Shown here piece by piece: positions 1 through 64,000 of a stretch of DNA of 64,000 bases. The stretch spans positions 1,674,001-1,738,000 of the forward strand of contig NZ_WUPT01000001.1 of assembly GCF_009830125.1 (NCBI RefSeq). The letters are read 5' to 3'. Numbering within the stretch: position 1 is the first letter of the stretch; the number at the start of each line of letters is the position of its first letter. A program made the position numbers and the translations under genes. The notes under the pieces are model-generated. The model was not told the DNA's origin. It made no database searches and saw nothing but the letters and a program-made list of their open reading frames with translations. This DNA is from Kangsaoukella pontilimi (lineage in GTDB: Bacteria; Pseudomonadota; Alphaproteobacteria; Rhodobacterales; Rhodobacteraceae).

Positions 1-428
1 AGGCCGGCCTCAAGTCTCTCGCCGGTTCGCGCATCAAGAAATAGATTTGACATAAAGAGTTTTGGATCATGCCCTTTGTGGATGCACTGATGGATCTCAT
101 AGCTTGTTATGGGAAGGATACTATAGATAGGTTCGACACTTTTCCTCCCAAGTACTTTTGCAGTTTCATGCTCAAGTTCAGGAACAATGCTACGCAGTTT
201 CAATATGGCTTCAAATCGTGAATTTGCGCCCTCCAAGTGATCCCCTAACCGAAGCACCAAATCAACGTCTGAAGCCATGCTTCCCTGAGGTACAAAGTGC
301 CGTCCGTCGCGGTTTATTAAGCTGCCAAAAATGAATGTATGGTCAAATATTTCATCTACATCGTACTTATCCAGCCAATTCACTATTACATTTTGCACAT
401 CCTTCAAATGAATCGCCTTCTCAACCAT
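1..428 (-). CDS. Nucleotidyltransferase-fold protein, partial (C-terminus outside the window)
   Basis: The first 142 residues are visible. A Gly-Ser pair (about residues 36-37, FGS) is followed by SDVDLVL (about residues 54-60). This is the GS plus D-x-D signature of the nucleotidyltransferase fold used by minimal nucleotidyltransferases of toxin-antitoxin pairs and by cGAS/DncV-like enzymes. The gap between GS and the aspartates is longer than usual, so the subfamily cannot be named. The ATG lies inside the end of the upstream gene (8-nt overlap, ATGGTTGA), so translation is probably coupled. The region is AT-rich compared with the chromosome, suggesting recent transfer. Candidate roles are antitoxin nucleotidyltransferase or second-messenger synthase in phage defence; neither is shown. 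Confidence 0.6.
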   Translation of the reverse strand, partial: MVEKAIHLKDVQNVIVNWLDKYDVDEIFDHTFIFGSLINRDGRHFVPQGSMASDVDLVLRLGDHLEGANSRFEAILKLRSIVPELEHETAKVLGRKSVEPIYSILPITSYEIHQCIHKGHDPKLFMSNLFLDARTGERLEAG

Positions 429-1026
429 CTTTTTCCTCCAACCCACGACACGACGAAAATACTATGTTTTCTAGCAATAGCGCGAAGTGATGAGGACCAA
501 AAGTGCGGTTCCTCATTGAGTAAGTGATGTAGTTTGAGAAGAACTCATCCTCAAAATTCATATATCTAAGTGCAAACTTCCAGAAGCAATCCACGCCGTC
601 ACACTCTCCCGCTGCGGCCAGGGAGCAGTTGCGATAGACGTGATCTTGAAAACCACCATATTTGCGGTGTCCAGCGACAATCTCCAAAGCAAATTGGAAA
701 GCTACTCTCTCGTTTATGTTGACAGCATCTTCAATTGAAATGGTTTTGTAGGTCGCATCATCTTCAAGTGTTTGCATCTTTACTGGTTTGAGCTTCCGGA
801 TCCAGAAGCCCCAATAGCCAGCCCATTTTGCAATGGAAACCGATCCGCGCTGCTGCTTGTCTACACGATAGATGTCTCTGAGGAAAAACTCCGACACCTC
901 GAGCAAAATATCTTTGTCGATAGAGGCTTCGTTGGGCTCGACGCTCAACGAAGCCAAGATCTCGTTGATTATTCTATAAGATCGGTCAGCGAAGAACCCG
1001 ATCTCGTTGGTAGGCAACGAGTTCAT
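421..1026 (-). CDS. Hypothetical protein, possible HEPN-like partner of the nucleotidyltransferase
   Basis: A 201-residue protein I do not recognise by family. It is predicted soluble, rich in aromatic residues and helical. Near its C-terminus it carries RNRTFGPH, which fits the loose R-x4-6-H motif of HEPN ribonucleases with a polar residue after the arginine. The short motif alone is weak evidence. Its 3' end overlaps the nucleotidyltransferase start by 8 nt, the same gene order (HEPN first, nucleotidyltransferase second) as known HEPN/MNT toxin-antitoxin pairs. Base composition is AT-rich. A different defence-type effector is equally possible. Confidence 0.6.
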   Translation of the reverse strand: MNSLPTNEIGFFADRSYRIINEILASLSVEPNEASIDKDILLEVSEFFLRDIYRVDKQQRGSVSIAKWAGYWGFWIRKLKPVKMQTLEDDATYKTISIEDAVNINERVAFQFALEIVAGHRKYGGFQDHVYRNCSLAAAGECDGVDCFWKFALRYMNFEDEFFSNYITYSMRNRTFGPHHFALLLENIVFSSCRGLEEKDG

Positions 1027-1051
1027 TACTCCCTCCCGCTCAATGGAAGGG

Positions 1052-1258
1052 CTATGTTGGTTCTTTGCGTCTCAAACGCTTGAGGACTGTCCCATGAATC
1101 CCGTCCTCTTTCGCAAGATTTCCTACAACCTTTGCGAACGAGTACTTCGTCGGTCCGTCGTTCTTGGGCTCCACAGAACGGTTCTGGCGCAACTCAGAAC
1201 GTCGCTGGAAGTCCTTGAACGTCGCATCGCCCCTTGTATGATTCGGCATCTGCAACAT
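1052..1258 (-). CDS. Small hypothetical basic protein
   Basis: A 68-residue, basic, soluble ORF that ends 25 nt before the start of the 201-residue gene on the same strand. AAGAGG stands just upstream of the ATG at 1258. No motif is recognised. It may be the first gene of the AT-rich cargo operon (for instance a small regulator) or the remnant of a longer gene. Coding status is uncertain. Confidence 0.35.
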   Translation of the reverse strand: MLQMPNHTRGDATFKDFQRRSELRQNRSVEPKNDGPTKYSFAKVVGNLAKEDGIHGTVLKRLRRKEPT

Positions 1259-1622
1259 CTAGCCTCTTGCCCGTGCCACCCATCTACCGCAGGTGCTGTA
1301 AAGCACACTACCCCAACATGTTGTGCACCTCAAACAAAATGCACACATATTAGGTATGTTTGATGGCTCCGGGCACTCCTTTCGCTTCCTCACGCAACCC
1401 TAATGGGCCGTCACTCAACAAAAAAGCCCGCCGGGACGCCCGACGGATTGGTCTTTATGTAATAATTTCGAACGTGGCGTCAACGGACCTGCTGGCACCG
1501 AACGCTCAACCTTGCATGTCCGTAACGCGCAAACGAGTGTGCAGGCGAACCGCTACAATGTTGGCCTACCAGCTAACCGTGAGCGCGTGCGACACGCCTT
1601 CAGCAAAAACCACGTTTGCGGG
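1259..1622. other. Intergenic gap between satellite module and cargo operon
   Basis: No convincing gene on either strand. It contains the terminator of the leftward satellite transcript (1420-1446) and must also hold the promoter of the cargo genes, which I cannot place with confidence. The composition shifts here from GC-rich (right) to AT-rich (left). Confidence 0.5.
1420..1446 (-). terminator. Rho-independent terminator of the leftward satellite operon
   Basis: On the minus strand CCGTCGGG pairs with CCCGGCGG around a 3-nt loop (one G-T pair), followed by GCTTTTTTG. It lies about 180 nt past the end of the 112-residue gene and separates the satellite module from the cargo operon. Confidence 0.8.
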
Positions 1623-1961
1623 TTAACTCTCATACCAACCCGACGTTTTGATCCAATCCGCCAGCCGAGATCTAATGTCATCAGGGAGATCAGGGCGTTC
1701 TTCCCTGATCTGGCGCAACGCCGCCTCACGCTGTTCCGCGTTCTTCCAAGGGATCGGCTCTCTGCCGCTTTGCATCTCCGCGATCAGACCGTCGTCGGGT
1801 GCATCGACGTGGAGCACGCACCCTTCGATGAACGTGCGGACCGTATAGGCCCCCTCAGCGGTCGGCAGCGCCAACACTCCGGACGGGTTCACGAACGAGA
1901 TCGAAAACGCGCCGGTGGGCGGCCTCCCATCCGCGATCCGCTGCATCTCACTCTTCGGCAT
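1623..1961 (-). CDS. Small hypothetical protein of the satellite module
   Basis: A 112-residue soluble protein with no recognised domain. The ATG at 1961 (MPKSEMQRIAD) overlaps the end of the TerS-like gene by 14 nt, which favours this start over an upstream one and suggests translational coupling. The C-terminal third is acidic and helical and ends in TSGWYES. It is the last gene before the terminator. Its place beside TerS suggests a packaging or helper-interference role, but that is position-based inference. Confidence 0.55.
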   Translation of the reverse strand: MPKSEMQRIADGRPPTGAFSISFVNPSGVLALPTAEGAYTVRTFIEGCVLHVDAPDDGLIAEMQSGREPIPWKNAEQREAALRQIREERPDLPDDIRSRLADWIKTSGWYES

Positions 1962-2538
1962 CGTACAGCTCCTCGATGATCTCGGCGTCCTCCATGCCAT
2001 AAGAATCCGCCGAGAGCTCCGGGCGCACCAGCCGAGGCGCCGTGGGCGGCACCTGTGCCACTACAGCCTCGTTCACGTTCTGGATGGCAATGCTCGTCCC
2101 CTCCCCGCCATCGAGTTGCTGCCTGTACTCGCGCCTTGCGTCGATCACACCTTTAAGCGGGAGCCGGCTAACCATGACCGGCTCGAAGTCGTCGTCGAGG
2201 ACGAGGTTGCCGTCGTCATCGATCAAGGGCTCGAGGTTGCGTTCGAGGTGGCTACGGACGTGCCGGTCCGCAAGGTCCACCATCTCCATCGCCCTGTTCC
2301 TCCGGGCGTCGTCTATGCGGGCGGCAAGCTCGGCGGCAAACCGGGCATCCCGGATTCTTTCGCGATGGACGGCGTGGAAAGATACGCCCAGTTCACGGCA
2401 GGCGCGTGTGATGACCCCGCCCTGGCGGTCAAGTTCCTCGAACAGTTCCTCGCGCATGTCCTCGAAGGACATCACGCTCGCATTGCCTGCCTGGCGCTCC
2501 TTCGGAGGCTGCATGATGGCAGTGGCTCTATTGGGCAT
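1948..2538 (-). CDS. Phage terminase small subunit-like protein (TerS)
   Basis: A 196-residue protein with an N-terminal helix-turn-helix (about residues 25-70; ITRACRELGVSFHAVHRER) of the kind seen in phage small terminases, which recognise pac/cos DNA and load the large subunit. A longer helical and acidic C-terminal part follows. The start at 2538 is chosen because CGGAG lies 8 nt upstream; an in-frame ATG at 2583 lacks a good ribosome site. No large terminase is nearby. In PICIs an island TerS redirects a helper's packaging to island DNA; that function here is inference. A non-terminase HTH regulator is the alternative. Confidence 0.6.
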   Translation of the reverse strand: MPNRATAIMQPPKERQAGNASVMSFEDMREELFEELDRQGGVITRACRELGVSFHAVHRERIRDARFAAELAARIDDARRNRAMEMVDLADRHVRSHLERNLEPLIDDDGNLVLDDDFEPVMVSRLPLKGVIDARREYRQQLDGGEGTSIAIQNVNEAVVAQVPPTAPRLVRPELSADSYGMEDAEIIEELYDAEE

Positions 2539-2816
2539 ATGCTGGGCTCCGAAAAAAGGGGGCCAATTCCCCTTCATCGTCATGGCGTTACGAGGGGCGC
2601 CTGATCGGTCGTCAGATGTCGCTGGCGAAGATTTCAGCTACGCTCGTCTCGCACATCATGGATACCGCATTCGCCAGTTCCGTCGAACCAGCACTTGCAG
2701 CCCCGCAGACCGCGAAGTCACGTTGCCAACCCAAGACAAGAAGGGGATTGACTGTATGTCTTACCCTTTTCGAAGCGATTTCAGCGATTTGAGCCAATCA
2801 AGACAGCAAGGCACCT
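2539..2816. other. Intergenic region left of the repeat cluster
   Basis: Two minus-strand ORFs of about 60 codons exist here (2612-2797 and 2798-2983) but neither has a motif, a good ribosome site or a clear operon link. I see no gene. One near-match to the neighbouring repeat (AAGTCACG at 2715-2722) is present. Confidence 0.4.
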
Positions 2817-3058
2817 AAGTCACCGAGCCCAAGGTCCGAGGAACACACGAGCGAGTTGTCCGCCCCATCGAACGCTCCACTGCCGCAAAAAGAAACAGAA
2901 CTCGCGACAACCTGTAATTCTAGGTGACTTGATGACTTACTCTCGAAGAACACCATAAAAACAAGGAACAAATCTAAAGCCACCTCGCCAAGTCGGCTGG
3001 CAAGTCGCCACGATTAAATGGCGACTTGCATGGCTCAGTTCACTGCCTGGAAGTCGGC
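2817..3058. repeat. Iteron-like cluster, possible satellite replication origin
   Basis: Six copies of AAGTC(A/G)(C/G)C on the two strands: 2817-2824, 2923-2930 (inverted), 2990-2997, 3002-3009, 3020-3027 (inverted) and 3051-3058. The copies at 3000-3029 form a perfect 11-bp inverted repeat around an AT-rich 8-bp spacer. The cluster abuts the 3' end of the primase-helicase gene. P4-type satellites replicate from repeat-bearing sites bound by their own primase-helicase. Origin function is inference; the hairpin could instead end the primase transcript, though it has no T-tract. Confidence 0.45.
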
Positions 3059-5233
3059 GAGGGTGTCGTAGCCCTCCATCTCCATCCATGCCCGTGTCCG
3101 TTCCGTCGGCCCGGCATTCTCCCACTTCTCGTGGTTCCGGCAGGACCAGACGACGACCTTGGGCAGCCCTTCATTCGTCTGCCGCGTGTGCTTTACGCAC
3201 CCGACCGCCTTCAGTGCGAGCGTCAGGTTCGACTTATGCGAACGGCCAGACAGCATTCCCCATGCGTCGTCGAACCGGAACAGGTCGTTTGCCATCGGAC
3301 CGGTGCCCGACGCCATCCATTCCCGGACCGTCGACTCGACGTCAGTGAGAGACGCCTCCCGCATCGCAGCCTTGGCCGCCGTCTCCGGCGCCCTGCCCTT
3401 CGGGTTCAGCGCAGGCTCGTGCGCCTGCAGACGACGAAGCCAGCGCGCCGGACCGTCACCTTCGATGAAGTCGAACAGGCGGCTGTAGTAGGCGTCATCG
3501 CGCGGCTCGGCAGGCGAGAACAGGACCAGCCACCGCCGGTCCCCCTCCTCAAGCCGCACCGCGTTCTCGTGGTTGGTGAAGCAGAGCATGTTGAGATGGT
3601 TCGGGATGGAGTAGAGCGGCGCGCCCTTATCCTCGATCCGCAGCGTTTCATTCGTGATGACAGGCTTCAGCTTGTTCGCCAGTTCGAGGCGGCCGTTCAT
3701 CATGAGTTCTTCGACCAACGCCAGCGAGGCGCCCTCCTGCCACTTGGTCCACTGGCTCTTCAGTTCATCGGGGCTAGGCTCGGCCACGTTTGCAGTTCCG
3801 ACGATCCGCTTCATCAGCGTGCCGACAGCTGTCTTGCCCGTTCCCTGCATCCCCTGAAGCAGCAGCGCGAAGTGAATTTTCACCTCGGGCTTTACGCATG
3901 CGAAGTGCATGAAGTCGATCAGGTGGCCCCGCTCGACCGGATCGGGCAGCAGGTACGCGAGGTGCTCTTCGATCACCGAGACATCGCCCTCGGCCGGCTC
4001 GATGCGCGACGGCCGCCAGATGTTGTAGGTCGAGTCGCCGATCAGCTCCGGCTTACCTGGTATGTACGCGAGGCTTTCGAAGCGCCGCACGGGCGTCTTG
4101 CTTCTCCAGACTTTGTTCAGGAGGCTGCCCTCCGGCTCGAGGTCGGCGAACAGACTGTTCCACTGGTCCTTGTTGAACTGTTTCAGGTCGGACCGGCGGA
4201 TGAACCTCGATGCGTCCGCGACCCAGACCCAGTTCCTCAGAACTCCGGTCGGCGACGGATCTTCATCGTCAGTTTCTATGACGTCGGCATCATCCTCGAA
4301 ATCCTCGGCAGGAGACGGACGTGCTGGCAGCTTCGTCCACGCCTTCTCGAGCGCATCTTTCAGCGCCTGGCCCTGATACTTGCCGTCGGCAGCGCCGTTT
4401 TTCGTCCATGCTGACGTATAGGGCTCGAGCGTTTCGAGACAGGCGTCGAACGAGAGGCCGTTCATCTTCATCCGTCCGACGACGGCGAAGAACTCCGCCG
4501 AACGGTCGTCCGGATCCTCGATCAGCCTTTGCTCGAGCCACGGCCAGAGGGCAGCGTCGGCCCCGTGCCAGTCCGGGACCCTGCCTTCGGTCCGATCGAA
4601 GGCGGGGTCGCGCTCAGCGGTCGATGAAGTGCGATAGGCGGCGAGGTCAGCAGCCGTCATGACGTCGCCGGAGGCGCCCTCGATCACGTGCTCGAGGATC
4701 AGCGCCGCCGAGTTCTGGTTCAGGCGTACCTGACCGCCCCACGAGCGCAGATCGCCGTGTGCCTCGCCTTCGAGGAAGTACCCCGTCCGGAACTTCCAGT
4801 TTCCGACCGCTGCCGGATCGTCACAGCGGACCCATACATGGCCCTTGTTTTTTGCACCGCTTGTCGACGGCGTGACGCAGGCCACGACGTCACCGTGTGC
4901 CTCTCTCAGCGCCTCCGCCGCCGCTTCGGGTCCATCGCCCTCGTCGCAGTCGAACACCACGCATCCGAGCGATCCGGGCTGGATGCCCACCGAATTCGCC
5001 GCCGAGTTACGCAGGTGCCTGAGTACCTCTTCGAGCGTCGGCCTAAGGTTGGGCCAGTTCTTCCGGAACGCACGTTTGTCACGCAGCAGGACGAACGCCG
5101 GCTCGAGGAAGCGGTCTTCAGACGCCTCCCACAGGTTTGTCAGAGTGGTCTCGAAGTTCTCCGGAAACGCGGTCTCCGCCGGTGCCTTCGAGGGTTCGCG
5201 GGTCTTTTGGTCTTGAGTATCATGATGGGGCAC
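3035..5233 (-). CDS. Replicative primase-helicase (AEP primase plus SF3-type helicase)
   Basis: About 732 residues. The N-terminal part looks like an archaeo-eukaryotic primase/polymerase domain: FDCDEGD at residues 94-100 as metal-binding motif I, then a GHVWVR segment and GDLRSWGG. The C-terminal part is a D5/DUF5906-type helicase with Walker A GMQGTGKT (461-468), an acidic Walker B-like LVEEL, an NMLCFTN sensor segment and DRRW arginines. Together these synthesise primers and unwind DNA to replicate the element. GTG at 5233 is preferred because GAGGAG lies 9 nt upstream; GTG at 5257 is an alternative. The downstream side has the candidate iterons. Confidence 0.85.
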   Translation of the reverse strand: MPHHDTQDQKTREPSKAPAETAFPENFETTLTNLWEASEDRFLEPAFVLLRDKRAFRKNWPNLRPTLEEVLRHLRNSAANSVGIQPGSLGCVVFDCDEGDGPEAAAEALREAHGDVVACVTPSTSGAKNKGHVWVRCDDPAAVGNWKFRTGYFLEGEAHGDLRSWGGQVRLNQNSAALILEHVIEGASGDVMTAADLAAYRTSSTAERDPAFDRTEGRVPDWHGADAALWPWLEQRLIEDPDDRSAEFFAVVGRMKMNGLSFDACLETLEPYTSAWTKNGAADGKYQGQALKDALEKAWTKLPARPSPAEDFEDDADVIETDDEDPSPTGVLRNWVWVADASRFIRRSDLKQFNKDQWNSLFADLEPEGSLLNKVWRSKTPVRRFESLAYIPGKPELIGDSTYNIWRPSRIEPAEGDVSVIEEHLAYLLPDPVERGHLIDFMHFACVKPEVKIHFALLLQGMQGTGKTAVGTLMKRIVGTANVAEPSPDELKSQWTKWQEGASLALVEELMMNGRLELANKLKPVITNETLRIEDKGAPLYSIPNHLNMLCFTNHENAVRLEEGDRRWLVLFSPAEPRDDAYYSRLFDFIEGDGPARWLRRLQAHEPALNPKGRAPETAAKAAMREASLTDVESTVREWMASGTGPMANDLFRFDDAWGMLSGRSHKSNLTLALKAVGCVKHTRQTNEGLPKVVVWSCRNHEKWENAGPTERTRAWMEMEGYDTLADFQAVN

Positions 5234-5398
5234 AGGACAGTGCTCCTCTAACTGCACGGATCAGGGGGCGTCGGCGGTCAGGGCCGGCGCCTCATCCGTT
5301 GGTTTCGGTTCACTGTCATCTCGGTCTGCGAGACCGAGTCATGCGGTCAAAATGACCGGCTGATTTCAATACAAAAGCAGTCCTTTGCGTGTCAATCC

Positions 5399-5677
5399 TC
5401 ATTTAGACCCCCGCGCATTCATCCACTCGTCGAGGCGCTTTACCTCATAGCGCACCGTCCGGCCCTGACGTGCGAAAGGCGGCCCTCCGCCCTTGGTGCG
5501 CCAGTGCTCGAGTGTCCTCACCCCGACCGCGAGATGCTCTGCCGCCTGCTCGGGCGTGAGCCATCGCACCGCATCAGCCGGAGACACCGAAACAGCCATA
5601 GCCTCCGCCATCTCAAGCGCCTCCAGCCGGTCCAGTACCGCGTCGATTTTCTCCTCAAGCCTCTCAATCAAGCCCAT
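5399..5677 (-). CDS. AlpA/excisionase-like helix-turn-helix protein
   Basis: A 92-residue protein: a short N-terminal coiled coil (about residues 4-25, ERLEEKIDAVLDRLEALE) followed by a MerR/HTH_17-type winged helix (LTPEQAAEHLAVGVRTLEHW, ending VKRLDEWM). This fold is typical of excisionases and of AlpA, which turns on satellite genes. ATG at 5677 has GGAG 9 nt upstream; GTG at 5698 is an alternative. The gene lies between integrase and primase, the usual place of the regulatory switch. An inverted pair of TCAAAATG octamers flanks it (5347-5354 and 5709-5716). Confidence 0.75.
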   Translation of the reverse strand: MGLIERLEEKIDAVLDRLEALEMAEAMAVSVSPADAVRWLTPEQAAEHLAVGVRTLEHWRTKGGGPPFARQGRTVRYEVKRLDEWMNARGSK

Positions 5678-5762
5678 GGTCCGCACTCCATTCGTCACCA
5701 GTCAGGACCATTTTGAGCCACGGAGGGCTGGGCTGCGAACCATCAGTCGGGCTTGATGGAGT

Positions 5763-6902
5763 TCAGTCGCGGAAGGAAAGAAGATGTTCCGCCACACGTT
5801 CAGTCGCTTCGACTACGGGCTTCGTGACCTTATCCCGCGACACGTATCTGGAGGTCGTCGTCTTGCCGAGCTGGGAATGGTTAAGGCAGAGGCTGATCGT
5901 CGACATCTCGACGCCGAGGTCGAGCGCGCGAGTTGCCCAGGAGTGCCGCAACGCGTGCGGGGGCGGAAACCCGGCGTCGCCGGTCCGAAGATGCGGGATG
6001 TGCCCGCTCTTCGAGTTGGCAGGAAAAAGGAAAGGCGACCAGGGCGCAGCTTCTCTGATCGAATGAAGCTCGGAGCACAGCGCCTTTGGCAGAGCGCGGG
6101 TGAAGGCGCGATCCCGCCCGCCTTTGGGCGATGCGATCCATGCCGTGCCTGCGTCGAGATCGATGCTCTCCCACCTGAGCGACAGCGCCTCAGAAAGCCG
6201 CAGGCCGGTCAGTGCCAAGGAAATCCACGCCGTGGCCCTTACGCGGTTTTCCATGGCATCCACAGCGCGCCAAAGTGATCGGAATGCATCGTCGTCGAGT
6301 GCCCAGTCCCTTGGCGTCTCTTTGTTCGGCCTGATGGCCCGCGCCCACACGTTCCCCTCTGAGAGTTCGTCGGACCTGAGGTAGTCGGCCCAGAGGGCCC
6401 GACCCGTGCGATACATTGAATTCGCCCCGTAAGCTCCCTTGCGGCTCACGCGCTCGAAGTGCGAGCGGACATCCTGCCGCGTGATCCTATCCATAGGCAT
6501 TCGCGCAAGCCGGCCCATCCGCTTGAGACAATCACGATAATAGACGAGCGTCCTCGGGCTGAGGTTCGGGCGGTTCTCAAGGTAGCGCTCCAGATACTCC
6601 TCGACCGTAGGAGCATCCTTGTTTCGCTTTCTTTCATCTCTTGGATCTTCCCCCCGAGAAAGGCGGACCTTGAGGGAGCGCGCCTCGTTCCTCGCCTCCT
6701 TAAGCGAGATGCAGTCCGCCCTGCCGATGGTCAGGGTCAAAGGGGTCGAGCGACCGTCATTTACGGTGCCTTTGTAGCGGTAGCTGCCAGAGCGCTTGCC
6801 TACTTTAAGCACGAGCCCCGGAACCTCTTCATCATAGAGTGTCGCTCCTGAGCCCTCGCGGGTCGCCCGGTCGACCACACCTTGAGTCAACTTGATCGTC
6901 AT
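5763..6902 (-). CDS. int: Tyrosine-type site-specific integrase
   Basis: A 379-residue phage-type tyrosine recombinase. It has an N-terminal arm-binding domain (DUF4102-like), a core-binding SAM-like domain, and a catalytic domain with Arg in TGLRLSEAL (R235), H316 and R319 in HALRHSW, H342 and the nucleophile Y353 in TSRYVS. It integrates and excises the island at the tRNA-Gly(CCC) gene. The start at 6902 has GGAGGA 5-6 nt upstream; the ATG at 6968 adds 22 residues without a ribosome site. The gene lies about 1 kb from the right attachment site and reads away from it. Confidence 0.93.
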   Translation of the reverse strand: MTIKLTQGVVDRATREGSGATLYDEEVPGLVLKVGKRSGSYRYKGTVNDGRSTPLTLTIGRADCISLKEARNEARSLKVRLSRGEDPRDERKRNKDAPTVEEYLERYLENRPNLSPRTLVYYRDCLKRMGRLARMPMDRITRQDVRSHFERVSRKGAYGANSMYRTGRALWADYLRSDELSEGNVWARAIRPNKETPRDWALDDDAFRSLWRAVDAMENRVRATAWISLALTGLRLSEALSLRWESIDLDAGTAWIASPKGGRDRAFTRALPKALCSELHSIREAAPWSPFLFPANSKSGHIPHLRTGDAGFPPPHALRHSWATRALDLGVEMSTISLCLNHSQLGKTTTSRYVSRDKVTKPVVEATERVAEHLLSFRD

Positions 6903-7064
6903 CCGTTCCTCCGTGGCATAAGATGCGGCAATCTGTGCCCGGTCCGAAATTTTCTTCGATCGGGTCACTTTGGGTTAAACAGAGAAATTATGGCGAGTTC
7001 ACAGTGCTTTGCGGACCACCAATCAGGTCGATGCCGTACTAAGCCGAGCTTTGAAGGGAAGTAG

Positions 7065-7757
7065 ATGGAGATCATCAAGAACGAGGCTGAAGACGGAAAG
7101 GTCTTCGTGAACAAGTTGGCGGCCGCGGAACGTCAGCTTTCTGCTGCCATCAGGATGTACTTCATGGAAGAGGACCCCCTCGCAATTCACACCGTCGCCT
7201 CCGCCGCAATGAACCTCTATGCCGATCTCTTGAAGCGTCGAGGAAAGGACCCCGCTATCTTCGGCATCGTTTATGGGCTGCTACGGGCAGCGAGAGATTA
7301 CATCGACGGCAATTTGGCGAAAGAAGACGTGGAAAAATGGGGAGACGGCGCTTTTGAGGCTCTTGAGCCCTTTATTGAGATGCTGCGCAACGATCCTGAG
7401 CTGAACGTCGATGAGATCCGGGTTTCGGGACCGCCTGCCTACGTGCAGGAGTTCTGGAGAGAGAAGAGGAAGTCATACAATTTCCTTAAGCATGCGGATC
7501 GCGACCACGCTAAACTTCTCGATCAGGCTCACTTGAACAACGAAGATCTGATATTTCAAGCTATCGGGTGCGCCGCTCATCTAAATTGCGAAATGACGCA
7601 TGAGAAGGAGATGTTCTTTGCTGCGATGGTAGTATTGGGGAAGTTAAAGAAACCGGACTGGGATTCGGAACTCATAAGCGCCATGACTGCACACCCGCCC
7701 GATGAAATGATGCGTCGCGCACGAAAAGTGCTCTGTTACTCACGCGTAGATGACTAG
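7065..7757 (+). CDS. Hypothetical protein, island cargo
   Basis: A 230-residue soluble, mostly helical protein of unknown function, on the opposite strand to the integrase and between it and the right attachment site. AAGGGAAG precedes the ATG. It contains NFLKHADRD (about residues 144-152), a motif I associate with a family of uncharacterised proteobacterial proteins. This spot, next to integrase, is a usual cargo position in satellites. I cannot assign a role. Confidence 0.7.
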   Translation: MEIIKNEAEDGKVFVNKLAAAERQLSAAIRMYFMEEDPLAIHTVASAAMNLYADLLKRRGKDPAIFGIVYGLLRAARDYIDGNLAKEDVEKWGDGAFEALEPFIEMLRNDPELNVDEIRVSGPPAYVQEFWREKRKSYNFLKHADRDHAKLLDQAHLNNEDLIFQAIGCAAHLNCEMTHEKEMFFAAMVVLGKLKKPDWDSELISAMTAHPPDEMMRRARKVLCYSRVDD

Positions 7758-7957
7758 CAAAAGATCACGGTTGGAGCGGTTGCAGACCCCCGGCTTTGCC
7801 TAGAATTTTGCCCAGCATAGTACCCAGTTCAAGGCCGTTCTAAGTTGGGTAGAGATGGACAATTCTCTTGGTTTTCCTATTTCTAACAGACACTTATCCG
7901 CCCCCGAGGAAGCCGTAGCTGTGTTTAGTCGTAGATGTTTGCACTGGCACGCAACGA

Positions 7958-8001
7958 TTCCCAAGCTTAAGACGAGGGTTCGATTCCCTTCACCCGCTCC
8001 A
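7958..8001 (+). repeat. Right attachment site: 3' half of a tRNA-Gly(CCC) gene
   Basis: The 44 bp run from the CCC anticodon loop through variable region, T-arm (GAGGG/CCCTT around TTCGATT), acceptor strand CACCCGC, discriminator T and CCA. The 5' half of a tRNA is missing upstream, so this is not a functional gene but the duplicated att core left by integration. The intact tRNA-Gly(CCC) is predicted at the island's other end, outside the window. Confidence 0.85.
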
Positions 8002-8038
8002 TCCCCCGAACGATCAAGGCCACCCGAGGATCAACGAC

Positions 8039-8524
8039 ATGAGCGACCCCGCCTATCTTGACTATCTCGACGGCGACGCCCTGACCGCCGCGGGTCTGCC
8101 CGGCTGGCCCTTCGGCTACCGCGACCGCGTGCGCTTTCACGAACTCGATGCGCTCAACCATGTGAACAACGTCATTTTTCTAAGATGGTTCGAGACGATC
8201 CGCGTTGCCTATGTGAAAGCCTACGGCCTGACCGATTACAGCCACACCGACAGCGACCCGCAACTGGTGGTGCGCCACGTCAGCGCCGATTACCTGTCGC
8301 CGATGTACCAGGACGAAAACTATCTCCTGACCGCCAGGACAACTCTGATCAAACCGTCGAGCTTCGTCATGGCCTATGCCGTCCATGTCGACGGCGCGCT
8401 TCGGGCTACCGGCACGGCGGTTGTCGTCAGCCTCGAACAGGATGGCCGTACCCGGCGCCCCCACCGACAGGATGCCATCGACCGCATGGTCGCCATGGAC
8501 AGTGCCGAGAAAGCCGGATTCTGA
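8039..8524 (+). CDS. Acyl-CoA thioesterase, hotdog fold (4HBT family)
   Basis: A 161-residue 4-hydroxybenzoyl-CoA-thioesterase-type protein. The signature RVRFHELDALNHVNN (about residues 30-44) with F-x-R-W-F-E-T after it is the hotdog active-site helix region. It likely hydrolyses an acyl-CoA to free acid and CoA; the substrate is not readable. GAGG lies upstream of the ATG. This is the first chromosomal gene after the island att site. Confidence 0.85.
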   Translation: MSDPAYLDYLDGDALTAAGLPGWPFGYRDRVRFHELDALNHVNNVIFLRWFETIRVAYVKAYGLTDYSHTDSDPQLVVRHVSADYLSPMYQDENYLLTARTTLIKPSSFVMAYAVHVDGALRATGTAVVVSLEQDGRTRRPHRQDAIDRMVAMDSAEKAGF

Positions 8525-8590
8525 GAGAATCCGCCACCCTTGGCACGCGCCCGCTGACACCGATCCGCGTGCGGATTGCGACGTCTGATC

Positions 8591-8667
8591 CTGAGTATTT
8601 CCACCAAGAAGAAGCGACAATTCGATTCAAATTGTCTTCTTCTGTTCGAAAATACTCCGGGGGGAGG
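8591..8667. repeat. Inverted pair of CTTCTTCTTGG/AATACTCC repeat elements, bidirectional terminator
   Basis: One element reads leftward (8591-8615) and one rightward (8635-8667). Their inner ends form a hairpin with a perfect 7-bp GACAATT/AATTGTC arm extended by AGAAG/CTTCT. It lies between the convergent thioesterase and threonine aldolase genes. Related elements occur at 22673-22750, 26047-26074 and 38417-38479, so it is a dispersed repeat family that may also end transcription. Confidence 0.65.
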
Positions 8668-8695
8668 GTCTTCAGACCCGGCGGGCAGAGCCCCC

Positions 8696-9733
8696 CTAAC
8701 CGGTCACGAGGTCGATGAAGCGGTCAACATCCGCGTCTTGCGCGGACCAGTCGGCCACCAGGCGGCAGAGCGCGGTCGGGTCGCGGTCCGGATCGCCTGA
8801 CATGACGTGATAGACTGCGCCCGCCTCCCGCGCGCGGCGGTGCGCGACGGAGGGCAATTCCGCGAAGATCATGTTGGCCTCGGGCGCCCAGGGAAACCCT
8901 ATGCGTTCATCCTGACGTAGACCTTCGGCCAGTCGTTGGCCCGCGCGATTGGCCGACGTCGCCATCTCCAGCCAGAGGTCGTCGGTCAGGTAGGCGTCCA
9001 TCTGCGCCGCGAGGTAACGCCCCTTCGACAGCAGATGCCCCGCGCGTTTGCGGCGAAGCTCGAAGTCACGGGCGAGATCGCGGTCGAAGACCACCACCGC
9101 CTCGACCGCCATCAGACCGTTCTTGGTGCCGCCGAAGCTGACCGCATCGACGCCCGCCTTCCAGCTCATCTCGGCCGCTGTCGCACCGAGCGCAACGCAG
9201 GCATTGGCGAACCGCGCGCCGTCGAGATGAAGTCTCAGACCCTGCCCATGGGCCACATTGGCGATGGCCCGGATTTCGTCCAGGGAATAAAGCGTTCCCT
9301 TTTCGGTCACGTTGGTGATCGACACCGGCCCGTGCTGCGGCGTGTGGACCGAGCGCGGCCACCGCGCGAACTCGGCGGCCAGAGCCTCGGCCGTGAACTT
9401 GTCGGCCTGATCCCCGATGGTCATCAGCTTTGCGCCGCCGGTATAGAATTCGGGCGCGTTGCATTCGTCCTCGAAGATATGCGCGGCGGGCGAGCAGTAG
9501 ATCGAATCCCACGGCTCGGAGAGACAGGCAAGCGCCAGCGCATTGGCCGCCGAGCCGGTCGTCACGAACCAGACCGCGGCTTCGGGCGCCTCGAACAGGT
9601 CGCGCACCCTCTCGATGGCACGCGCGGTCAGAGGATCGTTCCCATAGCCCATGGCATAGCCGTCATTGGCGCGGGCCAGCGCCTCGATAACCTTGGGGTG
9701 CACGGGCCCGGAATTGTCGGACGCGAAAAACAT
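8696..9733 (-). CDS. ltaE: Low-specificity L-threonine aldolase
   Basis: A 345-residue PLP enzyme of the threonine aldolase/beta-eliminating lyase family that splits L-threonine (and allo-threonine) to glycine and acetaldehyde. It starts MFFASDNSGPVHP, carries the DGARFAN aspartate segment and the PLP lysine in FGGTKNG (K204). The ATG overlaps the stop of the upstream UPF0260 gene (TGATG), so the real start is 9733 although the frame stays open further upstream. It ends a ribF-UPF0260-ltaE run. Confidence 0.92.
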   Translation of the reverse strand: MFFASDNSGPVHPKVIEALARANDGYAMGYGNDPLTARAIERVRDLFEAPEAAVWFVTTGSAANALALACLSEPWDSIYCSPAAHIFEDECNAPEFYTGGAKLMTIGDQADKFTAEALAAEFARWPRSVHTPQHGPVSITNVTEKGTLYSLDEIRAIANVAHGQGLRLHLDGARFANACVALGATAAEMSWKAGVDAVSFGGTKNGLMAVEAVVVFDRDLARDFELRRKRAGHLLSKGRYLAAQMDAYLTDDLWLEMATSANRAGQRLAEGLRQDERIGFPWAPEANMIFAELPSVAHRRAREAGAVYHVMSGDPDRDPTALCRLVADWSAQDADVDRFIDLVTG

Positions 9734-10206
9734 CAGAGATCCTCGATGATGTGGTCTTCCCACTCGTCCTCGTCGACCTCGAACTCGGGCACCGTCCAGC
9801 CTTTGACCGACATCCCCGCCTCGTGGACGGTCTCGGCGCGGCCCGAGACGAGCGGGTGCCAGTCGTAGAGCGGCCTGCCTTCGTAAAGAAGCCGGTACGC
9901 GCAGGTCGACGGCATCCAATAGGCGATCTCGGCCAGGTTTGCGGGGGTCAGGACCACGCATTCGGGCACGAGCGTTTTTCGGATATCGTATTGTGCACAG
10001 CGGCAGGTCGCATCGTCGAGCAGCCGGCAGGCGACGCGGGTGAATGCCACTTCGTTCGTGTCGGGGTCTTCAAGCTTGTTCAGGCAGCACTTGCCGCAAC
10101 CGTCGCAGAGCGCCTCCCACTCGCGGGGCGTCATGTTGCGGAGCGGCACACGCTCCCAATAGAGGTCGCGCAGGCCTTCGCGGCGGATCGGGTCTGAGGC
10201 TGTCAT
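9733..10206 (-). CDS. UPF0260 (YcgN-like) cysteine-cluster protein
   Basis: A 157-residue member of the YcgN/UPF0260 family, marked by CDGCGKCCLNKLED near residue 35 and further cysteines (VACRLLDDATCRCAQY, PECVVL). The cysteine pattern resembles the CxxCxxxCC proteins that may bind zinc or an Fe-S cluster; function is unknown. Its start overlaps the end of ribF by 4 nt and its stop overlaps the ltaE start by 1 nt, indicating one transcript. Confidence 0.9.
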   Translation of the reverse strand: MTASDPIRREGLRDLYWERVPLRNMTPREWEALCDGCGKCCLNKLEDPDTNEVAFTRVACRLLDDATCRCAQYDIRKTLVPECVVLTPANLAEIAYWMPSTCAYRLLYEGRPLYDWHPLVSGRAETVHEAGMSVKGWTVPEFEVDEDEWEDHIIEDL

Positions 10207-11126
10207 CCGAGGATCTCGCGCGCACGGGCGCTGTCGGCATCCATTTGGCGGATCAGCGCATCGAGGCTGTCGAATTTTTCTTCCGGACGAAGATAGGCGA
10301 CAAGCGCGACGGACAGATGCGCACCGTAAAGGTCGCCCTTGAAGTCGAAGACATGGGTTTCAAGGTTTGGCCGGTTCACCCCGAACATGGGCCGGACGCC
10401 AAGAGACGCCACACCGTCGTAATCGCCTTTGTGATCGCCGTCCTGAACCCGGACGCGCACGGCGTAGACCCCGAATTTCGGCTGGTGCAGCCCGTCGAGG
10501 GACATGTTGGCCGTGGGATAGCCCAGGTCGCGGCCCCGCTGGTCGCCTCGCTCGACCGGACCTTCAATTCGGTGAAGGTGACCCAGCATTTGGGCGGCAT
10601 CCTCGGGGCGGCCCTCGCTCAGCGCCTCGCGGATACGGGTCGAGCTGACCTCGGTGCCGGAGGCGGCGACGAGATCGGCAACGGTCACTCCAAAACCCAT
10701 CTCACTTCCGAATTCGGTGAGCATCTCGGCTGTCCCCTCGCGGTCCTTACCAAAGCGGAAGTCGGCACCGATCGTGACGTGAACAAGGCCCAGCCGGTCA
10801 CGCAGCACTTCACCCGCGAAGGCCCGCGGCGTCAGTTCGGCGAGCCGAGCGTTGAACCCGAGCTCATAGAGATGCGCCACACCGAGGCTTTCCAGACGGT
10901 GGGCCTTGGCCTCGCTGTTCATGAGGCGGAAGGCGGGCGCGTCGGGAAAGAAATACTCGCGCGGATGCGGCTCGAAGGTGACGACACCCAAGGGCGCGTC
11001 GGCAGCATCGGCCGCGATCTTCAGGATCGCCTGATGGCCGAGGTGGACACCGTCGAAATTGCCGATGGCCGCCGTGGCGCCCCGGTCTTTGTCAGCAAGA
11101 AAGGTGGTGTCCCGATGGATCCGCAT
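10203..11126 (-). CDS. ribF: Bifunctional riboflavin kinase/FAD synthetase
   Basis: A 307-residue RibF. The N-terminal FMN adenylyltransferase domain has IGNFDGVHLGH near residue 22 and the TFEPHPRE segment; the C-terminal flavokinase domain has RGxxLGYPTAN (DLGYPTANM) and THVFDFKGDLYG. It turns riboflavin into FMN and then FAD. Start at 11126 (MRIHRDTTF) is the first one consistent with the family. It overlaps the downstream UPF0260 gene by 4 nt. Confidence 0.95.
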   Translation of the reverse strand: MRIHRDTTFLADKDRGATAAIGNFDGVHLGHQAILKIAADAADAPLGVVTFEPHPREYFFPDAPAFRLMNSEAKAHRLESLGVAHLYELGFNARLAELTPRAFAGEVLRDRLGLVHVTIGADFRFGKDREGTAEMLTEFGSEMGFGVTVADLVAASGTEVSSTRIREALSEGRPEDAAQMLGHLHRIEGPVERGDQRGRDLGYPTANMSLDGLHQPKFGVYAVRVRVQDGDHKGDYDGVASLGVRPMFGVNRPNLETHVFDFKGDLYGAHLSVALVAYLRPEEKFDSLDALIRQMDADSARAREILG

Positions 11127-11164
11127 GTCGCGGGGGTAGCGCCCCGCGCCGGACGCCGCAAGGG

Positions 11165-11608
11165 TCAGTCGAACTTGGCCGAGGGTGCGAGGACCGTAGC
11201 CTCGCCCTTGAGGACCGGCTTGCCATCGACAAGGCAACGGGTATCCAGCCGGACCCGCCGCTTGGCATAGTCGATTTCAAGAACCTCGACCTCGGCCGTC
11301 ACCATGTCGCCTGGCCGGACCGGGGCGAGAAATTTCAGGCTCTGGCCCAGATAGACCGTACCGTGGCCCGGAAGCTGCTCGCCGATCACGGCCGAGATCA
11401 GGCCAGCCGTCAGCATGCCGTGGGCGATGCGCCCGCCGAAGATCGTGTCCATTGCGTAAGCGTCATCCAGGTGGACCGGGTTCCGGTCCGTCGAGACCTG
11501 CGCGAAGAGCTCGATGTCGAGATCGGTCACCTCTTTCATCAGGGTCCGGGTCATGCCGACCTCGAGATCCTCGATGACGATTGTTCCTCTGGGTGCGTTG
11601 TCCAACAT
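11165..11608 (-). CDS. MaoC-like dehydratase ((R)-specific enoyl-CoA hydratase type)
   Basis: A 147-residue single-hotdog MaoC protein. The hydratase motif is visible as the stretch from DRNPVHLD to GGRIAHGML (catalytic Asp and His). It probably hydrates 2-enoyl-CoA to (R)-3-hydroxyacyl-CoA, as PhaJ does, but the substrate is unknown. ATG at 11608 has GAGAAGG upstream, favouring it over the ATG at 11650. It lies 38 nt before ribF on the same strand. Confidence 0.85.
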   Translation of the reverse strand: MLDNAPRGTIVIEDLEVGMTRTLMKEVTDLDIELFAQVSTDRNPVHLDDAYAMDTIFGGRIAHGMLTAGLISAVIGEQLPGHGTVYLGQSLKFLAPVRPGDMVTAEVEVLEIDYAKRRVRLDTRCLVDGKPVLKGEATVLAPSAKFD

Positions 11609-11713
11609 GCCAAGCCCTTCTCGCAACTTAATGGCGCAAGAATGCTCCATTACGAAACTTAATTACTTCGCGGATGCAGAAAAGCAAGGGAAAACCGCCC
11701 ATGCGACAGGATG

Positions 11714-11905
11714 TCAGAGACTTTCGATCCTGACCTCGGGGCCAAGCCCTTCTTCGAGCGTGATGTGCTCGGGGGCGACCGGACGCAGAAACATCACGGA
11801 CAGTGCAAGAAGAAGAAGGACGGCGATGCTCCACATCGGGAGACCGCCGTCTTCGTTGCGTGTGAATTCGGGTGGGGGCAACATGGTCCCAGCCAAGCCG
11901 CCCAT
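11714..11905 (-). CDS. Small single-span membrane protein
   Basis: A 63-residue ORF with one clear hydrophobic segment (about residues 24-40, MWSIAVLLLLALSVMFL) and an acidic tail. No family recognised. No strong ribosome site is seen; an internal ATG at about residue 8 is an alternative start. It sits between an inositol monophosphatase gene and maoC on the same strand. Confidence 0.45.
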   Translation of the reverse strand: MGGLAGTMLPPPEFTRNEDGGLPMWSIAVLLLLALSVMFLRPVAPEHITLEEGLGPEVRIESL

Positions 11906-11986
11906 TGTGACGAGAATGGGGCGGAAATGTCGGGACGCGGAGGCGAAACGGAAACAAACCGTTGCGCTATGCCTTGTTCGGTGACG

Positions 11987-12775
11987 TCAGACGTTTCGGA
12001 TTGTCTTCGAGAACTTATCGAACACGCCGGGGTTGCCGCAGATGAGATCGCCGGTTTCCAGCGGATCGCCCTCGCCCGACAGGCTTTCGACAAAGCCGCC
12101 AGCCTCGCGGACGATCAGAAGACCGGCGGCAATATCCCACGCGTTCAGGCGCCGTTCCCAATAACCGTCCCCACGCCCCGCCGCGACATAGGCGAGGTCC
12201 AGCGCGGCCGAGCCCCAGCGGCGGACACCGGCAGTCATCGGCAGAAGCCGGCCCAGATCTTTCAAAGTCTCCGGCAGATCGCCGCGGCCCCCAAAGGGCA
12301 GACCGGTGATGAAAATCGACTCGATCATCTTCGTGCGGTCCGACACGCGTAGACGGGATTCGTTCAGCCATGCGCCCGCGCCCTTTTCGGCCACGAACAT
12401 CTCATCCTTGGCGGGGTCGAAGACCACACCCGAGACGATCTCGCCCTTGTGCTCAAGCGCGATGGACACTGCCCAATGCGGCAGCCCGTGCAGGAAATTT
12501 GTGGTCCCGTCGAGCGGATCGACGATCCAGCGGCGCGTCGGGTCCTTGCCCTCGACCGCGTCACTCTCTTCGCCCACCCAGCCATAGTTCGGACGCGCCT
12601 GCATCAGCTCGTCGCGGATGATCTTTTCGGCGGCGATGTCGGCGCGGCTCACGAAGTCGCCCGCGCCCTTGGAAGAGACCTGAAGATTCTCGACCTCGCG
12701 GAAATCCTTCACCAGGCTGCGCCCGGCGGCGCGCGCGGCTTTGATCATCACGTTGAGATTGGCGCTGCCCTGCAT
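11987..12775 (-). CDS. suhB: Inositol monophosphatase family protein
   Basis: A 262-residue phosphatase of the IMPase/SuhB family. Metal-binding motifs are GEESD (about residue 68), WIVDPLDGTTNF (about 83-94) and the C-terminal LNAWDIAAG. It hydrolyses myo-inositol-1-phosphate or related sugar phosphates; in SuhB orthologues an additional role with transcription and ribosome biogenesis is known. No coupled partner is evident. Confidence 0.9.
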   Translation of the reverse strand: MQGSANLNVMIKAARAAGRSLVKDFREVENLQVSSKGAGDFVSRADIAAEKIIRDELMQARPNYGWVGEESDAVEGKDPTRRWIVDPLDGTTNFLHGLPHWAVSIALEHKGEIVSGVVFDPAKDEMFVAEKGAGAWLNESRLRVSDRTKMIESIFITGLPFGGRGDLPETLKDLGRLLPMTAGVRRWGSAALDLAYVAAGRGDGYWERRLNAWDIAAGLLIVREAGGFVESLSGEGDPLETGDLICGNPGVFDKFSKTIRNV

Positions 12776-12874
12776 CGCGTGCCCCTTTGGAATAACCGGC
12801 GTCGTGTACGCAACCTCGCCCGACCGGGCAAGGTGAAAATACCCCAGTGCCCGGTCGAACGGGCGGATTGAGGC

Positions 12875-12920
12875 TCTGCCCCAAACCCCGGGATACTTGG
12901 GGGGCCAATAATGAACGGGC
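12875..12920. repeat. Degenerate copy of the dispersed intergenic repeat
   Basis: GGCTCTGCCCC is followed by CCCCGGGATACTTGGGG and GGCCAATAATGAA, resembling the half element at 22673-22700. It lies between gnd and the inositol monophosphatase gene. Divergent, so lower confidence. Confidence 0.4.
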
Positions 12921-12942
12921 TGCGAACCCTTGGCCTCGCGGG

Positions 12943-14346
12943 CTAGTCGCTTTCGGCCCAGGGTCCGTGGAAACCGGTGCCGTCACGATCCCGGCGTTCG
13001 AAACCGTGGCGGCCGAAGAAGTCGCGCTGCGCCTGAATCATGTTCGTTGTTCCGCGCGCCCGCCGGTAGGTGTCGAAATAGGACAGCGCCGCAGCCAGCC
13101 CGGGAACGGGCACACCTTCTTCCATCGACGCCAGAACGACGCGCCTCAGCCCCTCAACGGCGTCGGCCAGCCGGGGCGCGATGCCGGGGGCGAGGATGAG
13201 CTGGTCATGGGGCAAACCGTCACGCGCGGCGCTCGAGATATCGTCCAGAAGGCTTGATCGGATAATGCAGCCCGCGCGCCAGATTTCAGCGATCCGGGCC
13301 AGGTCCAGCGACCAGTCGAAATGCCGCGAGGCTGCGCTCAGAAGCGCAAAGCCCTGCCCGTAGCCGATCATCCGTGCCGCCAGGAGTGCCTTCTCAAGGT
13401 CGCCATCCAGAACGTGGGACATGCGGGTCGTGCCGGTCGGATAGGTCTCTTCGGCCTTGGCTCTAGCGTCGGCCTCGGCTGACCACGACCGCGCGGCGAC
13501 GGCCGCCTCGATCGCGGTCGCGGACTGGCCGAGCTTCAGCGCCTCGATCACTGTCCAGCGTCCGGTGCCCTTCTGCCCCGCCTTGTCGACGATGACATCC
13601 AGCACAGGCGCGCCCGTCTCGCTGTCACGCGCCCGGAGAATTTCGGCGGTGATCTCGATGAGGTAAGACTGCAGCGGCCCACCGTTCCACTCGGCAAAGA
13701 GGTCGGCCTGATCGGCATAGCTGCGGCCTGAGGCGTTCAGGATGCCAAAGACCTCGGCAATGAACTGCATGTCGGCATATTCGATGCCGTTATGAACGGT
13801 TTTGACGAAATGACCCGCCCCGTCCGGACCGAGCCACGCCGCGCAAGGGTCGTCCTGATAACGCGCGGCGATGGCCTCGATGATGTCCTGCACGGGGCGG
13901 TACAGGTCTTCGGTGCCGCCCACCATGATGGACGGGCCGTGCCGCGCGCCCTCTTCCCCGCCCGAGACGCCCATGCCGAGAAAGCCGATGCCCTCGTCGG
14001 TCACGCGCGCAGTACGGCGGCGCGTGTCGTTGAAGTCGGCGTTGCCCGCGTCAATGATTAGGTCGCCCTTGTCGAGCAGCGGAACAAGCGCGTCGATCAC
14101 GGCATCGACGGGGTCGCCCGCCTTCACCATGATCAGAACCGCGCGGGGCGGCGTCAGCGCGTCGACCAGGGCTTCAAGGCTTTTCACGGGCGTGAAGCGA
14201 TCCGAGAGAGAGCCGGTTCCTTCCATGAACTCATCGACCACGGCTTCGGTTCTGTTGTGCACCGCCACGTCGAACCCGCGATCCGCCATGTTGAGCGCCA
14301 GTGCCGCGCCCATCGTTCCCAGTCCCGTCACTCCGATCCGCGCCAT
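12943..14346 (-). CDS. gnd: 6-phosphogluconate dehydrogenase, decarboxylating
   Basis: A 467-residue full-length Gnd. The N-terminal NADP Rossmann motif is GVTGLGTMGAALALN (residues 4-18); GVSGGEEGARHGPSIMVGG is the substrate-binding signature and KTVHNGIEYADMQ carries the catalytic Lys; the all-helical C-terminal domain is present. It oxidises 6-phosphogluconate to ribulose-5-phosphate and CO2 in the pentose phosphate pathway. Confidence 0.96.
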   Translation of the reverse strand: MARIGVTGLGTMGAALALNMADRGFDVAVHNRTEAVVDEFMEGTGSLSDRFTPVKSLEALVDALTPPRAVLIMVKAGDPVDAVIDALVPLLDKGDLIIDAGNADFNDTRRRTARVTDEGIGFLGMGVSGGEEGARHGPSIMVGGTEDLYRPVQDIIEAIAARYQDDPCAAWLGPDGAGHFVKTVHNGIEYADMQFIAEVFGILNASGRSYADQADLFAEWNGGPLQSYLIEITAEILRARDSETGAPVLDVIVDKAGQKGTGRWTVIEALKLGQSATAIEAAVAARSWSAEADARAKAEETYPTGTTRMSHVLDGDLEKALLAARMIGYGQGFALLSAASRHFDWSLDLARIAEIWRAGCIIRSSLLDDISSAARDGLPHDQLILAPGIAPRLADAVEGLRRVVLASMEEGVPVPGLAAALSYFDTYRRARGTTNMIQAQRDFFGRHGFERRDRDGTGFHGPWAESD

Positions 14347-14409
14347 CTGCCGTCCTTTCCGTCGTTACCGAGGAGGTAGGCGGCAATCAGGGAGGCTGCA
14401 AGGGGCCGC

Positions 14410-15024
14410 TCAGGCGGCCTCGGGCGTGAGCACGCCGAGAAGCGCGTCGATCAGGGCGTGATCCCGGTGCCGGAGCGGCGCATCCAGCGTGTCGGCCATC
14501 GCCATTCTCAGAAGCAGGCCGAGAAGCGCGGTGTGAATGGCCGTCGCCGCACGGCGCGCGTCGATGACCCGGCCATATCGCCCTGCCGCGACGAGCCGTT
14601 CGGCCAGCGCGTCGTACATTTCGGTGGTGGCGGGGTGGATGCGGCCGAGCGTGGTGAGCATGGCGCCCGAACGTCCCGGGCGCTGCCCGATCTGCGGGGT
14701 GACATACATCAGTCGGAATCTGTCGAGATCCGAGACGTGAAAGGCGGCCAGCGCCTCGACGAAGGCGCGGATCGCATGGCCCGCGTTTGTGGTGTCTGCG
14801 CGCAGCGCCGCCTTGCCCGCCGCCGCCTCGGCCTCAAGCGCGGGGCGCACCAGTGCTTCGACTAGGCGCGCCTTGTTCGGAAACCAGTAGATGATCGCCT
14901 GTTTCGAAACCCCGACCCGCGCCGCCACGCGGTCGAACGTCAGGTTGTCCGGCCCGTCCTCGCGGACGATGTCGCGCGCAACGGCAAGAATGCGCTCGAC
15001 CATTTCACCATTACGCTTCGGCAT
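14410..15024 (-). CDS. TetR family transcriptional regulator
   Basis: A 204-residue regulator with an N-terminal TetR HTH (about residues 8-54; LTFDRVAARVGVSKQAIIYWFPNK) and a divergent helical ligand-binding domain. The ligand and targets are unknown. It is followed on the same strand by gnd after a 63-nt gap. Confidence 0.88.
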   Translation of the reverse strand: MPKRNGEMVERILAVARDIVREDGPDNLTFDRVAARVGVSKQAIIYWFPNKARLVEALVRPALEAEAAAGKAALRADTTNAGHAIRAFVEALAAFHVSDLDRFRLMYVTPQIGQRPGRSGAMLTTLGRIHPATTEMYDALAERLVAAGRYGRVIDARRAATAIHTALLGLLLRMAMADTLDAPLRHRDHALIDALLGVLTPEAA

Positions 15025-15120
15025 GATTCCAGCCCTAACCCCTTACCAACGGTCAGGAGTATCCGCAGGAGGGGTGCGCAAGGCAAATACCTATTGGGAA
15101 ACAATGGGTTTCGCGGTCTC

Positions 15121-16029
15121 TCAGCCGCCGCGCTGCAGTTGGACCGGGATTTTGCGGGCCAGCTTGAGAAGATGCGCCATGAACGGCTTGGCCGCGTCGT
15201 CACTGCGGATGGCGGCGTACAGGCGCTTTGTAACCCCGTCCTCGGTCAGGGGCCGGGTCACATAGTCCGAATGATAGCGCACCTCTCGAACCACCCAGTC
15301 GGGCAGCACCGCCACGCCCCGGTTGGACGCCACCAGAAGCAGGATCACGGCGGTCAGTTCCACCTGCCGGACCGCGCGCGGTTCGACCTTGGCAGGCGTG
15401 AGAAGCTCGGTGAACACGTCCAGCCGCGAACGGTCCACCGGATAGGTGATCAGAAGCTCGTCTCGGAAATCCTCGGCCACGACGAATTTCTTTTCGGCCA
15501 GCGGATGCTGGGCGGAGGCCACGAACACCGGTTCATAGTCGAAAAGCGGACGGAACTCGACGCCCCGGATCGTTTCAGGGTCGGACGACACCACAAGGTC
15601 GACCTCTTCCCGCTCCAGCGCCGGAAGCGCGCCAAAGGCGAGGCCGGGGCGGATGTCGACATCCACCTCGGGCCAGGCCTTGCGGAACTCTTCGAGGACG
15701 GGGAACAGCCACTCGAAACAGGCGTGGCATTCAACCGCGATATGCAACCGCCCGGTCTTGCCGGTCTTGAGGTTGCGGAAATCCTCTTCCAGCGCTTCCA
15801 TCTCGGGGATGATCCGCTCGGCCAGCGCCAGCAGGCGCTGCCCCGCGGCGCTGAGTTTCAGGGGTTTCGAGCGCCGCACGAAAAGCTCGACACCCACCTG
15901 ATCTTCAAGGCCTTTCACCTGATGGCTGAGGGCCGATTGCGTGATGTTCAGAAGGTCGGCAGCACGCGCCAGCCCACCTGCTTGGTGAATGGCGCGGATC
16001 GTTCTGAGATGACGGAACTCGATATGCAT
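15121..16029 (-). CDS. metR: LysR-type regulator of methionine synthesis, MetR
   Basis: A 302-residue LysR protein: winged HTH at about residues 1-60 (HLRTIRAIHQAGGLARAADLLNITQSALSHQV) and a periplasmic-binding-like effector domain with VECHACFEWLFPVL, a sequence typical of MetR. MetR responds to homocysteine and controls metF/metE. It is divergent from metF with a 94-bp shared control region. Confidence 0.92.
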   Translation of the reverse strand: MHIEFRHLRTIRAIHQAGGLARAADLLNITQSALSHQVKGLEDQVGVELFVRRSKPLKLSAAGQRLLALAERIIPEMEALEEDFRNLKTGKTGRLHIAVECHACFEWLFPVLEEFRKAWPEVDVDIRPGLAFGALPALEREEVDLVVSSDPETIRGVEFRPLFDYEPVFVASAQHPLAEKKFVVAEDFRDELLITYPVDRSRLDVFTELLTPAKVEPRAVRQVELTAVILLLVASNRGVAVLPDWVVREVRYHSDYVTRPLTEDGVTKRLYAAIRSDDAAKPFMAHLLKLARKIPVQLQRGG

Positions 16030-16062
16030 TCGCGGTTCTGCTCATAATGAACTTTAGTTTTA

Positions 16063-16075
16063 TGAATTTGTTTCA
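16063..16075. promoter_or_regulatory. Predicted MetR binding site in the metR-metF intergenic region
   Basis: TGAATTTGTTTCA fits TGAA-N5-TTCA, the known MetR consensus. It lies 34 bp from the metR start and 49 bp from the metF start, a suitable place for regulating both. Confidence 0.7.
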
Positions 16076-16123
16076 TGCTTGGTACTGTGAGACAAGAGGC
16101 TGTCTTACAGGAGTCCAACAGAC

Positions 16124-16993
16124 ATGGCCGCGCCCACAGTTTCTTTCGAGTTCTTCCCGCCGCAATCGCTCGAGGCGTCCTTCCGCCTTTGGGACACGAT
16201 GAATGCGCTGGCCCATCTGGACCCGTCCTTCGTGTCGGTCACCTATGGCGCAGGCGGCACGACGCGTGACCTGACCCACGATGCGGTCAAGACCATCGGC
16301 AAGCATGCGGGGCTGAACGTGGCGGCGCATCTGACCTGCGTGGACGCGACCCGCGACGAAACGCTGGAGATCGCCAGAAGCTATGCCGAAGCCGGTGTCA
16401 CCAAGATCGTCGCGCTTCGTGGCGACCCGCCGAAGGGCGCCGAGCGTTTCGTGCCGCACCCCGACGGTTTCGCGGACTCGACCGAGCTTGTGGCCGCGTT
16501 GGCCGAAACGGGTCTTTTCGACGAGATCCTCGTCGGCGCCTATCCCGATCCGCACCCCGAAGCGAGCGACCCGGATGCCGACGTCCGCTGGCTGAAGCGC
16601 AAGATTGACGCTGGCGCGACCGGCGCGATCACGCAATTCTTCTTCGAGGCCGAGACCTTCTTCCGCTTCCGCGACCGCGCGGTCGATGCCGGCATCAGCG
16701 CGCCGATCCTTCCCGGCATCCTGCCGATCCAGTCCTGGGAAGGCGTTCAGAAATTCGCCGCCCGTTGCGGCGCGCATATCCCCGAGACGCTGGCACAGGC
16801 GTTTGAGGCGGCGACCCGCGACGACAGGGTCGAACTGTTGGCGACTGCGGTTGCGACCGAGCTTTGCACCGACCTGATCGAGGGCGGCGTGGAGCACCTG
16901 CATTTCTACACGCTGAACCGCCCCGACCTGACCCGCGACGTGGCGCACGCGCTTGGTCTTGCACCTGCCGCGACGCTTCAGAAAGTTGCCTGA
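16124..16993 (+). CDS. metF: 5,10-methylenetetrahydrofolate reductase
   Basis: A 289-residue FAD-dependent MTHFR TIM barrel. It starts with the family's SFEFFPPQ motif, then SVTYGAGGTTRD, ALRGDPPKGAE and the TQFFFEAE segment. It reduces methylene-THF to 5-methyl-THF for methionine synthesis. ACAGGAG stands before the ATG. Its divergence from metR fits homocysteine-responsive control. Confidence 0.96.
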   Translation: MAAPTVSFEFFPPQSLEASFRLWDTMNALAHLDPSFVSVTYGAGGTTRDLTHDAVKTIGKHAGLNVAAHLTCVDATRDETLEIARSYAEAGVTKIVALRGDPPKGAERFVPHPDGFADSTELVAALAETGLFDEILVGAYPDPHPEASDPDADVRWLKRKIDAGATGAITQFFFEAETFFRFRDRAVDAGISAPILPGILPIQSWEGVQKFAARCGAHIPETLAQAFEAATRDDRVELLATAVATELCTDLIEGGVEHLHFYTLNRPDLTRDVAHALGLAPAATLQKVA

Positions 16994-17030
16994 ACCAGTC
17001 TGGCCGGCACCTCACACCGTGCTGTGCCGG

Positions 17031-17342
17031 TTATCCACCGACGTCGAAGAATCGGAACGCCGGTGCTGATGGCTCCGGCAGTTCTCCGGATACTTCCGTC
17101 CAGAGCATATCCGCGCCCTGCGGAAAGACCGCCCGGACGATCTGGTAGAAAACTCCGAGATCGAAGGGCATCTGCGCTGGTTCGTCTGCCTCGCCGGTGG
17201 CGAGAAAATCCGTGACCAGTTCCGATCGAAGATAGGCTGCGTTTCTGCCATCGACAGTTGCCGCAGCAGTCGGACCGGCCACGCCGAACGTCAGCAAAAC
17301 ATATGTAAAACAGCGGGTTACCCTGGACCGAATTCGAACCAC
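17031..17342 (-). CDS. Hypothetical secreted protein
   Basis: A 103-residue ORF with a plausible signal peptide (basic N-terminus, hydrophobic FTYVLLTFGVAGPTAAA, cleavage after about residue 28). The mature part is short, without cysteines, and has no recognised domain. It faces metF convergently. Coding status is moderate. Confidence 0.45.
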   Translation of the reverse strand: MVRIRSRVTRCFTYVLLTFGVAGPTAAATVDGRNAAYLRSELVTDFLATGEADEPAQMPFDLGVFYQIVRAVFPQGADMLWTEVSGELPEPSAPAFRFFDVGG

Positions 17343-17410
17343 CTACTACCCCACCAAGTATGACCTCGTGGGGGGATATAACGGTGTTTGCGGCAACGGC
17401 AACCGCTTGT

Positions 17411-18478
17411 TCAGTTCAGGGCAAGACGTTCGCTGACCGGAAGGCCCAGACGGTCCTTGCGATCCTCGGCGGTCGGGTGCAAAGCCTCGCTCTTGTCGCG
17501 ACCCACAACGCGTCGGCGGCGCGCCAGAAAGAACCGCCCCCAGCCGCGCCACGACCCCACACGGGGCGCGTCGGCGTCGGTTGGATGGCGCAGGCGCCAG
17601 TCGGCGGGTAGCGGCAGGCTGCACCTCTCCAGCCGCTCCAGCATCCAGACCAGCGAGATATTCGCGAAGGGCCGCGCATCGGCGAAGCCGGTCAACTGGC
17701 CGCCCACATCGCCATGGCTGCCCGGAAACCAGACCTGCTCGACATGGCCGTCGAAATCGTCCGGCGTGGTCCATAGAACGGGCGCGAAGGCCTCGCGCGT
17801 CTCGTCCAACGCAACGGCGTGGAATCCGTGCCGCACATGTGCCCCCAGCCGGTCATCATGGAAAGCGTGCTTCACCTCGGCCCATTTCCAGATGAAAGGT
17901 GCGCGGAAACCCAGAGCCTTGACCGTATCAAAGACCGCCACCGCCTCGATCGGCGTCTCGGGATAGCAATAATGGTCCCGGAAATACGCGGTCAGTTCAG
18001 GGTCGCTCTCAAGCTCGTAGTGCCGGTACGCGTCCCGCACCATCCGCTCGGTCGCGCAATCCCGTCGCAAAAGACCCACGCGCCCAATCACACCCGCGAG
18101 CGAACGCGCGGCGAAGGCGCCGCGCGAGAAGCCGATCAAGTAGATTGCGTCCCCCGGACGATAGCGCGAGGCAAGCCAGCCATAGGCACGCCGTATCTGG
18201 CGGTTGATGCCACGCCCCTCGATAACATCCAGCGTGGCCGACCAGTCGGTCCATTGCACGCCCGCCTCGTAATACAGGCCCACCTGCCCGTTCTCGGCGG
18301 CCTCGTCGATCAGCTTGTAGATAAGGCCGACATTCGTCTCTTCACCGGGATCGAGCGACGACATCGTCCCGTCGAGAAGGATGACATGAGACACCGGCCC
18401 GCGGGATGACGTGGTCTGACTGCGCTCTGTACGCCGGAACAGACCCAGAAGGTCGCGGAGGCGGGCGGCGACGCTCAT
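17411..18478 (-). CDS. DUF2235 alpha/beta-hydrolase (phospholipase-like)
   Basis: A 355-residue DUF2235 protein. LLDGT near the N-terminus, the nucleophile elbow GFSRG (S118) and the late His motif PGSHGDVGG mark the T6SS Tle1-like hydrolase group. Family members include type VI effectors, but no T6SS, VgrG or immunity gene is nearby and no signal peptide is seen. A housekeeping intracellular hydrolase role is also possible. Confidence 0.85.
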   Translation of the reverse strand: MSVAARLRDLLGLFRRTERSQTTSSRGPVSHVILLDGTMSSLDPGEETNVGLIYKLIDEAAENGQVGLYYEAGVQWTDWSATLDVIEGRGINRQIRRAYGWLASRYRPGDAIYLIGFSRGAFAARSLAGVIGRVGLLRRDCATERMVRDAYRHYELESDPELTAYFRDHYCYPETPIEAVAVFDTVKALGFRAPFIWKWAEVKHAFHDDRLGAHVRHGFHAVALDETREAFAPVLWTTPDDFDGHVEQVWFPGSHGDVGGQLTGFADARPFANISLVWMLERLERCSLPLPADWRLRHPTDADAPRVGSWRGWGRFFLARRRRVVGRDKSEALHPTAEDRKDRLGLPVSERLALN

Positions 18479-18595
18479 CTTCGCCCGACTGTCCGGCCCA
18501 TTGGGCTATATTCAAAACGCCCGCTCATCCCAAAGAGATAGGGTGCCGGACGGCCCCAGTAAACGAAACAGAGTGTCAAGCCTTCGAGAGCAATG

Positions 18596-20887
18596 TTACT
18601 CGGCGGCGATCGCTTCCTGCTGTAGCGCCTGCCACACCCTCTCGGGCGTGAACGGCATGTCGGGCGCGTCCAGCCCGCGGGTGGAGAAGGCATCTGCCAT
18701 GGCGTTCGCGATGGCGGCAAGCGCGCCCACCGTCCCCGCCTCGCCACAGCCCTTCATCCCCATCGGGTTGGTCGTAGAGGGCACTGGCTCGGTCGTGAAG
18801 CCGATCATCGGCAGGTCATAGGCGCGCGGCATGGCGTAATCCATGAAGGTCGCCGTCAGAAGCTGACCTTCGCCGTCATAGACGACGCGCTCGGTCAGCG
18901 CCTGGCCGATCCCCTGCGCCACGCCGCCGTGCACCTGACCCTCGGCCAGCATCGGGTTGATCAGGTTTCCGAAATCGTCGGTGACGGTGTAGCGGTCGAC
19001 GCTCACCAGCCCGGTCTCAGGGTCGATTTCGACCTCGGCGATATGCGCGCCGTTCGGGAAGGAGCGGCTTTCAAGTTCGATCTTTTCCTGAAAGCGGAGC
19101 AGATCCTCGCGCCCGTCGGCGCGCGCCATTGCGGCCACGTCCAGCATGGTCGGCGTCTCGTTCGATCCGGGGATGCGGAAGCGCTCGTCATCGAACTCGA
19201 TCCCGTCCTCGCCGGTCTTCTCGGCCAGATAGGACTGGAATGCCCTGGTCATCGTCTCGACCGTGGCAAGCGTCGCGGTGTTCTGCACCGTGACCGAGCG
19301 CGACCCGCCGGTGCCGCCGCCTTCCTTGATCAGATCGCTGTCGCCCTGAACGATCTCGATCGCCTCTACGGGGATGCCCGTCTGGTCCGACAGGAAGGTG
19401 GCATAGACCGTCTCGTGGCCCTGCCCGTTCGACTGGGTGCCGACATAGAGCCTTACCTTGCCGTTATCGCCATATTCGATGGCCGAGGTCTCTTCCTTGT
19501 CGCCCAGAATGCTCTCGATGTAGTAGCAAAGCCCCTGCCCTCTGAGCTTTCCCTTTGCCTCGGACGCGGCCCGGCGCGCTGCGAAACCGGCAAGGTCGGC
19601 TTCCCTGGCAACCCGGTCCAGCACCCGCTCGAAATCGCCGACGTCATATGTCTCGGCCAGCGCGGTCTTGTAGGGGAACTGATCGGGCTTGATGAAATTC
19701 CGCCGCCTCAGGTCCAGCGGATCGACGCCGAGCGTTCGCGCGGCGTTGTCCATCGAACGCTCGAGCGCAAAGATCGCCTCGGGCCGTCCTGCGCCACGGT
19801 AGGCGTCGATCTGGGTGGTGTTCGTATAAATGCCCCGGCAGTTCAGCGACACGGTGCGCAGGTCGTAAACACCTGTCGCGACCTTGAGGAACAGATCGGT
19901 CTGGATCGGCTGGGCGTATTGCGAGTTGTAGGCGCCGAGATTGCAGACCGTCTCGACGTGATAGGCCACGAGGCGAAAGTCGGCGTCGAACGCGAGCGTG
20001 GTGTCCGAGATCAGGTCGCGCCCGCCATTATCCGAGAGCATCGCCTCGGTCCGTTCACTCATCCAGCGGATGGGGCGCCCAAGGGCACGCGCTGCACCTG
20101 CGATCGAGAAATACTCGGGATAATCCATCCCCTTCATGCCGAAGCCGCCGCCGACGTCGGGATTGGTCACGTGGACCTGCTTTTTCTTCAGATCCAGCAT
20201 CTTGGCCAGCTCGTCGCGCGTTCCCCAGACACCCTGACCGCCAAAGCCGAAATGCAGCCGCTCACCGTCCCAGTCCGCGACGCAGCCGCGCGGCTCCATC
20301 GAATTCACGATGATGCGGTTGTCCACGACACGGGTGTGTACCACATGGGCCGCGCCAGCGATTGCTGACTTCACGGTGTCCTCGTCGCCCTTGCCCCAAG
20401 TGAAGGCGACGTTTTCGGGCGCGTTCTCGTGGAGCGTTTCGCCCCCCGGCGCGATGTCCACCTTGGCGGGCAGGTCGTCGATTTCGGCAAAGACCGCCTC
20501 GGCGGCATCCTTGGCCTGGGCAAGAGTGTCCGCCACGATCAACGCGATTGGCTCGCCCACGAAACGGACGCGCCCGGTTGCGAGGATGGGCCGGAGTGTC
20601 TTGACGCCCTTGGTGCCGTCGCGGTTCTTGACCACCGTCGCCTTCATGGAATTCCGGACACCAAGCTCGTCCAGATCCTCGGCCGCGACGGCCAGACGGA
20701 CGCCGTCCATCTCGCGCACATCGGTCAGGTCTACAGGCGCCAGCGTACCATGGGCCACCTGCGAACGCACGAAGACAGCGTGAAGCGCACCCTCGGGAGC
20801 GATATCGTCGATGTACCGTCCATGCCCCGTGACGAAGCGGTGATCCTCGAACCGTGCGACCGGTTGCGCCTTGCCGAACTTTTCCAT
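18596..20887 (-). CDS. Xanthine dehydrogenase family molybdopterin subunit, form II CoxL-like
   Basis: A 763-residue large subunit of a molybdenum hydroxylase (CODH/aldehyde oxidase type). The active-site loop is AYRGAGR (362-368), as in form II CoxL, not the AYRCSFR of true CO dehydrogenase. GCGEAGTVG (713-721) carries the base-acting glutamate E716. The FAD (CoxM) and Fe-S (CoxS) subunit genes normally next to it are absent here, so it must borrow partners from elsewhere. Substrate unknown; oxidation of CO should not be assumed. Confidence 0.9.
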   Translation of the reverse strand: MEKFGKAQPVARFEDHRFVTGHGRYIDDIAPEGALHAVFVRSQVAHGTLAPVDLTDVREMDGVRLAVAAEDLDELGVRNSMKATVVKNRDGTKGVKTLRPILATGRVRFVGEPIALIVADTLAQAKDAAEAVFAEIDDLPAKVDIAPGGETLHENAPENVAFTWGKGDEDTVKSAIAGAAHVVHTRVVDNRIIVNSMEPRGCVADWDGERLHFGFGGQGVWGTRDELAKMLDLKKKQVHVTNPDVGGGFGMKGMDYPEYFSIAGAARALGRPIRWMSERTEAMLSDNGGRDLISDTTLAFDADFRLVAYHVETVCNLGAYNSQYAQPIQTDLFLKVATGVYDLRTVSLNCRGIYTNTTQIDAYRGAGRPEAIFALERSMDNAARTLGVDPLDLRRRNFIKPDQFPYKTALAETYDVGDFERVLDRVAREADLAGFAARRAASEAKGKLRGQGLCYYIESILGDKEETSAIEYGDNGKVRLYVGTQSNGQGHETVYATFLSDQTGIPVEAIEIVQGDSDLIKEGGGTGGSRSVTVQNTATLATVETMTRAFQSYLAEKTGEDGIEFDDERFRIPGSNETPTMLDVAAMARADGREDLLRFQEKIELESRSFPNGAHIAEVEIDPETGLVSVDRYTVTDDFGNLINPMLAEGQVHGGVAQGIGQALTERVVYDGEGQLLTATFMDYAMPRAYDLPMIGFTTEPVPSTTNPMGMKGCGEAGTVGALAAIANAMADAFSTRGLDAPDMPFTPERVWQALQQEAIAAE

Positions 20888-20949
20888 CTGACACCTCGGG
20901 ACTGCTACCCGCCGGACCCTAGCGGGCCGGCGGGGCGTGTCCAGAGGGT

Positions 20950-22086
20950 TCAGCCAGGAAAGTCGGTCGTGACGATCTCGATGGCGCCGTACCCGTTGAA
21001 ACGGGTGACCGTCGCCGTCGAGTATGCGCCGAGGCCGCGGAAGACGACATAGTCGCCCGGACGGGCATCAGCCGGCAGACCCACGGCGCCCTTCAGCCGG
21101 TCGAGGCTGTCGCAGGTCGGGCCGAAGACGACCCGTTCGACCGCAGCGCCGGTGCGCCAGCCCTCTTCGCCGAGAACCGTAATGCGGTCGATATTGCCGA
21201 CGATCGGAAGCTCGGCCAGACCGCCATAGATGCCGTCGTTCAGAAAGACCGAGCCGTCATGACGGATAGCCTTGATCCGGGCGGCCAGCGTGAAGGACTC
21301 AGCCACAAGCCCGCGTCCCGGCTCGCAAACCAGCGCCGGAGCGTCCGCGCCGAAAGCGCGCGCCGTAGCCTCGCCGATTGCGGCAAAGATCACTTCGAGC
21401 GCCGGAGCGTCACCGGTCCGGTGCGACGGGAAACCGCCGCCCACGTTCAGACGGGCAAGACGGACGCCGGCGCGGCGGGCCACATCGGCGGAGGCCTCGA
21501 TATAGGTGACCCATGCAGACGCGGCCTCGCATTGCGTGCCTGGGTGGAACGTCATCGCCGGGACAAAACCCGCCTCTGCCACGCGCTTGAGAAGCGCCAC
21601 GGCAAGGTCCGGATCGGCGCCGAATTTCGCACCGAAATGATAGGCCGCACCTGCAACCGGTAGACGGAGGCGGACGGCGATCTCGGTACGATCGGGCAGG
21701 CCGGCGGCAAGGAGCTTGTCCAGTTCGAACGGATCGTCGACGGACCAAGAGGCCATGCCGTAGCCGAGCGCGATGCGGATTTCGGCCTCGGAACGGACCG
21801 GGTTGTTGTAGTGCAGGACCGCGCGAGGGTTCCGGGCCCGGATTTTCTCCATCTCGAAGGGAGACGCCACGTCGAACGCCTCGATACCGGCCGTCATGAG
21901 GTTGTCGAGCACCGCGTCGCCGTCATTGGCCTTGACCGCATAAGTCACGAGCCCCGGAAAACCCGCCAGGAACCGCCTGGCCGTGTCCTGAAGCGTGGCA
22001 GGCGAGAAGAAAAGCACCGGCAGGTCGGGCGCCGCGTGGTTGAGATAGGCGGCAGGGGTCGACCAGAGGGCGGGAGACAGGCGCAT
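20950..22086 (-). CDS. Type III PLP-dependent decarboxylase, ornithine decarboxylase-like
   Basis: A 378-residue alanine-racemase-fold decarboxylase (eukaryotic ODC/DapDC family). The PLP lysine is in YAVKAND (K52), CEPGRG binds the phosphate, and GPTCDSLDRL carries the substrate cysteine-aspartate pair (C325). The short length and C-x-x-D region suggest ornithine (or ornithine/lysine) decarboxylase making putrescine rather than DAP decarboxylase. It is divergent from an Lrp-type regulator. Confidence 0.88.
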   Translation of the reverse strand: MRLSPALWSTPAAYLNHAAPDLPVLFFSPATLQDTARRFLAGFPGLVTYAVKANDGDAVLDNLMTAGIEAFDVASPFEMEKIRARNPRAVLHYNNPVRSEAEIRIALGYGMASWSVDDPFELDKLLAAGLPDRTEIAVRLRLPVAGAAYHFGAKFGADPDLAVALLKRVAEAGFVPAMTFHPGTQCEAASAWVTYIEASADVARRAGVRLARLNVGGGFPSHRTGDAPALEVIFAAIGEATARAFGADAPALVCEPGRGLVAESFTLAARIKAIRHDGSVFLNDGIYGGLAELPIVGNIDRITVLGEEGWRTGAAVERVVFGPTCDSLDRLKGAVGLPADARPGDYVVFRGLGAYSTATVTRFNGYGAIEIVTTDFPG

Positions 22087-22196
22087 CGGCGTTGGGTCCT
22101 AATAAGCGTTACACCGGCAGAGTCTCTTGTTTGGCCGTGGAAAACCAGTATCATTCTGAGGTAATGTCAGGTCATTTCGGACAATAAGACGGCTAT

Positions 22197-22634
22197 ATGA
22201 TACAGATTGACGAAACTGATCGGGATATCCTGCGCTGCCTCAGGGAGAACGCCCGCACGCCGGTGGCCGCCATCGCCAAGCGGCTCGACCTCGCGCGCTC
22301 GACGGTGCAATCCCGGCTGGAGCGGCTGGAAAGCTCGGGCGCGATCGAGGGCTACACCGTGCGGGTCAGTTCGGCGGTCCGCGCACGACCGATCAGGGCG
22401 TCCGCGCTTCTCGAGATCGAGCCGAGGAAGCTGGTCGCGGTCATGGCGCGGCTGAGGCAGATCGATTCGATCGAGTCGGTCCACACGACCTCGGGCCGCA
22501 TCGATCTTCTGGTGACCATCGCGGCCCGCACGACCGAAGAGTTGGACAAGGCCCTCGACACCATCGGCGAGATCGACGGCGTCACCGATTCCGAAAGCCT
22601 GATCCACCTGACAACCAAGCTCGACCGCCGCTGA
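22197..22634 (+). CDS. Lrp/AsnC family transcriptional regulator
   Basis: A 145-residue Lrp/AsnC protein: N-terminal HTH (residues 1-60; [26 protein letters not shown]) and C-terminal RAM amino-acid-binding domain. It is divergent from the ornithine decarboxylase-like gene across a 110-bp gap, suggesting it senses an amino acid and controls that gene. That link is inference. Confidence 0.9.
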
Positions 22635-22672
22635 GGGGGCGCTGCCCCCTCGACCATGCTTCGCCCGGTCTC

Positions 22673-22750
22673 ACCCCCGGGATATTTTGGAACAGGCGAA
22701 GACAATTTTACTCAAATTTGCGCTTCTTCTTGGCTGAAATACTCCGGGGG
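22673..22750. repeat. Inverted pair of the dispersed repeat before valS
   Basis: CCCCCGGGATATTTTGG...GAAG (left arm, from 22673) and TTCTTCTTGGCTGAAATACTCCGGGGG (22724-22750) are imperfect inverted copies around an AT-rich centre. The same architecture occurs at 8591-8667. A GC-rich tail (GGGGGCGGAGCCCC) follows. Confidence 0.65.
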
Positions 22751-22882
22751 AGCGCGGCCCGAAGGGACGAGCGGGGGCGGAGCCCCGAAATGGCCTGGCG
22801 GCTGTGGTCCCGAATGGCCTCCGGGGGTTCCCCTCGCCTTCCGGCCCGGCTAAACGATGCCCGACAAAAAAGGCATGTGACC

Positions 22883-25800
22883 ATGGAAAAGACCTTCAAC
22901 GCTGAGGACGCGGAAGCGCGGATCTACAAGGACTGGGAAGAGAGCGGCGCCTTCAGGGCCGGGGCCAACGCGGCGCCGGGCGCGGAGACATTCTCGATCA
23001 TGATCCCGCCCCCAAATGTGACCGGCAGCCTTCATATGGGCCACGCCTTCAACAACACGTTGCAGGACATCCTGATCCGCTGGCACCGGATGCGCGGGCA
23101 CGACACGCTCTGGCAGCCGGGTCAGGACCATGCCGGCATCGCAACGCAGATGGTGGTCGAACGCGAACTGGCCAGGCACCAGCAGCCTTCCCGCCGCGAA
23201 ATGGGACGCGAGGCGTTTACCGCCAAGGTCTGGGAGTGGAAGGCCCAATCGGGCGGCACGATCATCGAACAACTGAAGCGCCTCGGTGCGTCATGCGACT
23301 GGTCGCGAAACGCCTTCACCATGTCGGGCGCTCCTGGCGCGCCTGCGGGTGAGGAAGGCAATTTCCACGACGCCGTCATCAAGGTCTTCGTCAAGATGTA
23401 CGAGGACGGCCTGATCTATCGCGGCAAGCGGCTGGTGAACTGGGACCCGCATTTCGAGACGGCGATTTCCGACCTCGAAGTCGAGAATATCGAAGTCGAC
23501 GGCCACATGTGGCACTTCAAGTATCCGCTCGCGGACGGGGTGACATATGAATATGTCGAGCGCGACGAAGACGGTAACGAGCTCTTCCGCGAAACCCGCG
23601 ACTATATCTCCATCGCCACGACCCGGCCCGAGACGATGCTGGGCGATGGCGCGGTCGCGGTTCACCCGTCGGACGAGCGCTATGCGCCCATCGTCGGAAA
23701 GCTCTGCGAAATCCCGGTCGGCCCGAAGGAGCACCGCCGCCTTATCCCGATCATCACCGACGAGTACCCCGACCCGACTTTCGGCTCGGGCGCGGTCAAG
23801 ATCACCGGCGCCCATGATTTCAACGACTATCAGGTTGCCAAGCGCGGCGGCATCCCGATGTACCGCCTGATGGACACGAAAGGTGCGATGCGCGACGACG
23901 GCGCACCCTATGCCGAGGCGGCGGGCGTGGCGATTTCCGTCGCCAAAGGCGAGGCGATGCTGACCGAGGCCGAGGCGGATGCGGTCAACCTCGTCCCCGA
24001 CGATCTGCGCGGTCTCGACCGCTTCGAGGCGCGCACGCGCGTCATCGATCAGATCACCTCCGAGGGTCTGGCCGTTATGACCGAGGCAACGGATCCGCGC
24101 CTCGGCAAGGCTGCCGTCAAGGCGCCCGTCGAGCCCTCCGAAGGCGGCGAGATGCGGACCGAGGACGAGAACCTCGTCCCCCTCGTCGAGGCCAAGAAGA
24201 TCATGCAGCCCTTCGGGGATCGCTCGAAAGTCGTCATCGAACCCATGCTCACCGACCAGTGGTTCGTCGACACTGCCAAGATCGTCGGCCCGGCGCTGGA
24301 AGCGGTGCGGAACGGCACGACCGACATCCTGCCCGAGCAGCATAAGAAAGTGTACTTCAACTGGCTCGAGAACATCGAACCGTGGTGCATCTCGCGTCAG
24401 CTCTGGTGGGGGCATCAGATCCCGGTCTGGTACGGCTTCGACCTGACCGGGGCGGGGTTCACCGACGACGAAGGCGACGGCGCGCTGGACGAGGTCGAAC
24501 TCCGGCGGCTTTTGTCGGACCAATCGCTTTTGAAGGGCGACGAACGTCACCACGCGGCGGCGTCCTTTGCCGAGGTCGCAGAGCGTTTCGGGGATGTCCT
24601 TGCCGACCTTCCGACACCCGTTCACCACGCCCGCGTGGTCGAGGTCGCGGACCGCGCGACAGCAATCGACACGATCAGCGAAAGCCTTGCGGCTTATACG
24701 GTGGATCAGGACCCGACGAAGCTGGTCTACCCGGTCTGGCGCGACCCCGACGTCCTCGACACCTGGTTCTCCTCCGGCCTCTGGCCCATCGGCACCCTCG
24801 GCTGGCCCGAGGAGACCGAGGAGCTGAAGAAATACTTCCCCACCTCCGTCCTCATCACCGGCTTCGACATCATCTTCTTCTGGGTCGCCCGGATGATGAT
24901 GATGCAATACGCCACCGTGGGCGAACGACCCTTCGACACCGTCTATGTCCACGCGCTTGTCCGCGACGAGAAGGGCAAGAAGATGTCGAAATCACTTGGT
25001 AACGTGCTCGACCCGCTGGAGCTGATCGACGAATTCGGCGCCGATGCCGTCCGCTTCACGCTCACTTCCATGGCCGCAATGGGCCGCGACCTGAAGCTCT
25101 CCACGCAGCGCATTCAAGGCTACCGCAACTTCGGCACCAAGCTCTGGAACGCCGCGCGCTTCGCCGAGATGAACGGCGTCTTCGGCCATGCGCGATGGCA
25201 GCCGGGACAGCCCATCGAGGCGACCGCGAACAAGTGGATCGTGGGCGAGATCGCCAAGACGCGGGCCGCCGTGGACGAGGCGCTGACGGCCTTCCGCTTC
25301 AACGACGCCGCCAACGCGCTCTACGCCTTCACATGGGGCACGTTCTGCGACTGGTATCTCGAGTTCTCGAAACCACTCTTCGACGCGGACGCCGCCGAGG
25401 AAACACGCGCAGTCATGGGCTGGGCACTCGATCAGGTTCTGATCATGCTCCACCCCTTCATGCCCTTCATCACCGAAGAGCTCTGGGGCGCGTCCGCCAC
25501 GCGCGAGAAACACCTGATCCATGGCGACTGGCCGACCTATGGGGCCGACCTGATCGACACCGAGGCCGATGCCGAAATGGCATGGGTCATCGACCTGATC
25601 GAAAAGGTCCGCTCGGTCCGGGGCGAGATGAACGTCCCCGCCGGCGCCAAGGTGCCGCTTCTCAAACTTGCGCTGGACGAGACAGGCGAAGCGGCCTGGG
25701 CGCGGAACGAAGCGATGATTCTGCGCCAGGCAAGAATAGAAAGCCTCACCTCCACCGATGCCGCGCCCAAGGGTTCGGCCACCATCGCGGTGCATGGGGG

Positions 25801-26041
25801 CACTTTCGCGCTGCCCCTCGAAGGGCTGATCGACATTGCCGCCGAAAAGGCGCGGCTCGAGAAGAGCCTCGGCAAGCTCGCCAAGGAAATGGGAGGGCTG
25901 AAAGGGCGGCTCTCCAACCCGAAATTCCTCGAAAGCGCGCCGGATGACGTGGTCGAGGAAACGAAAGAGCTTCTCTCCGGAAAAGAGGAAGAAGAGACGC
26001 GCCTGAAAACAGCGCTCGCGCGCCTTGCCGAGGTGTCCTGA
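22883..26041 (+). CDS. valS: Valyl-tRNA synthetase
   Basis: A 1052-residue class I synthetase that charges tRNA-Val and edits threonine. It has HIGH as HMGH (51-54), KMSKS (700-704), the connecting editing domain, the [11 protein letters not shown] signature and a C-terminal coiled coil ([18 protein letters not shown]). The start at 22883 ([11 protein letters not shown]) matches the family; the frame is open 165 nt further upstream through repeat sequence. An insertion around residues 525-620 between GFDLTGAGF and [12 protein letters not shown] is longer than in E. coli ValS. Confidence 0.96.
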
Positions 26042-26046
26042 TGGCC

Positions 26047-26155
26047 TTCTTCTTGGTCAAAAAACTCCGGGGAGGTCCGGAGGGGCAGCGCCCCTCCGGC
26101 AGCGCGGCTGCGACAGCACCCGCGCACCGGAATGCGTCCGCATTCCGTCCGGACG
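26047..26155. repeat. Repeat element plus two hairpins between valS and the aminotransferase gene
   Basis: TTCTTCTTGGTCAAAAAACTCCGGGG (26047-26072) is a copy of the dispersed repeat. A perfect hairpin follows (CCGGAGGGG/CCCCTCCGG, about 26077-26099), and then another (GGAATGCG/CGCATTCC, about 26129-26146). The second has no T-tract. They may end the valS transcript or be a REP-like unit. Confidence 0.55.
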
Positions 26156-26201
26156 CCGTCCCGGCATCCGACCACCGCGACCCGCGAAGCGGGGCGCAAC
26201 C

Positions 26202-27323
26202 ATGAGCGGCGCGAAACTGACGAAGATCGCCGAGGCGCTTCCGTCGACCGTCCCCTTCGTCGGCCCCGAGGCCGCCGAGCGTCAGCGGGGCACCGCCTTC
26301 ACCGCGCGGCTCGGGGCGAACGAATCCGTCTACGGCCCGTCGCCCAAGGTTCTCCGCGCCATCGAGGCCGCGGCCCCCGATGTCTGGATGTATGGCGACC
26401 CCGAAAGCCACGATCTCCGACGCGCACTTGCCCTGCATCACGGAGTCGAGATGTCCGAGATCGTCTGCGGCGCAGGCATCGACGGACTTCTGAACTCGAT
26501 TGTCCGGCTCCATGTCGAACCGGGCGTCTCTGTCGTGACCTCGGACGGGGCCTACCCCACCTTCAATTACCACGTGGCAGGCTATGGCGGCACGCTGACC
26601 AAGGTGCCGTTTCGGGATGACCATGAAGACCCCGAGGCGCTTCTGCGAGCGGCGACCGAAACGGGGGCGCGGCTCATCTATCTCTCGAACCCCGACAACC
26701 CGATGGGCAGCCACCATCCCGCGCAAGTCATCGACGACATGATCGCGGACCTTCCCGACGGCTGCCTTCTGGTCCTCGACGAGGCCTATATCGAACTCGC
26801 TCCGGACGGCACCGCGCCGCTGATCGATACGTCGAACCCGCAGGTCATCCGGATGCGGACCTTCTCGAAGGCCTATGGCATGGCCGGAATGCGGATCGGC
26901 TACGCCATCGGAGAGGCTGGCGTCATCCGCTCGTTCGAGAAGGTGCGCAACCATTTCGGCATCGGCCGCCTCAGCCAGCAGGCAGCGCTCGCCGCGCTGG
27001 CCGACACCGAGTGGCTGGAGATCGTCCGAGCCGAGGTCGCCAGAGCGCGCGACCGGATCGCCGGCATCGCCCGAGAGAACGGCCTGACGCCCCTGCCATC
27101 CGCCACGAACTTCGTCACCATAGATTGCGGGCGTGGCGCGGAATTCGCCAAGACCGTGCTCGACGCGCTCGTGGCGCGCGGCATTTTCATCCGGATGCCC
27201 TTCGCCGAGCCGGGCAATCGCTGTATCCGGGTCAGCTGCGGCACGGATCAGGACCTCGACCGCTTCGCCGCAGCCCTGCCCCCGGCGCTGGCGGAAGCTG
27301 GATCCGCAATGAACGACGGCTGA
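26202..27323 (+). CDS. PLP-dependent aminotransferase, HisC-like
   Basis: A 373-residue fold-type I aminotransferase resembling histidinol-phosphate aminotransferase: LGANESVYGPSP near the N-terminus, NPDNPMGSH, LDEAYIE and the PLP lysine in RTFSKAYGMAG (K223). It probably converts imidazole-acetol phosphate and glutamate to histidinol phosphate, or acts on a related amino acid; no other his gene is near. The start at 26202 (MSGAKLTKIAE) is chosen by family alignment. Confidence 0.88.
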   Translation: MSGAKLTKIAEALPSTVPFVGPEAAERQRGTAFTARLGANESVYGPSPKVLRAIEAAAPDVWMYGDPESHDLRRALALHHGVEMSEIVCGAGIDGLLNSIVRLHVEPGVSVVTSDGAYPTFNYHVAGYGGTLTKVPFRDDHEDPEALLRAATETGARLIYLSNPDNPMGSHHPAQVIDDMIADLPDGCLLVLDEAYIELAPDGTAPLIDTSNPQVIRMRTFSKAYGMAGMRIGYAIGEAGVIRSFEKVRNHFGIGRLSQQAALAALADTEWLEIVRAEVARARDRIAGIARENGLTPLPSATNFVTIDCGRGAEFAKTVLDALVARGIFIRMPFAEPGNRCIRVSCGTDQDLDRFAAALPPALAEAGSAMNDG

Positions 27324-27404
27324 ATCCCGCCGCTCGCGAAATTTTGTTTCGCCTTGTCCGAATTCAGGTCTGGAACCGCGTCACAATGCCGCTATTCTTG
27401 GCGC

Positions 27405-27596
27405 ATGTACGATCGCAGACCCGAACATCCCTCGCCCGTACCGGACTATACCGGGGCCTTTCTGGCCTCGTTCGGCGTGCTGATCTTCATGGCACTTTTC
27501 GCGATATGGGCGATCTGGGGTCTGATCATGGCGGGCATCGTGAGCTGGATCGCCGACCGGCTGATCACCATCGATTTCCGGCGCAAGCGCACCTGA
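27405..27596 (+). CDS. Small membrane protein
   Basis: A 63-residue protein with a long hydrophobic stretch (about residues 16-43) and a basic C-terminus (RRKRT). The ATG at 27405 (MYDRRPEHPSPVPDY) is preferred. Its stop abuts the stop of the convergent aminotransferase gene with no gap. No family recognised. Confidence 0.55.
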   Translation: MYDRRPEHPSPVPDYTGAFLASFGVLIFMALFAIWAIWGLIMAGIVSWIADRLITIDFRRKRT

Positions 27597-28790
27597 TCAA
27601 GCCGGGCCGCCCCCTTCAGCAATGACCGAAAGCGCGGCATCGATCGCCCCTGCCCCATGCGGAAGCCCGAGCGCACGAAGCCCGGCCCCGATCGAGCCCA
27701 GAACTGCCAGCACCATCTGCGCGTTCACGTGCCCCATATGGCCGATCCGAAAAGCCTGATCCTGCGGCGTGAACCCAAGCCCGATCCCAAGCGTCAGCCC
27801 TGCCTCGCGCGTGCACCAGTCGCGCAAACGCGCCCCGTTCTCGCCACCGGCCCGAATGCTGGTCACCGCGTGCGAGCGCGCGGCGGCGTCCGGCACGTTC
27901 AGCGACAGGACCCCGCCATCCGTGCTCCAGCAGTCGAGAGCGGCCCAAACCGCGCGCGCCAGCGTCGCGTGGCGTTGCCAGACATGTTCCAGCCCCTCTT
28001 CGGCGATCATGTCCAGCGCCTCGCGCAGCCCATAGAGGTGATGCGTCGGCGCGGTGCCATCGAAATAATGGTAGAAAAGTTCGGGCGAGACACGAGGCCG
28101 CCAGTCCCAGTAATGCGTGACGGCGCGTGCCGTCTCGCGCACCCGGTCCGCACGGTCGTTGAAGAAAACGAATGCCATGCCGGGCGGCGTCATCAGCCCC
28201 TTCTGACAGGCGGCCACGGTCACATCCACGCCCCAGGCGTCCATCTCGTAGACGTCGCAGCCAAGGCTGGCGATGCAATCGACCATGAAGAGCGCGGGAT
28301 GCCCGGTTTCGCGGATCGCCTGCCCGAGCGCTTCGATATCCGCCCGGACCGAGGAAGACGTATCCACATGGGTCGTCAGAACGGCGCGGATCGAGCCATC
28401 GTCGCGGGCCAGACGCTCGGCCACCGCCTGCGGATCGACGGGATGCGTTGTTCCGCAATCCACGATATCGACCACCGCGCCCAGGCGCTCGGCCATATCC
28501 GCCCAGCCCCGTGCGAAACTTCCCATGGCGGGGACCAGCAGCCTGTCGCCCGGCGACAGGACATTGGACAGCGCTGCTTCCCATGCGCCGTGACCGTTCG
28601 CGATATAAATCGCCGCATGACCGTCGGTGCGGGCCACCTTCTTCAGATCGCGGATGAGGCCAGGCACCATCTCGACCAGTTCGCCCTCGTAGATATTCGG
28701 CGCCGGGCGGTGCATTGCGGCCAGCACCCTGTCGGGAATGACCGAAGGTCCCGGAGTGGCAAGATAGGGGCGGCCTTGGGAAAGCGTCAT
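27597..28790 (-). CDS. Alanine/serine-glyoxylate aminotransferase family protein
   Basis: A 397-residue class V PLP aminotransferase. It begins with LATPGPSVIPDRVL, has the PLP lysine in AACQKGLM (K197), and LGFTPQDQAFRIGHMGH near the end, typical of serine-glyoxylate/alanine-glyoxylate aminotransferases. It likely transfers an amino group to glyoxylate, yielding glycine. Exact donor is not readable. Confidence 0.88.
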   Translation of the reverse strand: MTLSQGRPYLATPGPSVIPDRVLAAMHRPAPNIYEGELVEMVPGLIRDLKKVARTDGHAAIYIANGHGAWEAALSNVLSPGDRLLVPAMGSFARGWADMAERLGAVVDIVDCGTTHPVDPQAVAERLARDDGSIRAVLTTHVDTSSSVRADIEALGQAIRETGHPALFMVDCIASLGCDVYEMDAWGVDVTVAACQKGLMTPPGMAFVFFNDRADRVRETARAVTHYWDWRPRVSPELFYHYFDGTAPTHHLYGLREALDMIAEEGLEHVWQRHATLARAVWAALDCWSTDGGVLSLNVPDAAARSHAVTSIRAGGENGARLRDWCTREAGLTLGIGLGFTPQDQAFRIGHMGHVNAQMVLAVLGSIGAGLRALGLPHGAGAIDAALSVIAEGGGPA

Positions 28791-28918
28791 CGTCTACCTG
28801 TCGGAAATACTCGTCTCACGACCTCCGCCTAAGCGCAGGCCCGCGCGCCGTCAATCGGCGCTTCTTGTCTGAAGCGGCACCAGCGGATAGGACATCCCGA
28901 GAACGCAGGAACCCACCC

Positions 28919-30733
28919 GTGAGCCGCACCGACGAACTTTCAGACGACCAGAGCGTGGACGCCTCGGCGGACCGCGCCCGAAGCTCGTCCGTTCAGGCAG
29001 GCGATCTGGCGCTGCTGTCGTGGCTCTGGCGGAGTTATCTCAAGCCGCAGCGTCTCTGGCTCGGTTTCGCGCTGTTCTTCATGGCGGTCGAAGGCTCGAT
29101 GCTGGGTGCTCTGAGCTACATCATCCAGCCCATGTTCGACGAGGTCTTCATCGCCGGCGACCGGTCGGCGGTCTACTGGGTTGCCGCCGCCGTCGGCGGC
29201 ATCTTCGTCATCCGGGCGGTGTCCGCCTTTTCTCACCGGATGCTGATGCAAGGCGCGGGTCTCAGGATCATCACGACCATGCAGCGGGACATGGTCGCTC
29301 ATCTGATGACGCTCGACAGCGCGTATTTCCAGAAGAACCCGCCCGGCACCCTGATCGAACGGGTGCGCGGCGACACGGGCGCGGCCAATATGATCTGGGG
29401 CGTGATCCTGAGCGCAGCGGGGCGCGACCTCATCGGGATGATCGCGCTTCTGGGTGTTGCGATCTCGGTGGATCCGCTCTGGACGCTGGTCGCGGTGGCG
29501 GGTGTGCCGCTGCTTCTCGGCCCTGTCGTGGCGCTTCAGCGCTATGTGCGGAAGACGACTTTCCGCGCCCGCGAGGCGGCGGGTCGGCTTTCGACCCGGC
29601 TGGACGAGATTTTCCACGGCGTCAACACGATCAAGCTGAACACGTCGGAGCGCCGCGAGAACAACCGGTTTACCGAGGCCACGGACGGTTACCTCAAGCA
29701 AGAGATGAAGGCCCGCGCCGGTCAGGCCGGTATTCCGATGATGACCGATTTCGTCGCCGCCATCGGCTTTGCCGGGGTGCTGGTCTACGGCGGCAATCAG
29801 ATCATCGACGGCGACAAGACCGTGGGCGAATTCATGTCCTTCTTCACCGCGATGGGCCTTCTGTTTGAGCCGGTCCGCCGGGTGGCCAACGTCACCGGCG
29901 CGTGGCAGGCGGCGCGGGCCAATCTGGAGCGTATCCAGGAGGTGTTCCGTTCCTCCCCAACGATCTCTTCGCCCGACACCCCCGCCCGGCTGGCGACGCA
30001 GCCGGACGAAGCCGATATCGTTTTCGAGGATGTCGTGGTCGTCTATGGCGGCGAGCCCGCCCTTAACGGCGCAAGCTTCACGGCCAAGGCAGGGCAGACG
30101 ACGGCGCTTGTCGGGGCATCCGGCGCTGGCAAATCCACCGTTTTCAACGTGCTCACCCGGCTGGTCGACCCGTCGAGCGGCGCGGTGCGGATCGGCGGCA
30201 CGCCGTCCGGCACGCTCGACCTGAAGGACCTGCGCTCGCTCTTTTCGGTGGTCACACAGGACGCACCGATGTTCGACGAAAGCCTTCGGGACAACATCGT
30301 ACTCAGCACGCCCGGCGTCGATGACGCGCGGATCGAGGAAGCGGTCGCGGCGGCCAACCTGTCGGAATTCGTCGCGCGGCTTCCCGACGGTCTCGACACG
30401 CCGGCAGGTCCGCGCGGCTCCGCTCTCTCGGGGGGGCAGAAACAGCGGGTCGCCATTGCCCGCGCGCTTCTGAGACGCGCCCCGGTACTGCTTCTGGACG
30501 AGGCGACCTCGGCACTAGATGCCGAAAGCGAGGTCAAGGTGCAGGAGGCGCTCGACGGCCTGGCGCAAGGGCGCACGACACTTGTCATCGCACACCGGCT
30601 GTCCACTGTGCGGAAGGCGGACAAGATCATCGTGATGGAAAACGGCCGGGTCGTGGACGAAGGCCGCCACGAAGAGCTTCTGGAGCGCGGCGGCGTCTAT
30701 GCCAAGCTTCACGCGCTGCAATTCGACGGCTGA
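28919..30733 (+). CDS. ABC transporter, fused permease and ATPase (MsbA-like exporter)
   Basis: About 604 residues: six-helix exporter membrane domain followed by an ATPase with Walker A GASGAGKST, signature LSGGQKQRVAIARALL, Walker B LLLDEATSALDAES and an H-loop IAHRLS. This is the half-transporter layout of MsbA and multidrug/lipid exporters; it works as an inner-membrane dimer. The GTG at 28919 has AGGAA 7 nt upstream; a TTG at 28865 is the alternative. Substrate unknown. Confidence 0.92.
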   Translation: MSRTDELSDDQSVDASADRARSSSVQAGDLALLSWLWRSYLKPQRLWLGFALFFMAVEGSMLGALSYIIQPMFDEVFIAGDRSAVYWVAAAVGGIFVIRAVSAFSHRMLMQGAGLRIITTMQRDMVAHLMTLDSAYFQKNPPGTLIERVRGDTGAANMIWGVILSAAGRDLIGMIALLGVAISVDPLWTLVAVAGVPLLLGPVVALQRYVRKTTFRAREAAGRLSTRLDEIFHGVNTIKLNTSERRENNRFTEATDGYLKQEMKARAGQAGIPMMTDFVAAIGFAGVLVYGGNQIIDGDKTVGEFMSFFTAMGLLFEPVRRVANVTGAWQAARANLERIQEVFRSSPTISSPDTPARLATQPDEADIVFEDVVVVYGGEPALNGASFTAKAGQTTALVGASGAGKSTVFNVLTRLVDPSSGAVRIGGTPSGTLDLKDLRSLFSVVTQDAPMFDESLRDNIVLSTPGVDDARIEEAVAAANLSEFVARLPDGLDTPAGPRGSALSGGQKQRVAIARALLRRAPVLLLDEATSALDAESEVKVQEALDGLAQGRTTLVIAHRLSTVRKADKIIVMENGRVVDEGRHEELLERGGVYAKLHALQFDG

Positions 30734-30774
30734 CCGCGCCGCGGCGCGTCGGCGGGCCAGAAGGAGTTTTGAAC

Positions 30775-31518
30775 ATGACCGACAGAACGGTTTTCAGGAT
30801 CACGGGCGAGGATGCCCGCGACTTCCTGCGAGGGCTGGTCACCAACGATGTCGGGCGGCTCGACAAGGGCGCGGTCTGGGCCGCGATCCTGTCGCCGCAG
30901 GGCAAGTACCTGGCCGATTTCTTTCTGGTGCCTGAGGGCGACGCCATCCTTCTCGACGTGGCGACACCGCTTGCCGCCGGGCTGTTGCAGCGGCTGACCA
31001 TGTACAAACTCCGCTCCAAGGTCTCGATCGAACCGTCGGGCATCGATGTCTCGCGCGGTCTAGGCCCGGTGCCAGACGGCGCTTTTGCCGATCCGCGGCA
31101 CGAGGCGCTCGGCTGGCGCGCCTATGACGGGCGCGCGGGCGAGCCGCTCGACGACACGAGTATACGGGTCGCACATTGCATCCCCGAAAGCGGGATCGAG
31201 CTGATCCCCAACGACACCTATCCGCTGGAAGCGGGGTTCGAGCGGCTGCATGGGGTCGATTTCCGCAAGGGCTGCTATGTCGGGCAGGAAGTCACCGCCC
31301 GGATGAAGCACAAGACCGAGCTGCGCAAAGGTCTTGCCACGGTCGAGATCGAGGGCGAAGCACCTGTCGGCACCGAGATCATCACCGAAGACGGCAAGGC
31401 CGCGGGCACGCTTTACAGTCAGGCCGAAGGCAAGGCGATCGCCTATCTGCGCTTTGACCGGGCCACGGGTCCGATGCGCGCCGGTGATGCGCGTTTGCGC
31501 CTTCCGGACGGCGCATGA
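30775..31518 (+). CDS. ygfZ: Folate-binding YgfZ/GcvT-like protein
   Basis: A 247-residue YgfZ-family protein with the hallmark KGCYVGQEV (residues 165-173; Cys167) and a GcvT-like folate fold. YgfZ/IBA57 proteins help mature certain [4Fe-4S] enzymes. AAGGAG precedes the ATG at 30775. It follows the ABC transporter by 41 nt and may share its transcript. Its stop codon lies in the arm of the ohr terminator. Confidence 0.88.
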   Translation: MTDRTVFRITGEDARDFLRGLVTNDVGRLDKGAVWAAILSPQGKYLADFFLVPEGDAILLDVATPLAAGLLQRLTMYKLRSKVSIEPSGIDVSRGLGPVPDGAFADPRHEALGWRAYDGRAGEPLDDTSIRVAHCIPESGIELIPNDTYPLEAGFERLHGVDFRKGCYVGQEVTARMKHKTELRKGLATVEIEGEAPVGTEIITEDGKAAGTLYSQAEGKAIAYLRFDRATGPMRAGDARLRLPDGA

Positions 31519-31546
31519 AAAAGCCCGCCGGGATGCTCCGGCGGGC
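31517..31546 (-). terminator. Rho-independent terminator after ohr
   Basis: On the minus strand GCCCGCCGG pairs with CCGGCGGGC and is followed by TTTTT. It lies 24 nt past the ohr stop and overlaps the end of the convergent ygfZ gene. Confidence 0.85.
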
Positions 31547-31569
31547 CCATTCACAAGCTGAGGATCAGG

Positions 31570-31998
31570 TCAGGCGACTTCCGTCTCGACCTCGATATTG
31601 CCCTTCGTGGCGTGCGAGTACGGGCAGATGAAGTGGCCCCGCTCGGCGATTTTTTCGGCCACGTCCCGCTCGACTCCGGGCATCGAGACCACAAGTTTGA
31701 CCTTGAGCCCGAAGCCACCTTCGCTCCGCCCGCCGATACCGACATGGGCCGTTACGGTCGCGTCATCCGGCACGGTGCCCAGCTTTTCGTTTTGAGCCGC
31801 AAAGCGCATCGCACCGAGGTAGCACGCGGCATATCCGGTCGCGAAGAGCTCTTCGGGGTTGTGTCCCTTGCCGGAACCTCCCAACTCGGTCGGAGGCGCC
31901 ATGGTGACCGTCAGCATACCGTTCGTCAGGCCCGCCCGGCCCTCGCGGCCGCCGCCGGTAGCTTTCGCCTCGGTCCAGTATTTCGTTTCAATAGACAT
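31570..31998 (-). CDS. ohr: Organic hydroperoxide resistance protein Ohr (OsmC family)
   Basis: A 142-residue OsmC/Ohr thiol peroxidase with the two catalytic cysteines C59 (YAACYLGAM) and C125 (HFICPYSHAT). It reduces organic hydroperoxides using lipoylated partners. It is divergent from ohrR, which has its sensor cysteine, and carries its own terminator. Confidence 0.94.
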   Translation of the reverse strand: MSIETKYWTEAKATGGGREGRAGLTNGMLTVTMAPPTELGGSGKGHNPEELFATGYAACYLGAMRFAAQNEKLGTVPDDATVTAHVGIGGRSEGGFGLKVKLVVSMPGVERDVAEKIAERGHFICPYSHATKGNIEVETEVA

Positions 31999-32026
31999 AG
32001 CTTTCCTCCGTTACATTACGCGATTA

Positions 32027-32040
32027 AATCGTGCACGATT
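32027..32040. promoter_or_regulatory. Predicted OhrR operator
   Basis: AATCGTGCACGATT is a perfect 14-bp palindrome in the ohr-ohrR intergenic region, 29 bp before the ohr start, set in AT-rich flanks. MarR/OhrR proteins bind such AT-edged palindromes. Position and symmetry support it; the exact consensus for this group was not checked. Confidence 0.6.
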
Positions 32041-32107
32041 AATTAGAGCCTGTCAGGCGGATTGTCAATCGCTTGCAAGAATATCGCGCGCGACATACAC
32101 TCCATTC

Positions 32108-32536
32108 ATGACGCTCGCACCTGAGGATATGATCTGCTTCGCGCTCTACTCGGCGGGCCATGCGATGCAAAAGGCGTACCGCCCCCTTCTGGACGAGCTG
32201 GGTCTGACCTATCCGCAATACCTCGTCCTCAGTGCGCTCTGGACGAAGGACGCAGATCAAACGGTCAATGGGATCGGACGGCGCCTGCAATTGGAGTCGA
32301 GTACGCTGACCCCGCTTCTCAAGCGGCTCGAACTGATGGGGCTGGTCAGCAGGACGCGCAGCGACAAGGACGAACGCCAGGTGGTGATCGCGCTCACGGC
32401 CGAGGGCCGCGCAATGAAGACGCGCGCGGCACATGTGCCGCGCTGCATCGCCGAGAAAACCGGCATGACGCTAGACGAAATCGAGCGCCTGCGCGATGAT
32501 GTGATGAGGCTGAGAAGCAGCCTGCGCGAAGCCTAG
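32108..32536 (+). CDS. ohrR: MarR-type organic hydroperoxide regulator OhrR
   Basis: A 142-residue MarR protein. The N-terminal MICFALYSAGHAMQ contains the peroxide-sensing cysteine (C10), as in OhrR; the winged helix with STLTPLLKRLELMGLVSR follows. Oxidation of the cysteine should release it from the ohr operator. The start at 32108 is set by the family; the frame is open further upstream through the ohr gene. It ends 2 nt before the convergent efp stop. Confidence 0.92.
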   Translation: MTLAPEDMICFALYSAGHAMQKAYRPLLDELGLTYPQYLVLSALWTKDADQTVNGIGRRLQLESSTLTPLLKRLELMGLVSRTRSDKDERQVVIALTAEGRAMKTRAAHVPRCIAEKTGMTLDEIERLRDDVMRLRSSLREA

Positions 32537-32538
32537 GC

Positions 32539-33102
32539 TCAGGCCCGTTCGGCGTATTCCATCGTCTCGGTGTTGACGATGATGTCCTCGTCCTGCCCGA
32601 CGAAGGGCGGAACCATGACCTTGACCCCATTGTCCAGAATCGCGGGCTTGAACGAGTTTGCCGCCGTCTGGCCTTTGACCACCGGCTCGGTCTCGACCAC
32701 CTTGCAGGTCACTTTTTGCGGAAGCGTCGCGTTCAGCGCTTCGCTTTCGTAATATTCGATCTGGATCGTCATGCCGTCCTGAAGGAAAGGGCGCCGATCG
32801 CCGAGGATATCCGCCGGAAGCTCGATCTGCTCGAACGTCTCGCTGTCCATGAAGACCAGCATGCCGTCGGTTTCGTATAGAAACTGCTGATCTTTCTGCT
32901 CGAGACGCACGCGCTCGACCTTGTCCGCAGAGCGGAAACGCTCGTTCAGCTTGGAACCATTGCGCAGGTTCTTGAGTTCCACCTGTGCAAAGGCACCGCC
33001 TTTGCCGGGCTTTACATGGTCGACCTTCACGGCAGCCCAAAGGCCGCCATTATGGTCGAGTACGTTTCCGGGGCGAATCTCGTTCCCGTTGATCTTGGGC
33101 AT
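32539..33102 (-). CDS. efp: Elongation factor P
   Basis: A 187-residue three-domain EF-P. The tip lysine K34 is in [10 protein letters not shown], the site modified by EpmA-type beta-lysylation in many bacteria. EF-P relieves ribosome stalling at polyproline. It stands alone, convergent with ohrR. Confidence 0.96.
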
Positions 33103-33315
33103 GTTGTTAACCCTGCGTAAAGGTTGATGGAGAGTTGGGGTGTCCTATATTCGACCGAAGAAACGCTGACAAGGCGCGTAAATCCGGAGGAAGTGGCGAT
33201 CTGTTATGCATACAGCGCATATCAGGTATTCCAAAAAAGAAAGACTAAAGTGGTCGCGAAGCCGTCATAAGGGGCGGCACGCCATGAAACGCGACAGGAA
33301 AAACAAAGGTGGATA

Positions 33316-33636
33316 ATGGCTGACTTTGTGGACGGCACGGCATTCAATCACGAGCAGGGCAATCGCGCGCGAAAACTTTTCGCAGCCGTGGTGCTGGCGG
33401 CGCTCGATGATGCCATCGCCGACGACAAGAAATACGGCAACGGACCGGAGCAGATTGCGCGTTGGGCGCGGTCGCGCGACGGTCGCGAGGTTCTGACCTG
33501 TGCGGGCATCGACCCGAACGAGCGCGTGGTCAAGGGCCTGATGGAATTCGTCTCCAAAGGCGTGCGGACTTCGGTCGCGCTCAGCCGTGAGGAAAGCGAA
33601 CGGCGCAATGCAGCTGAGCAGGCGAAAGCCGCCTGA
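33316..33636 (+). CDS. Conserved small alphaproteobacterial protein (DUF6280-like)
   Basis: A 106-residue soluble, helical protein. It resembles a small Rhodobacterales-conserved family I know as DUF6280, recognised by the opening FVDGTAFNHEQGNRARKLF; the family name is from memory. AAAGGTGG lies just before the ATG. A strong terminator follows, so it is probably a single-gene transcript. Function unknown. Confidence 0.75.
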   Translation: MADFVDGTAFNHEQGNRARKLFAAVVLAALDDAIADDKKYGNGPEQIARWARSRDGREVLTCAGIDPNERVVKGLMEFVSKGVRTSVALSREESERRNAAEQAKAA

Positions 33637-33660
33637 TATCAGCCGGATTTCTTGAAAAAG

Positions 33661-33690
33661 GCGCGTCCCGGCGGGGCGCGCTTTTTCTTT
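33661..33690 (+). terminator. Rho-independent terminator of the DUF6280-like gene
   Basis: GCGCGTCCC pairs with GGGGCGCGC around a GGC loop (one T-G pair) and is followed by TTTTTCTTTT. It starts 24 nt after the stop codon. Confidence 0.88.
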
Positions 33691-33808
33691 TGGGAACCCT
33701 GTCTTCCGACTATCTGCCGCCTGATAAGGATCGCCGCGTTTCGCTCTGGGAACGCGGACGGCAATACGCTACCTCTCGGCCAGAACCACGCCCAAACCGG
33801 AGTTCCCG

Positions 33809-35053
33809 ATGTCTGACGCCCTTCCCTTCGATACAGCCCTTCTGGACAAGCTCGCCGAAGCGGTGGTGCGCACCGGTCTGAATGTATCCGAGGGCCAGAA
33901 CGTGTTCCTGACCGGCTCGGCAGAAGCGCTCCCGCTCATCCGCCGCGTCGCGCGCGAGGCGTACAAGGCGGGCGCGGGCATCGTGGTGCCGGTCCTTTCG
34001 GACGAAGACCTGACACGAGCACGGATGGAACTGGCGCGGGATGAGGCGCTCGATGCCGCGCCCGCATGGCTCTATCAGGGGGTTGCGCAGGCCTTCGAGG
34101 ACAACTGGGCGCGCTGCCATATCGCCGCCGACAATCCCATGGCGCTGGCGGACCAGGACCCGGCCCGCGTGGCGCGCGCGGCGCGGGCCAACTCGAAGGC
34201 CTACAAGCCCGCTATGGCGAAGATCGCGAATTTCGAGATCAACTGGTCCATCGCCGCCTATCCGGGTCGCGCCTGGGCCGAGCAGGTGTTCCCCGACCTC
34301 GACGCGGATGCCGCGCAGGCCGCCCTCGCCCAAGCGATCTTCAAGGCAAGCCGCGTCGACGTGGAGGACCCTGTCGCTGCCTGGGCCGAACACAATGTCG
34401 AGCTCGCACGCCGCCGCGACTGGCTGAACGCGCAGCGCTTCGATGCGCTGCATTTCCGCTCCGAGGGCACCGACCTTACGGTTGGTCTGGCGGACGGCCA
34501 TCTCTGGGCAGGTGGCGCGGCAGAGGCCAAGAACGGCATCGTGTGCAACCCGAACATGCCGACTGAAGAGGTCTTCACTACACCGCACAAGATGCGCGTG
34601 AGCGGACGCGCACGCGCGTCGAAACCACTTGCATACCAGGGGACGCTGATCGACGGGATCGAAGTCGTGTTCGAAGACGGTCGGATTACCGAGGCGCGGG
34701 CCAGCAGGGGCGAACAGGCGTTCCTAAACCTGCTTGATACGGACGAAGGTGCACGGCGCCTGGGCGAAGTTGCGCTGGTGCCTCACGCCTCCCCGATCTC
34801 GCAGTCCGGCGTTCTCTTCTACAACACTCTTTTTGACGAAAACGCCGCCTGCCACATCGCGCTTGGCAACTGCTATACCGAGTGCCTTGAGGATGGCGGT
34901 GCTCTTACCGGAGACGCATTGGCGGCGCGCGGAGGCAACGAGAGCCTCGTTCACGTTGACTGGATGATCGGCGCGAAGGATACCGAGATAGACGGCATCG
35001 CGGCAGATGGAACCCGCGTGCCTGTCTTCCGGGGCGGCAACTGGGCCGACTGA
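33809..35053 (+). CDS. Aminopeptidase of the M29 family (AmpS/aminopeptidase T)
   Basis: A 414-residue M29 metallo-aminopeptidase. NMPTEEVFTTPHK carries metal-ligand residues, and C-terminal EDGGA and NESLVHVDWMIG complete the family pattern. It removes N-terminal residues from peptides in the cytoplasm. It follows the terminator by about 120 nt and ends 3 nt before the convergent Crp/Fnr gene. Confidence 0.93.
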   Translation: MSDALPFDTALLDKLAEAVVRTGLNVSEGQNVFLTGSAEALPLIRRVAREAYKAGAGIVVPVLSDEDLTRARMELARDEALDAAPAWLYQGVAQAFEDNWARCHIAADNPMALADQDPARVARAARANSKAYKPAMAKIANFEINWSIAAYPGRAWAEQVFPDLDADAAQAALAQAIFKASRVDVEDPVAAWAEHNVELARRRDWLNAQRFDALHFRSEGTDLTVGLADGHLWAGGAAEAKNGIVCNPNMPTEEVFTTPHKMRVSGRARASKPLAYQGTLIDGIEVVFEDGRITEARASRGEQAFLNLLDTDEGARRLGEVALVPHASPISQSGVLFYNTLFDENAACHIALGNCYTECLEDGGALTGDALAARGGNESLVHVDWMIGAKDTEIDGIAADGTRVPVFRGGNWAD

Positions 35054-35056
35054 TCC

Positions 35057-35785
35057 TCAGCCGGCGCCAGCCAGAGCCACTTCTCTCAGTCGGTCCGGCG
35101 CATGGATCGTCAGCCGGTCACGGCGGAGCGTGATCAGGTCGTCGCGGCGCAGTTCCTGAAGCTGCCGGTTCGTGTGCACAAGGCTCAGGCCAAGAGCGTC
35201 CGACAAATCGGTCTGCGTCATCGGAAAGGACATCATGCCGTCCTCGACGCGACCCACGCGTGCAAGGCGTCCATGGACCTCCCACAGAAAATGGGCAATG
35301 CGCTCCTTCGCGTTCAGGCGGCCAAGGCGGAGAATCTGGTTGCGCATGTGCAATGCCTCGAGAGCCTCGACCCGATTGACGCAATCGCGCAGACCTGAAC
35401 GCTCGGTCATGACGCGCAGAAACGCGGACGGTTCGACCGCGGCGAGGCTCATGTGACTGAAGGCCACTGCGGCATAGTCCGACGTCCCAATCGCCAGACT
35501 ATCCAGACCGACGATATCGCCCGGCAATGCGACGCTCAGGATCTGGCGTCGGCCGTCGGCAAGAGGCACGCATCGCATCGCCCAGCCATCCAGAACCAGA
35601 AATACCGCGCGGGGCTTTGCGCCCACGGCAACGAATTCCTGTCCACGCCGTGCATCCATCGGAGTGTGCGGCAGGGTGAAGAACGCATTTTCGTCCTCTC
35701 GCGTCAGACCGCGCTCGCCGCCAAGATTGTTGGCGCACACGCTGAGCGGGTGAACGAATTCTCCGGTTTTGATCTGGTCACGCAC
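35057..35785 (-). CDS. Crp/Fnr family transcriptional regulator
   Basis: A 242-residue regulator: cyclic-nucleotide-binding fold (about residues 35-150) and a C-terminal winged HTH (MTQTDLSDALGLSLVHTNRQLQEL). It lacks the N-terminal cysteine cluster of FNR, and the cAMP-pocket residues of CRP are not evident, so the signal is unknown. Confidence 0.88.
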   Translation of the reverse strand: MRDQIKTGEFVHPLSVCANNLGGERGLTREDENAFFTLPHTPMDARRGQEFVAVGAKPRAVFLVLDGWAMRCVPLADGRRQILSVALPGDIVGLDSLAIGTSDYAAVAFSHMSLAAVEPSAFLRVMTERSGLRDCVNRVEALEALHMRNQILRLGRLNAKERIAHFLWEVHGRLARVGRVEDGMMSFPMTQTDLSDALGLSLVHTNRQLQELRRDDLITLRRDRLTIHAPDRLREVALAGAG

Positions 35786-35920
35786 GATGAGTTCCTTTCG
35801 TCAAGGCAACCCTGACGAAGGATGGCAAGTTCCCGAAAACCTTTAGGTGCTTCGCCGCACAGTCACGCTCAAGCGCGGCGGACTAGGTGCATTTATTTAA
35901 ACTTTTTAATGCTTTGCCCC

Positions 35921-38374
35921 TCAAAACGGGACATCGCCACCGGAACTTGCCGCAGTCACGAATTTTGCGACGACTTTCTTTTCACCGGCCTTTTCAAAGG
36001 CGATATCCAGTTTGTCGCCTTCGATGCCCGTGATCCGCCCGTAGCCGAATTTCTGGTGAAACACCCGGTCACCCACCGAATGGGCCGAGATCGCCGTCGC
36101 GTCGATGGTCATGTTCCGGCCCTCGCTCGGCTGCGACATCGGGCGGTGCCCTGCGCGGGACTGAAGCCGTTTCCAGCCGGGCGAGTTGTAAACATCCGCG
36201 CGGCTGGCCCGCTCATAAAGGTCCGACCCAGTTCCGCCCGAGATTGACGGCGATGCGCTTGCCGCCATGCCCGCGGCCCCGAAGCCGCCGCCATAGAGCC
36301 CCGGCGGGGTCAGAACCTCGACATGGGCCTCCGGCAATTCGTCGATGAAACGCGACGGCAGCGCCGACTGCCACTGGCCATAAACACGGCGGTTGGCCGC
36401 GAAGCTGATCGTACACAGCTCTTCGGCCCGCGTGATGCCCACATAGGCGAGACGCCGCTCCTCTTCGAGACCCTTGAGCCCGGTTTCGTCCATGGATCTC
36501 TGCGACGGGAAAAGCCCGTCCTCCCACCCTGGCAGGAAGACCGCGGGAAACTCCAGCCCCTTGGCCGCATGAAGAGTCATGATAGAGACCTTCTCGCCCC
36601 CATCGTCGCGCTCATTGTCCATGACAAGGCTCACATGTTCCTGAAACCCCTGCAGGTTCTCGAACTGGTGCAACTGGTTGATGAGCTCTTTCAGATTCTC
36701 CAGCCGGCCCGGCGCTTCGGGCGTCTTCTCGTTCTGCCAGAACTCGGTATAGCCGGATTCCTCCAGAATGATCTCGGCGAGTTCGACATGGTCATGGGCG
36801 CTGCCCCTTGGGGCGTCCATATCCTCGACCACCGCATCCGGATCGTCCTGCGGGGCCACGGCCTGAGCCCGCGCCTCGGCGTGCCAGCGGTCGATCCCGT
36901 CGATCAGTTTCCGCAACTCGGCCGCGCCCTTGCCGGTCAGCCCTTTGGACTGAAGCAGCAGCCGCGCCCCTTCGACAAGACTTACGCCGTTCTGCCGGGC
37001 GGCAACCTGAATTTTCTGCTGCGCCTTGTCGCCGAGACCGCGCTTAGGCGTGTTCACGATCCGCTCGAAGGCCAGATCGTCTTCCGGGCTGACGGCCACG
37101 CGGAAATAGGCCATGGCATCCCGGATCTCCATCCGCTCGTAAAAGCGCGGACCGCCGATGACACGATAGGGAAGCCCAATGGTCAGGAACCGGTCTTCGA
37201 AGGCGCGCATCTGGTGCGAGGCCCGGACGAGGATCGCAATCTCATCGAGACCGAAGGGCCGCATCCCCCGCGTGCCGGTCTGCATCGCCTCGATCTCTTC
37301 CCCGATCCAGCGCGCCTCTTCCTCGCCGTCCCAATGGCCGATCAGGCGGACCTTTTCGCCCTCCTCCGCCTCGGTGAAGAGCGTTTTGCCCAACCGGCTT
37401 TCGTTCGATGCGATGACCCCAGAGGCGGCCGCGAGGATATGTGGCGTCGAGCGGTAGTTCTGTTCCAAACGCACCACCTTGGCGCCGGGAAAGTCCTTTT
37501 CGAACCGCAGGATGTTGCCGACCTCTGCACCCCGCCAGCCATAAATCGACTGGTCGTCATCGCCGACGCAGCAGATGTTCCGGTGCCCTCCGGCCAGAAG
37601 CCTCAGCCAGAGATACTGCGCGACGTTGGTGTCCTGATATTCGTCCACGAGGATGTAGCGGAACCAGCGGCGGTACTGTTCCAGCACGTCGTCATGGGTC
37701 TGGAAGATCGTGACGACGTGAAGAAGGAGGTCGCCGAAGTCGACCGCGTTGAGCGACCTCAGCCGCTCCTGATACTGGGCATAGAGCTCGACGCCCCGGT
37801 TGTTGAACGCGCCGTGTTCGGCGGCGGGCACCTTGTCAGGTGTCCAGGCACGGTTTTTCCAGTTGTCGATGATGTGGGCCAGTTGCCGCGCGGGCCAGCG
37901 TTTCTCGTCGATCCCCTCGGCCACCACCAGCTGCTTCAGAAGGCGCACCTGATCGTCTGTGTCCAAGATGGTGAAGCTGGTCTTCAGGTCCACAAGCTCG
38001 GCATGTCGACGGAGAAGTTTGACCGAGATCGCGTGGAAGGTGCCGAGCCACGGCATCCCCTCGACCGTCTGGCCGAGCAGCCGGGCGACGCGGGATTTCA
38101 TCTCGCGCGCGGCCTTGTTGGTAAAGGTGACGGCAAGGATCTCGTTCGGGCGCGCGGTCCCGGTCCAGAGAAGATGCGCGATGCGCGCAGTCAGCGCCTT
38201 GGTCTTGCCCGTCCCCGCACCGGCAAGCATCAGGACCGGGCCGTCAAGCGTCGTCGCCGCCTCGCGCTGAGGGGCGTTCAATTCGTCCAGATAGGGCGCA
38301 GGCCGCGCTGCAAGAGCCTGCGCGGAAAGCGGCATGCGGTCGGGGAATTCGTCTTCTGCGAAATCACTGCTCAT
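35921..38374 (-). CDS. uvrD: ATP-dependent DNA helicase II (UvrD/PcrA)
   Basis: An 817-residue SF1A helicase. Motif I is AGAGTGKT (51-58); LVDEYQDTN, QSIYGWRGA, VRLEQNYRS, MTLHAAKGLEFP and VGITRAEE follow in order. It unwinds DNA in mismatch and excision repair. A C-terminal UvrD/PcrA Tudor-like segment (GDRVFHQKFGYGRITGIEGD) is present. The start at 38374 (MSSDFAEDEF) is chosen; the open frame upstream crosses repeat sequence. Confidence 0.95.
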   Translation of the reverse strand: MSSDFAEDEFPDRMPLSAQALAARPAPYLDELNAPQREAATTLDGPVLMLAGAGTGKTKALTARIAHLLWTGTARPNEILAVTFTNKAAREMKSRVARLLGQTVEGMPWLGTFHAISVKLLRRHAELVDLKTSFTILDTDDQVRLLKQLVVAEGIDEKRWPARQLAHIIDNWKNRAWTPDKVPAAEHGAFNNRGVELYAQYQERLRSLNAVDFGDLLLHVVTIFQTHDDVLEQYRRWFRYILVDEYQDTNVAQYLWLRLLAGGHRNICCVGDDDQSIYGWRGAEVGNILRFEKDFPGAKVVRLEQNYRSTPHILAAASGVIASNESRLGKTLFTEAEEGEKVRLIGHWDGEEEARWIGEEIEAMQTGTRGMRPFGLDEIAILVRASHQMRAFEDRFLTIGLPYRVIGGPRFYERMEIRDAMAYFRVAVSPEDDLAFERIVNTPKRGLGDKAQQKIQVAARQNGVSLVEGARLLLQSKGLTGKGAAELRKLIDGIDRWHAEARAQAVAPQDDPDAVVEDMDAPRGSAHDHVELAEIILEESGYTEFWQNEKTPEAPGRLENLKELINQLHQFENLQGFQEHVSLVMDNERDDGGEKVSIMTLHAAKGLEFPAVFLPGWEDGLFPSQRSMDETGLKGLEEERRLAYVGITRAEELCTISFAANRRVYGQWQSALPSRFIDELPEAHVEVLTPPGLYGGGFGAAGMAASASPSISGGTGSDLYERASRADVYNSPGWKRLQSRAGHRPMSQPSEGRNMTIDATAISAHSVGDRVFHQKFGYGRITGIEGDKLDIAFEKAGEKKVVAKFVTAASSGGDVPF

Positions 38375-38416
38375 GGCGCGGGAGACTAGCGCGCCTGAGA
38401 GGCGAGTTAAAGAACT

Positions 38417-38479
38417 GTTCTTCTTCTGTTCACGGAGACAGATTGCGCCTCCGGCGGGAGTATTTCCGCCAAGAAGAAA
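38417..38479. repeat. Dispersed repeat element between uvrD and a hypothetical gene
   Basis: TTCTTCTTCTGTTC (from 38419) and, in inverted orientation, TTTCTTCTTGGCGGAAATACTCCCGC (minus strand, 38479 to 38454) form the same two-armed design as at 8591-8667. CCTCCGGCGGG sits at its GC-rich end. Confidence 0.6.
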
Positions 38480-38483
38480 CGGG

Positions 38484-38948
38484 TCAGTTACCGAGACTCG
38501 GGGCCTGGAATTCCGCGCCGAGCTCGCAATGGGTGCGGGTGCTTGCGCTTTGCGGGAGGTCGTCAAGCGTCTTGTCGAGCCCGACGCCGCGGAAGGGCGA
38601 CGTGGCGGCCCAGCGCAGAACGAAATTCTTGCGGCATGTTCCATAAGGCACGCCGAGGCGGCGGGTGACGAGGCGCATTTCCTGCTCGTAGCGCCCCTCC
38701 ATGCCGTCGGTATCGATCAGGATGACCATGGGCCGTTTGCCGGTCAGCATCGATGCGAAAACCGCCTGATGAACGCTGTCGCGCGCCGAAGACGTGTTAT
38801 CAAGCCCGACTTCGATCACGTGGGTCGGCGTCTCGCAATCGGTCCGAATGTGGCGCGTCTCGCCCAGCGAGGGGAAATACTGCTTCTGTTCCGTGACGCC
38901 CCCGCCGAGAAGACCGCAGAGCAGCGCCGTCACCGCAAGTTCGTTCAT
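38484..38948 (-). CDS. Hypothetical exported protein
   Basis: A 154-residue protein with a short hydrophobic N-terminus (LAVTALLCGLLGGG) that could be a signal peptide. The mature part has cysteines in RTDCETP, GTCRKNF and RTHCELG and a VILIDTDG segment. I know no named domain. It stands upstream of uvrD on the same strand, with the repeat between. Confidence 0.6.
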   Translation of the reverse strand: MNELAVTALLCGLLGGGVTEQKQYFPSLGETRHIRTDCETPTHVIEVGLDNTSSARDSVHQAVFASMLTGKRPMVILIDTDGMEGRYEQEMRLVTRRLGVPYGTCRKNFVLRWAATSPFRGVGLDKTLDDLPQSASTRTHCELGAEFQAPSLGN

Positions 38949-39046
38949 AGCACCCTCACATACACCCTGAGGGAAATGGTAAGTGGATTTGCGGATCGGC
39001 GTAAGAGGTCATTCAAATGCCTCGCGTTTTCGGTTAAGCGGCGCTC

Positions 39047-40213
39047 ATGTCGCTCGATCATCTCTATCCGACCATCGAACACCTGCGCCGGACCGCGCGG
39101 CGGCGCCTGCCCGGTTTCGTCTGGGGTTACCTCGAAGGGGGTGCCGGTAACGAGGCGGCCCATGCCCGCGCCGAAGCGGCGATGGAGGCCGTCACGCTCA
39201 GCCCCGGTATCCTGGCAGGCGATCCCGCGCCCGACATGACAACCGAGTTTCTGGGTGAGAGCCACAAGCTGCCCTTCGGCATCGCGCCGGTCGGCATGTC
39301 TGGCGTCGTCTGGGCCGATGCCGAGCGTCTTCTGGCGCGGGCCGGGCGCGAGGCGGGCATTCCCTATGGCCTTTCCACCGTCGCGGCAGCAACACCGGAA
39401 GAGGTATCGAGCGCCCTCGGCCCTTCCGCGTGGTTTCAGCTTTACGCGCCACGCGATCCCGAGATCCGCCGCGACATCCTGAGGCGGGCCAGGGAGGCGG
39501 GCTTCAACACGCTGGTCTTCACGCTGGACGTGCCGCTTCTCAGCCGCAGACCGCGCGAGCTCAGGGCGCGTCTTGCCAATCCGATGAAGCTGACGCCGGG
39601 AGTGCTCCTCGAGAGCGCCATGCATCCGGCCTGGGCCCTTGGCCATTTCGGCCGCCCCATTCCCCGACCGAAGATCTTCGATCCCTATACCAAAGGAATG
39701 ACACCGGCAGCGGGTGACAAGCATATCGGCCTGACCGTGCGTTGCGCGCCGGACTGGGACTATCTGACAGCGCTGCGCGCGGAATGGGATGGCCCGCTGA
39801 TCGTCAAGGGCATCCTCAACGCCCAAGATGCCCTGCGGCTGACCGAGGCCGGAGCCGACGCGATCTGGGTGTCGAACCACGGGGGCCGACAGTTCGAGGC
39901 CGCGCCCGCCCCCCTGCCCGCCCTGGTCGAGATCAGGAAAGCGCTTGGCCCGGACGTCCCGATCATCGCGGACGGGGCGGTCAGGTCCGGCACTGACGTT
40001 CTGAGAACCATCGCACTTGGCGCGGATTTCGTGATGCTGGGGCGCGCCTTCCATTACGGTTTGGCGGCAGCTCGTCTGGACGGGGTGCGGCAAGCGATCC
40101 ACATCCTGACCGAAGAGATACGCCTCGACATGGCGCAGATGGGTGTCAACCGCCCCATCGAGGCACGCGGGAAGGCAAGCGTTTCCTGGCCCCAGATAAC
40201 GTCCTTGCCTTGA
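39047..40213 (+). CDS. FMN-dependent alpha-hydroxy-acid oxidase/dehydrogenase (LldD-like)
   Basis: A 388-residue FMN-dependent TIM-barrel enzyme. The catalytic His-Gly-Gly-Arg-Q stretch is WVSNHGGRQFE; the upstream KGILNAQDALR lysine and the DGAVRSGTDVLRTIALGADFVMLGR phosphate loop are present. It oxidises an L-2-hydroxy acid such as lactate to the keto acid, probably at the inner membrane face. It precedes pyc by 48 nt; lactate to pyruvate to oxaloacetate would be a coherent pair, which is inference. Confidence 0.9.
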   Translation: MSLDHLYPTIEHLRRTARRRLPGFVWGYLEGGAGNEAAHARAEAAMEAVTLSPGILAGDPAPDMTTEFLGESHKLPFGIAPVGMSGVVWADAERLLARAGREAGIPYGLSTVAAATPEEVSSALGPSAWFQLYAPRDPEIRRDILRRAREAGFNTLVFTLDVPLLSRRPRELRARLANPMKLTPGVLLESAMHPAWALGHFGRPIPRPKIFDPYTKGMTPAAGDKHIGLTVRCAPDWDYLTALRAEWDGPLIVKGILNAQDALRLTEAGADAIWVSNHGGRQFEAAPAPLPALVEIRKALGPDVPIIADGAVRSGTDVLRTIALGADFVMLGRAFHYGLAAARLDGVRQAIHILTEEIRLDMAQMGVNRPIEARGKASVSWPQITSLP

Positions 40214-40261
40214 CACCACCTCGGGGCTACCAAATGCTGCACCTGCAAAAAGGGGATGCAC

Positions 40262-43200
40262 ATGGCTGAATTCAAGAAGATTCTCGTCGCAAACCGGGGA
40301 GAAATCGCCATCCGCGTCATGCGCGCCGCGAACGAGCTCGGGAAACGAACCGTCGCGGTCTATGCGGAAGAGGACAAGCTCAGCCTGCATCGCTTCAAGG
40401 CCGACGAGGCCTACCAGATCGGCAAGGGGCTTGGCCCCGTTGCCGCCTATCTCTCGATCGACGAGGTGATCCGCGTGGCCCGCGAATGCGGCGCGGATGC
40501 GATCCACCCGGGCTACGGCCTCTTGTCGGAGAACCCCGACTTCGTAGAGGCCTGCGAGAAGAACGGCATCACCTTCATCGGGCCCAAGGCCGAGACGATG
40601 CGCGCCCTTGGCGACAAGGCCAGCGCGCGGAAGGTGGCGATCAAGGCCGGCGTTCCGGTGATCCCGGCCTCCGAGGTTCTGGGCGACGACATGTCCGTGA
40701 TCCGTAAGCAGGCGGAAGAGATCGGCTATCCGATGATGCTCAAGGCGTCGTGGGGCGGCGGCGGGCGCGGGATGCGCCCGATCCTGAAGCCCGAAGAGCT
40801 TGAGGAAAAGGTTCTCGAAGGCCGTCGCGAGGCCGAGGCCGCCTTCGGCAACGGCGAGGGTTATCTGGAAAAGATGATCATGCGCGCCCGCCACGTCGAG
40901 GTTCAGATCCTCGGTGACAGTCACGGCAACATCTATCACCTCTGGGAGCGCGACTGCTCGGTGCAGCGCCGGAACCAGAAGGTGGTCGAGCGTGCCCCTG
41001 CCCCGTATCTGTCCGGCGCGCAGCGCGAGCGGATTTGTTCGCTCGGCAAGAAGATCGCCGAAGAGGTGAATTACGAGTGCGCCGGGACCATCGAGTTCCT
41101 GATGGATATGGATTCGGGCGAATTCTACTTCATCGAGGTGAACCCACGCGTACAGGTCGAGCATACCGTGACCGAAGAGGTCACGGGCATCGACATCGTG
41201 CAGGCACAGATCAAGATCGCCGAGGGCAAGAGCCTGATGGAGGCGACCGGCACCGCGAGCCAATACGACGTCGAGTTGCACGGCCACGCCATCCAGTGCC
41301 GCGTGACGACCGAGGACCCGACCAACAATTTCATTCCCGACTACGGCCGGATCACCGCCTATCGCGGCGCGACCGGCATGGGCATCCGTCTTGACGGCGG
41401 CACGGCCTATTCGGGCGCTGTTATCACGCGTTACTACGACTCGCTGCTTGAGAAGGTCACCGCCTGGGCCCCCACGCCCGAGGCCGCGATCGCCCGCATG
41501 GACCGTGCGCTGCGCGAGTTCCGTATTCGCGGCGTGGCGACGAACATCGCCTTCGTCGAGAACCTGCTCAAGCACCCGATGTTCCTGAACAACGAGTACC
41601 ACACCAAGTTCATCGACGAGACGCCGGGCCTTTTCGACTTCAAACCGCGTCAGGACCGGGCCACCAAGATTCTGACCTATATCGCGGATATCACCGTGAA
41701 CGGTCATCCCGAGACCGCCGGCCGTCCTAAGCCTCACGCAGATGCCCGCGACCCCGTGCCGCCGGCGCTCCGTGCCGACGCGCCGGTACCGGGCACGCGC
41801 AATATCCTCGAGGAATTCGGCCCCGAGGGCGTCGCCAACTGGATGGCGGAAGAAAAGCGCCTCCTGATCACCGACACGACCATGCGCGACGGCCACCAGT
41901 CGCTTCTGGCGACACGGATGCGGTCGATCGACATGATCAACGCAGCGCCCGCCTATGCCACGAACCTGCCCGGCCTGTTCAGCATGGAATGCTGGGGCGG
42001 CGCGACCTTCGACGTGGCCTACCGCTTCCTTCAGGAATGCCCTTGGCAACGCCTGCGCGATCTTCGCCAGCGGATGCCCAACATCATGACGCAGATGCTG
42101 CTCCGTGGCTCGAACGGGGTGGGCTATACCAATTATCCTGACAATGTGGTGCAGGCCTTCGTCAAACAGGCCGCCGAAACCGGCATCGACGTGTTCCGCG
42201 TCTTCGACAGCCTGAACTGGGTCGAGAACATGCGCGTCGCGATGGACGCGGTGATCGATACGGGCAAGATCTGCGAAGGCACGATCTGCTATACAGGCGA
42301 CATCCAGAATCCTGACCGCGCCAAGTATGACCTGAAATATTATGTCGACATGGGCCGCGAGCTGAAGGATGCGGGCGCACATATCCTTGGCCTCAAGGAT
42401 ATGGCTGGCCTCTTGAAACCCGACGCCGCGCGCATTCTCATCAAGGCGCTGAAAGAGGATGTCGGTCTTCCGATCCACTTCCACACCCATGATACCGCGG
42501 GTATCGCCTCGGCCACGATCCTGGCCGCTGCCGATGTTGGCGTCGACGCTGTGGATTGTGCGATGGACGCACTGTCCGGCAACACCAGCCAGGCAACGCT
42601 CGGCACCGTCGTCGAGGCTCTGAAGGGCTCCGAGCGCGACACCGGCCTCGATATCGGCGCGGTGCGCGAGATGTCGAACTATTGGGAAGCGGTCCGCGGC
42701 CACTATGCCGCTTTCGAGTCAGGGCTGCAGGCCCCCGCCTCCGAGGTGTATCTCCACGAGATGCCCGGCGGTCAGTTCACCAACCTCAAAGCGCAGGCCC
42801 GCTCGCTCGGGCTGGAAGAGCGCTGGCACGAGGTCGCAGAGATGTACGCCGAGGTGAACCAGATGTTCGGCGACATCGTGAAGGTCACGCCTTCGTCCAA
42901 GGTTGTGGGCGACATGGCCCTCATGATGGTCAGCCAAGGCCTGAGCCGTGCCGATGTGGAGGACCCCAAGAAAGAGGTGTCCTTCCCCGAAAGCGTCGTC
43001 GACATGATGAAGGGCAATCTCGGTCAGCCCCCGGGCGGATGGCCGAAGGCGATCCAGAAGAAAATCCTGAAGGGCGAAAAAGGCGAAACCGAGCGGCCGG
43101 GCAAGCATCTTCCCCCCGTCGATCTCGAGGCGACCCGAAAGGCCCTGTCCAAGGAGCTCGACGGACGCGAGATCGATGACGAGGATCTGAACGGCTACCT

Positions 43201-43705
43201 GATGTATCCGAAGGTCTTCACCGATTACGCGCGCCGGAACGCCACCTATGGCCCGGTACGCACGCTGCCGACCAAGACATTCTTCTATGGAATGCAGCCG
43301 GGTGACGAAATCTCGGTGGAAATCGACCCCGGCAAGACACTGGAAGTGCGGTGTCAGGCGATTGCGGACACCAACAACGAGGGGATTGCCAAGGTCTTCT
43401 TCGAGCTGAACGGCCAGCCGCGCACCGTGCGCGTCACCGACCGCGCCAGCGCGGCGGCCGCCAAGGTGAATCCCAAAGCCGACCCGGGCAATCCGAACCA
43501 CATCGGTGCGCCCATGCCGGGCGTCGTCGCTTCGGTTGGCGTTCAGGTAGGCGGCACGGTCAAGGCTGGCGATCTTCTTCTGACCATAGAGGCCATGAAG
43601 ATGGAAACCGGTATCCACGCCGAACGCGACGCGACCGTCAAGGCGGTCAACGTCGCGCCCGGCGCACAGATCGACGCCAAGGACCTTCTTGTGGAGCTGG
43701 AGTGA
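40262..43705 (+). CDS. pyc: Pyruvate carboxylase
   Basis: A 1147-residue single-chain pyruvate carboxylase: biotin carboxylase (residues 1-450, starting FKKILVANRGEIA), carboxyltransferase (TTMRDGHQSLLATR, metal-binding HTHD) and C-terminal biotin carrier with the biotinyl lysine in AMKMETG. It makes oxaloacetate from pyruvate and bicarbonate. The second ATG (40262) has AAGGGG at good spacing; 40256 is the alternative. The stop overlaps the VOC gene start (GTGA). Confidence 0.97.
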   Translation: MAEFKKILVANRGEIAIRVMRAANELGKRTVAVYAEEDKLSLHRFKADEAYQIGKGLGPVAAYLSIDEVIRVARECGADAIHPGYGLLSENPDFVEACEKNGITFIGPKAETMRALGDKASARKVAIKAGVPVIPASEVLGDDMSVIRKQAEEIGYPMMLKASWGGGGRGMRPILKPEELEEKVLEGRREAEAAFGNGEGYLEKMIMRARHVEVQILGDSHGNIYHLWERDCSVQRRNQKVVERAPAPYLSGAQRERICSLGKKIAEEVNYECAGTIEFLMDMDSGEFYFIEVNPRVQVEHTVTEEVTGIDIVQAQIKIAEGKSLMEATGTASQYDVELHGHAIQCRVTTEDPTNNFIPDYGRITAYRGATGMGIRLDGGTAYSGAVITRYYDSLLEKVTAWAPTPEAAIARMDRALREFRIRGVATNIAFVENLLKHPMFLNNEYHTKFIDETPGLFDFKPRQDRATKILTYIADITVNGHPETAGRPKPHADARDPVPPALRADAPVPGTRNILEEFGPEGVANWMAEEKRLLITDTTMRDGHQSLLATRMRSIDMINAAPAYATNLPGLFSMECWGGATFDVAYRFLQECPWQRLRDLRQRMPNIMTQMLLRGSNGVGYTNYPDNVVQAFVKQAAETGIDVFRVFDSLNWVENMRVAMDAVIDTGKICEGTICYTGDIQNPDRAKYDLKYYVDMGRELKDAGAHILGLKDMAGLLKPDAARILIKALKEDVGLPIHFHTHDTAGIASATILAAADVGVDAVDCAMDALSGNTSQATLGTVVEALKGSERDTGLDIGAVREMSNYWEAVRGHYAAFESGLQAPASEVYLHEMPGGQFTNLKAQARSLGLEERWHEVAEMYAEVNQMFGDIVKVTPSSKVVGDMALMMVSQGLSRADVEDPKKEVSFPESVVDMMKGNLGQPPGGWPKAIQKKILKGEKGETERPGKHLPPVDLEATRKALSKELDGREIDDEDLNGYLMYPKVFTDYARRNATYGPVRTLPTKTFFYGMQPGDEISVEIDPGKTLEVRCQAIADTNNEGIAKVFFELNGQPRTVRVTDRASAAAAKVNPKADPGNPNHIGAPMPGVVASVGVQVGGTVKAGDLLLTIEAMKMETGIHAERDATVKAVNVAPGAQIDAKDLLVELE

Positions 43706-44082
43706 GCCGCCTCGGGCTGGTGACGCTCATCGTCGAAGACTATGACGTCGCCATCTCCTGGTTTACGGCCGCGCTCGGGTGGGTTCTGCGAGAAGACAGG
43801 GACGAGGAACACAAACGCTGGGTGGTGGTCGGGCCAGCCGGCGGCGGGACAGGCATCGTCCTTGCCCGTGCGGCGTCCGCCACGCAAGCTTCCGCCATCG
43901 GTCAGCAGGGCGCTGGTAGGGTCTGGCTGTTTCTCGAGACGGATGACATCGAGAGCGACCGCGCCCGGATGGAGGCCGCAGGGACGGTTTACGAGGAACC
44001 GACTCGCGACGAGCCCTACGGACAGGTCGCGGTCTTTTGCGACCCATGGGGCAACCGCTGGGATCTGTTGCAGCGCAAGTAG
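43702..44082 (+). CDS. VOC (glyoxalase/bleomycin-resistance) family protein
   Basis: A 126-residue vicinal-oxygen-chelate protein with the expected pattern: VTLIVEDYDVAISWFTAALG at the start, a mid repeat RVWLFLETDDIESDRARME, and the ending QVAVFCDPWGNRWDLLQ. It starts at GTG 43702, overlapping the pyc stop by 4 nt, so it is translationally coupled. Substrate unknown. Confidence 0.85.
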   Translation: MSRLGLVTLIVEDYDVAISWFTAALGWVLREDRDEEHKRWVVVGPAGGGTGIVLARAASATQASAIGQQGAGRVWLFLETDDIESDRARMEAAGTVYEEPTRDEPYGQVAVFCDPWGNRWDLLQRK

Positions 44083-44268
44083 CTGACCGGGCTCATAATC
44101 TTCCGTTTACCAAGTTCTAACCACGCCGCGCGTAGAGTGTCGGCGAACGGGACACGCCGTCGCAGGCCGGACCTATGAACGCTCCATCCACGTTTTGGTC
44201 ACAATCCGGTGCCAAAGCGGCCCGATTTTTCGCCGAGAACCGTTCCATCCGTTGGTTAGGAGGGTGGC

Positions 44269-44787
44269 ATGACTGCAAAGACGATAGGACGCTGGACCGG
44301 TATTGCCCTGCTTGCCGTGGGGTTTCTGACCGCGAACAGCTCGCCCATCGCACAGCCGTCCACCGCCTCCGCCGCGGAACGATCTTCCTATGATCCGATG
44401 ATGCGCAGCGCCGCCGCCGATCGTGGTGCGGCGCTTGCCAGAGAGAGCTTTCCGCGCTTCCTTGCCGGTGCCATGGGACGATCCGGGAAAACGCTTCCCG
44501 GATCGGCTGCACGGGTGCGAATGACGAATTCCGAGGGAGCCGTGGAATTTCTGTGGCTCGAGCGCATCGGTCGGACAGGCGAATTCTTCGTCGGCCAATC
44601 CCTTGCTGACGCGTCCGCTCAGCACAAGTTTGTTCTGACAGATGTGGTCGACTGGTCCCACCCGGGGCAAGACGGTCGCCTCCACGGCAATTTCGGAGCT
44701 CGGGAAATCGCCGAAGTGCTGCCTGCACATCATGCGGCCCTGATGACGGCCGCGCTGTCGCTCCACGCCTATCCCTCTGGCTGGTAA
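44269..44787 (+). CDS. Secreted DUF2314-like protein
   Basis: A 172-residue protein with a signal peptide (about residues 1-36). The mature region fits DUF2314: EGAVEFLWLERI, FFVGQSL and VVDWSHP. It is probably periplasmic. A strong bidirectional terminator follows. Function unknown. Confidence 0.7.
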   Translation: MTAKTIGRWTGIALLAVGFLTANSSPIAQPSTASAAERSSYDPMMRSAAADRGAALARESFPRFLAGAMGRSGKTLPGSAARVRMTNSEGAVEFLWLERIGRTGEFFVGQSLADASAQHKFVLTDVVDWSHPGQDGRLHGNFGAREIAEVLPAHHAALMTAALSLHAYPSGW

Positions 44788-44868
44788 GATTTCCCGGTCG
44801 CATCGACGCGGCGATGGGTCTGCAATCGTCCCGACACCCGCGGACCAGCCGTGCTGTTGCAAGCCTCG

Positions 44869-44891
44869 AAAAAAGCGACACGCTTTTTTAC
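44869..44891. terminator. Bidirectional terminator hairpin
   Basis: AAAAAAGCG and CGCTTTTTT form a perfect 9-bp stem around an ACACA loop, about 80 nt after the DUF2314-like stop. The A/T ends let it work in both directions. Confidence 0.8.
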
Positions 44892-44912
44892 CGGCCAGCA
44901 CATTTCCCTCTT

Positions 44913-44941
44913 GCAGCCTGCCGCCGGACTTTATAGATGAC
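44913..44941 (+). promoter_or_regulatory. Promoter of the tRNA-Gly(GCC) gene
   Basis: TTGCAG (44913-44918) and TATAGA (44934-44939) resemble -35 and -10 boxes with a 15-nt spacer; TAGATG (44936-44941) gives 17 nt. It lies about 16 nt before the tRNA. Confidence 0.5.
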
Positions 44942-44956
44942 CCTCACCCAACGGAC

Positions 44957-45031
44957 GCGGGCGTAGCTCAGGGGTAGAGCATTACCTTGCCAAGGTAAGG
45001 GTCGTGAGTTCGAATCTCATCGCCCGCTCCA
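44957..45031 (+). tRNA. tRNA-Gly (anticodon GCC)
   Basis: The 75-nt gene has acceptor GCGGGCG/CGCCCGC, a D-arm with TAGCTCAGGGGTAGAGC, an anticodon loop TTGCCAA within TACCT/AGGTA, a T-arm with GTTCGAATC and an encoded CCA. This is a different glycine tRNA from the CCC isoacceptor used by the island at 7958-8001. Confidence 0.97.
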
Positions 45032-45143
45032 ATTTCTTCATGATCATTGTGATTTTTTGCGAGGGTGGCGCGCGACGATAGCGTCGACCACACTCGCTGT
45101 CTCTGTTCCTTACCCTTTGCAGGTCGCGCCCACCGAGGAGATT

Positions 45144-46598
45144 TCAGTCCTTAGCCGCCGTTGCGGAAAGTGACCTTGCGACGCTCAGCAGGTCCGAGAC
45201 GGGCAGAACCATTGTCTCACCCCGGTCGATGACCTGGACCATCTCACTGGCACCGATCCGGTCGACAGCGTCGCACGAACTCCGCCATTGCGAGGTTTGA
45301 ATGCTGCATATCCGTTCGGCGACGAACCCGACGACATGGTCGCCGAGCGAAACCAGAAGAACGTAGCTCTCCGTCAGCCCTTCCGATGCGCCATCATGAA
45401 GAACAACGAGCGGGACTGAACGGTCGCCGACGGGGAAAACACCTTTGACACTTGGCGGCATGTCACCCGGTGGGGTCAGCTCCGTCGGCATTGGCAGAAT
45501 GCGGGAAATCTGAGCGGCTGGCACCGCCCGTTTGTGGCCGGCATCGAAAATCAGGTATCGCACCGCTTCCCGGACAATCCCCGAGCCATCCGTAGCTTTT
45601 CGCGGCGCGCTCTCTGTTTCGGTGCTGCTTCGTGTGGACAGAGCGGCAATCGAAGCAATGTCCGGACGGCGGCAGAAATCCTCGAAATCGAGCACATAAA
45701 CCTGGGCGCCGGTCTCGGCGACGAACACCCGCGGAAGCAAGGTATGCCTGGTCAGAATAGGACTGGATGGTTTCAGGCGGTCAAGCGGCACGTTCGAGAG
45801 ACGCTCGGTCGCATCGACTGACAGCGCCAGCAGTTTGTCGCCAGGAAAACGCAGGACAACCGTTTCGGTCTCGCGCGGGGCATCGGAGTCCCCCAAGCCC
45901 AGAACCCGGCTCGCATTTACCACGGGCACCTTCCATCCATGATGGTCGATGAAGCCCATGCAAAGCCCGCCGTCGCCGCCGATCTCCCGGCTATCCACGG
46001 TCTTACGCGGAACGGTCGCCGAGATATGCGCAGCATCGACCCCGAAATGCGCACCGCCAGAAGTGAAAATCAGGTACTTCGTGCTTGACGCGGTTTCTAC
46101 CTTGGGCCCCGTGCCCCGCCCGAAAGACACGCTTGGGACCTGCGCGTTAGAGAACAGCTTTTCGACATCCAGGCAATTCACCACCTTTCCATCCAGAACG
46201 AAGCCCCCGCCGAAGAGGCGCTGGTCCCCATGCCCAGCGGTACCGGAGCCCGACATGCCGAAACGGGTGTCAATCTGATCCGCGTCACTCAGGCTGACGA
46301 TTTCATCGACCGCGACCGCCGTAATGCGGTCTTTGAATTTCAGCACTGCCGCTCGTTCGATGCTTCGGGGACGGCCCGGAAGGTCGGACAACGCTTCGAT
46401 ATCCAGAAGCGGGACGAGGCTTTCCCTAAGGTTAAACGCCCCCAGAATGGCCTTGTCCGGCTCCATCAGATTGGAAAGTTCGGGGACAACGCAAACCTCC
46501 GCCAGATGATTTACGGGCACACCGACAAGCCGGTCCCCAATCCTGAAGACGCCATGACCCCTCGGTGCTCCAGCCGCCCTCAGGTTCCTGTCTTGCAT
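45144..46598 (-). CDS. Protein with three CheW-like domains
   Basis: A 484-residue protein of three consecutive CheW folds: about residues 15-150 ([21 protein letters not shown]), 170-315 ([21 protein letters not shown]) and 345-475 ([20 protein letters not shown]). CheW normally links receptors to CheA; a triple copy could bridge several receptors or kinases. Its start lies 19 nt inside the upstream receptor gene, so the two are coupled. No cheA, cheY or cheR is in the window. Confidence 0.85.
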
Positions 46599-49378
46599 AG
46601 CGCATTGGCCAGGTCCGCAATCCCGTCACAGACCTTCGAATTCGCGAGGTTGGCCTCGGATGTCGATGCCAGCCCGTCAATTGAGGCGTTCAGGGATTTG
46701 GTGATGGCGCGGAGGCCGTCGACCGTCTCATCGACCTTCCGCGAGCTGGATTCGAATTCCCGGTCGGCATCCTCGACAAGCCGGGTGATCTTGCGCGCAG
46801 CATCGGCATTCCGCTCGGCAAGTTTGCGCACCTCTTCCGCCACGATCGAGAAGCCGATTCCGTGTTCGCCGGCGCGTGCGGCTTCGACCGAGGCGTTGAA
46901 CGCGAGAAGGTTGGTCTGACCGGCGATGTCTCCGATGACTTCGACGACCTTCGAGATCTCGGTAGACGACCCACGCGCGGTCTCGAACGCGGCGCGCCCG
47001 GTGGTCAGGTTTTCGCAACTGCGTTCGGCCTGTTCCCGCGAAGATTGGGCAAGCGTGGCGATCTCGGCCAATTGGCTCGAGAGCATCGTCGCGGATGTCT
47101 TCAACCGCTGCGTCTCGGACAGGATACCATCTGCGGAATCGACCGCCAGCCGCTCAAACCGCGTTTGTCGTGTCTCATTGACCGAGTAGGCGACGATCCG
47201 CGAAATCTCGTCCTTTTCGTCGCGGATCGGGCAGTAAATGGAATGCAAGTGCACATCGCCATTGTATCGGTCGACATGGCTCATCCGCCCGACCCATGAT
47301 TCACCTCGCGCGAGGCTCAGCCAGAACTCCCGATACTCGTCGGTCTTCACAAAGTCGGGGGAACAAAAGGCGCTATGATGTTCACCGATGATCTCACGAC
47401 GGGAGTGTCCGAGATATTTCAGCAGGTTCTCGTTGGCGGAAAGGACGCTGCCGTCGATGTCGAACTCCGCAATCGCGAGCCCGGAATCCGCGGCCGCGAA
47501 GCGCGCCTCGAAATCAATGCGCTCCGCACGTGCCTTGGTGATGTCGATTCCAACAAGAAATATTCTATCGACCTGTCCCGAACGGTCGTAAAGCGGGCTG
47601 TAAGAGCCTGTAAGCCATACCGAATTGCCATCTTCTAGGCTGCGGTGGAATTCTCCTTTAACCGTTTCGCCGCGACACACGCCGGCCCACATATCAGTAT
47701 CGTTCCGACTGACCTCTCCCCCATTTGCACAGAAATCCGAAAAGGTCTTCCGTCGGATTTGCTGAGCCGTCTGACCGAAGGATTTGAGCGACGTGCCGCC
47801 GGCATCCACGACATCGCCATCGCGCGAGTATTCGATCATGCAGACGAAATCGTCGACCGCCTGAAGCTTCTGCTCCTTGTGCAAAAGCGCTTGGTGGCTC
47901 TCAGTGACGTCCTCTGCCACGAGGAGAATCGTGTTGATGCGTCCGTTGGCCTCAACAATGGGGCTATAGACGCAGCGCAGCCAGAAGGTCGCACCGGCGG
48001 GCGAAATGCGGCGGAAAACACCCGCCACCACCTCGCCCGCGACAAGTTTGTCCCAGAAATCCGTATGGCGTCGCGTCGTGGCGAATTCCGGGTCGCAGAG
48101 ATCGACATGGTTCACGCCCGTGAAATCCTCGGGAATGACACCGAAAATCTCGCACATCTTCCTATTGGCCGACGTAACCTCGCCCCGCAAATTGAATTCT
48201 ACCAACGCGAGACCGCGATCCACGGCGCCACTCTTGGCCTCCAGCGACTGGGAGTGGTTCCGCTCATCGTGGTTGTCCCGCGCCAGTTGGATGACCTTGC
48301 GCACCTCACCATCGCTTTCGACCACCGGAATCAGCGTGACTTCCATCCATCGTTTCAAAGCCTCGGAGGTCACATGCCGGATTGACAGCCTGGCGTATTT
48401 CTGTCGCTTCAAGACCTCCTGCCAGGCGTTTTCAAAGACTTCGGATTTCCTGAATTCGTCGTCGCAGAGCGCATCGAAGCGTTTGCCCAGAACTTCGGCT
48501 TCCGGAAGACCGTAGCAGTCGAGCATCGCTCCGTTCACCGAACGAATATACCCCTCCTGGTCGAGCTCGGACCAAGCGAACTGGGATTTGAATGCCTCCA
48601 GCGCCAGTTCGTCACGCTTCGCCTTATGCGTCACGTCGGAGATATCCATCGCGATCTGCATGATCCGCTTCACGAAACCGCTGTCATCGCGGATCGGAAG
48701 AAACGTGCTCTGCAGCCAGACCGACTCGCCGGTGCCCGAGACATGCTCGTGCTGCCCTTCGATGATTCTGCCTGAGCGGAGCTTTTCCCAGAACTCGACA
48801 TAGGCGGGGGTCTGCGTCGTCGAGGGTGGCCAGAGCGAATCGTGATGCCGTCCTGCGACCTCTTCCCCGAAAAGCTCCAGCGACATGACGGCACGATCGT
48901 TGGCCGCGGTGATCACGCCGTCGGCGTCATATTCGATGACGCCCAGAACCGGTTCGATCAACGGCCAATCCGATCCGCCACCCTCCGCGGTCGCGCTGGC
49001 GCCTGCGATGGCGACGACGTCAATCGCGGCGCCGTCGGCCGACAGGCCGCCGCGGAACATCGCCGGCATGCTCTGACCCGAGGCCGAGACCAATGCGCCC
49101 GTCCAGGCCGAGCGTTCGCCCGCCGACATCTGCCACCAGATATCATTGGGTTCGCCGCCATCGACTGTGATCGAGCCTGTAAAATCCAACCCGTCATAGG
49201 TGTCACTGAAGATATCCAGCGCCTCGCGCGCTTTTTCGTTCATCGTCAGAATACCGCCCGTTTCCGCGTCGAAACGCAAAACGGCGTCGGACGCGAAAAG
49301 CGCCGCCGAAATGGTTTCGGATGCGGAAGGCGGCGTGTCGTCCGAAAGAGGCGGCTCGGTGAGGGTATCGGTGCTCAT
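46580..49378 (-). CDS. Soluble methyl-accepting chemotaxis protein with about six PAS domains
   Basis: A 932-residue chemoreceptor without transmembrane segments or HAMP. Five clear PAS repeats plus a degenerate first one fill residues 20-740; most end in a PAC segment such as SPIVEANGR or SPLYDRSGQ. The C-terminal signalling hairpin [20 protein letters not shown] is intact but the coiled coil is short. ATG at 49378 ([10 protein letters not shown]) has AGGAC upstream; 49420 is the alternative. It probably senses an internal redox, light or ligand signal and acts through the coupled CheW protein. Confidence 0.9.
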
Positions 49379-49538
49379 CGGCAAGTCCTGTGCTGCTCGA
49401 AAGCCCGCATACCGTATCATTCGTTAAGCAATGGTTTGCCGCGCTGCAGCTCTCCGATTTTCATGGGAATTAGGGAAATGCTAACCGACATGGCCTAGCC
49501 CCTCTAGGCAACAGCGTTGGGACCGGGAAACGACAGAC

Positions 49539-51119
49539 ATGCACATGGCGGCCGAAGACCTTGGCACCCTCCTGATCGATCGGCACATTTCTCTCACCGA
49601 CGCGGCACGTGTCGCTGATGGCAGCTTGAGAATCGCTCTCGCGGAAAGCGCGCGTGATCGCTGCGAAGGGGCGTTCGCGCGTCTCCAGGCCGCCCTGTCC
49701 GAGCGGCGTCATATCTACGGTCTGACCACAGGCTTCGGACCTCTTGCCAATCGGCTGGTCGACGCGGAAAGCGGCGAGCGGCTGCAGCAAAACCTCGTCT
49801 ACCACCTTGCCAGCGGCGTCGGCGAGCCCTTCTCCTGGACTTCGGCGCGGGCAATCGTGCTGGCGCGCATCATGGCTCTGGTGCAGGGCGCATCGGGCGC
49901 CCGACCCGCCACGGTCGAGAAACTGCTGGCCGTCCTGAATTCCGAGTTCGCGCCCGAAGTTCCCATGCGCGGCACGGTTGGGGCATCGGGGGACCTGACG
50001 CCGCTTGCGCATATCGTGCTTTGCCTCCAGGGCCACGGCCACTTCCTGACGCGCGACGGCACTCGCGTGGCCGCGAAAGATGCGCTCGCCAGGATAGGCA
50101 TCGCGCCGCTCGATCTGTCCCACAGGGACGGTCTGGCGCTGGTCAACGGCACCTCGGCCATGACCGGGGTCGCGGTTTTGAACGCTGTGCGCATGGCACG
50201 GGCGCTGGACTGGTCGGTCGCGGTCACGGGTGCCCTTGCCGAAGCGCTTGGCGGACGAAGCGAGGCCTGGGACCGGGCATTCGCCGCGCTTCGGCCTCAC
50301 CCCGGCCAGCAACGCGCAACCGAGCGGTTGAACCGGGCGATCGCAGGCACTGGCTGCGTCAGAGACCTACCGCTCGCCGCGCGCGTGCTCGAACCCGGTC
50401 AGGGCGTGACAGAGGAGGATGAAGCAGGCCAGGATGCCTATTCCCTGCGCTGTGCTCCGCAGGTCATCGGCGCGGTCTGGGATGCGGTTGACTGGCATCG
50501 ACGCGTGACCCAAACCGAATTGCACGCGGTGACCGACAATCCGATCTTTCCGACAAATGCAGGCTCGGTTGCTCTGCATGGAGGCAACTTCATGGGGTTG
50601 CACGTCGCGCTCGCGTCCGATGCGGCGGCAAACGCCGTCACGGTCCTTGCGGGATTTCACGAGCGGCAGATCGCGCGCATCACCGACGAAAAGCTGATCC
50701 GCGGCTATCCTGCGTTTCTGAGCGGCGGCGAGATCGGGCTGGACTCGGGTCTGATGGGGGCACAGGTCACCTCAACGGCGCTTCTGGCCGAGATGCGGCT
50801 TGCGGGCGCGGCATCAGTGCATTCGATTTCGACGAACGGCGCCAATCAGGATGTGGTGTCTCAGGGCACGATCGCGGCCCGCATGCTGTCAGAGAAGCTC
50901 GACAATTTTTTCAGAATTCAAGCGATCGCGGCTATCGCGGCGGCACAAGCGCTCGATATTGCCGAACGGCGGGGCACGGCTGCGCCTCTCTCGGCGTCCG
51001 CCTCACTGCTCCGGGTGTTTGTCCGCAAAACATCTCCATACCTGGAGCAGGATCGCCCTCTCGGAGGCGAGATCGACATTCTGGCCGCGCGGATGGGACA
51101 GAAGCCGCTCACAGTCTGA
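49539..51119 (+). CDS. tal: Tyrosine ammonia-lyase
   Basis: A 526-residue aromatic ammonia-lyase that removes ammonia from L-tyrosine to give p-coumarate. The MIO cofactor triad Ala-Ser-Gly is at 149-151 (GTVGASGDLTPLAH), Y60 is in HIYGLTTGFG, and the selectivity pair is His89-Leu90 (NLVYHLASGVG). His-Leu is the tyrosine-specific pair in Rhodobacter TAL; histidine ammonia-lyases have Ser-His and phenylalanine ones Phe-Leu. The same residue numbers as the characterised Rhodobacter enzyme strengthen the call. It converges with the gvp cluster and would supply the PYP chromophore precursor. Confidence 0.9.
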   Translation: MHMAAEDLGTLLIDRHISLTDAARVADGSLRIALAESARDRCEGAFARLQAALSERRHIYGLTTGFGPLANRLVDAESGERLQQNLVYHLASGVGEPFSWTSARAIVLARIMALVQGASGARPATVEKLLAVLNSEFAPEVPMRGTVGASGDLTPLAHIVLCLQGHGHFLTRDGTRVAAKDALARIGIAPLDLSHRDGLALVNGTSAMTGVAVLNAVRMARALDWSVAVTGALAEALGGRSEAWDRAFAALRPHPGQQRATERLNRAIAGTGCVRDLPLAARVLEPGQGVTEEDEAGQDAYSLRCAPQVIGAVWDAVDWHRRVTQTELHAVTDNPIFPTNAGSVALHGGNFMGLHVALASDAAANAVTVLAGFHERQIARITDEKLIRGYPAFLSGGEIGLDSGLMGAQVTSTALLAEMRLAGAASVHSISTNGANQDVVSQGTIAARMLSEKLDNFFRIQAIAAIAAAQALDIAERRGTAAPLSASASLLRVFVRKTSPYLEQDRPLGGEIDILAARMGQKPLTV

Positions 51120-51204
51120 CGGGCAATTCCAAACGATTGATTGCAAAAGCGTGTAACATGCCAGCCAGGACCTTGGAATTCGGGATAAACCAGGCGGCAT
51201 TGTC

Positions 51205-51537
51205 ATGAAGTCATCTGAAGCCGTCGATCTTGCAGCGCATTCAGACAAGGGGCGGCATCAGCCCAGACGGTCGGGGCGGATCGTTTTGGATGACCGCCAA
51301 GTCAGGCACGCGAAGCGGACCAGCCGAAAGACGTCCCGAAATCTATCTGACCATGAGCCAGGCAATGCCTGGAAACCGTTTCCAGCCGAGACGTCGTTCA
51401 AATCACCTGACAGTGACCTCTCTGGTGTCACGCACATGCTTTCGCACATCGAAAGCAAGGAACCGCCCGTTCCATCTCACCTGGCGGCTGACAGCGAGGA
51501 GGGCGCACCGCACGGTCTGCCGGCGGTCTCGAGATAA
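51205..51537 (+). CDS. Hypothetical protein downstream of tal
   Basis: A 110-residue hydrophilic, probably disordered ORF starting 85 nt after the tal stop. It has GRIVLDDR near residue 24, a phrase I associate with a small family of uncharacterised proteobacterial proteins. No strong ribosome site. It may share the tal transcript. Coding status is uncertain. Confidence 0.35.
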   Translation: MKSSEAVDLAAHSDKGRHQPRRSGRIVLDDRQVRHAKRTSRKTSRNLSDHEPGNAWKPFPAETSFKSPDSDLSGVTHMLSHIESKEPPVPSHLAADSEEGAPHGLPAVSR

Positions 51538-51553
51538 GCTTACCCGGCCAGAA

Positions 51554-51584
51554 AGCGGACGCCGGCGTCAGACCGGCGACCGCT
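51554..51584 (-). terminator. Terminator-like hairpin after gvpA
   Basis: On the minus strand AGCGGTCGCCGG pairs with CCGGCGTCCGCT (one T-T mismatch) around a 7-nt loop, followed by TTCT. It lies 26 nt past the gvpA stop. The T-tract is weak. Confidence 0.55.
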
Positions 51585-51609
51585 GTGAAAATCCCGGAGA
51601 GCGTCCTCG

Positions 51610-51822
51610 TCAGGCGGTGGCCGGATCCACGGTCAGTCCAACCGCTTCGGCATATTTGAGCCATGTCTCGACAGACGCGACAACCGCACGCACTTCGATT
51701 GCGATCAGTTCGATGCCGACAAGCGACACACGCACGAACGCATCGACGACCACGCCCTTGTCCAGAATTCGATCGACGACTTCGGCGATGGAGGCCGATG
51801 CAACACTTTTTTCGATAGCCAT
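51610..51822 (-). CDS. gvpA: Major gas-vesicle shell protein GvpA
   Basis: A 70-residue protein with the canonical GvpA core: [20 protein letters not shown], then [31 protein letters not shown]. GvpA self-assembles into the ribbed wall of the gas vesicle. The ATG at 51822 has GAAGGA 7 nt upstream. The gene has its own 115-bp upstream region with inverted TTCTTA/CCGATAT elements and its own hairpin, so it can be expressed apart from the long operon, as expected for the abundant shell protein. Confidence 0.95.
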
Positions 51823-51874
51823 GTTAAGTCCTTCGTTTGAGTGCAAGAAACCCCAGCAGCCCGGGATTTCGTCT

Positions 51875-51937
51875 GGATATCGGACAATTTCTAAGAAGCG
51901 ATGAACTCGTTCCTAAAAACTTCTTAATTTCCGATAT
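51875..51937. promoter_or_regulatory. Inverted TTCTTA...CCGATAT elements upstream of gvpA
   Basis: The minus strand at 51897-51877 reads TTCTTA-N8-CCGATAT toward gvpA. A facing copy on the plus strand (51921-51937) reads TTCTTA-N4-CCGATAT. Together they form a large imperfect inverted repeat 55-115 bp before the gvpA start. A third copy with the same N8 spacing lies near gvpN (61754-61774). Likely a shared regulator site; the binding protein is unknown. Confidence 0.5.
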
Positions 51938-53257
51938 TTAGACTGCCTTCGCCAGACGGGCCTGCTCGGCCAGCAACTCGGCCGTCGCATGTCTGACATC
52001 CAGCAGAAATTCCTCCAGCTCAGGCGCCTTGTGAGCCGGCTGAGCCTCGATCAGTTTGGCGAGCTGGTGGCTCATCGTCTCTTGCATGGACGCGATGACC
52101 GAGAGTTCCGACCGCGTCTCGGAGGACGGCGAGGACGCCGCGCCCATCGCCCCGCGGATCGCCTCCGCGAGCGAGGTGAACCCGCGCGCGAGCGCCTCCG
52201 AAACCTGTGCAGCATCCATGCCTGCGCCTTGATCCGCCGCTTTGTCGACGACCGTATCGAGACGCCGCATGGTCTGAGCCAGTGCGGCGGTGACACGCGC
52301 CATGCCACGGTTGAATTCGGATGTATCCGGACGCGGCAGCGGTCGCGAGCACAAGGTGTCGACCATTTGTGTCAGCGCTTCGAGTTGCTGTGCAACAGTC
52401 TCCTGCGCCACTCTTCCGCCTTCGATCAGTCGCTCGACCGCTTCCAATCGTTCGGCAAGCCCGTCGAGGCGCGCGTTTTCGCGAGCTGCGCCGTTAGTGT
52501 CATCAGGCTCATCCGCGGCCCCAATTCCATCAGACACCTCTGAGGCATTCGGCATATCTTCGGAAACGGCTTCTGCATGATCGCTAGCCTCGGCATCCAT
52601 CGGATTTTCTGCGCTCTGCGCCTCATCGATCTGAGATCCGGTGTCTTCGTCCTTGTCCACAACAAAGGCGAACTCGTCCACACCCTCGACCGGGGCGTCC
52701 GCGTCTTCTGGTACCGCGCCACCGCCGCGCAGGAACATGGGCGGCGAATCGTCACTCACCTCGGCAGCTGCGTCGCTTTCCTCAGATCCCGCTGGAGCAT
52801 CCTCGTCCGGGACGGGGACAGCGCCATCGATGACCCCATCTTCGACCATGTGCTCCGTCGCATCGTCGTGGTTTTCCGAGGTCTCGATCCCCTCATGGTC
52901 CGGTGTAAGGTCGGTGTCCGAGCTGGCTTCAAAGTCCAGTTCGCTCACAGGCTCGTCATCCTGCGCGACGCCGTCATCGTCCACGTCCTCGACGTCCGAG
53001 ACGTGACCCTCGCCGGCATCAAGCCGCTCGATGACCAAATCCAGCGCCGCCAAGGCGCGCGGGACGTCCCCGTCGACCTTGATTGCAACGCGCCCGTCAG
53101 GCAGCGGAACAGGAAAATCGATGCCGCTGGCAAGGCACCGCTGTGTCAGAGCCAGCGTCGAAATCGCATGCGCGGGCGGCGCCGACACCACATGCGTAAT
53201 ACGGTCATGTCCGCGCAAGAATTCAATATATTCCGAGGTGGCGTCCTGGCCTGACAT
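51938..53257 (-). CDS. Acidic, coiled-coil gas-vesicle-cluster protein of unknown function
   Basis: A 439-residue protein in three parts. Residues 1-80 are globular (HDRITHVVSAPPAHAIS). Residues 80-260 are extremely acidic and low-complexity. The last 170 residues are helical (LDGLAERLEAVERLIEGG onward) and may form coiled coils. I recognise no family. It stands between gvpK and gvpA on the same strand. The ATG at 53257 has AGGAGG 6 nt upstream. A GvpC-like surface protein or an assembly scaffold are guesses; 33-residue GvpC repeats are not seen. Confidence 0.75.
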   Translation of the reverse strand: MSGQDATSEYIEFLRGHDRITHVVSAPPAHAISTLALTQRCLASGIDFPVPLPDGRVAIKVDGDVPRALAALDLVIERLDAGEGHVSDVEDVDDDGVAQDDEPVSELDFEASSDTDLTPDHEGIETSENHDDATEHMVEDGVIDGAVPVPDEDAPAGSEESDAAAEVSDDSPPMFLRGGGAVPEDADAPVEGVDEFAFVVDKDEDTGSQIDEAQSAENPMDAEASDHAEAVSEDMPNASEVSDGIGAADEPDDTNGAARENARLDGLAERLEAVERLIEGGRVAQETVAQQLEALTQMVDTLCSRPLPRPDTSEFNRGMARVTAALAQTMRRLDTVVDKAADQGAGMDAAQVSEALARGFTSLAEAIRGAMGAASSPSSETRSELSVIASMQETMSHQLAKLIEAQPAHKAPELEEFLLDVRHATAELLAEQARLAKAV

Positions 53258-53364
53258 CCTCATCCTCCTGCTGATCACCAATTTGCCTGCGCCCTGCCGA
53301 AGGCGGCGCGCACACATGTCGCGCATCTCCTAGCTCAGCGAGCTTAAGGACCGGCTAATGCGCC

Positions 53365-53706
53365 TCAGATCGTTTTGCCGAGCGGGCCGAGGTCGAGAGA
53401 GAGGTCGGCAGGATCGAGGCCAAACTGCCCGGCCACGTCGCGGATCGCCTGTTCGGAGCGCATCAGGGCAAGACCGATCCTCTCTTCCTCCTCGTCGGTG
53501 AGCGTGCCCGCATCGACCCGACGGATCGCCTGCAATTCCATGAGCTGACGGATGAATTCCATGAGGCCGAGCACCAGACGCGCCAGGTCCTGTTCGATGG
53601 TTTCGGGATCGATCTCGACCCGGCCGTCCGGCCCTGCGGCGGCCGACAGCGCCGTGCGGAGGGATGCGGCGCCCTTGTCCAGGTCAAACGTCAGCGGCTC
53701 AGCCAT
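53365..53706 (-). CDS. gvpK: Gas-vesicle protein GvpK
   Basis: A 113-residue GvpK. The family core is plain: DPETIEQDLARLVLGLMEF, RQLMELQAIRRVDAGTLTDE and EEERIGLALM. GvpK is an essential accessory protein of vesicle assembly. The start at 53706 overlaps the preceding short GvpF/L-like gene by 8 nt. Confidence 0.93.
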   Translation of the reverse strand: MAEPLTFDLDKGAASLRTALSAAAGPDGRVEIDPETIEQDLARLVLGLMEFIRQLMELQAIRRVDAGTLTDEEEERIGLALMRSEQAIRDVAGQFGLDPADLSLDLGPLGKTI

Positions 53707-54310
53707 CGGGTGCCAACGCCTCAGCCGCAAAGCCGACAGGTGCCCAGAGACCTGATGCAACGAGCTGGCCCAAGTGGATGTCAACGCCAAGTTGTCCGGA
53801 AGAAAAGAGATTACGCACGGATGCTTCCTGGCCGCGCGGGAAGAGGAGGTCCATCGCGAATCCGGTACCAATCGGGCGGAGCGACTGGCCGCGCGGCTTC
53901 AGTCGTTCAGAGATATCGCGCAGGACCTCCGCCCCGACGGTTCGCGCTTTCCTGGCGTCAGAATTACTCTGGCGGCGGTGGCGCAGAAAACCGCGACCTG
54001 TCGTAGGAGCGGTAGCGGCGCCCTCGTCGGACCGGACGAAATGCAGGTGCAGACTGAACTGGCCGCAATCCCCGATACGCTCGAAAGCTGCTGCCATCCT
54101 GTCGGTACACATGGCGTCATGACCGAGAGGGGCCGGAAGGAAGCCATCGGAGATGCGAAAACATTTCTGAAGCAGCGCAAGACGGGCGCGCAGCTCTGAA
54201 AGCTCTGACACCGCCACGATTTCTACGAGGTTGCCGTTCACCATCCGCTTTGCCAGGCATCCAGGCGGCAAACGCCCGCCCGAGCGGGTCCATCCAAGCA
54301 GGGTCGTCAT
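53699..54310 (-). CDS. Short GvpF/L-like protein
   Basis: A 203-residue protein with weak similarity to GvpF/GvpL. The segment ISDGFLPAPLGHDAM corresponds to the 'vlPlrFGt' region of that family, followed by a helix and FSLHLHFV like the GvpF/L core strand. It lacks much of the usual length of about 250 residues. It overlaps gvpK by 8 nt and the preceding gvpS/J-like gene by 4 nt. Confidence 0.6.
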   Translation of the reverse strand: MTTLLGWTRSGGRLPPGCLAKRMVNGNLVEIVAVSELSELRARLALLQKCFRISDGFLPAPLGHDAMCTDRMAAAFERIGDCGQFSLHLHFVRSDEGAATAPTTGRGFLRHRRQSNSDARKARTVGAEVLRDISERLKPRGQSLRPIGTGFAMDLLFPRGQEASVRNLFSSGQLGVDIHLGQLVASGLWAPVGFAAEALAPDG

Positions 54311-54531
54311 GCCGCCCCCGGTCCAGCCTGGATTTTGTCGGCCGTGGTCAGGACGGCGCTCAGACCAAGATAAACAAGATCGATGCCCGCCACGGTCAGC
54401 CAGACCTCTCCGTGGAGCACGACGCCGTGATCGAGAAGCCCATCCACAAGGTCGACCAGCCGCTCGTCGCGCGCGGACAATGCGTCTTCCGGCGTGGCGA
54501 ATACCATGTCGAGGGGGCGGCGTTCAGCCAT
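54307..54531 (-). CDS. gvpS: GvpA-family protein (GvpS/J-type)
   Basis: A 74-residue GvpA homologue. LVDLVDGLLDHGVVLHGEVWLTVAGIDLVYL matches the GvpA fold, but the N-terminal extension and alpha-helix 2 differ from GvpA, as in the minor shell proteins GvpJ/GvpS/GvpM. The symbol is by analogy. Overlaps the flanking genes by 4 and 8 nt. Confidence 0.75.
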   Translation of the reverse strand: MAERRPLDMVFATPEDALSARDERLVDLVDGLLDHGVVLHGEVWLTVAGIDLVYLGLSAVLTTADKIQAGPGAA

Positions 54532-55255
54532 GGGATACCCTGCCCCGCTCTTCAGTCTCCCGGATGTCCGCGAAGGAATAACACGGGCCCGGCCCTCTAA
54601 GCTTTACGGTCAGGCCGAGCGCGCCGGCGTCCTCCGCCAGATCTCTTACGGTGGAAACAAAGGGGGCGATGTCGTCGCGATCCACAAGAACCGCGAAGAA
54701 GGCAATCGTATCTTTCTGTCCCGTCGGGCTCTGTCGCAACTCGTTGGTGACTGTCGCGATCCTCTCGGCAAAACCGCGCGCGAAGGCGTCCCTTCTGGCC
54801 GAGAGGTTTCGGATACCGTCGCGAACAGCGCGTTTCCGTGTTAGGAATGTGCGCCCGTCTTCGGAGGGCGGCGACGGCTCATATGGCGCATGTGCGGGAG
54901 CGCCCCCGCCCCAAACGAGGGAAAGCGCGAATTCCACACGGCCCCTCAGCCGCGCCATACCGCGACAGAACCATTCTTCATCCGTGGCGATGCCATCGAG
55001 CATTCCGGAGGCCGACGAAAAAACGGTCCCGAACCGGACCGGAAGCACGTCCGTCTGAAGGGCATAGGCCGAGAGCAACTGGTGATGTGCCAGAACCTCG
55101 TCGATGCCTGGCTCCTGTTCTGCTGACATCGCATCGCTCTGGGCGGAAGTGACGATCAGCGCCATCCGATCAAGCTCGATCCTGAGGTGCTGCGGCGCAT
55201 CGGAAGGCTCGGGGGCGTCCTTGGGCAGGATGCCGTGCAGGACAAGCGCCGTCAT
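54524..55255 (-). CDS. GvpF/GvpL family protein
   Basis: A 243-residue GvpF/L protein. It opens LVLHGIL, has DVLPVRFGTVF, GRVEFALSLVW and ends with GPGPCYSF, the family's characteristic order. These proteins bind GvpA and act early in assembly. Start at 55255 overlaps the upstream gene's stop (ATGA). It is one of three full-size paralogues here. Confidence 0.85.
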   Translation of the reverse strand: MTALVLHGILPKDAPEPSDAPQHLRIELDRMALIVTSAQSDAMSAEQEPGIDEVLAHHQLLSAYALQTDVLPVRFGTVFSSASGMLDGIATDEEWFCRGMARLRGRVEFALSLVWGGGAPAHAPYEPSPPSEDGRTFLTRKRAVRDGIRNLSARRDAFARGFAERIATVTNELRQSPTGQKDTIAFFAVLVDRDDIAPFVSTVRDLAEDAGALGLTVKLRGPGPCYSFADIRETEERGRVSHG

Positions 55256-56184
55256 GCCACCGCCTCCAGCCCGGGCGTGACAGAGACCCCTTCGGACCAT
55301 GTGTCGATCAGCGCAATCGGCCCGGAAGAGGCGGTGGAGCCGGCCGCCAGCGCGATGCGGGCGGCGTGGCGGATGGCCGCTGCATCACAGTCCGGTTTAC
55401 GGAGCAATGCCTGCCTCGCCTCGCGCACACCATCCGGGGTGCCGGGCGCCTTGACGCCAAGCCGCTCGAATGCAGCGGCCACGCCGGACGCAGATACCTG
55501 ATGAAGCTGCAATGTCGCGAAGGAGACGGCCGGCCCCGGCCCAACCTGCCGGATGCGGAACCCTTCGGTCCAGATCGCATCGATATCCGAAAGTGCCGCG
55601 TCGAGACCGGCGTCCTCCGAGGTACCGACAAGAACCGCGGCATTGGCAATCATATTCGCGCCGCACGGCAGCTCGACCAGTTCGCGAGCGACACCTTCGA
55701 GGCGCGCGCTGATCTCACGGCCCAACCTTTGCGCCAACCGTGTCACAGCCGACGATAGTGCGGGGCCCGAGACGGCCGCATCTGAAAAGAGCGGTACGAT
55801 CTCGGGTGCGTCGCGAAACCGCTCCAGAACCCGGGGGGCGTCCCAGCCGACAGAGACCTGATACTGGACCACCGACGACAGGCGCCTTGCCAGACCATCA
55901 AGCATATCACGATTGCAGTTCAGAAGGTCCGGCATCTGCGCGATCTCGATGACGTTGCCCGGAGCGAATGGCAGGACGGTCCCGGAGGGCATCAGTCCTT
56001 CGAGCAGTTTCTGGCGCGCCGGGGCCTCCTCCAGTCGGCGCTGGCGAAGCATCTTGCCCCGGATCCAGAGGGGCGTCGGTGGCACGTGGATGGCCGTGAA
56101 CCCATGGTCCTGAACGACCCCGCAATCACCCAGTGGAGGCAGGTCGGGATGACCGGGAAGGATCGCCAGCAGTTCGCGTCTCAT
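55252..56184 (-). CDS. GvpF/GvpL-like protein, long variant
   Basis: A 310-residue, divergent GvpF/L homologue. GTVLPFAPGNVIE takes the place of the FG motif, YQVSVGWDAP is the core strand, and RQVGPGPAVSFATLQ is the family's C-terminal motif. About 55 extra C-terminal residues (EARQALLRKPDCDAAAIRHA onward) are not usual. It overlaps the CDC48-like gene and the next gvpF/L by 4 nt each. Confidence 0.75.
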   Translation of the reverse strand: MRRELLAILPGHPDLPPLGDCGVVQDHGFTAIHVPPTPLWIRGKMLRQRRLEEAPARQKLLEGLMPSGTVLPFAPGNVIEIAQMPDLLNCNRDMLDGLARRLSSVVQYQVSVGWDAPRVLERFRDAPEIVPLFSDAAVSGPALSSAVTRLAQRLGREISARLEGVARELVELPCGANMIANAAVLVGTSEDAGLDAALSDIDAIWTEGFRIRQVGPGPAVSFATLQLHQVSASGVAAAFERLGVKAPGTPDGVREARQALLRKPDCDAAAIRHAARIALAAGSTASSGPIALIDTWSEGVSVTPGLEAVA

Positions 56185-58292
56185 CGCATGGCCTCCGTGA
56201 CCTGGCGCAAGTGATCGACGGCGACATCCGACGCACGCCGCCTGAGTGCGACCAGCGCGGCGTCGATATCCGCCGCGCCGATTGCTGGTGCGGCCGCCAA
56301 GTCGCTGCCCGAAAGGTGCCGCCGCAGCGCCTGCCGTGCAGCGGACTGTGCGAGGCTGGCCAGATCGGCGCCCGAGAACCCGTCGGTCGCCCCGACCAGT
56401 GCAGAGAGATCGACGCCTTCTTCAACGGATCGCGACTGGAAATGCACGTCCAGAATTGCCCTCCTCGCCGCCGCGTCGGGCAAGGGCACGGTGAGCACGT
56501 GGTCGATCCGCCCCGGCCGAAGAAGGGCCGGATCAATGGCATTCGGGCGGTTCGTGGCGGCCAGAACGACGACGTCGTCGTTTGGACTGAGACCGTCCAT
56601 CTCGACCAGAAGCTGCCCCACGATCCGGTCGAGCACAGCATCCTGCCCGGTGCGTCGCCGGGCAAGAGCGTCGAATTCATCGAAGAAGAGGATCGCAGGC
56701 GCCGCCTGCCGGGCCTTGGCAAAAAGTTCTGCTACGGCACGCTCGGCCTCGCCAAGAAACTGCGACAGGATGCGCGTTGGACGCACTCCGACGAAATTCA
56801 ATCCGCTTTCACCGGCAAGCCCGCGCGCCAAGAGGGTTTTCCCGCTTCCCGGCGGCCCCGCCAAAATGACACCACGTGCGGCAGGAACGCGGAGACTGCG
56901 AAAACTGTCCTTGTGCCGGATCGGCCAGACGACGGCCTCTTCCAGAGCCGCCTTCACGTCGTCCAGACCACCGATGTCCGACCAGCGCACCGTCGGGCTG
57001 TCGACCACGGTATCGCGCAGGATTGCCGGGCGCGTCAGGGCCAATCCCGTCTCGAGATCGGCGGCGGAGACAACGAGGTCGTCTGCGCTGACCATATCCT
57101 CACCCCCTGCCGCCCTGACCGAGCGGGCAAGCGCCGCAAGAGCGGCCTCGCGTGCGAGGGCTGCGAGATCCGCACCGACATAGCCGTGGCTTGCTTCGGC
57201 TATCGCGTCCAGATCGACACCCGCGTCCAGGGGGGCCTGCCCCAAATGGACCGACAGAATGTCCCTTCGTTCCGCTCGGTTGGGTGGGCGGAACACCACT
57301 TCGCGCTCCAACCTGCCCGGTCGGCGCAGTGCCGGATCGATGGAGTCAGGCAGGTTCGTTGCCGCCATGACCACGATCCGGCCCCGATCAGACAACCCGT
57401 CGAGCAATGTCAGAAGCTGTGCGACGACGCGACGTTCGACCTGTTTCTCACCCGAAAGCGCGTCGCGCCGTGGTGCGACGGCATCAATCTCGTCTATAAA
57501 GATGATCGCCGGGGATTTGCGGGCAGCGGCGTCGAAGACCTGACGCAGCGCCGCTTCGCTGTCGCCATAGTGTTTCGACACGATCTCGGGTGCGTTGATG
57601 TGAAAGAAGGCTGCCGAGGTGCGCGCGGCCACGGCGCGTGCCAGAAGCGTCTTTCCGGACCCCGGCGGTCCTGTGAACAGAATGCCCCGGGGGGGCGGCA
57701 CTCCCAACCGTTCGAAAAGCTCGGGCCGCGCGAGCGGCGTTGCGACCATCTCCTGAACGCGGGCGATCTGTTCTTCGAGGCCACCGATCCCCTCGAAAAC
57801 AGGGGCCGGCGCAGGCTGCCCCCCAACGGACAGGATCGTCTTTGCGGAAAAGATGGCCGCCGGACCGGGCGTGATCTCTGTCACGACAACCGGCACGCTT
57901 TGCCCCATGCCGGACGGTACCATCAGGCGGTCGCCGAGGGTCAGCGGCAGGTCGAACAGGCTTTCGGAAAGGTCCGCTGGCCGGACCCTGATTTCTGCTC
58001 CGTCCAGCGTCAGAAGCACGCTGTTCGCCGTCGGCAGAGCGGCGACCGCAATCTCCGCGCGCCCGGTGTCCGAGGCACCGATCCGCTCCAGCGCCGCCGG
58101 GTCCAGTTCGACCGCGTCGCCGCCTGAAGCTGCGCGCACCGCGCGGCAGTGGGTCAGCGCCTTGCCCCGCACGGCCACGGCGTCGCCCGGCGAAATGGCA
58201 AGCGCCGCCATCATGTCTGACGGGAGACGAATGACCGCCCGGCCCGCGTCGGCCTCTGGTGCCGCGCGCAGGGTTACTTCGTGAAAGCTCAC
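56181..58292 (-). CDS. CDC48/VAT-type AAA ATPase with two AAA domains
   Basis: A 703-residue ATPase. An N-terminal double-psi barrel-like domain (residues 1-100, VIRLPSDMMAALAISPGDAV) is followed by D1 (Walker A GPPGSGKT 208-215, Walker B IIFIDEID 263-270) and D2 (Walker A 479-486, Walker B ILFFDEFD 534-541). Both have the ATN sensor and RRPGR/LRPGR arginines. CDC48-type enzymes pull apart protein complexes. It overlaps gvpG and a gvpF/L by 4 nt, so it is a true member of the operon and may act in gas-vesicle assembly or breakdown; that is inference. Confidence 0.9.
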   Translation of the reverse strand: MSFHEVTLRAAPEADAGRAVIRLPSDMMAALAISPGDAVAVRGKALTHCRAVRAASGGDAVELDPAALERIGASDTGRAEIAVAALPTANSVLLTLDGAEIRVRPADLSESLFDLPLTLGDRLMVPSGMGQSVPVVVTEITPGPAAIFSAKTILSVGGQPAPAPVFEGIGGLEEQIARVQEMVATPLARPELFERLGVPPPRGILFTGPPGSGKTLLARAVAARTSAAFFHINAPEIVSKHYGDSEAALRQVFDAAARKSPAIIFIDEIDAVAPRRDALSGEKQVERRVVAQLLTLLDGLSDRGRIVVMAATNLPDSIDPALRRPGRLEREVVFRPPNRAERRDILSVHLGQAPLDAGVDLDAIAEASHGYVGADLAALAREAALAALARSVRAAGGEDMVSADDLVVSAADLETGLALTRPAILRDTVVDSPTVRWSDIGGLDDVKAALEEAVVWPIRHKDSFRSLRVPAARGVILAGPPGSGKTLLARGLAGESGLNFVGVRPTRILSQFLGEAERAVAELFAKARQAAPAILFFDEFDALARRRTGQDAVLDRIVGQLLVEMDGLSPNDDVVVLAATNRPNAIDPALLRPGRIDHVLTVPLPDAAARRAILDVHFQSRSVEEGVDLSALVGATDGFSGADLASLAQSAARQALRRHLSGSDLAAAPAIGAADIDAALVALRRRASDVAVDHLRQVTEAMR

Positions 58293-58534
58293 CTGCCCGC
58301 CCCGGACCGGGCCTCGCGCAACCGGTTCAGAAGAACCTCTTCGGCCTCGTCATATGCTTCCTCACTGATCTGACCGGCCAGCAGCGCGGCCTCGAGCTGT
58401 TGCAGTTCTCGGCGGATCGCGCCGGGGTCAGTCAATTGCTGCTCGGCGGCCTCGTGGATTTTGCGCGCAATCCACAGACTGCCGTGAACAGGCCCCGAGA
58501 CGGGAACCGCAAGAAGCCGTGTCAGCAACCCCAT
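58289..58534 (-). CDS. gvpG: Gas-vesicle protein GvpG
   Basis: An 81-residue GvpG: a hydrophobic start (MGLLTRLLAVPVSGPVHGSLWIARKI), then a helical IRRELQQLEAALLAGQISEEAYDEAE and a basic end. GvpG is a small accessory that interacts with GvpF/L. Its start overlaps the end of the preceding gvpF gene by 1 nt. Confidence 0.92.
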   Translation of the reverse strand: MGLLTRLLAVPVSGPVHGSLWIARKIHEAAEQQLTDPGAIRRELQQLEAALLAGQISEEAYDEAEEVLLNRLREARSGAGR

Positions 58535-59304
58535 CAGGCAGCCTTCCCGGCGGCTTCGCCGGCAAGAGAGATATTGACGAAATGGAAGGCAGGTCCGGGC
58601 CCCACGATCTGCGCCGCGCCGTCTGTGCCATTGCCGAACTCCAAGCCCGAGGCGGCCGCTTCCAGTGCTGAAGTGAACGAATCGAGGCTGTCCTCTGCGA
58701 TCAGGAATTCGGCCCGAAGAACTTCGAAATCAGTTTCCGGCGCCTTAAGCACATGCGATGCGACGAACGGCTTCAATTCGGTCAGAAGCCTCTTCTGCGC
58801 AGCCTGGCGCCGACGTCCGACCTGTTCTCCCAGCGCCCGGCCGAAATCGACTTTTGCAAAGTGATCGGCCTGGCCGTCTGACAATCGTGCATGCGCGGCG
58901 GCCAGTTGCGGCGAGGCCGAAATGGCTGCCTTGAGCGCGTCCTCCTCCGAGGTGGACACCCGAACGCCGATCTCGACATGGCCGCGGACCCGGTCAAACG
59001 CCTCGCGAACCGCGTCGCGGCTTTGGATCACAAGCCTCTCGACCTCGTCCAGCGACGGCGAACTCATTCCGAAGCGCATCGGAAGCACGGGGCCCGCCTG
59101 CATCGCCAGCTCGAGCACCTTCGCATGGGCCAGAAGCAGGCGCCGGCGCGGAAGAATGTCCTCTCCGTCATGGGGACCGTAGATCAGGGCCAGACCGCCG
59201 CACGCGCTGACCGATACAGCACCGGTCACCCCGGCGACGTCGGTCAGAACGATGCGTCCGGCCTCGGCATCCCCCGGTTCGAGAAGCCCGTAGAGGTAGA
59301 TCAT
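58534..59304 (-). CDS. gvpF: GvpF/GvpL family protein (GvpF-like)
   Basis: A 256-residue GvpF/L, the closest of the set to canonical GvpF: it starts MIYLYGLLEPGD, has GPVLPMRFG, GHVEIGVRV and FGRALGEQV, and ends IVGPGPAFHFVNI. It stands next to gvpG as in other clusters. The ATG at 59304 overlaps the gvpH stop (ATGA), fixing the start. Confidence 0.9.
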   Translation of the reverse strand: MIYLYGLLEPGDAEAGRIVLTDVAGVTGAVSVSACGGLALIYGPHDGEDILPRRRLLLAHAKVLELAMQAGPVLPMRFGMSSPSLDEVERLVIQSRDAVREAFDRVRGHVEIGVRVSTSEEDALKAAISASPQLAAAHARLSDGQADHFAKVDFGRALGEQVGRRRQAAQKRLLTELKPFVASHVLKAPETDFEVLRAEFLIAEDSLDSFTSALEAAASGLEFGNGTDGAAQIVGPGPAFHFVNISLAGEAAGKAA

Positions 59305-59873
59305 CCGCCCGCCTCGCCGCCATGCGGACACGACAGTTCCAGAATGCCATTTCTCAGGCTCACCGTGATGTCGTCCAGAGCGATGCCTGGCGGCAGGGAC
59401 GCTTCTCCGCGAAAGCGCCGCGTGCCTGTGGTGGTAATGATCAGAGTGTTCTCAACCAGGTCGAGCACAAGGTCCTCGCGGCCGACGCCGGGAATGTCGG
59501 CGGTCAGGCGCCACGTCTCATCGTCCTCGACGATGTCGTGGTCCATCTTGCGAACCGGCGCTTCGCTGAGGGGTGTGTCATCCCGCGTCGCGGGCCTGGG
59601 GGCGTTCACGGGCGTCGTCGGCGCCCTGCGTCGCGGCGCAGTCGAACCGATCTCCTGTCCGGCGAAACGCACCCTCACGCCCGCCTCGGCGCGGAGCGGC
59701 CCCTTGGCCGTATCCATGTCGAAGCTGCGGTGGACTTCGCCCGTATTCCCGTTCTCGATACGACTACTTATGTCCGATAGCGCCTCGCCCAGCGCGCTCA
59801 GGATGCCGTCAAATCCTGCGCGAATATCCGAAACCGGGTCCGCGTCGGTTCGCCTTTTTTCACGATCTGCCAT
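59301..59873 (-). CDS. gvpH: GvpH, Hsp20-like gas-vesicle protein
   Basis: A 190-residue protein with a C-terminal alpha-crystallin-like domain (WRLTADIPGVGREDLVLDLVENTLIITT onward). An N-terminal helical and Pro-rich portion precedes it. GvpH-type proteins chaperone shell proteins. Its ATG overlaps the gvpJ stop (TGATG), so 59873 is the start. Confidence 0.88.
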   Translation of the reverse strand: MADREKRRTDADPVSDIRAGFDGILSALGEALSDISSRIENGNTGEVHRSFDMDTAKGPLRAEAGVRVRFAGQEIGSTAPRRRAPTTPVNAPRPATRDDTPLSEAPVRKMDHDIVEDDETWRLTADIPGVGREDLVLDLVENTLIITTTGTRRFRGEASLPPGIALDDITVSLRNGILELSCPHGGEAGG

Positions 59874-60190
59874 CAGTTTGCTCCGTCCCTGTCTTTCAGG
59901 CCAGCCAGCCGGTCTTCGAGAAGCGCCACACGTTCCAGCAGGTCCCGGTTTTCGGTCTCGAGGCCACGGGCGCGGGAACTGAGCATCGGATCGTTTTCCC
60001 ACCAGTCGATCCCGATCTCGCGCGCCTTGTCGACCGTCGCAATCAACAGTCTGAGACGGATCGTCAGAAGTTCGATTCCGACGAGCGAGACCGCGACATC
60101 ACCCGCGATCACGACCCCCTTGTCGAGGATGCGCTCCAGCACATCGGCCAGACCGTCGGCACCGACCGAGCTTTGCATGTCGAGGCTCAT
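59873..60190 (-). CDS. gvpJ: GvpJ, minor GvpA-like shell protein
   Basis: A 105-residue GvpA homologue: [33 protein letters not shown] is the conserved fold. A C-terminal tail with a helical coiled coil ([17 protein letters not shown]) after WWENDPML is typical of GvpJ. Minor shell proteins are thought to start or shape vesicles. It overlaps gvpO by 4 nt. Confidence 0.9.
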
Positions 60191-60495
60191 GACGCCTCCC
60201 GGTCCTCTCGTCGGTAGCGCCTTGTCCGCGAACAGAAAATCACCTCTCCGGTCTCATCGAGATGCACTTCGAATGCGGCCAGAAGATCATTGTCCCCCAT
60301 GCGTGCGGGGCTATCGATGACATCTATCACGACATTCCAGTCGCCGTTTTCCTTACGCTGACAATGCGAGACCGCGTCGATCGGCTGATCGGTGATGCCA
60401 GATACCGAGCGTCGGGCGATTGCGATTGCCTCTTTCCAGCCCGGGCGGGTACCGCCGCGGCTGGAAAGGAAAGTGTCCGGCGGACTATGTTCCAT
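60187..60495 (-). CDS. gvpO: Gas-vesicle protein GvpO
   Basis: A 102-residue Gvp[18 protein letters not shown], the central [25 protein letters not shown] and the RTRRYRRED tail are family marks. GvpO is an accessory needed for vesicle formation. It follows the 83-residue gene by 1 nt. Confidence 0.9.
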
Positions 60496-60496
60496 G

Positions 60497-60748
60497 TCAC
60501 TTCTTCTTTTTCAGGGCCGATGGAGCGCGCGCGATAACGTCCAGAAGCGTGAACCGATCGTCATGCTGTTTGGCGAGCTGGCGCCGCGCTCGATGCGCGC
60601 GACCTTCGGAATTGGCGATTTCCCGTTCCAACCGCGCAATGTCGAATTCCAACCGCGCAAGCCGCGACGCCGCCTCCTGCGGTGTCAGCGCGCCGGTGGC
60701 ATAGGACTTGTGGACTTGGGGCGGGTTATTGGGTGCCGGTCTGCGCAT
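60497..60748 (-). CDS. Small basic coiled-coil protein in the gvp operon
   Basis: An 83-residue, strongly basic protein. Residues 23-60 form a helical stretch (AASRLARLEFDIARLERE) and the C-terminus ends in KKKK. No family is recognised. Its ATG overlaps the gvpN stop (TGATG). It could fill the place of a small accessory such as GvpI, but nothing in the sequence proves this. Confidence 0.65.
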   Translation of the reverse strand: MRRPAPNNPPQVHKSYATGALTPQEAASRLARLEFDIARLEREIANSEGRAHRARRQLAKQHDDRFTLLDVIARAPSALKKKK

Positions 60749-61782
60749 CAGGCGTCCTTCGGCTGTGGAACCGTTGATTGGGCGACAGCCCGTACAACGG
60801 TGTCGGGCGCGATGTCAGGCGCACGACCGCGGATCACGTCCGAGACAACCACTCGGAACCGCTCTTCGTCCAGCGTATCGGTCAGCGCGGCATGAGCAAT
60901 GATGCGTCCGATCAGGATGGACGTGCGCATGGACGGCAGCAGTGCCTCGTCATGCTCGGCGCGTATATGGCGCACAATGGCGACGATGCGCCGCGCCAGT
61001 TTGGCGTCGATCCCGGTTGTGGCGCGCAGGATCTCAGCCTCCGTTTCCGGAGAGTATCCATCGAGCCGGAATGTCACCATACGGTCGAGCAAAGCATCAG
61101 GCGCCGCATTCACGGCAACATAGTCAGACGGGTTAGAAGTCAGGATGATACGGAAATCGGGATGGGCGCGGACATAGGAATGTCCGCTCTGCCCGCCACC
61201 GGAGACGAGCAGTCCTTCCTCCAGTACTGAAAGAAGCACCACATTGGCCTGTGGCGAGGCGCGCGTAAACTCATCGTAGATAAGTGTATGGCCTTCGCGC
61301 ATCGCCTCGGCCAGCATGGCGTCACGCCAGTCGACGCGACGCTGCGTCTGCTTTCGCCTTACGCTTTGAATATACTTGTCTACCACCACCGATTCCGAAT
61401 GACCGATCTCCTGGCCGACAAAATCCTTGGAAGATAGCCCCTCATGCCCTGTCAGCAATGCCATCGGGCGGCCGATCTCAGCCGCCATCCGAATGGCAAG
61501 GGCTGTCTTCCCGATTCCGGCCGGGCCGGAGAGATGGACAGCGACACCAGCATCGAGGCAGCGCCTGCCGCGTCCGATAATGTCCTGAACTTCAGCGGTG
61601 TCGCAAAACGTGCCGGGTTTGCGGGTCGCAATGGAGGAAAAAGCCGGTCCGAATTCGGCGACATCGACAGGTGGGATGCGGGGGATCACAGACACGGGCG
61701 CTTCACTTTCTATCGGTCGACACGTCGGATTTCGCACGATTCTGGTTGATAAGTTCTTAAGTGAACTCCGATATCGATCCAT
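60748..61782 (-). CDS. gvpN: Gas-vesicle AAA ATPase GvpN
   Basis: A MoxR-like AAA ATPase of up to 344 residues. Walker A is GPAGIGKT (86-93), Walker B TLIYDEF (166-172), with GHEGLSSKDFVG and IILTSNPSDY characteristic of GvpN. It assists vesicle growth. The start is uncertain: ATG at 61782 lacks a good ribosome site and GTG at 61695 (giving 315 residues) would put the TTCTTA-N8-CCGATAT element at 61754-61774 in the upstream region. It lies 40 nt after the p-coumarate:CoA ligase gene. Confidence 0.92.
   Translation of the reverse strand: MDRYRSSLKNLSTRIVRNPTCRPIESEAPVSVIPRIPPVDVAEFGPAFSSIATRKPGTFCDTAEVQDIIGRGRRCLDAGVAVHLSGPAGIGKTALAIRMAAEIGRPMALLTGHEGLSSKDFVGQEIGHSESVVVDKYIQSVRRKQTQRRVDWRDAMLAEAMREGHTLIYDEFTRASPQANVVLLSVLEEGLLVSGGGQSGHSYVRAHPDFRIILTSNPSDYVAVNAAPDALLDRMVTFRLDGYSPETEAEILRATTGIDAKLARRIVAIVRHIRAEHDEALLPSMRTSILIGRIIAHAALTDTLDEERFRVVVSDVIRGRAPDIAPDTVVRAVAQSTVPQPKDA
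61754..61774. promoter_or_regulatory. TTCTTA-N8-CCGATAT element near the gvpN start
   Basis: The plus strand reads TTCTTA, eight bases, CCGATAT, in AT-rich surroundings, and matches the arrangement upstream of gvpA. It lies 60-80 nt before the GTG alternative start of gvpN. Probable operator of a second promoter in the operon; unproven. Confidence 0.4.
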
Positions 61783-61822
61783 GACGGCCAGAAATCCGGA
61801 CCGCGGCGTCCTGTTTGACTCG

Positions 61823-63121
61823 CTACCAGTCGGACAGCTTACCCATCTCGTTCAGCGGCAGCTTGGCACCAATAGAAAATGCGATCGGCCGCGCGACTGG
61901 CTCAAGAAGACGGGTCGCATGGGCATGTAGCGCCGACATGATTTGCTCGTCCGGCATCAATGGATCTGCAGGTACCACATAGGCCTTAAGGCGTGCCCCC
62001 GAGACGCGCACAGCGGCATCTGCCACCAGGTCACACTGGCGGAGCGTGTCAGCCACACGGCTCAAGGAGACGTTTACGCCGGCCACCTGCACCGCGTGGT
62101 CAAGTCTTCCCTTTGGCGTAAAGCCATCTTCGCCGATACGTTCCAGTTCGTCTTGTAAAGGGACGGGCACGCCTGAACCGGCATAGCTCAGCGTCTCCGC
62201 CGAGACATCCAGATGGGGCAGAAACGCAAAAGGAGAGTCAGGCGCAGTCCGATACCCGAGCCCGCCCGTTTCTGTGGACCCGAAGACCTCCGTCATCGTC
62301 GCGAGACCAGCATTGGAACAGTCGTTCCAAGTCTGCTCCGGCAAGGCCGCGCCAGACGAGACCCCGCCGACACCGTTCGGGAAGGAAACTCCGGTTTCCA
62401 TCAGAAACTTCCACTGGAACGGCGTCGCGACGAGCACATCGCCAGGTCGGAGCCCTTTCATGACCGATATCGGAGAGCGCAGGGCGCAATCGATCACAGG
62501 AACGGTCCTGATCTCTGCCATGATCACCGAGAAAATGAATCCGAAGACATGTGTCGGTGCCGCGAGCGACACGATGCGCTTCACCTCCCTCATGACGCCG
62601 ACGGAACCCAAAGCCGTTCCCTCGATGAACATCTCCGAAACCGGCTTCGTGACCATTTTCGGACTGTCAGTGCTGCCTGAGGTCTGGAAAACGAGAACAG
62701 GTGAACCCGATGCTTCTTTCAGGCGCTTCAAAACGAGACCGCACCAGCCGTCGAGACTAGGCTCAAGAAGGAGATAGTCATCCAGTCCGGCTGAACCGAG
62801 ATCGAAAAAACGCGACACCGCGGACGCTGCAGAGAGCCTCGCGAGGCTGTCCAGACCCACACCGTCTTCGCCGATAACCACGTCCTTCGCATCTGACGCG
62901 CCGCCGTCTGGTCGAAACAGCGCCTTGGCGGCCTGAAACCAAAGAGGTCCTTTCCCGCCGCTCGACTGGATGTCGTCAAGGATGAGATGCCTCAAGAGAC
63001 GGTCGGAATGCTCACGGCCAAGAGCAAAGTTTTTCGGAGACGCCAAGCGTTCGGCGTCCCCATTTGCCAAGGATGGCGACAAACTACTTAATTGCGACCG
63101 GTCAACCTGCGTCGAGCTCAT
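61823..63121 (-). CDS. pcl: p-Coumarate:CoA ligase (PYP chromophore activation)
   Basis: A 432-residue adenylate-forming enzyme, short for the class. The P-loop is QTSGSTDSPK (residues 146-155), VFGSTETGG is the AMP-binding motif, and the C-terminal lysine is in LPLNEMGKLSDW. Next to tal-linked gvp genes the best fit is the ligase that makes p-coumaroyl-CoA for photoactive yellow protein. ATG at 63121 has GGAG 9 nt upstream; 63166 would overlap the previous gene by 65 nt. A general 4-coumarate- or fatty acid-CoA ligase is the alternative. Confidence 0.8.
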   Translation of the reverse strand: MSSTQVDRSQLSSLSPSLANGDAERLASPKNFALGREHSDRLLRHLILDDIQSSGGKGPLWFQAAKALFRPDGGASDAKDVVIGEDGVGLDSLARLSAASAVSRFFDLGSAGLDDYLLLEPSLDGWCGLVLKRLKEASGSPVLVFQTSGSTDSPKMVTKPVSEMFIEGTALGSVGVMREVKRIVSLAAPTHVFGFIFSVIMAEIRTVPVIDCALRSPISVMKGLRPGDVLVATPFQWKFLMETGVSFPNGVGGVSSGAALPEQTWNDCSNAGLATMTEVFGSTETGGLGYRTAPDSPFAFLPHLDVSAETLSYAGSGVPVPLQDELERIGEDGFTPKGRLDHAVQVAGVNVSLSRVADTLRQCDLVADAAVRVSGARLKAYVVPADPLMPDEQIMSALHAHATRLLEPVARPIAFSIGAKLPLNEMGKLSDW

Positions 63122-63587
63122 GGAGAATTTCTCCGACCAGGCCGCGGTAGTGTTGTCGTTTTGCATGAATGCGCGCGTGCAGTTCCAATGAAGCGGCGGC
63201 GACTTCCGAGGCGGCCATATCCTTACCCGGTGCGATCAGCGTCACTTCGACGTCATTCGCTGCATCATAATGCTCAAGACTGGTCAGCGCTTCATCCAGC
63301 GACTTGCAGCGCCACGCCTCGACCGTGTCGAGCTTGTCTTCCGATTGGTGGAAGAGCCTAACAGCGGCGACAAAGTCAGACTCCGTCGTGCGGTAGAGGT
63401 TGATTTCATACCAATAGGGAATTTCGGGAGTGAAGCTCATCGCCATCGCAAGTTCGGACCCGTTGAACTTGAGCGGACGGGCGCCAGACCGCGAAATGCG
63501 ATATCCGTTGGGCTGCCCGATATTCGAGGGAGCGACGCCGCCGGCACCCGGATGATCTTTATTGGTGTCTTCAAGTGCATAGGACAT
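63102..63587 (-). CDS. Hypothetical protein in the pcl-gvp operon
   Basis: A 161-residue soluble protein, partly disordered at the N-terminus (MSYALEDTNKDHPGAGG), then a mixed alpha/beta region with PYWYEINLYRTT and a helical C-terminus (ASLELHARIHAKRQHYRGL). No family recognised. AAGGTG lies before the ATG at 63587. It overlaps the start region of pcl by 20 nt. Its operon place ties it to PYP or gas vesicles. Confidence 0.65.
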   Translation of the reverse strand: MSYALEDTNKDHPGAGGVAPSNIGQPNGYRISRSGARPLKFNGSELAMAMSFTPEIPYWYEINLYRTTESDFVAAVRLFHQSEDKLDTVEAWRCKSLDEALTSLEHYDAANDVEVTLIAPGKDMAASEVAAASLELHARIHAKRQHYRGLVGEILHELDAG

Positions 63588-63601
63588 GGGTTCACCTTTT
63601 T

Positions 63602-63964
63602 TCACAACGATGCGACGTATGGAGCGATCGTTTTCTCCATGGTCGCGGAGGTTTGTTTGAGGAGCTGGACCGGATGCTCATGCGCTTTCGCACTATCCGG
63701 ACCAATATTTGTCGTCATCACCGCTTCGAGATCTCTGTGGCCCTCACGGACAAGCGCTGAGACATCTGCCCCGACCTCGATCCGCGCGAGACGATAGGTT
63801 GGTCTTGCCGGTGCACCCACGGGTGGTTCAGCAGCAAAATGCGCAACGCAATGCCCATCAGCCGTCAACATGATCGAGAGCGTCTCCGTGCCTGCTTCCC
63901 CAGCCGCCGAAACAGTTTCGGCAACGGGCGGACCGCCGACACGGACCACCAAAATCTCGCTCAT
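63602..63964 (-). CDS. Hypothetical protein at the right edge of the operon
   Basis: A 120-residue soluble protein (MSEILVVRVGGPP start). The N-terminal half looks like a beta sheet (LSIMLTADGHCVAHF) and the C-terminal half is helical. No domain recognised; it is not PYP (no E-T-F-Y...C chromophore context). It lies 14 nt before the 161-residue gene, and its ATG overlaps the stop of a further upstream frame (ATGA at 63961-63964). Confidence 0.6.
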   Translation of the reverse strand: MSEILVVRVGGPPVAETVSAAGEAGTETLSIMLTADGHCVAHFAAEPPVGAPARPTYRLARIEVGADVSALVREGHRDLEAVMTTNIGPDSAKAHEHPVQLLKQTSATMEKTIAPYVASL

Positions 63965-64000
63965 ATCGTCCCGAAACGGGGGATGGCCATCCACGCGAAG
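63961..64000 (-). CDS. C-terminal end of a gene continuing beyond the window
   Basis: The minus-strand frame ending at 63961 reads ...FAWMAIPRFGTI and stops, overlapping the next ATG by 4 nt. Overlap of this kind is normal inside this operon, so a further gene upstream is likely. The 12 visible residues do not identify it and do not match the end of PYP. Confidence 0.35.
   Translation of the reverse strand, partial: FAWMAIPRFGTI

Follow-up and report, generated by a model that had tools for sequence, protein, structure and literature searches.

A 64,000-nucleotide stretch of the Kangsaoukella pontilimi genome (3.69 Mb in 10 contigs), here called the window (C1:1,674,001-1,738,000; its relatives are Rhodobacterales), begins inside an integrative element inserted at the 3' end of a tRNA-Gly(CCC) gene, which was rebuilt by the insertion. 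The element is probably (at roughly two chances in three) a complete integrative phage satellite of PICI-like character that would redirect packaging through a small terminase subunit (TerS) of its own, where the helper, the induction and the packaging are inferred from gene content and from analogy with known satellites. This reading is based on a pair of attachment (att) sites, the rebuilt tRNA, a core of the element's own genes, a gene set free of virion functions, a cargo of defence genes and the recurrence of the same core in other genomes.

The boundaries of the element are given by the following features.

C1:1665983-1666056 (L003:1983-2056), left of the window: intact tRNA-Gly(CCC)
C1:1666013-1666056 (L003:2013-2056), left of the window: attL, the last 44 bp of the intact tRNA-Gly(CCC)
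Window 7958-8001 (C1:1681958-1682001), + strand: attR, 44 bp identical in sequence to the tRNA-Gly(CCC) 3' end

An earlier note on this DNA had confined the element to positions 1-8001, ending in a 44-bp duplicate of a tRNA 3' end, and had proposed that an intact tRNA-Gly(CCC) and a second copy of the repeat be sought to the left. Both were found there, and the right boundary is real, but the proposed span covers only the right half of an element about twice as long and misses most of the defence cargo. The intact-tRNA copy lies 15,945 bp upstream of the copy at 7958-8001. From the positions of the two copies, the element comprises 15,989 bp including both of them (1,666,013-1,682,001), and the circle predicted after its excision measures 15,945 bp. 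A whole-genome search returned two exact copies of the 44-bp sequence in the assembly and no third, and exact repeats on either side of a segment running from a tRNA to an integrase are not a product of chance. An uninterrupted version of the site is present in a relative (G681), where the upstream gene is followed without a break by tRNA-Gly(CCC) and then by the thioesterase gene; in a member of the same genus (G915), the thioesterase gene directly adjoins tRNA-Gly(CCC), although this genome is fragmented and its empty site is complete on one side only. The GC content of the element is 57.2%, against 66.5% and 64.1% in the flanks.

Within the window, the element encodes the following genes, listed from right to left.

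7065-7757, + strand: ORF of 230 aa between the integrase and attR, an accessory gene, unmatched in Pfam, PHROGs, NCBIfam and PADLOC
5763-6968, - strand: integrase, a tyrosine recombinase with an arm-binding domain (PF00589 E=4.5e-16, PF13356 E=3.9e-11)
5399-5698, - strand: AlpA-like excisionase/regulator of HTH_17 type (PF12728 E=2.9e-11, phrog_66 E=7e-11)
3035-5257, - strand: replication protein, prim-pol with a DUF5906/VapE-type helicase (PF19263 E=1e-16, PF09250 E=2.7e-6, phrog_1156 E=8e-38)
1948-2583, - strand: TerS-like protein, an N-terminal HTH followed by a long helix (phrog_4044 E=3.4e-4)
1623-1961, - strand: o125, a small conserved gene that overlaps the end of terS, as its homologues do in G255 and G949
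421-1026, - strand: gene of 201 aa that overlaps the NTase gene, unmatched to any family
1-446, continuing to C1:1673532, - strand: NTase-conflict nucleotidyltransferase of 304 aa (full protein: PF20697 E=1e-115)

The integrase, AlpA-like, primase-helicase and TerS-like genes thus stand in a row at or near the places where they had first been read. The catalytic pattern of the integrase is intact (TGLR, HALR and a Tyr downstream of HSQLGKTTTSR), and the helicase retains its Walker A motif (GMQGTGKT). The overlap of o125 with terS probably reflects translational coupling, to judge from the arrangement of the two frames; the predicted structure of o125 is of poor quality. To the left of the window follow, in order, a 200-aa coiled protein (o200), a 105-aa ORF, an 86-aa ORF (o86) and a Vsr endonuclease, and further left a C5 methyltransferase, a NotI-family restriction enzyme (PF12183 E=6e-97), a ParB/PD-Lambda-5-like protein and an SNF2 helicase, the end of which lies 139 bp from the tRNA. 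From the integrase to o86, the NTase pair included, the genes form a single leftward run. No capsid, portal, tail, large-terminase or lysis family was matched among the 16 ORFs of the element in Pfam or PHROGs; the lack of structural genes reported for the right half therefore holds for the left half, which is likewise without capsid or tail genes. A search of Pfam yielded no relaxase or conjugation gene in the element, which therefore lacks the relaxase, alone or combined with a type IV secretion system, that marks integrative conjugative or mobilisable elements.

The core of integrase, AlpA, primase and TerS-like genes is found again at no fewer than seven further loci in Alphaproteobacteria (G255, G949/L084, G031/L078, G414, L079, L083 and L085), some of which also carry o125, o200 or o86. 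Profiles of the core genes recovered AlpA, primase and TerS-like proteins in G255, G949, G031, G414, L079, L083 and L085, along with o200-like proteins in most of these seven and o125 in G255 and G949. The window integrase is 39-41% identical to the integrases of the related elements, in which homologues of the AlpA-like gene adjoin the integrase, while the window primase is of a type that differs from that of most relatives and its phage matches fall mostly in the generic helicase half. When 293 genomes of the order were searched with TerS, G255 was the sole other match, and a search of 385 genomes of the class added G414 and G629. The integrase, searched against 395 genomes of the family, led to G031, G716 and G949. 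An alignment-based integrase scan of 84,980 species genomes further added Solirhodobacter olei, Cognatishimia maritima, Erythrobacter NAP1, Litoreibacter, Pseudogemmobacter hezensis and one MAG. Single-sequence patterns found no close TerS or primase relatives in IMG/VR. The attachment sites of members are tRNA-Gly or tRNA-Leu(TAA), and one integrase clade is located in gp15, a gene of gene transfer agents (GTAs). In G031 the site is marked by a 37-bp repeat of tRNA-Leu(TAA); L081 has a clear tRNA-Leu 3' half beside its integrase, L079 has a shorter one, and L083 and L085 have short matches only. A 3.4-kb segment of Hasllibacter halocynthiae (L080/G716, L049+L050:19731-23182), bounded by 45-bp repeats of tRNA-Asn(GTT) and encoding a related integrase and a primase-like ORF, is a minimal or decayed relative.

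This recurrence bears on whether the element could be a prophage that has decayed and lost its virion genes. The integrase and primase are of phage type, as such an origin would predict, but both att copies and the core ORFs are intact, the size of about 16 kb is close to that of independent relatives (15.3-15.7 kb), and each of these has the same virion-less gene set. Because the virion-less architecture is conserved, a decayed prophage is very improbable. Among the 45 ORFs of three relatives, the commonest PHROG families were primases, integrases, regulators, TerS and unknowns, and the only virion label among these families was a weak domain-level match in the o86 family.

The assignment of a TerS function is central to the satellite reading. 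For the window protein itself the similarity is weak and does not extend beyond the HTH region; the call is strengthened by relatives, where the TerS-like proteins at the same place match phrog_4044 at E=1e-4 to 1e-9, and by the predicted succession of an HTH and a long helix. In all five element-bearing genomes tested, the TerS-like protein is the genome's only phrog_4044 match. In one further genome (G629), the gene directly preceding that for a terminase large subunit encodes a protein with a strong phrog_4044 match (E=2e-34), which is 40% identical over 65 aa to the TerS-like protein of the G255 element. The predicted fold of the window protein comprises a three-helix HTH and then a 41-residue helix, with a pLDDT of about 90 over residues 41-100 and low confidence for the rest. 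Foldseek searches with this model gave no match below 0.001; the named weak matches in BFVD were repeatedly terminase small subunits, and the small terminase fragment of phage G20c in the PDB was matched at a non-significant E=9.5. No relative of the window TerS was found by tblastn in INPHARED phage records. At least eight elements, differing in cargo and site, have retained the terS-like gene, mostly directly after the primase. Taken together, similarity and modelled fold suggest that the protein likely functions as a TerS. The GTA gp1 of the host was rejected as the source of terS because GTA TerS lacks an HTH domain (PMC6854486) and the gp1 candidate has no match to phrog_4044. A TerS alignment scan of viral contigs gave nine matches. 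In the contigs that were read (L087, L088 and L091), which are small, resemble cfPICIs and encode a portal and capsid-like proteins, the match lies in the portal, which has a short LDDDFEPV-like motif in common with the satellite TerS proteins; these matches were rejected as relatives.

If the TerS-like gene instead encoded an HTH replication or regulatory protein, the element could be an integrative defence island, moved by natural transformation, by generalised transduction or through conjugation of the DNA next to it. The location of the TerS similarity mostly in the HTH region, the lack of significance of the structural matches, the families o86 and o200 with no known function and the failure to find a helper in the genome would all suit such an island. 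It is nevertheless unlikely, though not negligibly so: the terS-like gene persists across the elements just mentioned regardless of cargo and site and is specific to one phage TerS family, a true terS-terL pair (in G629) contains its homologue, and relaxase and conjugation genes are absent.

The element holds at least two defence systems. It carries a NotI-type restriction-modification (R-M) system with Vsr, the NTase-conflict pair and an SNF2/ParB-like pair. The NTase and the overlapping 201-aa ORF (window 1-1026 and L003:9532-10446) probably form a two-gene conflict system, a candidate defence or toxin-antitoxin pair as far as their arrangement indicates. The cargo of other members consists of completely different defence genes: G255 has a type VI retron-like reverse transcriptase together with an HTH gene, and also a ParA/HEPN pair; G949 has PDC-M11A/B; and G414 has a SIR2-APAZ/short Argonaute along with a kinase and a caspase-like protein. 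Variable antiviral cargo is habitual in P4-like satellites, which are hotspots of antiviral systems (PMC9122126). Elsewhere in the host genome, at C1:1806-1818 kb (L076:1630-13300), a second integrase and AlpA-like island with a C5 methyltransferase, ATPase-like and Z1-like proteins, as read by eye, is a probable further defence island.

Comparison with described systems places the element closest to the Gram-negative PICIs (e.g., EcCICFT073), which are about 15 kb in size and have an integrase, an AlpA-like regulator, a primase-type replication protein and sometimes a terS homologue, lack structural and lytic genes, carry phage-resistance cargo and use a specific att site (PMC6092414). The element has the integrase, the AlpA-type regulator and the primase/rep module of a PICI, is free of structural and lytic genes and is near 15 kb. 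It differs in that its host is alphaproteobacterial, in that Int, AlpA and primase all run in the same direction (- strand), in the conserved but unnamed families o125, o200 and o86, and in the lack of a recognised Rpr/Stl repressor; Gram-negative PICIs are also without a clear master repressor (PMC6092414). The layout of the Gram-positive form, with int divergent from xis/pri-rep around a master repressor, is not that of the element. The term PICI-like is apt for the element's probable mode of action, while membership of the PICIs is not established, because the layout differs and because induction and packaging are predicted from gene content.

P4 depends on the terminase and cos sites of its helper. 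The P4-like satellites share with the window element an integrase at a tRNA, an AlpA/Vis-like protein, a primase-helicase and variable anti-phage cargo (PMC8628076), whereas Psu, Delta and Sid had no match among the 16 ORFs of the element in Pfam or PHROGs and a TerS-like gene is present. The earlier description of the element as PICI/P4-like is favoured by the comparison of gene content in its first part and abandoned in its second, because the genes for Psu, Delta and Sid were not found. cfPICI, PICMI and PLE are likewise integrative hitchhikers without full virion genes (PMC11389934), but the window element lacks the HK97-type capsid, protease, portal and both terminase genes of a cfPICI, is larger than a PICMI and has its own TerS, and contains no recognised PLE gene. 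A literature search found no description of the element family or of insertion in gp15, most subscription journals being outside its scope, and the element most likely belongs to a new alphaproteobacterial satellite lineage that is undescribed in the searchable literature.

By analogy with known satellites, a helper phage would trigger AlpA (PMC6092414), and Int together with AlpA would excise the 15.9-kb circle, which the primase-helicase would then replicate. TerS, perhaps with o125, would bind a site on the element through its HTH and pass the element to the large terminase of the helper, so that it would be packaged in helper particles and, on arrival in a new host, be reinserted by Int at tRNA-Gly. 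There, the R-M and NTase systems may guard the recipient cell from other phages and help the element to be retained, and the element may interfere with its helper or with competitors, as known satellites do (PMC6092414). The search for a helper prophage that had been proposed came up empty, as none is obvious in the host genome, which holds only a GTA and one lone HK97 capsid gene; its one Terminase_6 gene adjoins the capsid gene of the GTA. Since satellites often occur without a resident helper (PMC11389934), this result does not decide the satellite reading. The lone HK97 capsid gene (C1:1829-1836 kb, L077:5897-10519) has an HTH gene and a probable integrase nearby, with portal and terminase absent, and is possibly part of a capsid-carrying mini-element.

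The branch that inserts in gp15 connects these elements with GTAs. In G255 (L019+L020), the element lies inside gp15 (GTA_TIM, PF13547) between 13-bp repeats, and joining its flanks restores the gp15 reading frame. In G949 (L051+L052/L084), gp15 is split at the same codon as in G255 (GID/NY), and the gene is cut at the same place in L082, L086, G682 (L122) and the viral contig L097 (near-duplicate L096). The gp15 integrases tested (G255, L082, L084, L086 and L097) form a single clade with 100/100 support. The gp15 branch is represented in culture by Pseudogemmobacter hezensis D13-10-4-6. Among 346 genomes of the family with a GTA_TIM gene, three (G255, G949 and G682) have gp15 split at the att codon, each split gene standing beside an integrase of the gp15 clade or of its type. 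Of twelve further genomes with two GTA_TIM matches, G682 proved to be a true split at this codon, and the other 11 were ruled out, each being one open frame with an internal insertion. In a Rhodobacteraceae MAG (L082:10001-11490), only an integrase and AlpA are left inside gp15, over about 1.5 kb, which suggests a deletion derivative.

GTA particles carry only about 4 kb, too little for a 16-kb element, and insertion in gp15 should stop GTA production; both points argue against the element being a satellite of the GTA rather than of a phage, one that uses the capsid and terminase of the host GTA and has a branch inside gp15. The targeting of a single gp15 codon by one branch would fit such a relationship, as would the terS homologue of G629, which adjoins a Terminase_6-like terL that by eye resembles GTA terL. 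Terminase_6-type packaging genes are common in such hosts, but the element contains no GTA genes, and its protein has an HTH, whereas GTA TerS does not and packages without sequence preference (PMC6854486). With the host gp1 candidate also unmatched to phrog_4044, dependence on the GTA is highly unlikely. One may speculate, with considerable doubt, that in an undescribed satellite family one branch reserves the gp15 codon and thereby acts as a switch on GTA production, silencing the GTA for as long as the element stays integrated and restoring it when the element excises.

Most described phage satellites are from Enterobacterales, Firmicutes and Vibrionaceae. With a named set of core genes for the Alphaproteobacteria, such elements could be detected automatically in the ecologically important Rhodobacterales, whose satellites appear to carry many of the defence systems there, including R-M, retron-type reverse transcriptases and short Argonautes. 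The gp15-inserting branch links satellites directly to GTAs and would explain some broken GTA clusters.

Follow-up and report, generated by a model that had tools for sequence, protein, structure and literature searches.

What does a long acidic protein of no evident family do in a gas vesicle gene cluster, set between gvpK and the gene for the main shell protein, GvpA? The question arises from a 64,000-nucleotide stretch of the Kangsaoukella pontilimi genome (the window), for which a preliminary description had proposed a 439-residue reading frame in this position. The frame, whose product we call X, proved to be real, with the flanks and length as proposed, and it lies on the minus strand, which had not been stated (Table 1). 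X starts with MSGQDATSEYIEF and ends with ARLAKAV (439 codons). An alternative in-frame start at 53326 would extend the protein to 462 aa; we prefer the shorter version because a good ribosome-binding site, GGAGGATGAGG, directly precedes its ATG. GC content by codon position (0.75/0.45/0.69) resembles that of the adjoining gvp genes. The gvpA gene sits 115 nt downstream, and neither a promoter-like nor a terminator-like site was found in the interval. This spacer (51823–51937) holds a long inverted repeat (ATATCGGA...TCCGATAT), with a hairpin z-score of −2.3 in the window and of −2.2 to 0.2 in seven relatives; the folds differ, with nothing like the window structure in these relatives, and the hairpin was dropped as a conserved element.

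Table 1 Features of the X gene, the gvp cluster and the surrounding island (window coordinates unless indicated)
Feature	Position	Strand	Basis
X, 439-aa acidic, helix-rich gas-vesicle-linked protein	51938..53257	minus	ORF, RBS, relatives
X, small N-terminal domain, residues 1–80	53018..53257	minus	alignment of relatives, low-confidence model
X, acidic low-complexity linker, about residues 84–253	52499..53008	minus	composition of 86–262; unstructured in model
X, helical C-terminal half, residues 254–438	51944..52498	minus	AlphaFold2 model
X, single family motif, residues 304–343 (SRPLPRPDTSEFNRGMARVTAALAQTMRRLDTVVDKAADQ)	52229..52348	minus	repeat HMM built without window X
X, C-terminal motif, residues 411–435 (...LLDVRHATAELLAEQARL)	51953..52027	minus	C-terminal HMM without window X, 0/1000 shuffles
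gvpA, main shell protein	51617..51822	minus	PF00741 5e-16, NCBIfam GvpA 2.8e-35
gvpK, upstream neighbour of X	53365..53709	minus	PF05121, 1.9e-30
Rest of gvp cluster	54307..60495	minus	family scans
GvpA-like	54307	minus	family scan
GvpF/L	54524, 55252, 58534	minus	family scan
CDC48-type double AAA ATPase	56181-58292	minus	family scan
GvpG	58289	minus	family scan
Hsp20	59301	minus	family scan
GvpA/J-like	59873	minus	family scan
GvpO	60187	minus	family scan
AAA_5 ATPase in GvpN position	60748..61782	minus	best matches: annotated GvpN of L029, L030
4-coumarate-CoA ligase-like gene	61823-63166		328.2 bits vs cut-off 334.7
Photoactive yellow protein (PYP)	L057:673-1047:-, window-relative about 64172-64546		TIGR02373, 177.2 bits, above cut-off
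Aromatic amino acid lyase	49539-51119		
PAS-rich MCP	46580-49420		
Triple CheW protein	45144-46598		

The same description had divided X into a globular N-terminus, an acidic linker and a helical C-terminus, a layout that agrees with the composition of the protein and with a low-confidence AlphaFold2 model. X has a pI of 4.08 and a net charge of −68, and its residues 86–262 contain 59 Asp/Glu versus 3 Lys/Arg. The single-sequence model was poor (mean pLDDT 46.2), with short helices and strands N-terminally, residues 81–253 without structure, and C-terminal helices at 254–279, 285–304, 312–342, 349–372, 379–405, and 412–438. In the N-terminal domain (N-domain; low-confidence model, pLDDT 60), helices were placed at 4–17, 34–43, and 65–80 and strands at 23–26, 47–51, and 57–60; for this fold, the PDB gave zero matches at E ≤ 0.001. 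That X has no recognised family likewise held for Pfam, NCBIfam and the PDB: nothing exceeded the Pfam and NCBIfam cut-offs (best, TIGR02677 at 17.6 bits vs 165.85), a sequence search of the PDB gave no match, and X-family profiles retrieved weak coil or chance matches from it at most. Weak Pfam matches of X relatives (e.g., Baculo_PEP_C, 1.8e-8, below cut-off) were set aside as coil resemblance.

Single-protein searches with X returned X itself only (295 genomes of the bacterial family, the two genomes of its own genus, and plasmids). We therefore used synteny with gvpK (PF05121), the only route that revealed a protein family. Carriers of gvpK numbered 6 among the 295 genomes of the family sample (five over the cut-off), 11 among the 390 of an order sample (nine over) and 5 among the 56 of one genus; these samples overlap, and their union comprises 12 family genomes with gvpK above the Pfam cut-off (G000, G051, G083, G144, G253, G310, G321, G383, G471, G472, G564, and G968). 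G285, G406, and G580 were excluded, their gvpK falling below the cut-off and a gvpA-type gene being absent. All 12 genomes encode X or, in the same slot, a long, coil-rich and mostly acidic counterpart. It lies beside gvpK or gvpA in 11 of them—in G051, the contig of the cluster carries X at a distance of ~400 kb, the slot being filled by an ORF that by eye resembles an aromatic lyase—and in nine it is the immediate 5′ neighbour of gvpA, in the same orientation. The X–gvpA pair is flipped as a unit relative to gvpK in G144 and G321, and in G083 X adjoins gvpK, with gvpA at the opposite end of the cluster. Analogues in other gvp clusters—the check that had been suggested at the outset—thus exist, within the same bacterial family. 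A further exception, G471 (locus L025), has gvpK and a broken X in a genome without a gvpA-type gene; this locus is a relic, in which the truncated X runs into a CheW-like (by eye) reading frame, and it resembles a Loktanella strain that carries gvpK without a full gvp cluster, according to the available part of PMC3646047.

Pairwise phmmer E-values of 1e-105 to 6e-22 tie together the proteins of G383, G310, G564, G471, and G472 (G471 and G472 not directly); those of G083 and G144 are tied to this core more weakly, and window X, G253, and G321 match no other member. X was the least conserved cluster protein in five of five genome comparisons (22–40% identity vs 86–97% for GvpA), its length ranges from 375 to 1016 aa, and an alignment of eight N-domains contains one invariant His. 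Judged from sequence, X is no orphan and belongs to a fast-changing family without a name, linked to gvp clusters of Rhodobacteraceae. A description of the protein was not found in the literature covered, outside which the likeliest place for one, Kyndt 2004, falls.

The family is marked by a 40-residue motif, RPxPxxDLTxQRxSLAxFxxALxxVLxRLE, in which a Pro-containing break precedes a helix of ~30 residues; most members also carry a C-terminal 'LRxxLAELLA' helix. The motif occurs in 1 to 5 copies: one in window X and G051, three in G383, G310, G564, G472, and G144, four in G083, and five in G968, whose X went through a recent internal duplication with a unit of ~67 residues. Motif scores were strong in the seven relatives with 3 to 5 copies and reached 24.5 bits for the single copy of G051. 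Spacing within the proteins varies from 67 to 111 residues, so the motifs do not keep a constant register with the GvpA rib. In window X, the motif scored 9.9 bits with an HMM that excluded this protein, beating all of 2000 and 1000 shuffles, and helix 312–342 is strongly amphipathic (hydrophobic moment 0.55, reached by none of 500 shuffles); many motif helices elsewhere in the family are moderately amphipathic and several not clearly so.

Membership was tested with models that exclude the protein in question and 1000 shuffles each, counting the shuffles that scored at or above the real sequence. For window X, these were 0 for the motif, 0 for the C-terminus and 18 for the N-domain; with a slightly larger seed set, the N-domain match (aligned 5–72) ranked second of all matches with one shuffle higher, and is weak. 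The corresponding counts (motif, C-terminus, N-domain) were 0, 21, and 162 for G051; 0, 0, and 153 for G321; 0, 77, and 624 for G144; 0, 191, and 0 for G083; 0, 117, and 0 for G472; and 36, 1, and 90 for G253. G968 X, contained in none of the models, scored strongly in all three modules (116.9, 68.3, and 56.4 bits). N-domain and C-terminus are therefore not detectable in every member, and the protein of G253 is to be regarded as a same-slot counterpart with the C-terminal helix alone and no clear motif; G321 X would count as a member through its motif and C-terminus only. Window X also aligns with G051 X over residues 200–436, with a score above 2000 shuffles, and shares the location of the family, within the gvp cluster and 5′ of gvpA. 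Among 1684 ORFs taken without bias, its motif reached a best-domain E of 0.051 and a whole-sequence E of 0.23, not significant alone, and spurious ORFs had whole-sequence scores near or better than this; the match is credible because the gene slot was pre-specified. Taking motif, C-terminus and location together, window X is probably a diverged member of the family.

Within the genus of G383 (56 genomes), the X profile matched exactly the five genomes that carry gvpK. The chance of identical sets is 1/C(56,5) = 2.6e-7; because the profile itself includes four of these five, what it adds is G968 and the 51 blanks. The 295-genome family sample gave five matches, four of them gvpK carriers and the fifth (G108, 7e-5) a long protein whose tail looks RTX-like by eye, rejected as coil resemblance or chance. 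Since the profile missed G144, whose X was located by position, it is incompletely sensitive and its blanks do not prove absence. Against ORFs of at least 80 aa from other gvp clusters (three from the class, Octadecabacter, Methylocella, Spartinivicinus, two Salipaludibacillus, Nostoc, and Halobacterium), the motif gave nothing better than E 0.5, and in the two Salipaludibacillus loci, found via GvpK, it was absent at E ≤ 10. The gvp cluster of Octadecabacter, a member of Rhodobacterales, is of another kind and lacks X. We are confident that X belongs to gas vesicles.

Beyond gvpK, the cluster continues with recognisable gvp genes, including an AAA_5 ATPase that we infer to be GvpN. The CDC48-type AAA ATPase is conserved in several clusters of X genomes and in three other alphaproteobacterial ones (L030, L047, and L048), and two small gvp-cluster proteins without a Pfam family (60497–60748 and 63102–63605) have counterparts in many relatives' clusters. 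PYP comes just past the right end of the window, after the gvp cluster, and beyond PYP lies an acidic protein (L057:2322-3035:+). Together with PYP, the ligase-like gene, the lyase, the MCP and CheW, the gvp genes form what looks like an island for light, buoyancy and taxis.

Our main reading, to which we give a probability of about 0.5, is that X, as a gas vesicle protein, docks on GvpA through its amphipathic helices and stands in for GvpC, to which it is not homologous. X would most likely be co-produced with GvpA and bound to the outer shell surface. There, docking on GvpA, in the manner of GvpC repeats at GvpA helix α2, would fall to the amphipathic helix of ~30 residues that follows every RPxPxxD break and to the C-terminal LAELLA helix. 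Extra motif copies may lengthen the belt or add contacts, while the acidic linker and the N-domain would face the cytoplasm, keeping vesicles soluble or spaced. Binding to GvpA and the shell, strengthening, and the roles of linker and N-domain are all putative. A 16-residue GvpA segment is almost the same in Nostoc, a GvpC carrier, so a docking face may be kept.

X could instead be an assembly factor rather than part of the shell, keeping nascent GvpA soluble or aiding the start or widening of vesicles and then leaving. We consider this unlikely: the position directly 5′ of gvpA and the two members with one motif copy are consistent with it, and long acidic disordered tracts may solubilise, but the other cluster proteins are better conserved than X, and growth from 1 to 5 repeats would better fit a surface-binding rod. 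Quite doubtful, too, is that X clusters vesicles or joins them to another cell structure as a tether or partition adaptor, with the linker as spacer and the N-domain as contact; domain, disordered linker and coil in succession, rapid divergence and variable length would suit such a part, yet a scan of gvp genes in the window yielded no recognisable ParA-type partner. Regulation of gvpA by a light, redox or pressure signal, from a gene upstream of its target, would fit the island, with its PYP, its aromatic ammonia-lyase and 4-coumarate-CoA ligase-like genes, its PAS-MCP and its CheW; Pfam and NCBIfam scans of X, however, contained no DNA-binding or sensor domain, and multiple helix repeats would be unusual in a regulator, which renders this reading improbable.

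Similarly improbable is that X is a true, very diverged GvpC, although both are helical and X shares its acidity with haloarchaeal GvpC (pI 4.05). Comparison of X with two annotated GvpCs by hhalign revealed no profile similarity (E 0.59 and 0.29), and the X motif scored 7.6 against the GvpC repeat, while column-shuffled controls reached 10.0. Nostoc GvpC showed autocorrelation peaks at 33, 66, and 99, and haloarchaeal GvpC repeats measure 32–39 residues; the top lag fell at 32–34 in none of 11 X proteins. The family model Gas_vesicle_C (PF01304) had no match in 14 bacterial genomes, a set that includes 11 X carriers but not G968; it matched the Nostoc plasmid used as a control and missed a Halobacterium plasmid with an annotated GvpC, so the absence of GvpC stands or falls with PF01304 and inspection. 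Of the two roles in the preliminary description, a client-binding scaffold of the vesicle has nothing specific in its favour. The GvpC-like strengthening protein survives as a role, given a repeated and often amphipathic helix, variable copy number and no recognised GvpC, but not as a homolog, since homology was tested and not found.

We return to X as a putative GvpA-docking stand-in. Unlike the X gene, which lies 5′ of gvpA or by gvpK with gvpN at the other end, genes for helical proteins sit between gvpA and gvpN in two other alphaproteobacterial clusters; their products lack the X motif, and lag-33 self-similarity is clear in one (L047:887-1783:+, G832; 0/300 shuffles) and weak in the other (L030:5706-6449:+, Methylocella tundrae; 14/300). 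The same slot in Octadecabacter (L029:1394-2221:+) encodes a protein that looks helical N-terminally and then runs into a tail of tandem repeats rich in Pro/Ala/Lys/Ser. In G846, the protein in the slot where GvpC is expected (L046:3705-4847:+) shares a C-terminal helical domain with the protein beyond PYP (3.3e-11), and both are acidic. The presence of either X or a GvpC-like protein in these clusters suggests replacement without proving it. We tentatively propose, with less confidence than we place in docking itself, that vesicles of the Rhodobacteraceae type employ a second, independently evolved reinforcing protein in place of GvpC: an amphipathic-helix rod or belt with a Pro-rich hinge and a C-terminal helix as its anchor, in which the number of motifs (1 to 5) would tune vesicle width or strength. 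If X reinforces shells, clusters without a recognised GvpC would mean that such reinforcement arose at least twice in evolution, and vesicle engineering would gain a different handle on the surface, for which nature supplies variants with 1 to 5 repeats.

In the available portions of PMC10185304 and PMC9501494, GvpC is described as a helical rod on the outer surface with 33-residue repeats, which binds GvpA helix α2, raises collapse pressure and has a repeat number linked to vesicle shape; the former also holds that it occurs in almost all gas vesicle clusters. Like GvpC, X is gvp-linked and helical with a variable repeat number—its copy-number change by duplication resembles the variable repeat number of GvpC (PMC9501494, as far as available)—and it is acidic like the haloarchaeal protein; unlike GvpC, it has a 40-residue motif at 67–111-residue spacing and a globular N-domain. 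As for the locus, the gvp cluster beside PYP resembles that of Rhodobacter capsulatus, for which PMC3646047 and PMC12826048 cite Kyndt 2004 and where, in the accessible part of PMC3646047, the gvp cluster likewise adjoins PYP.
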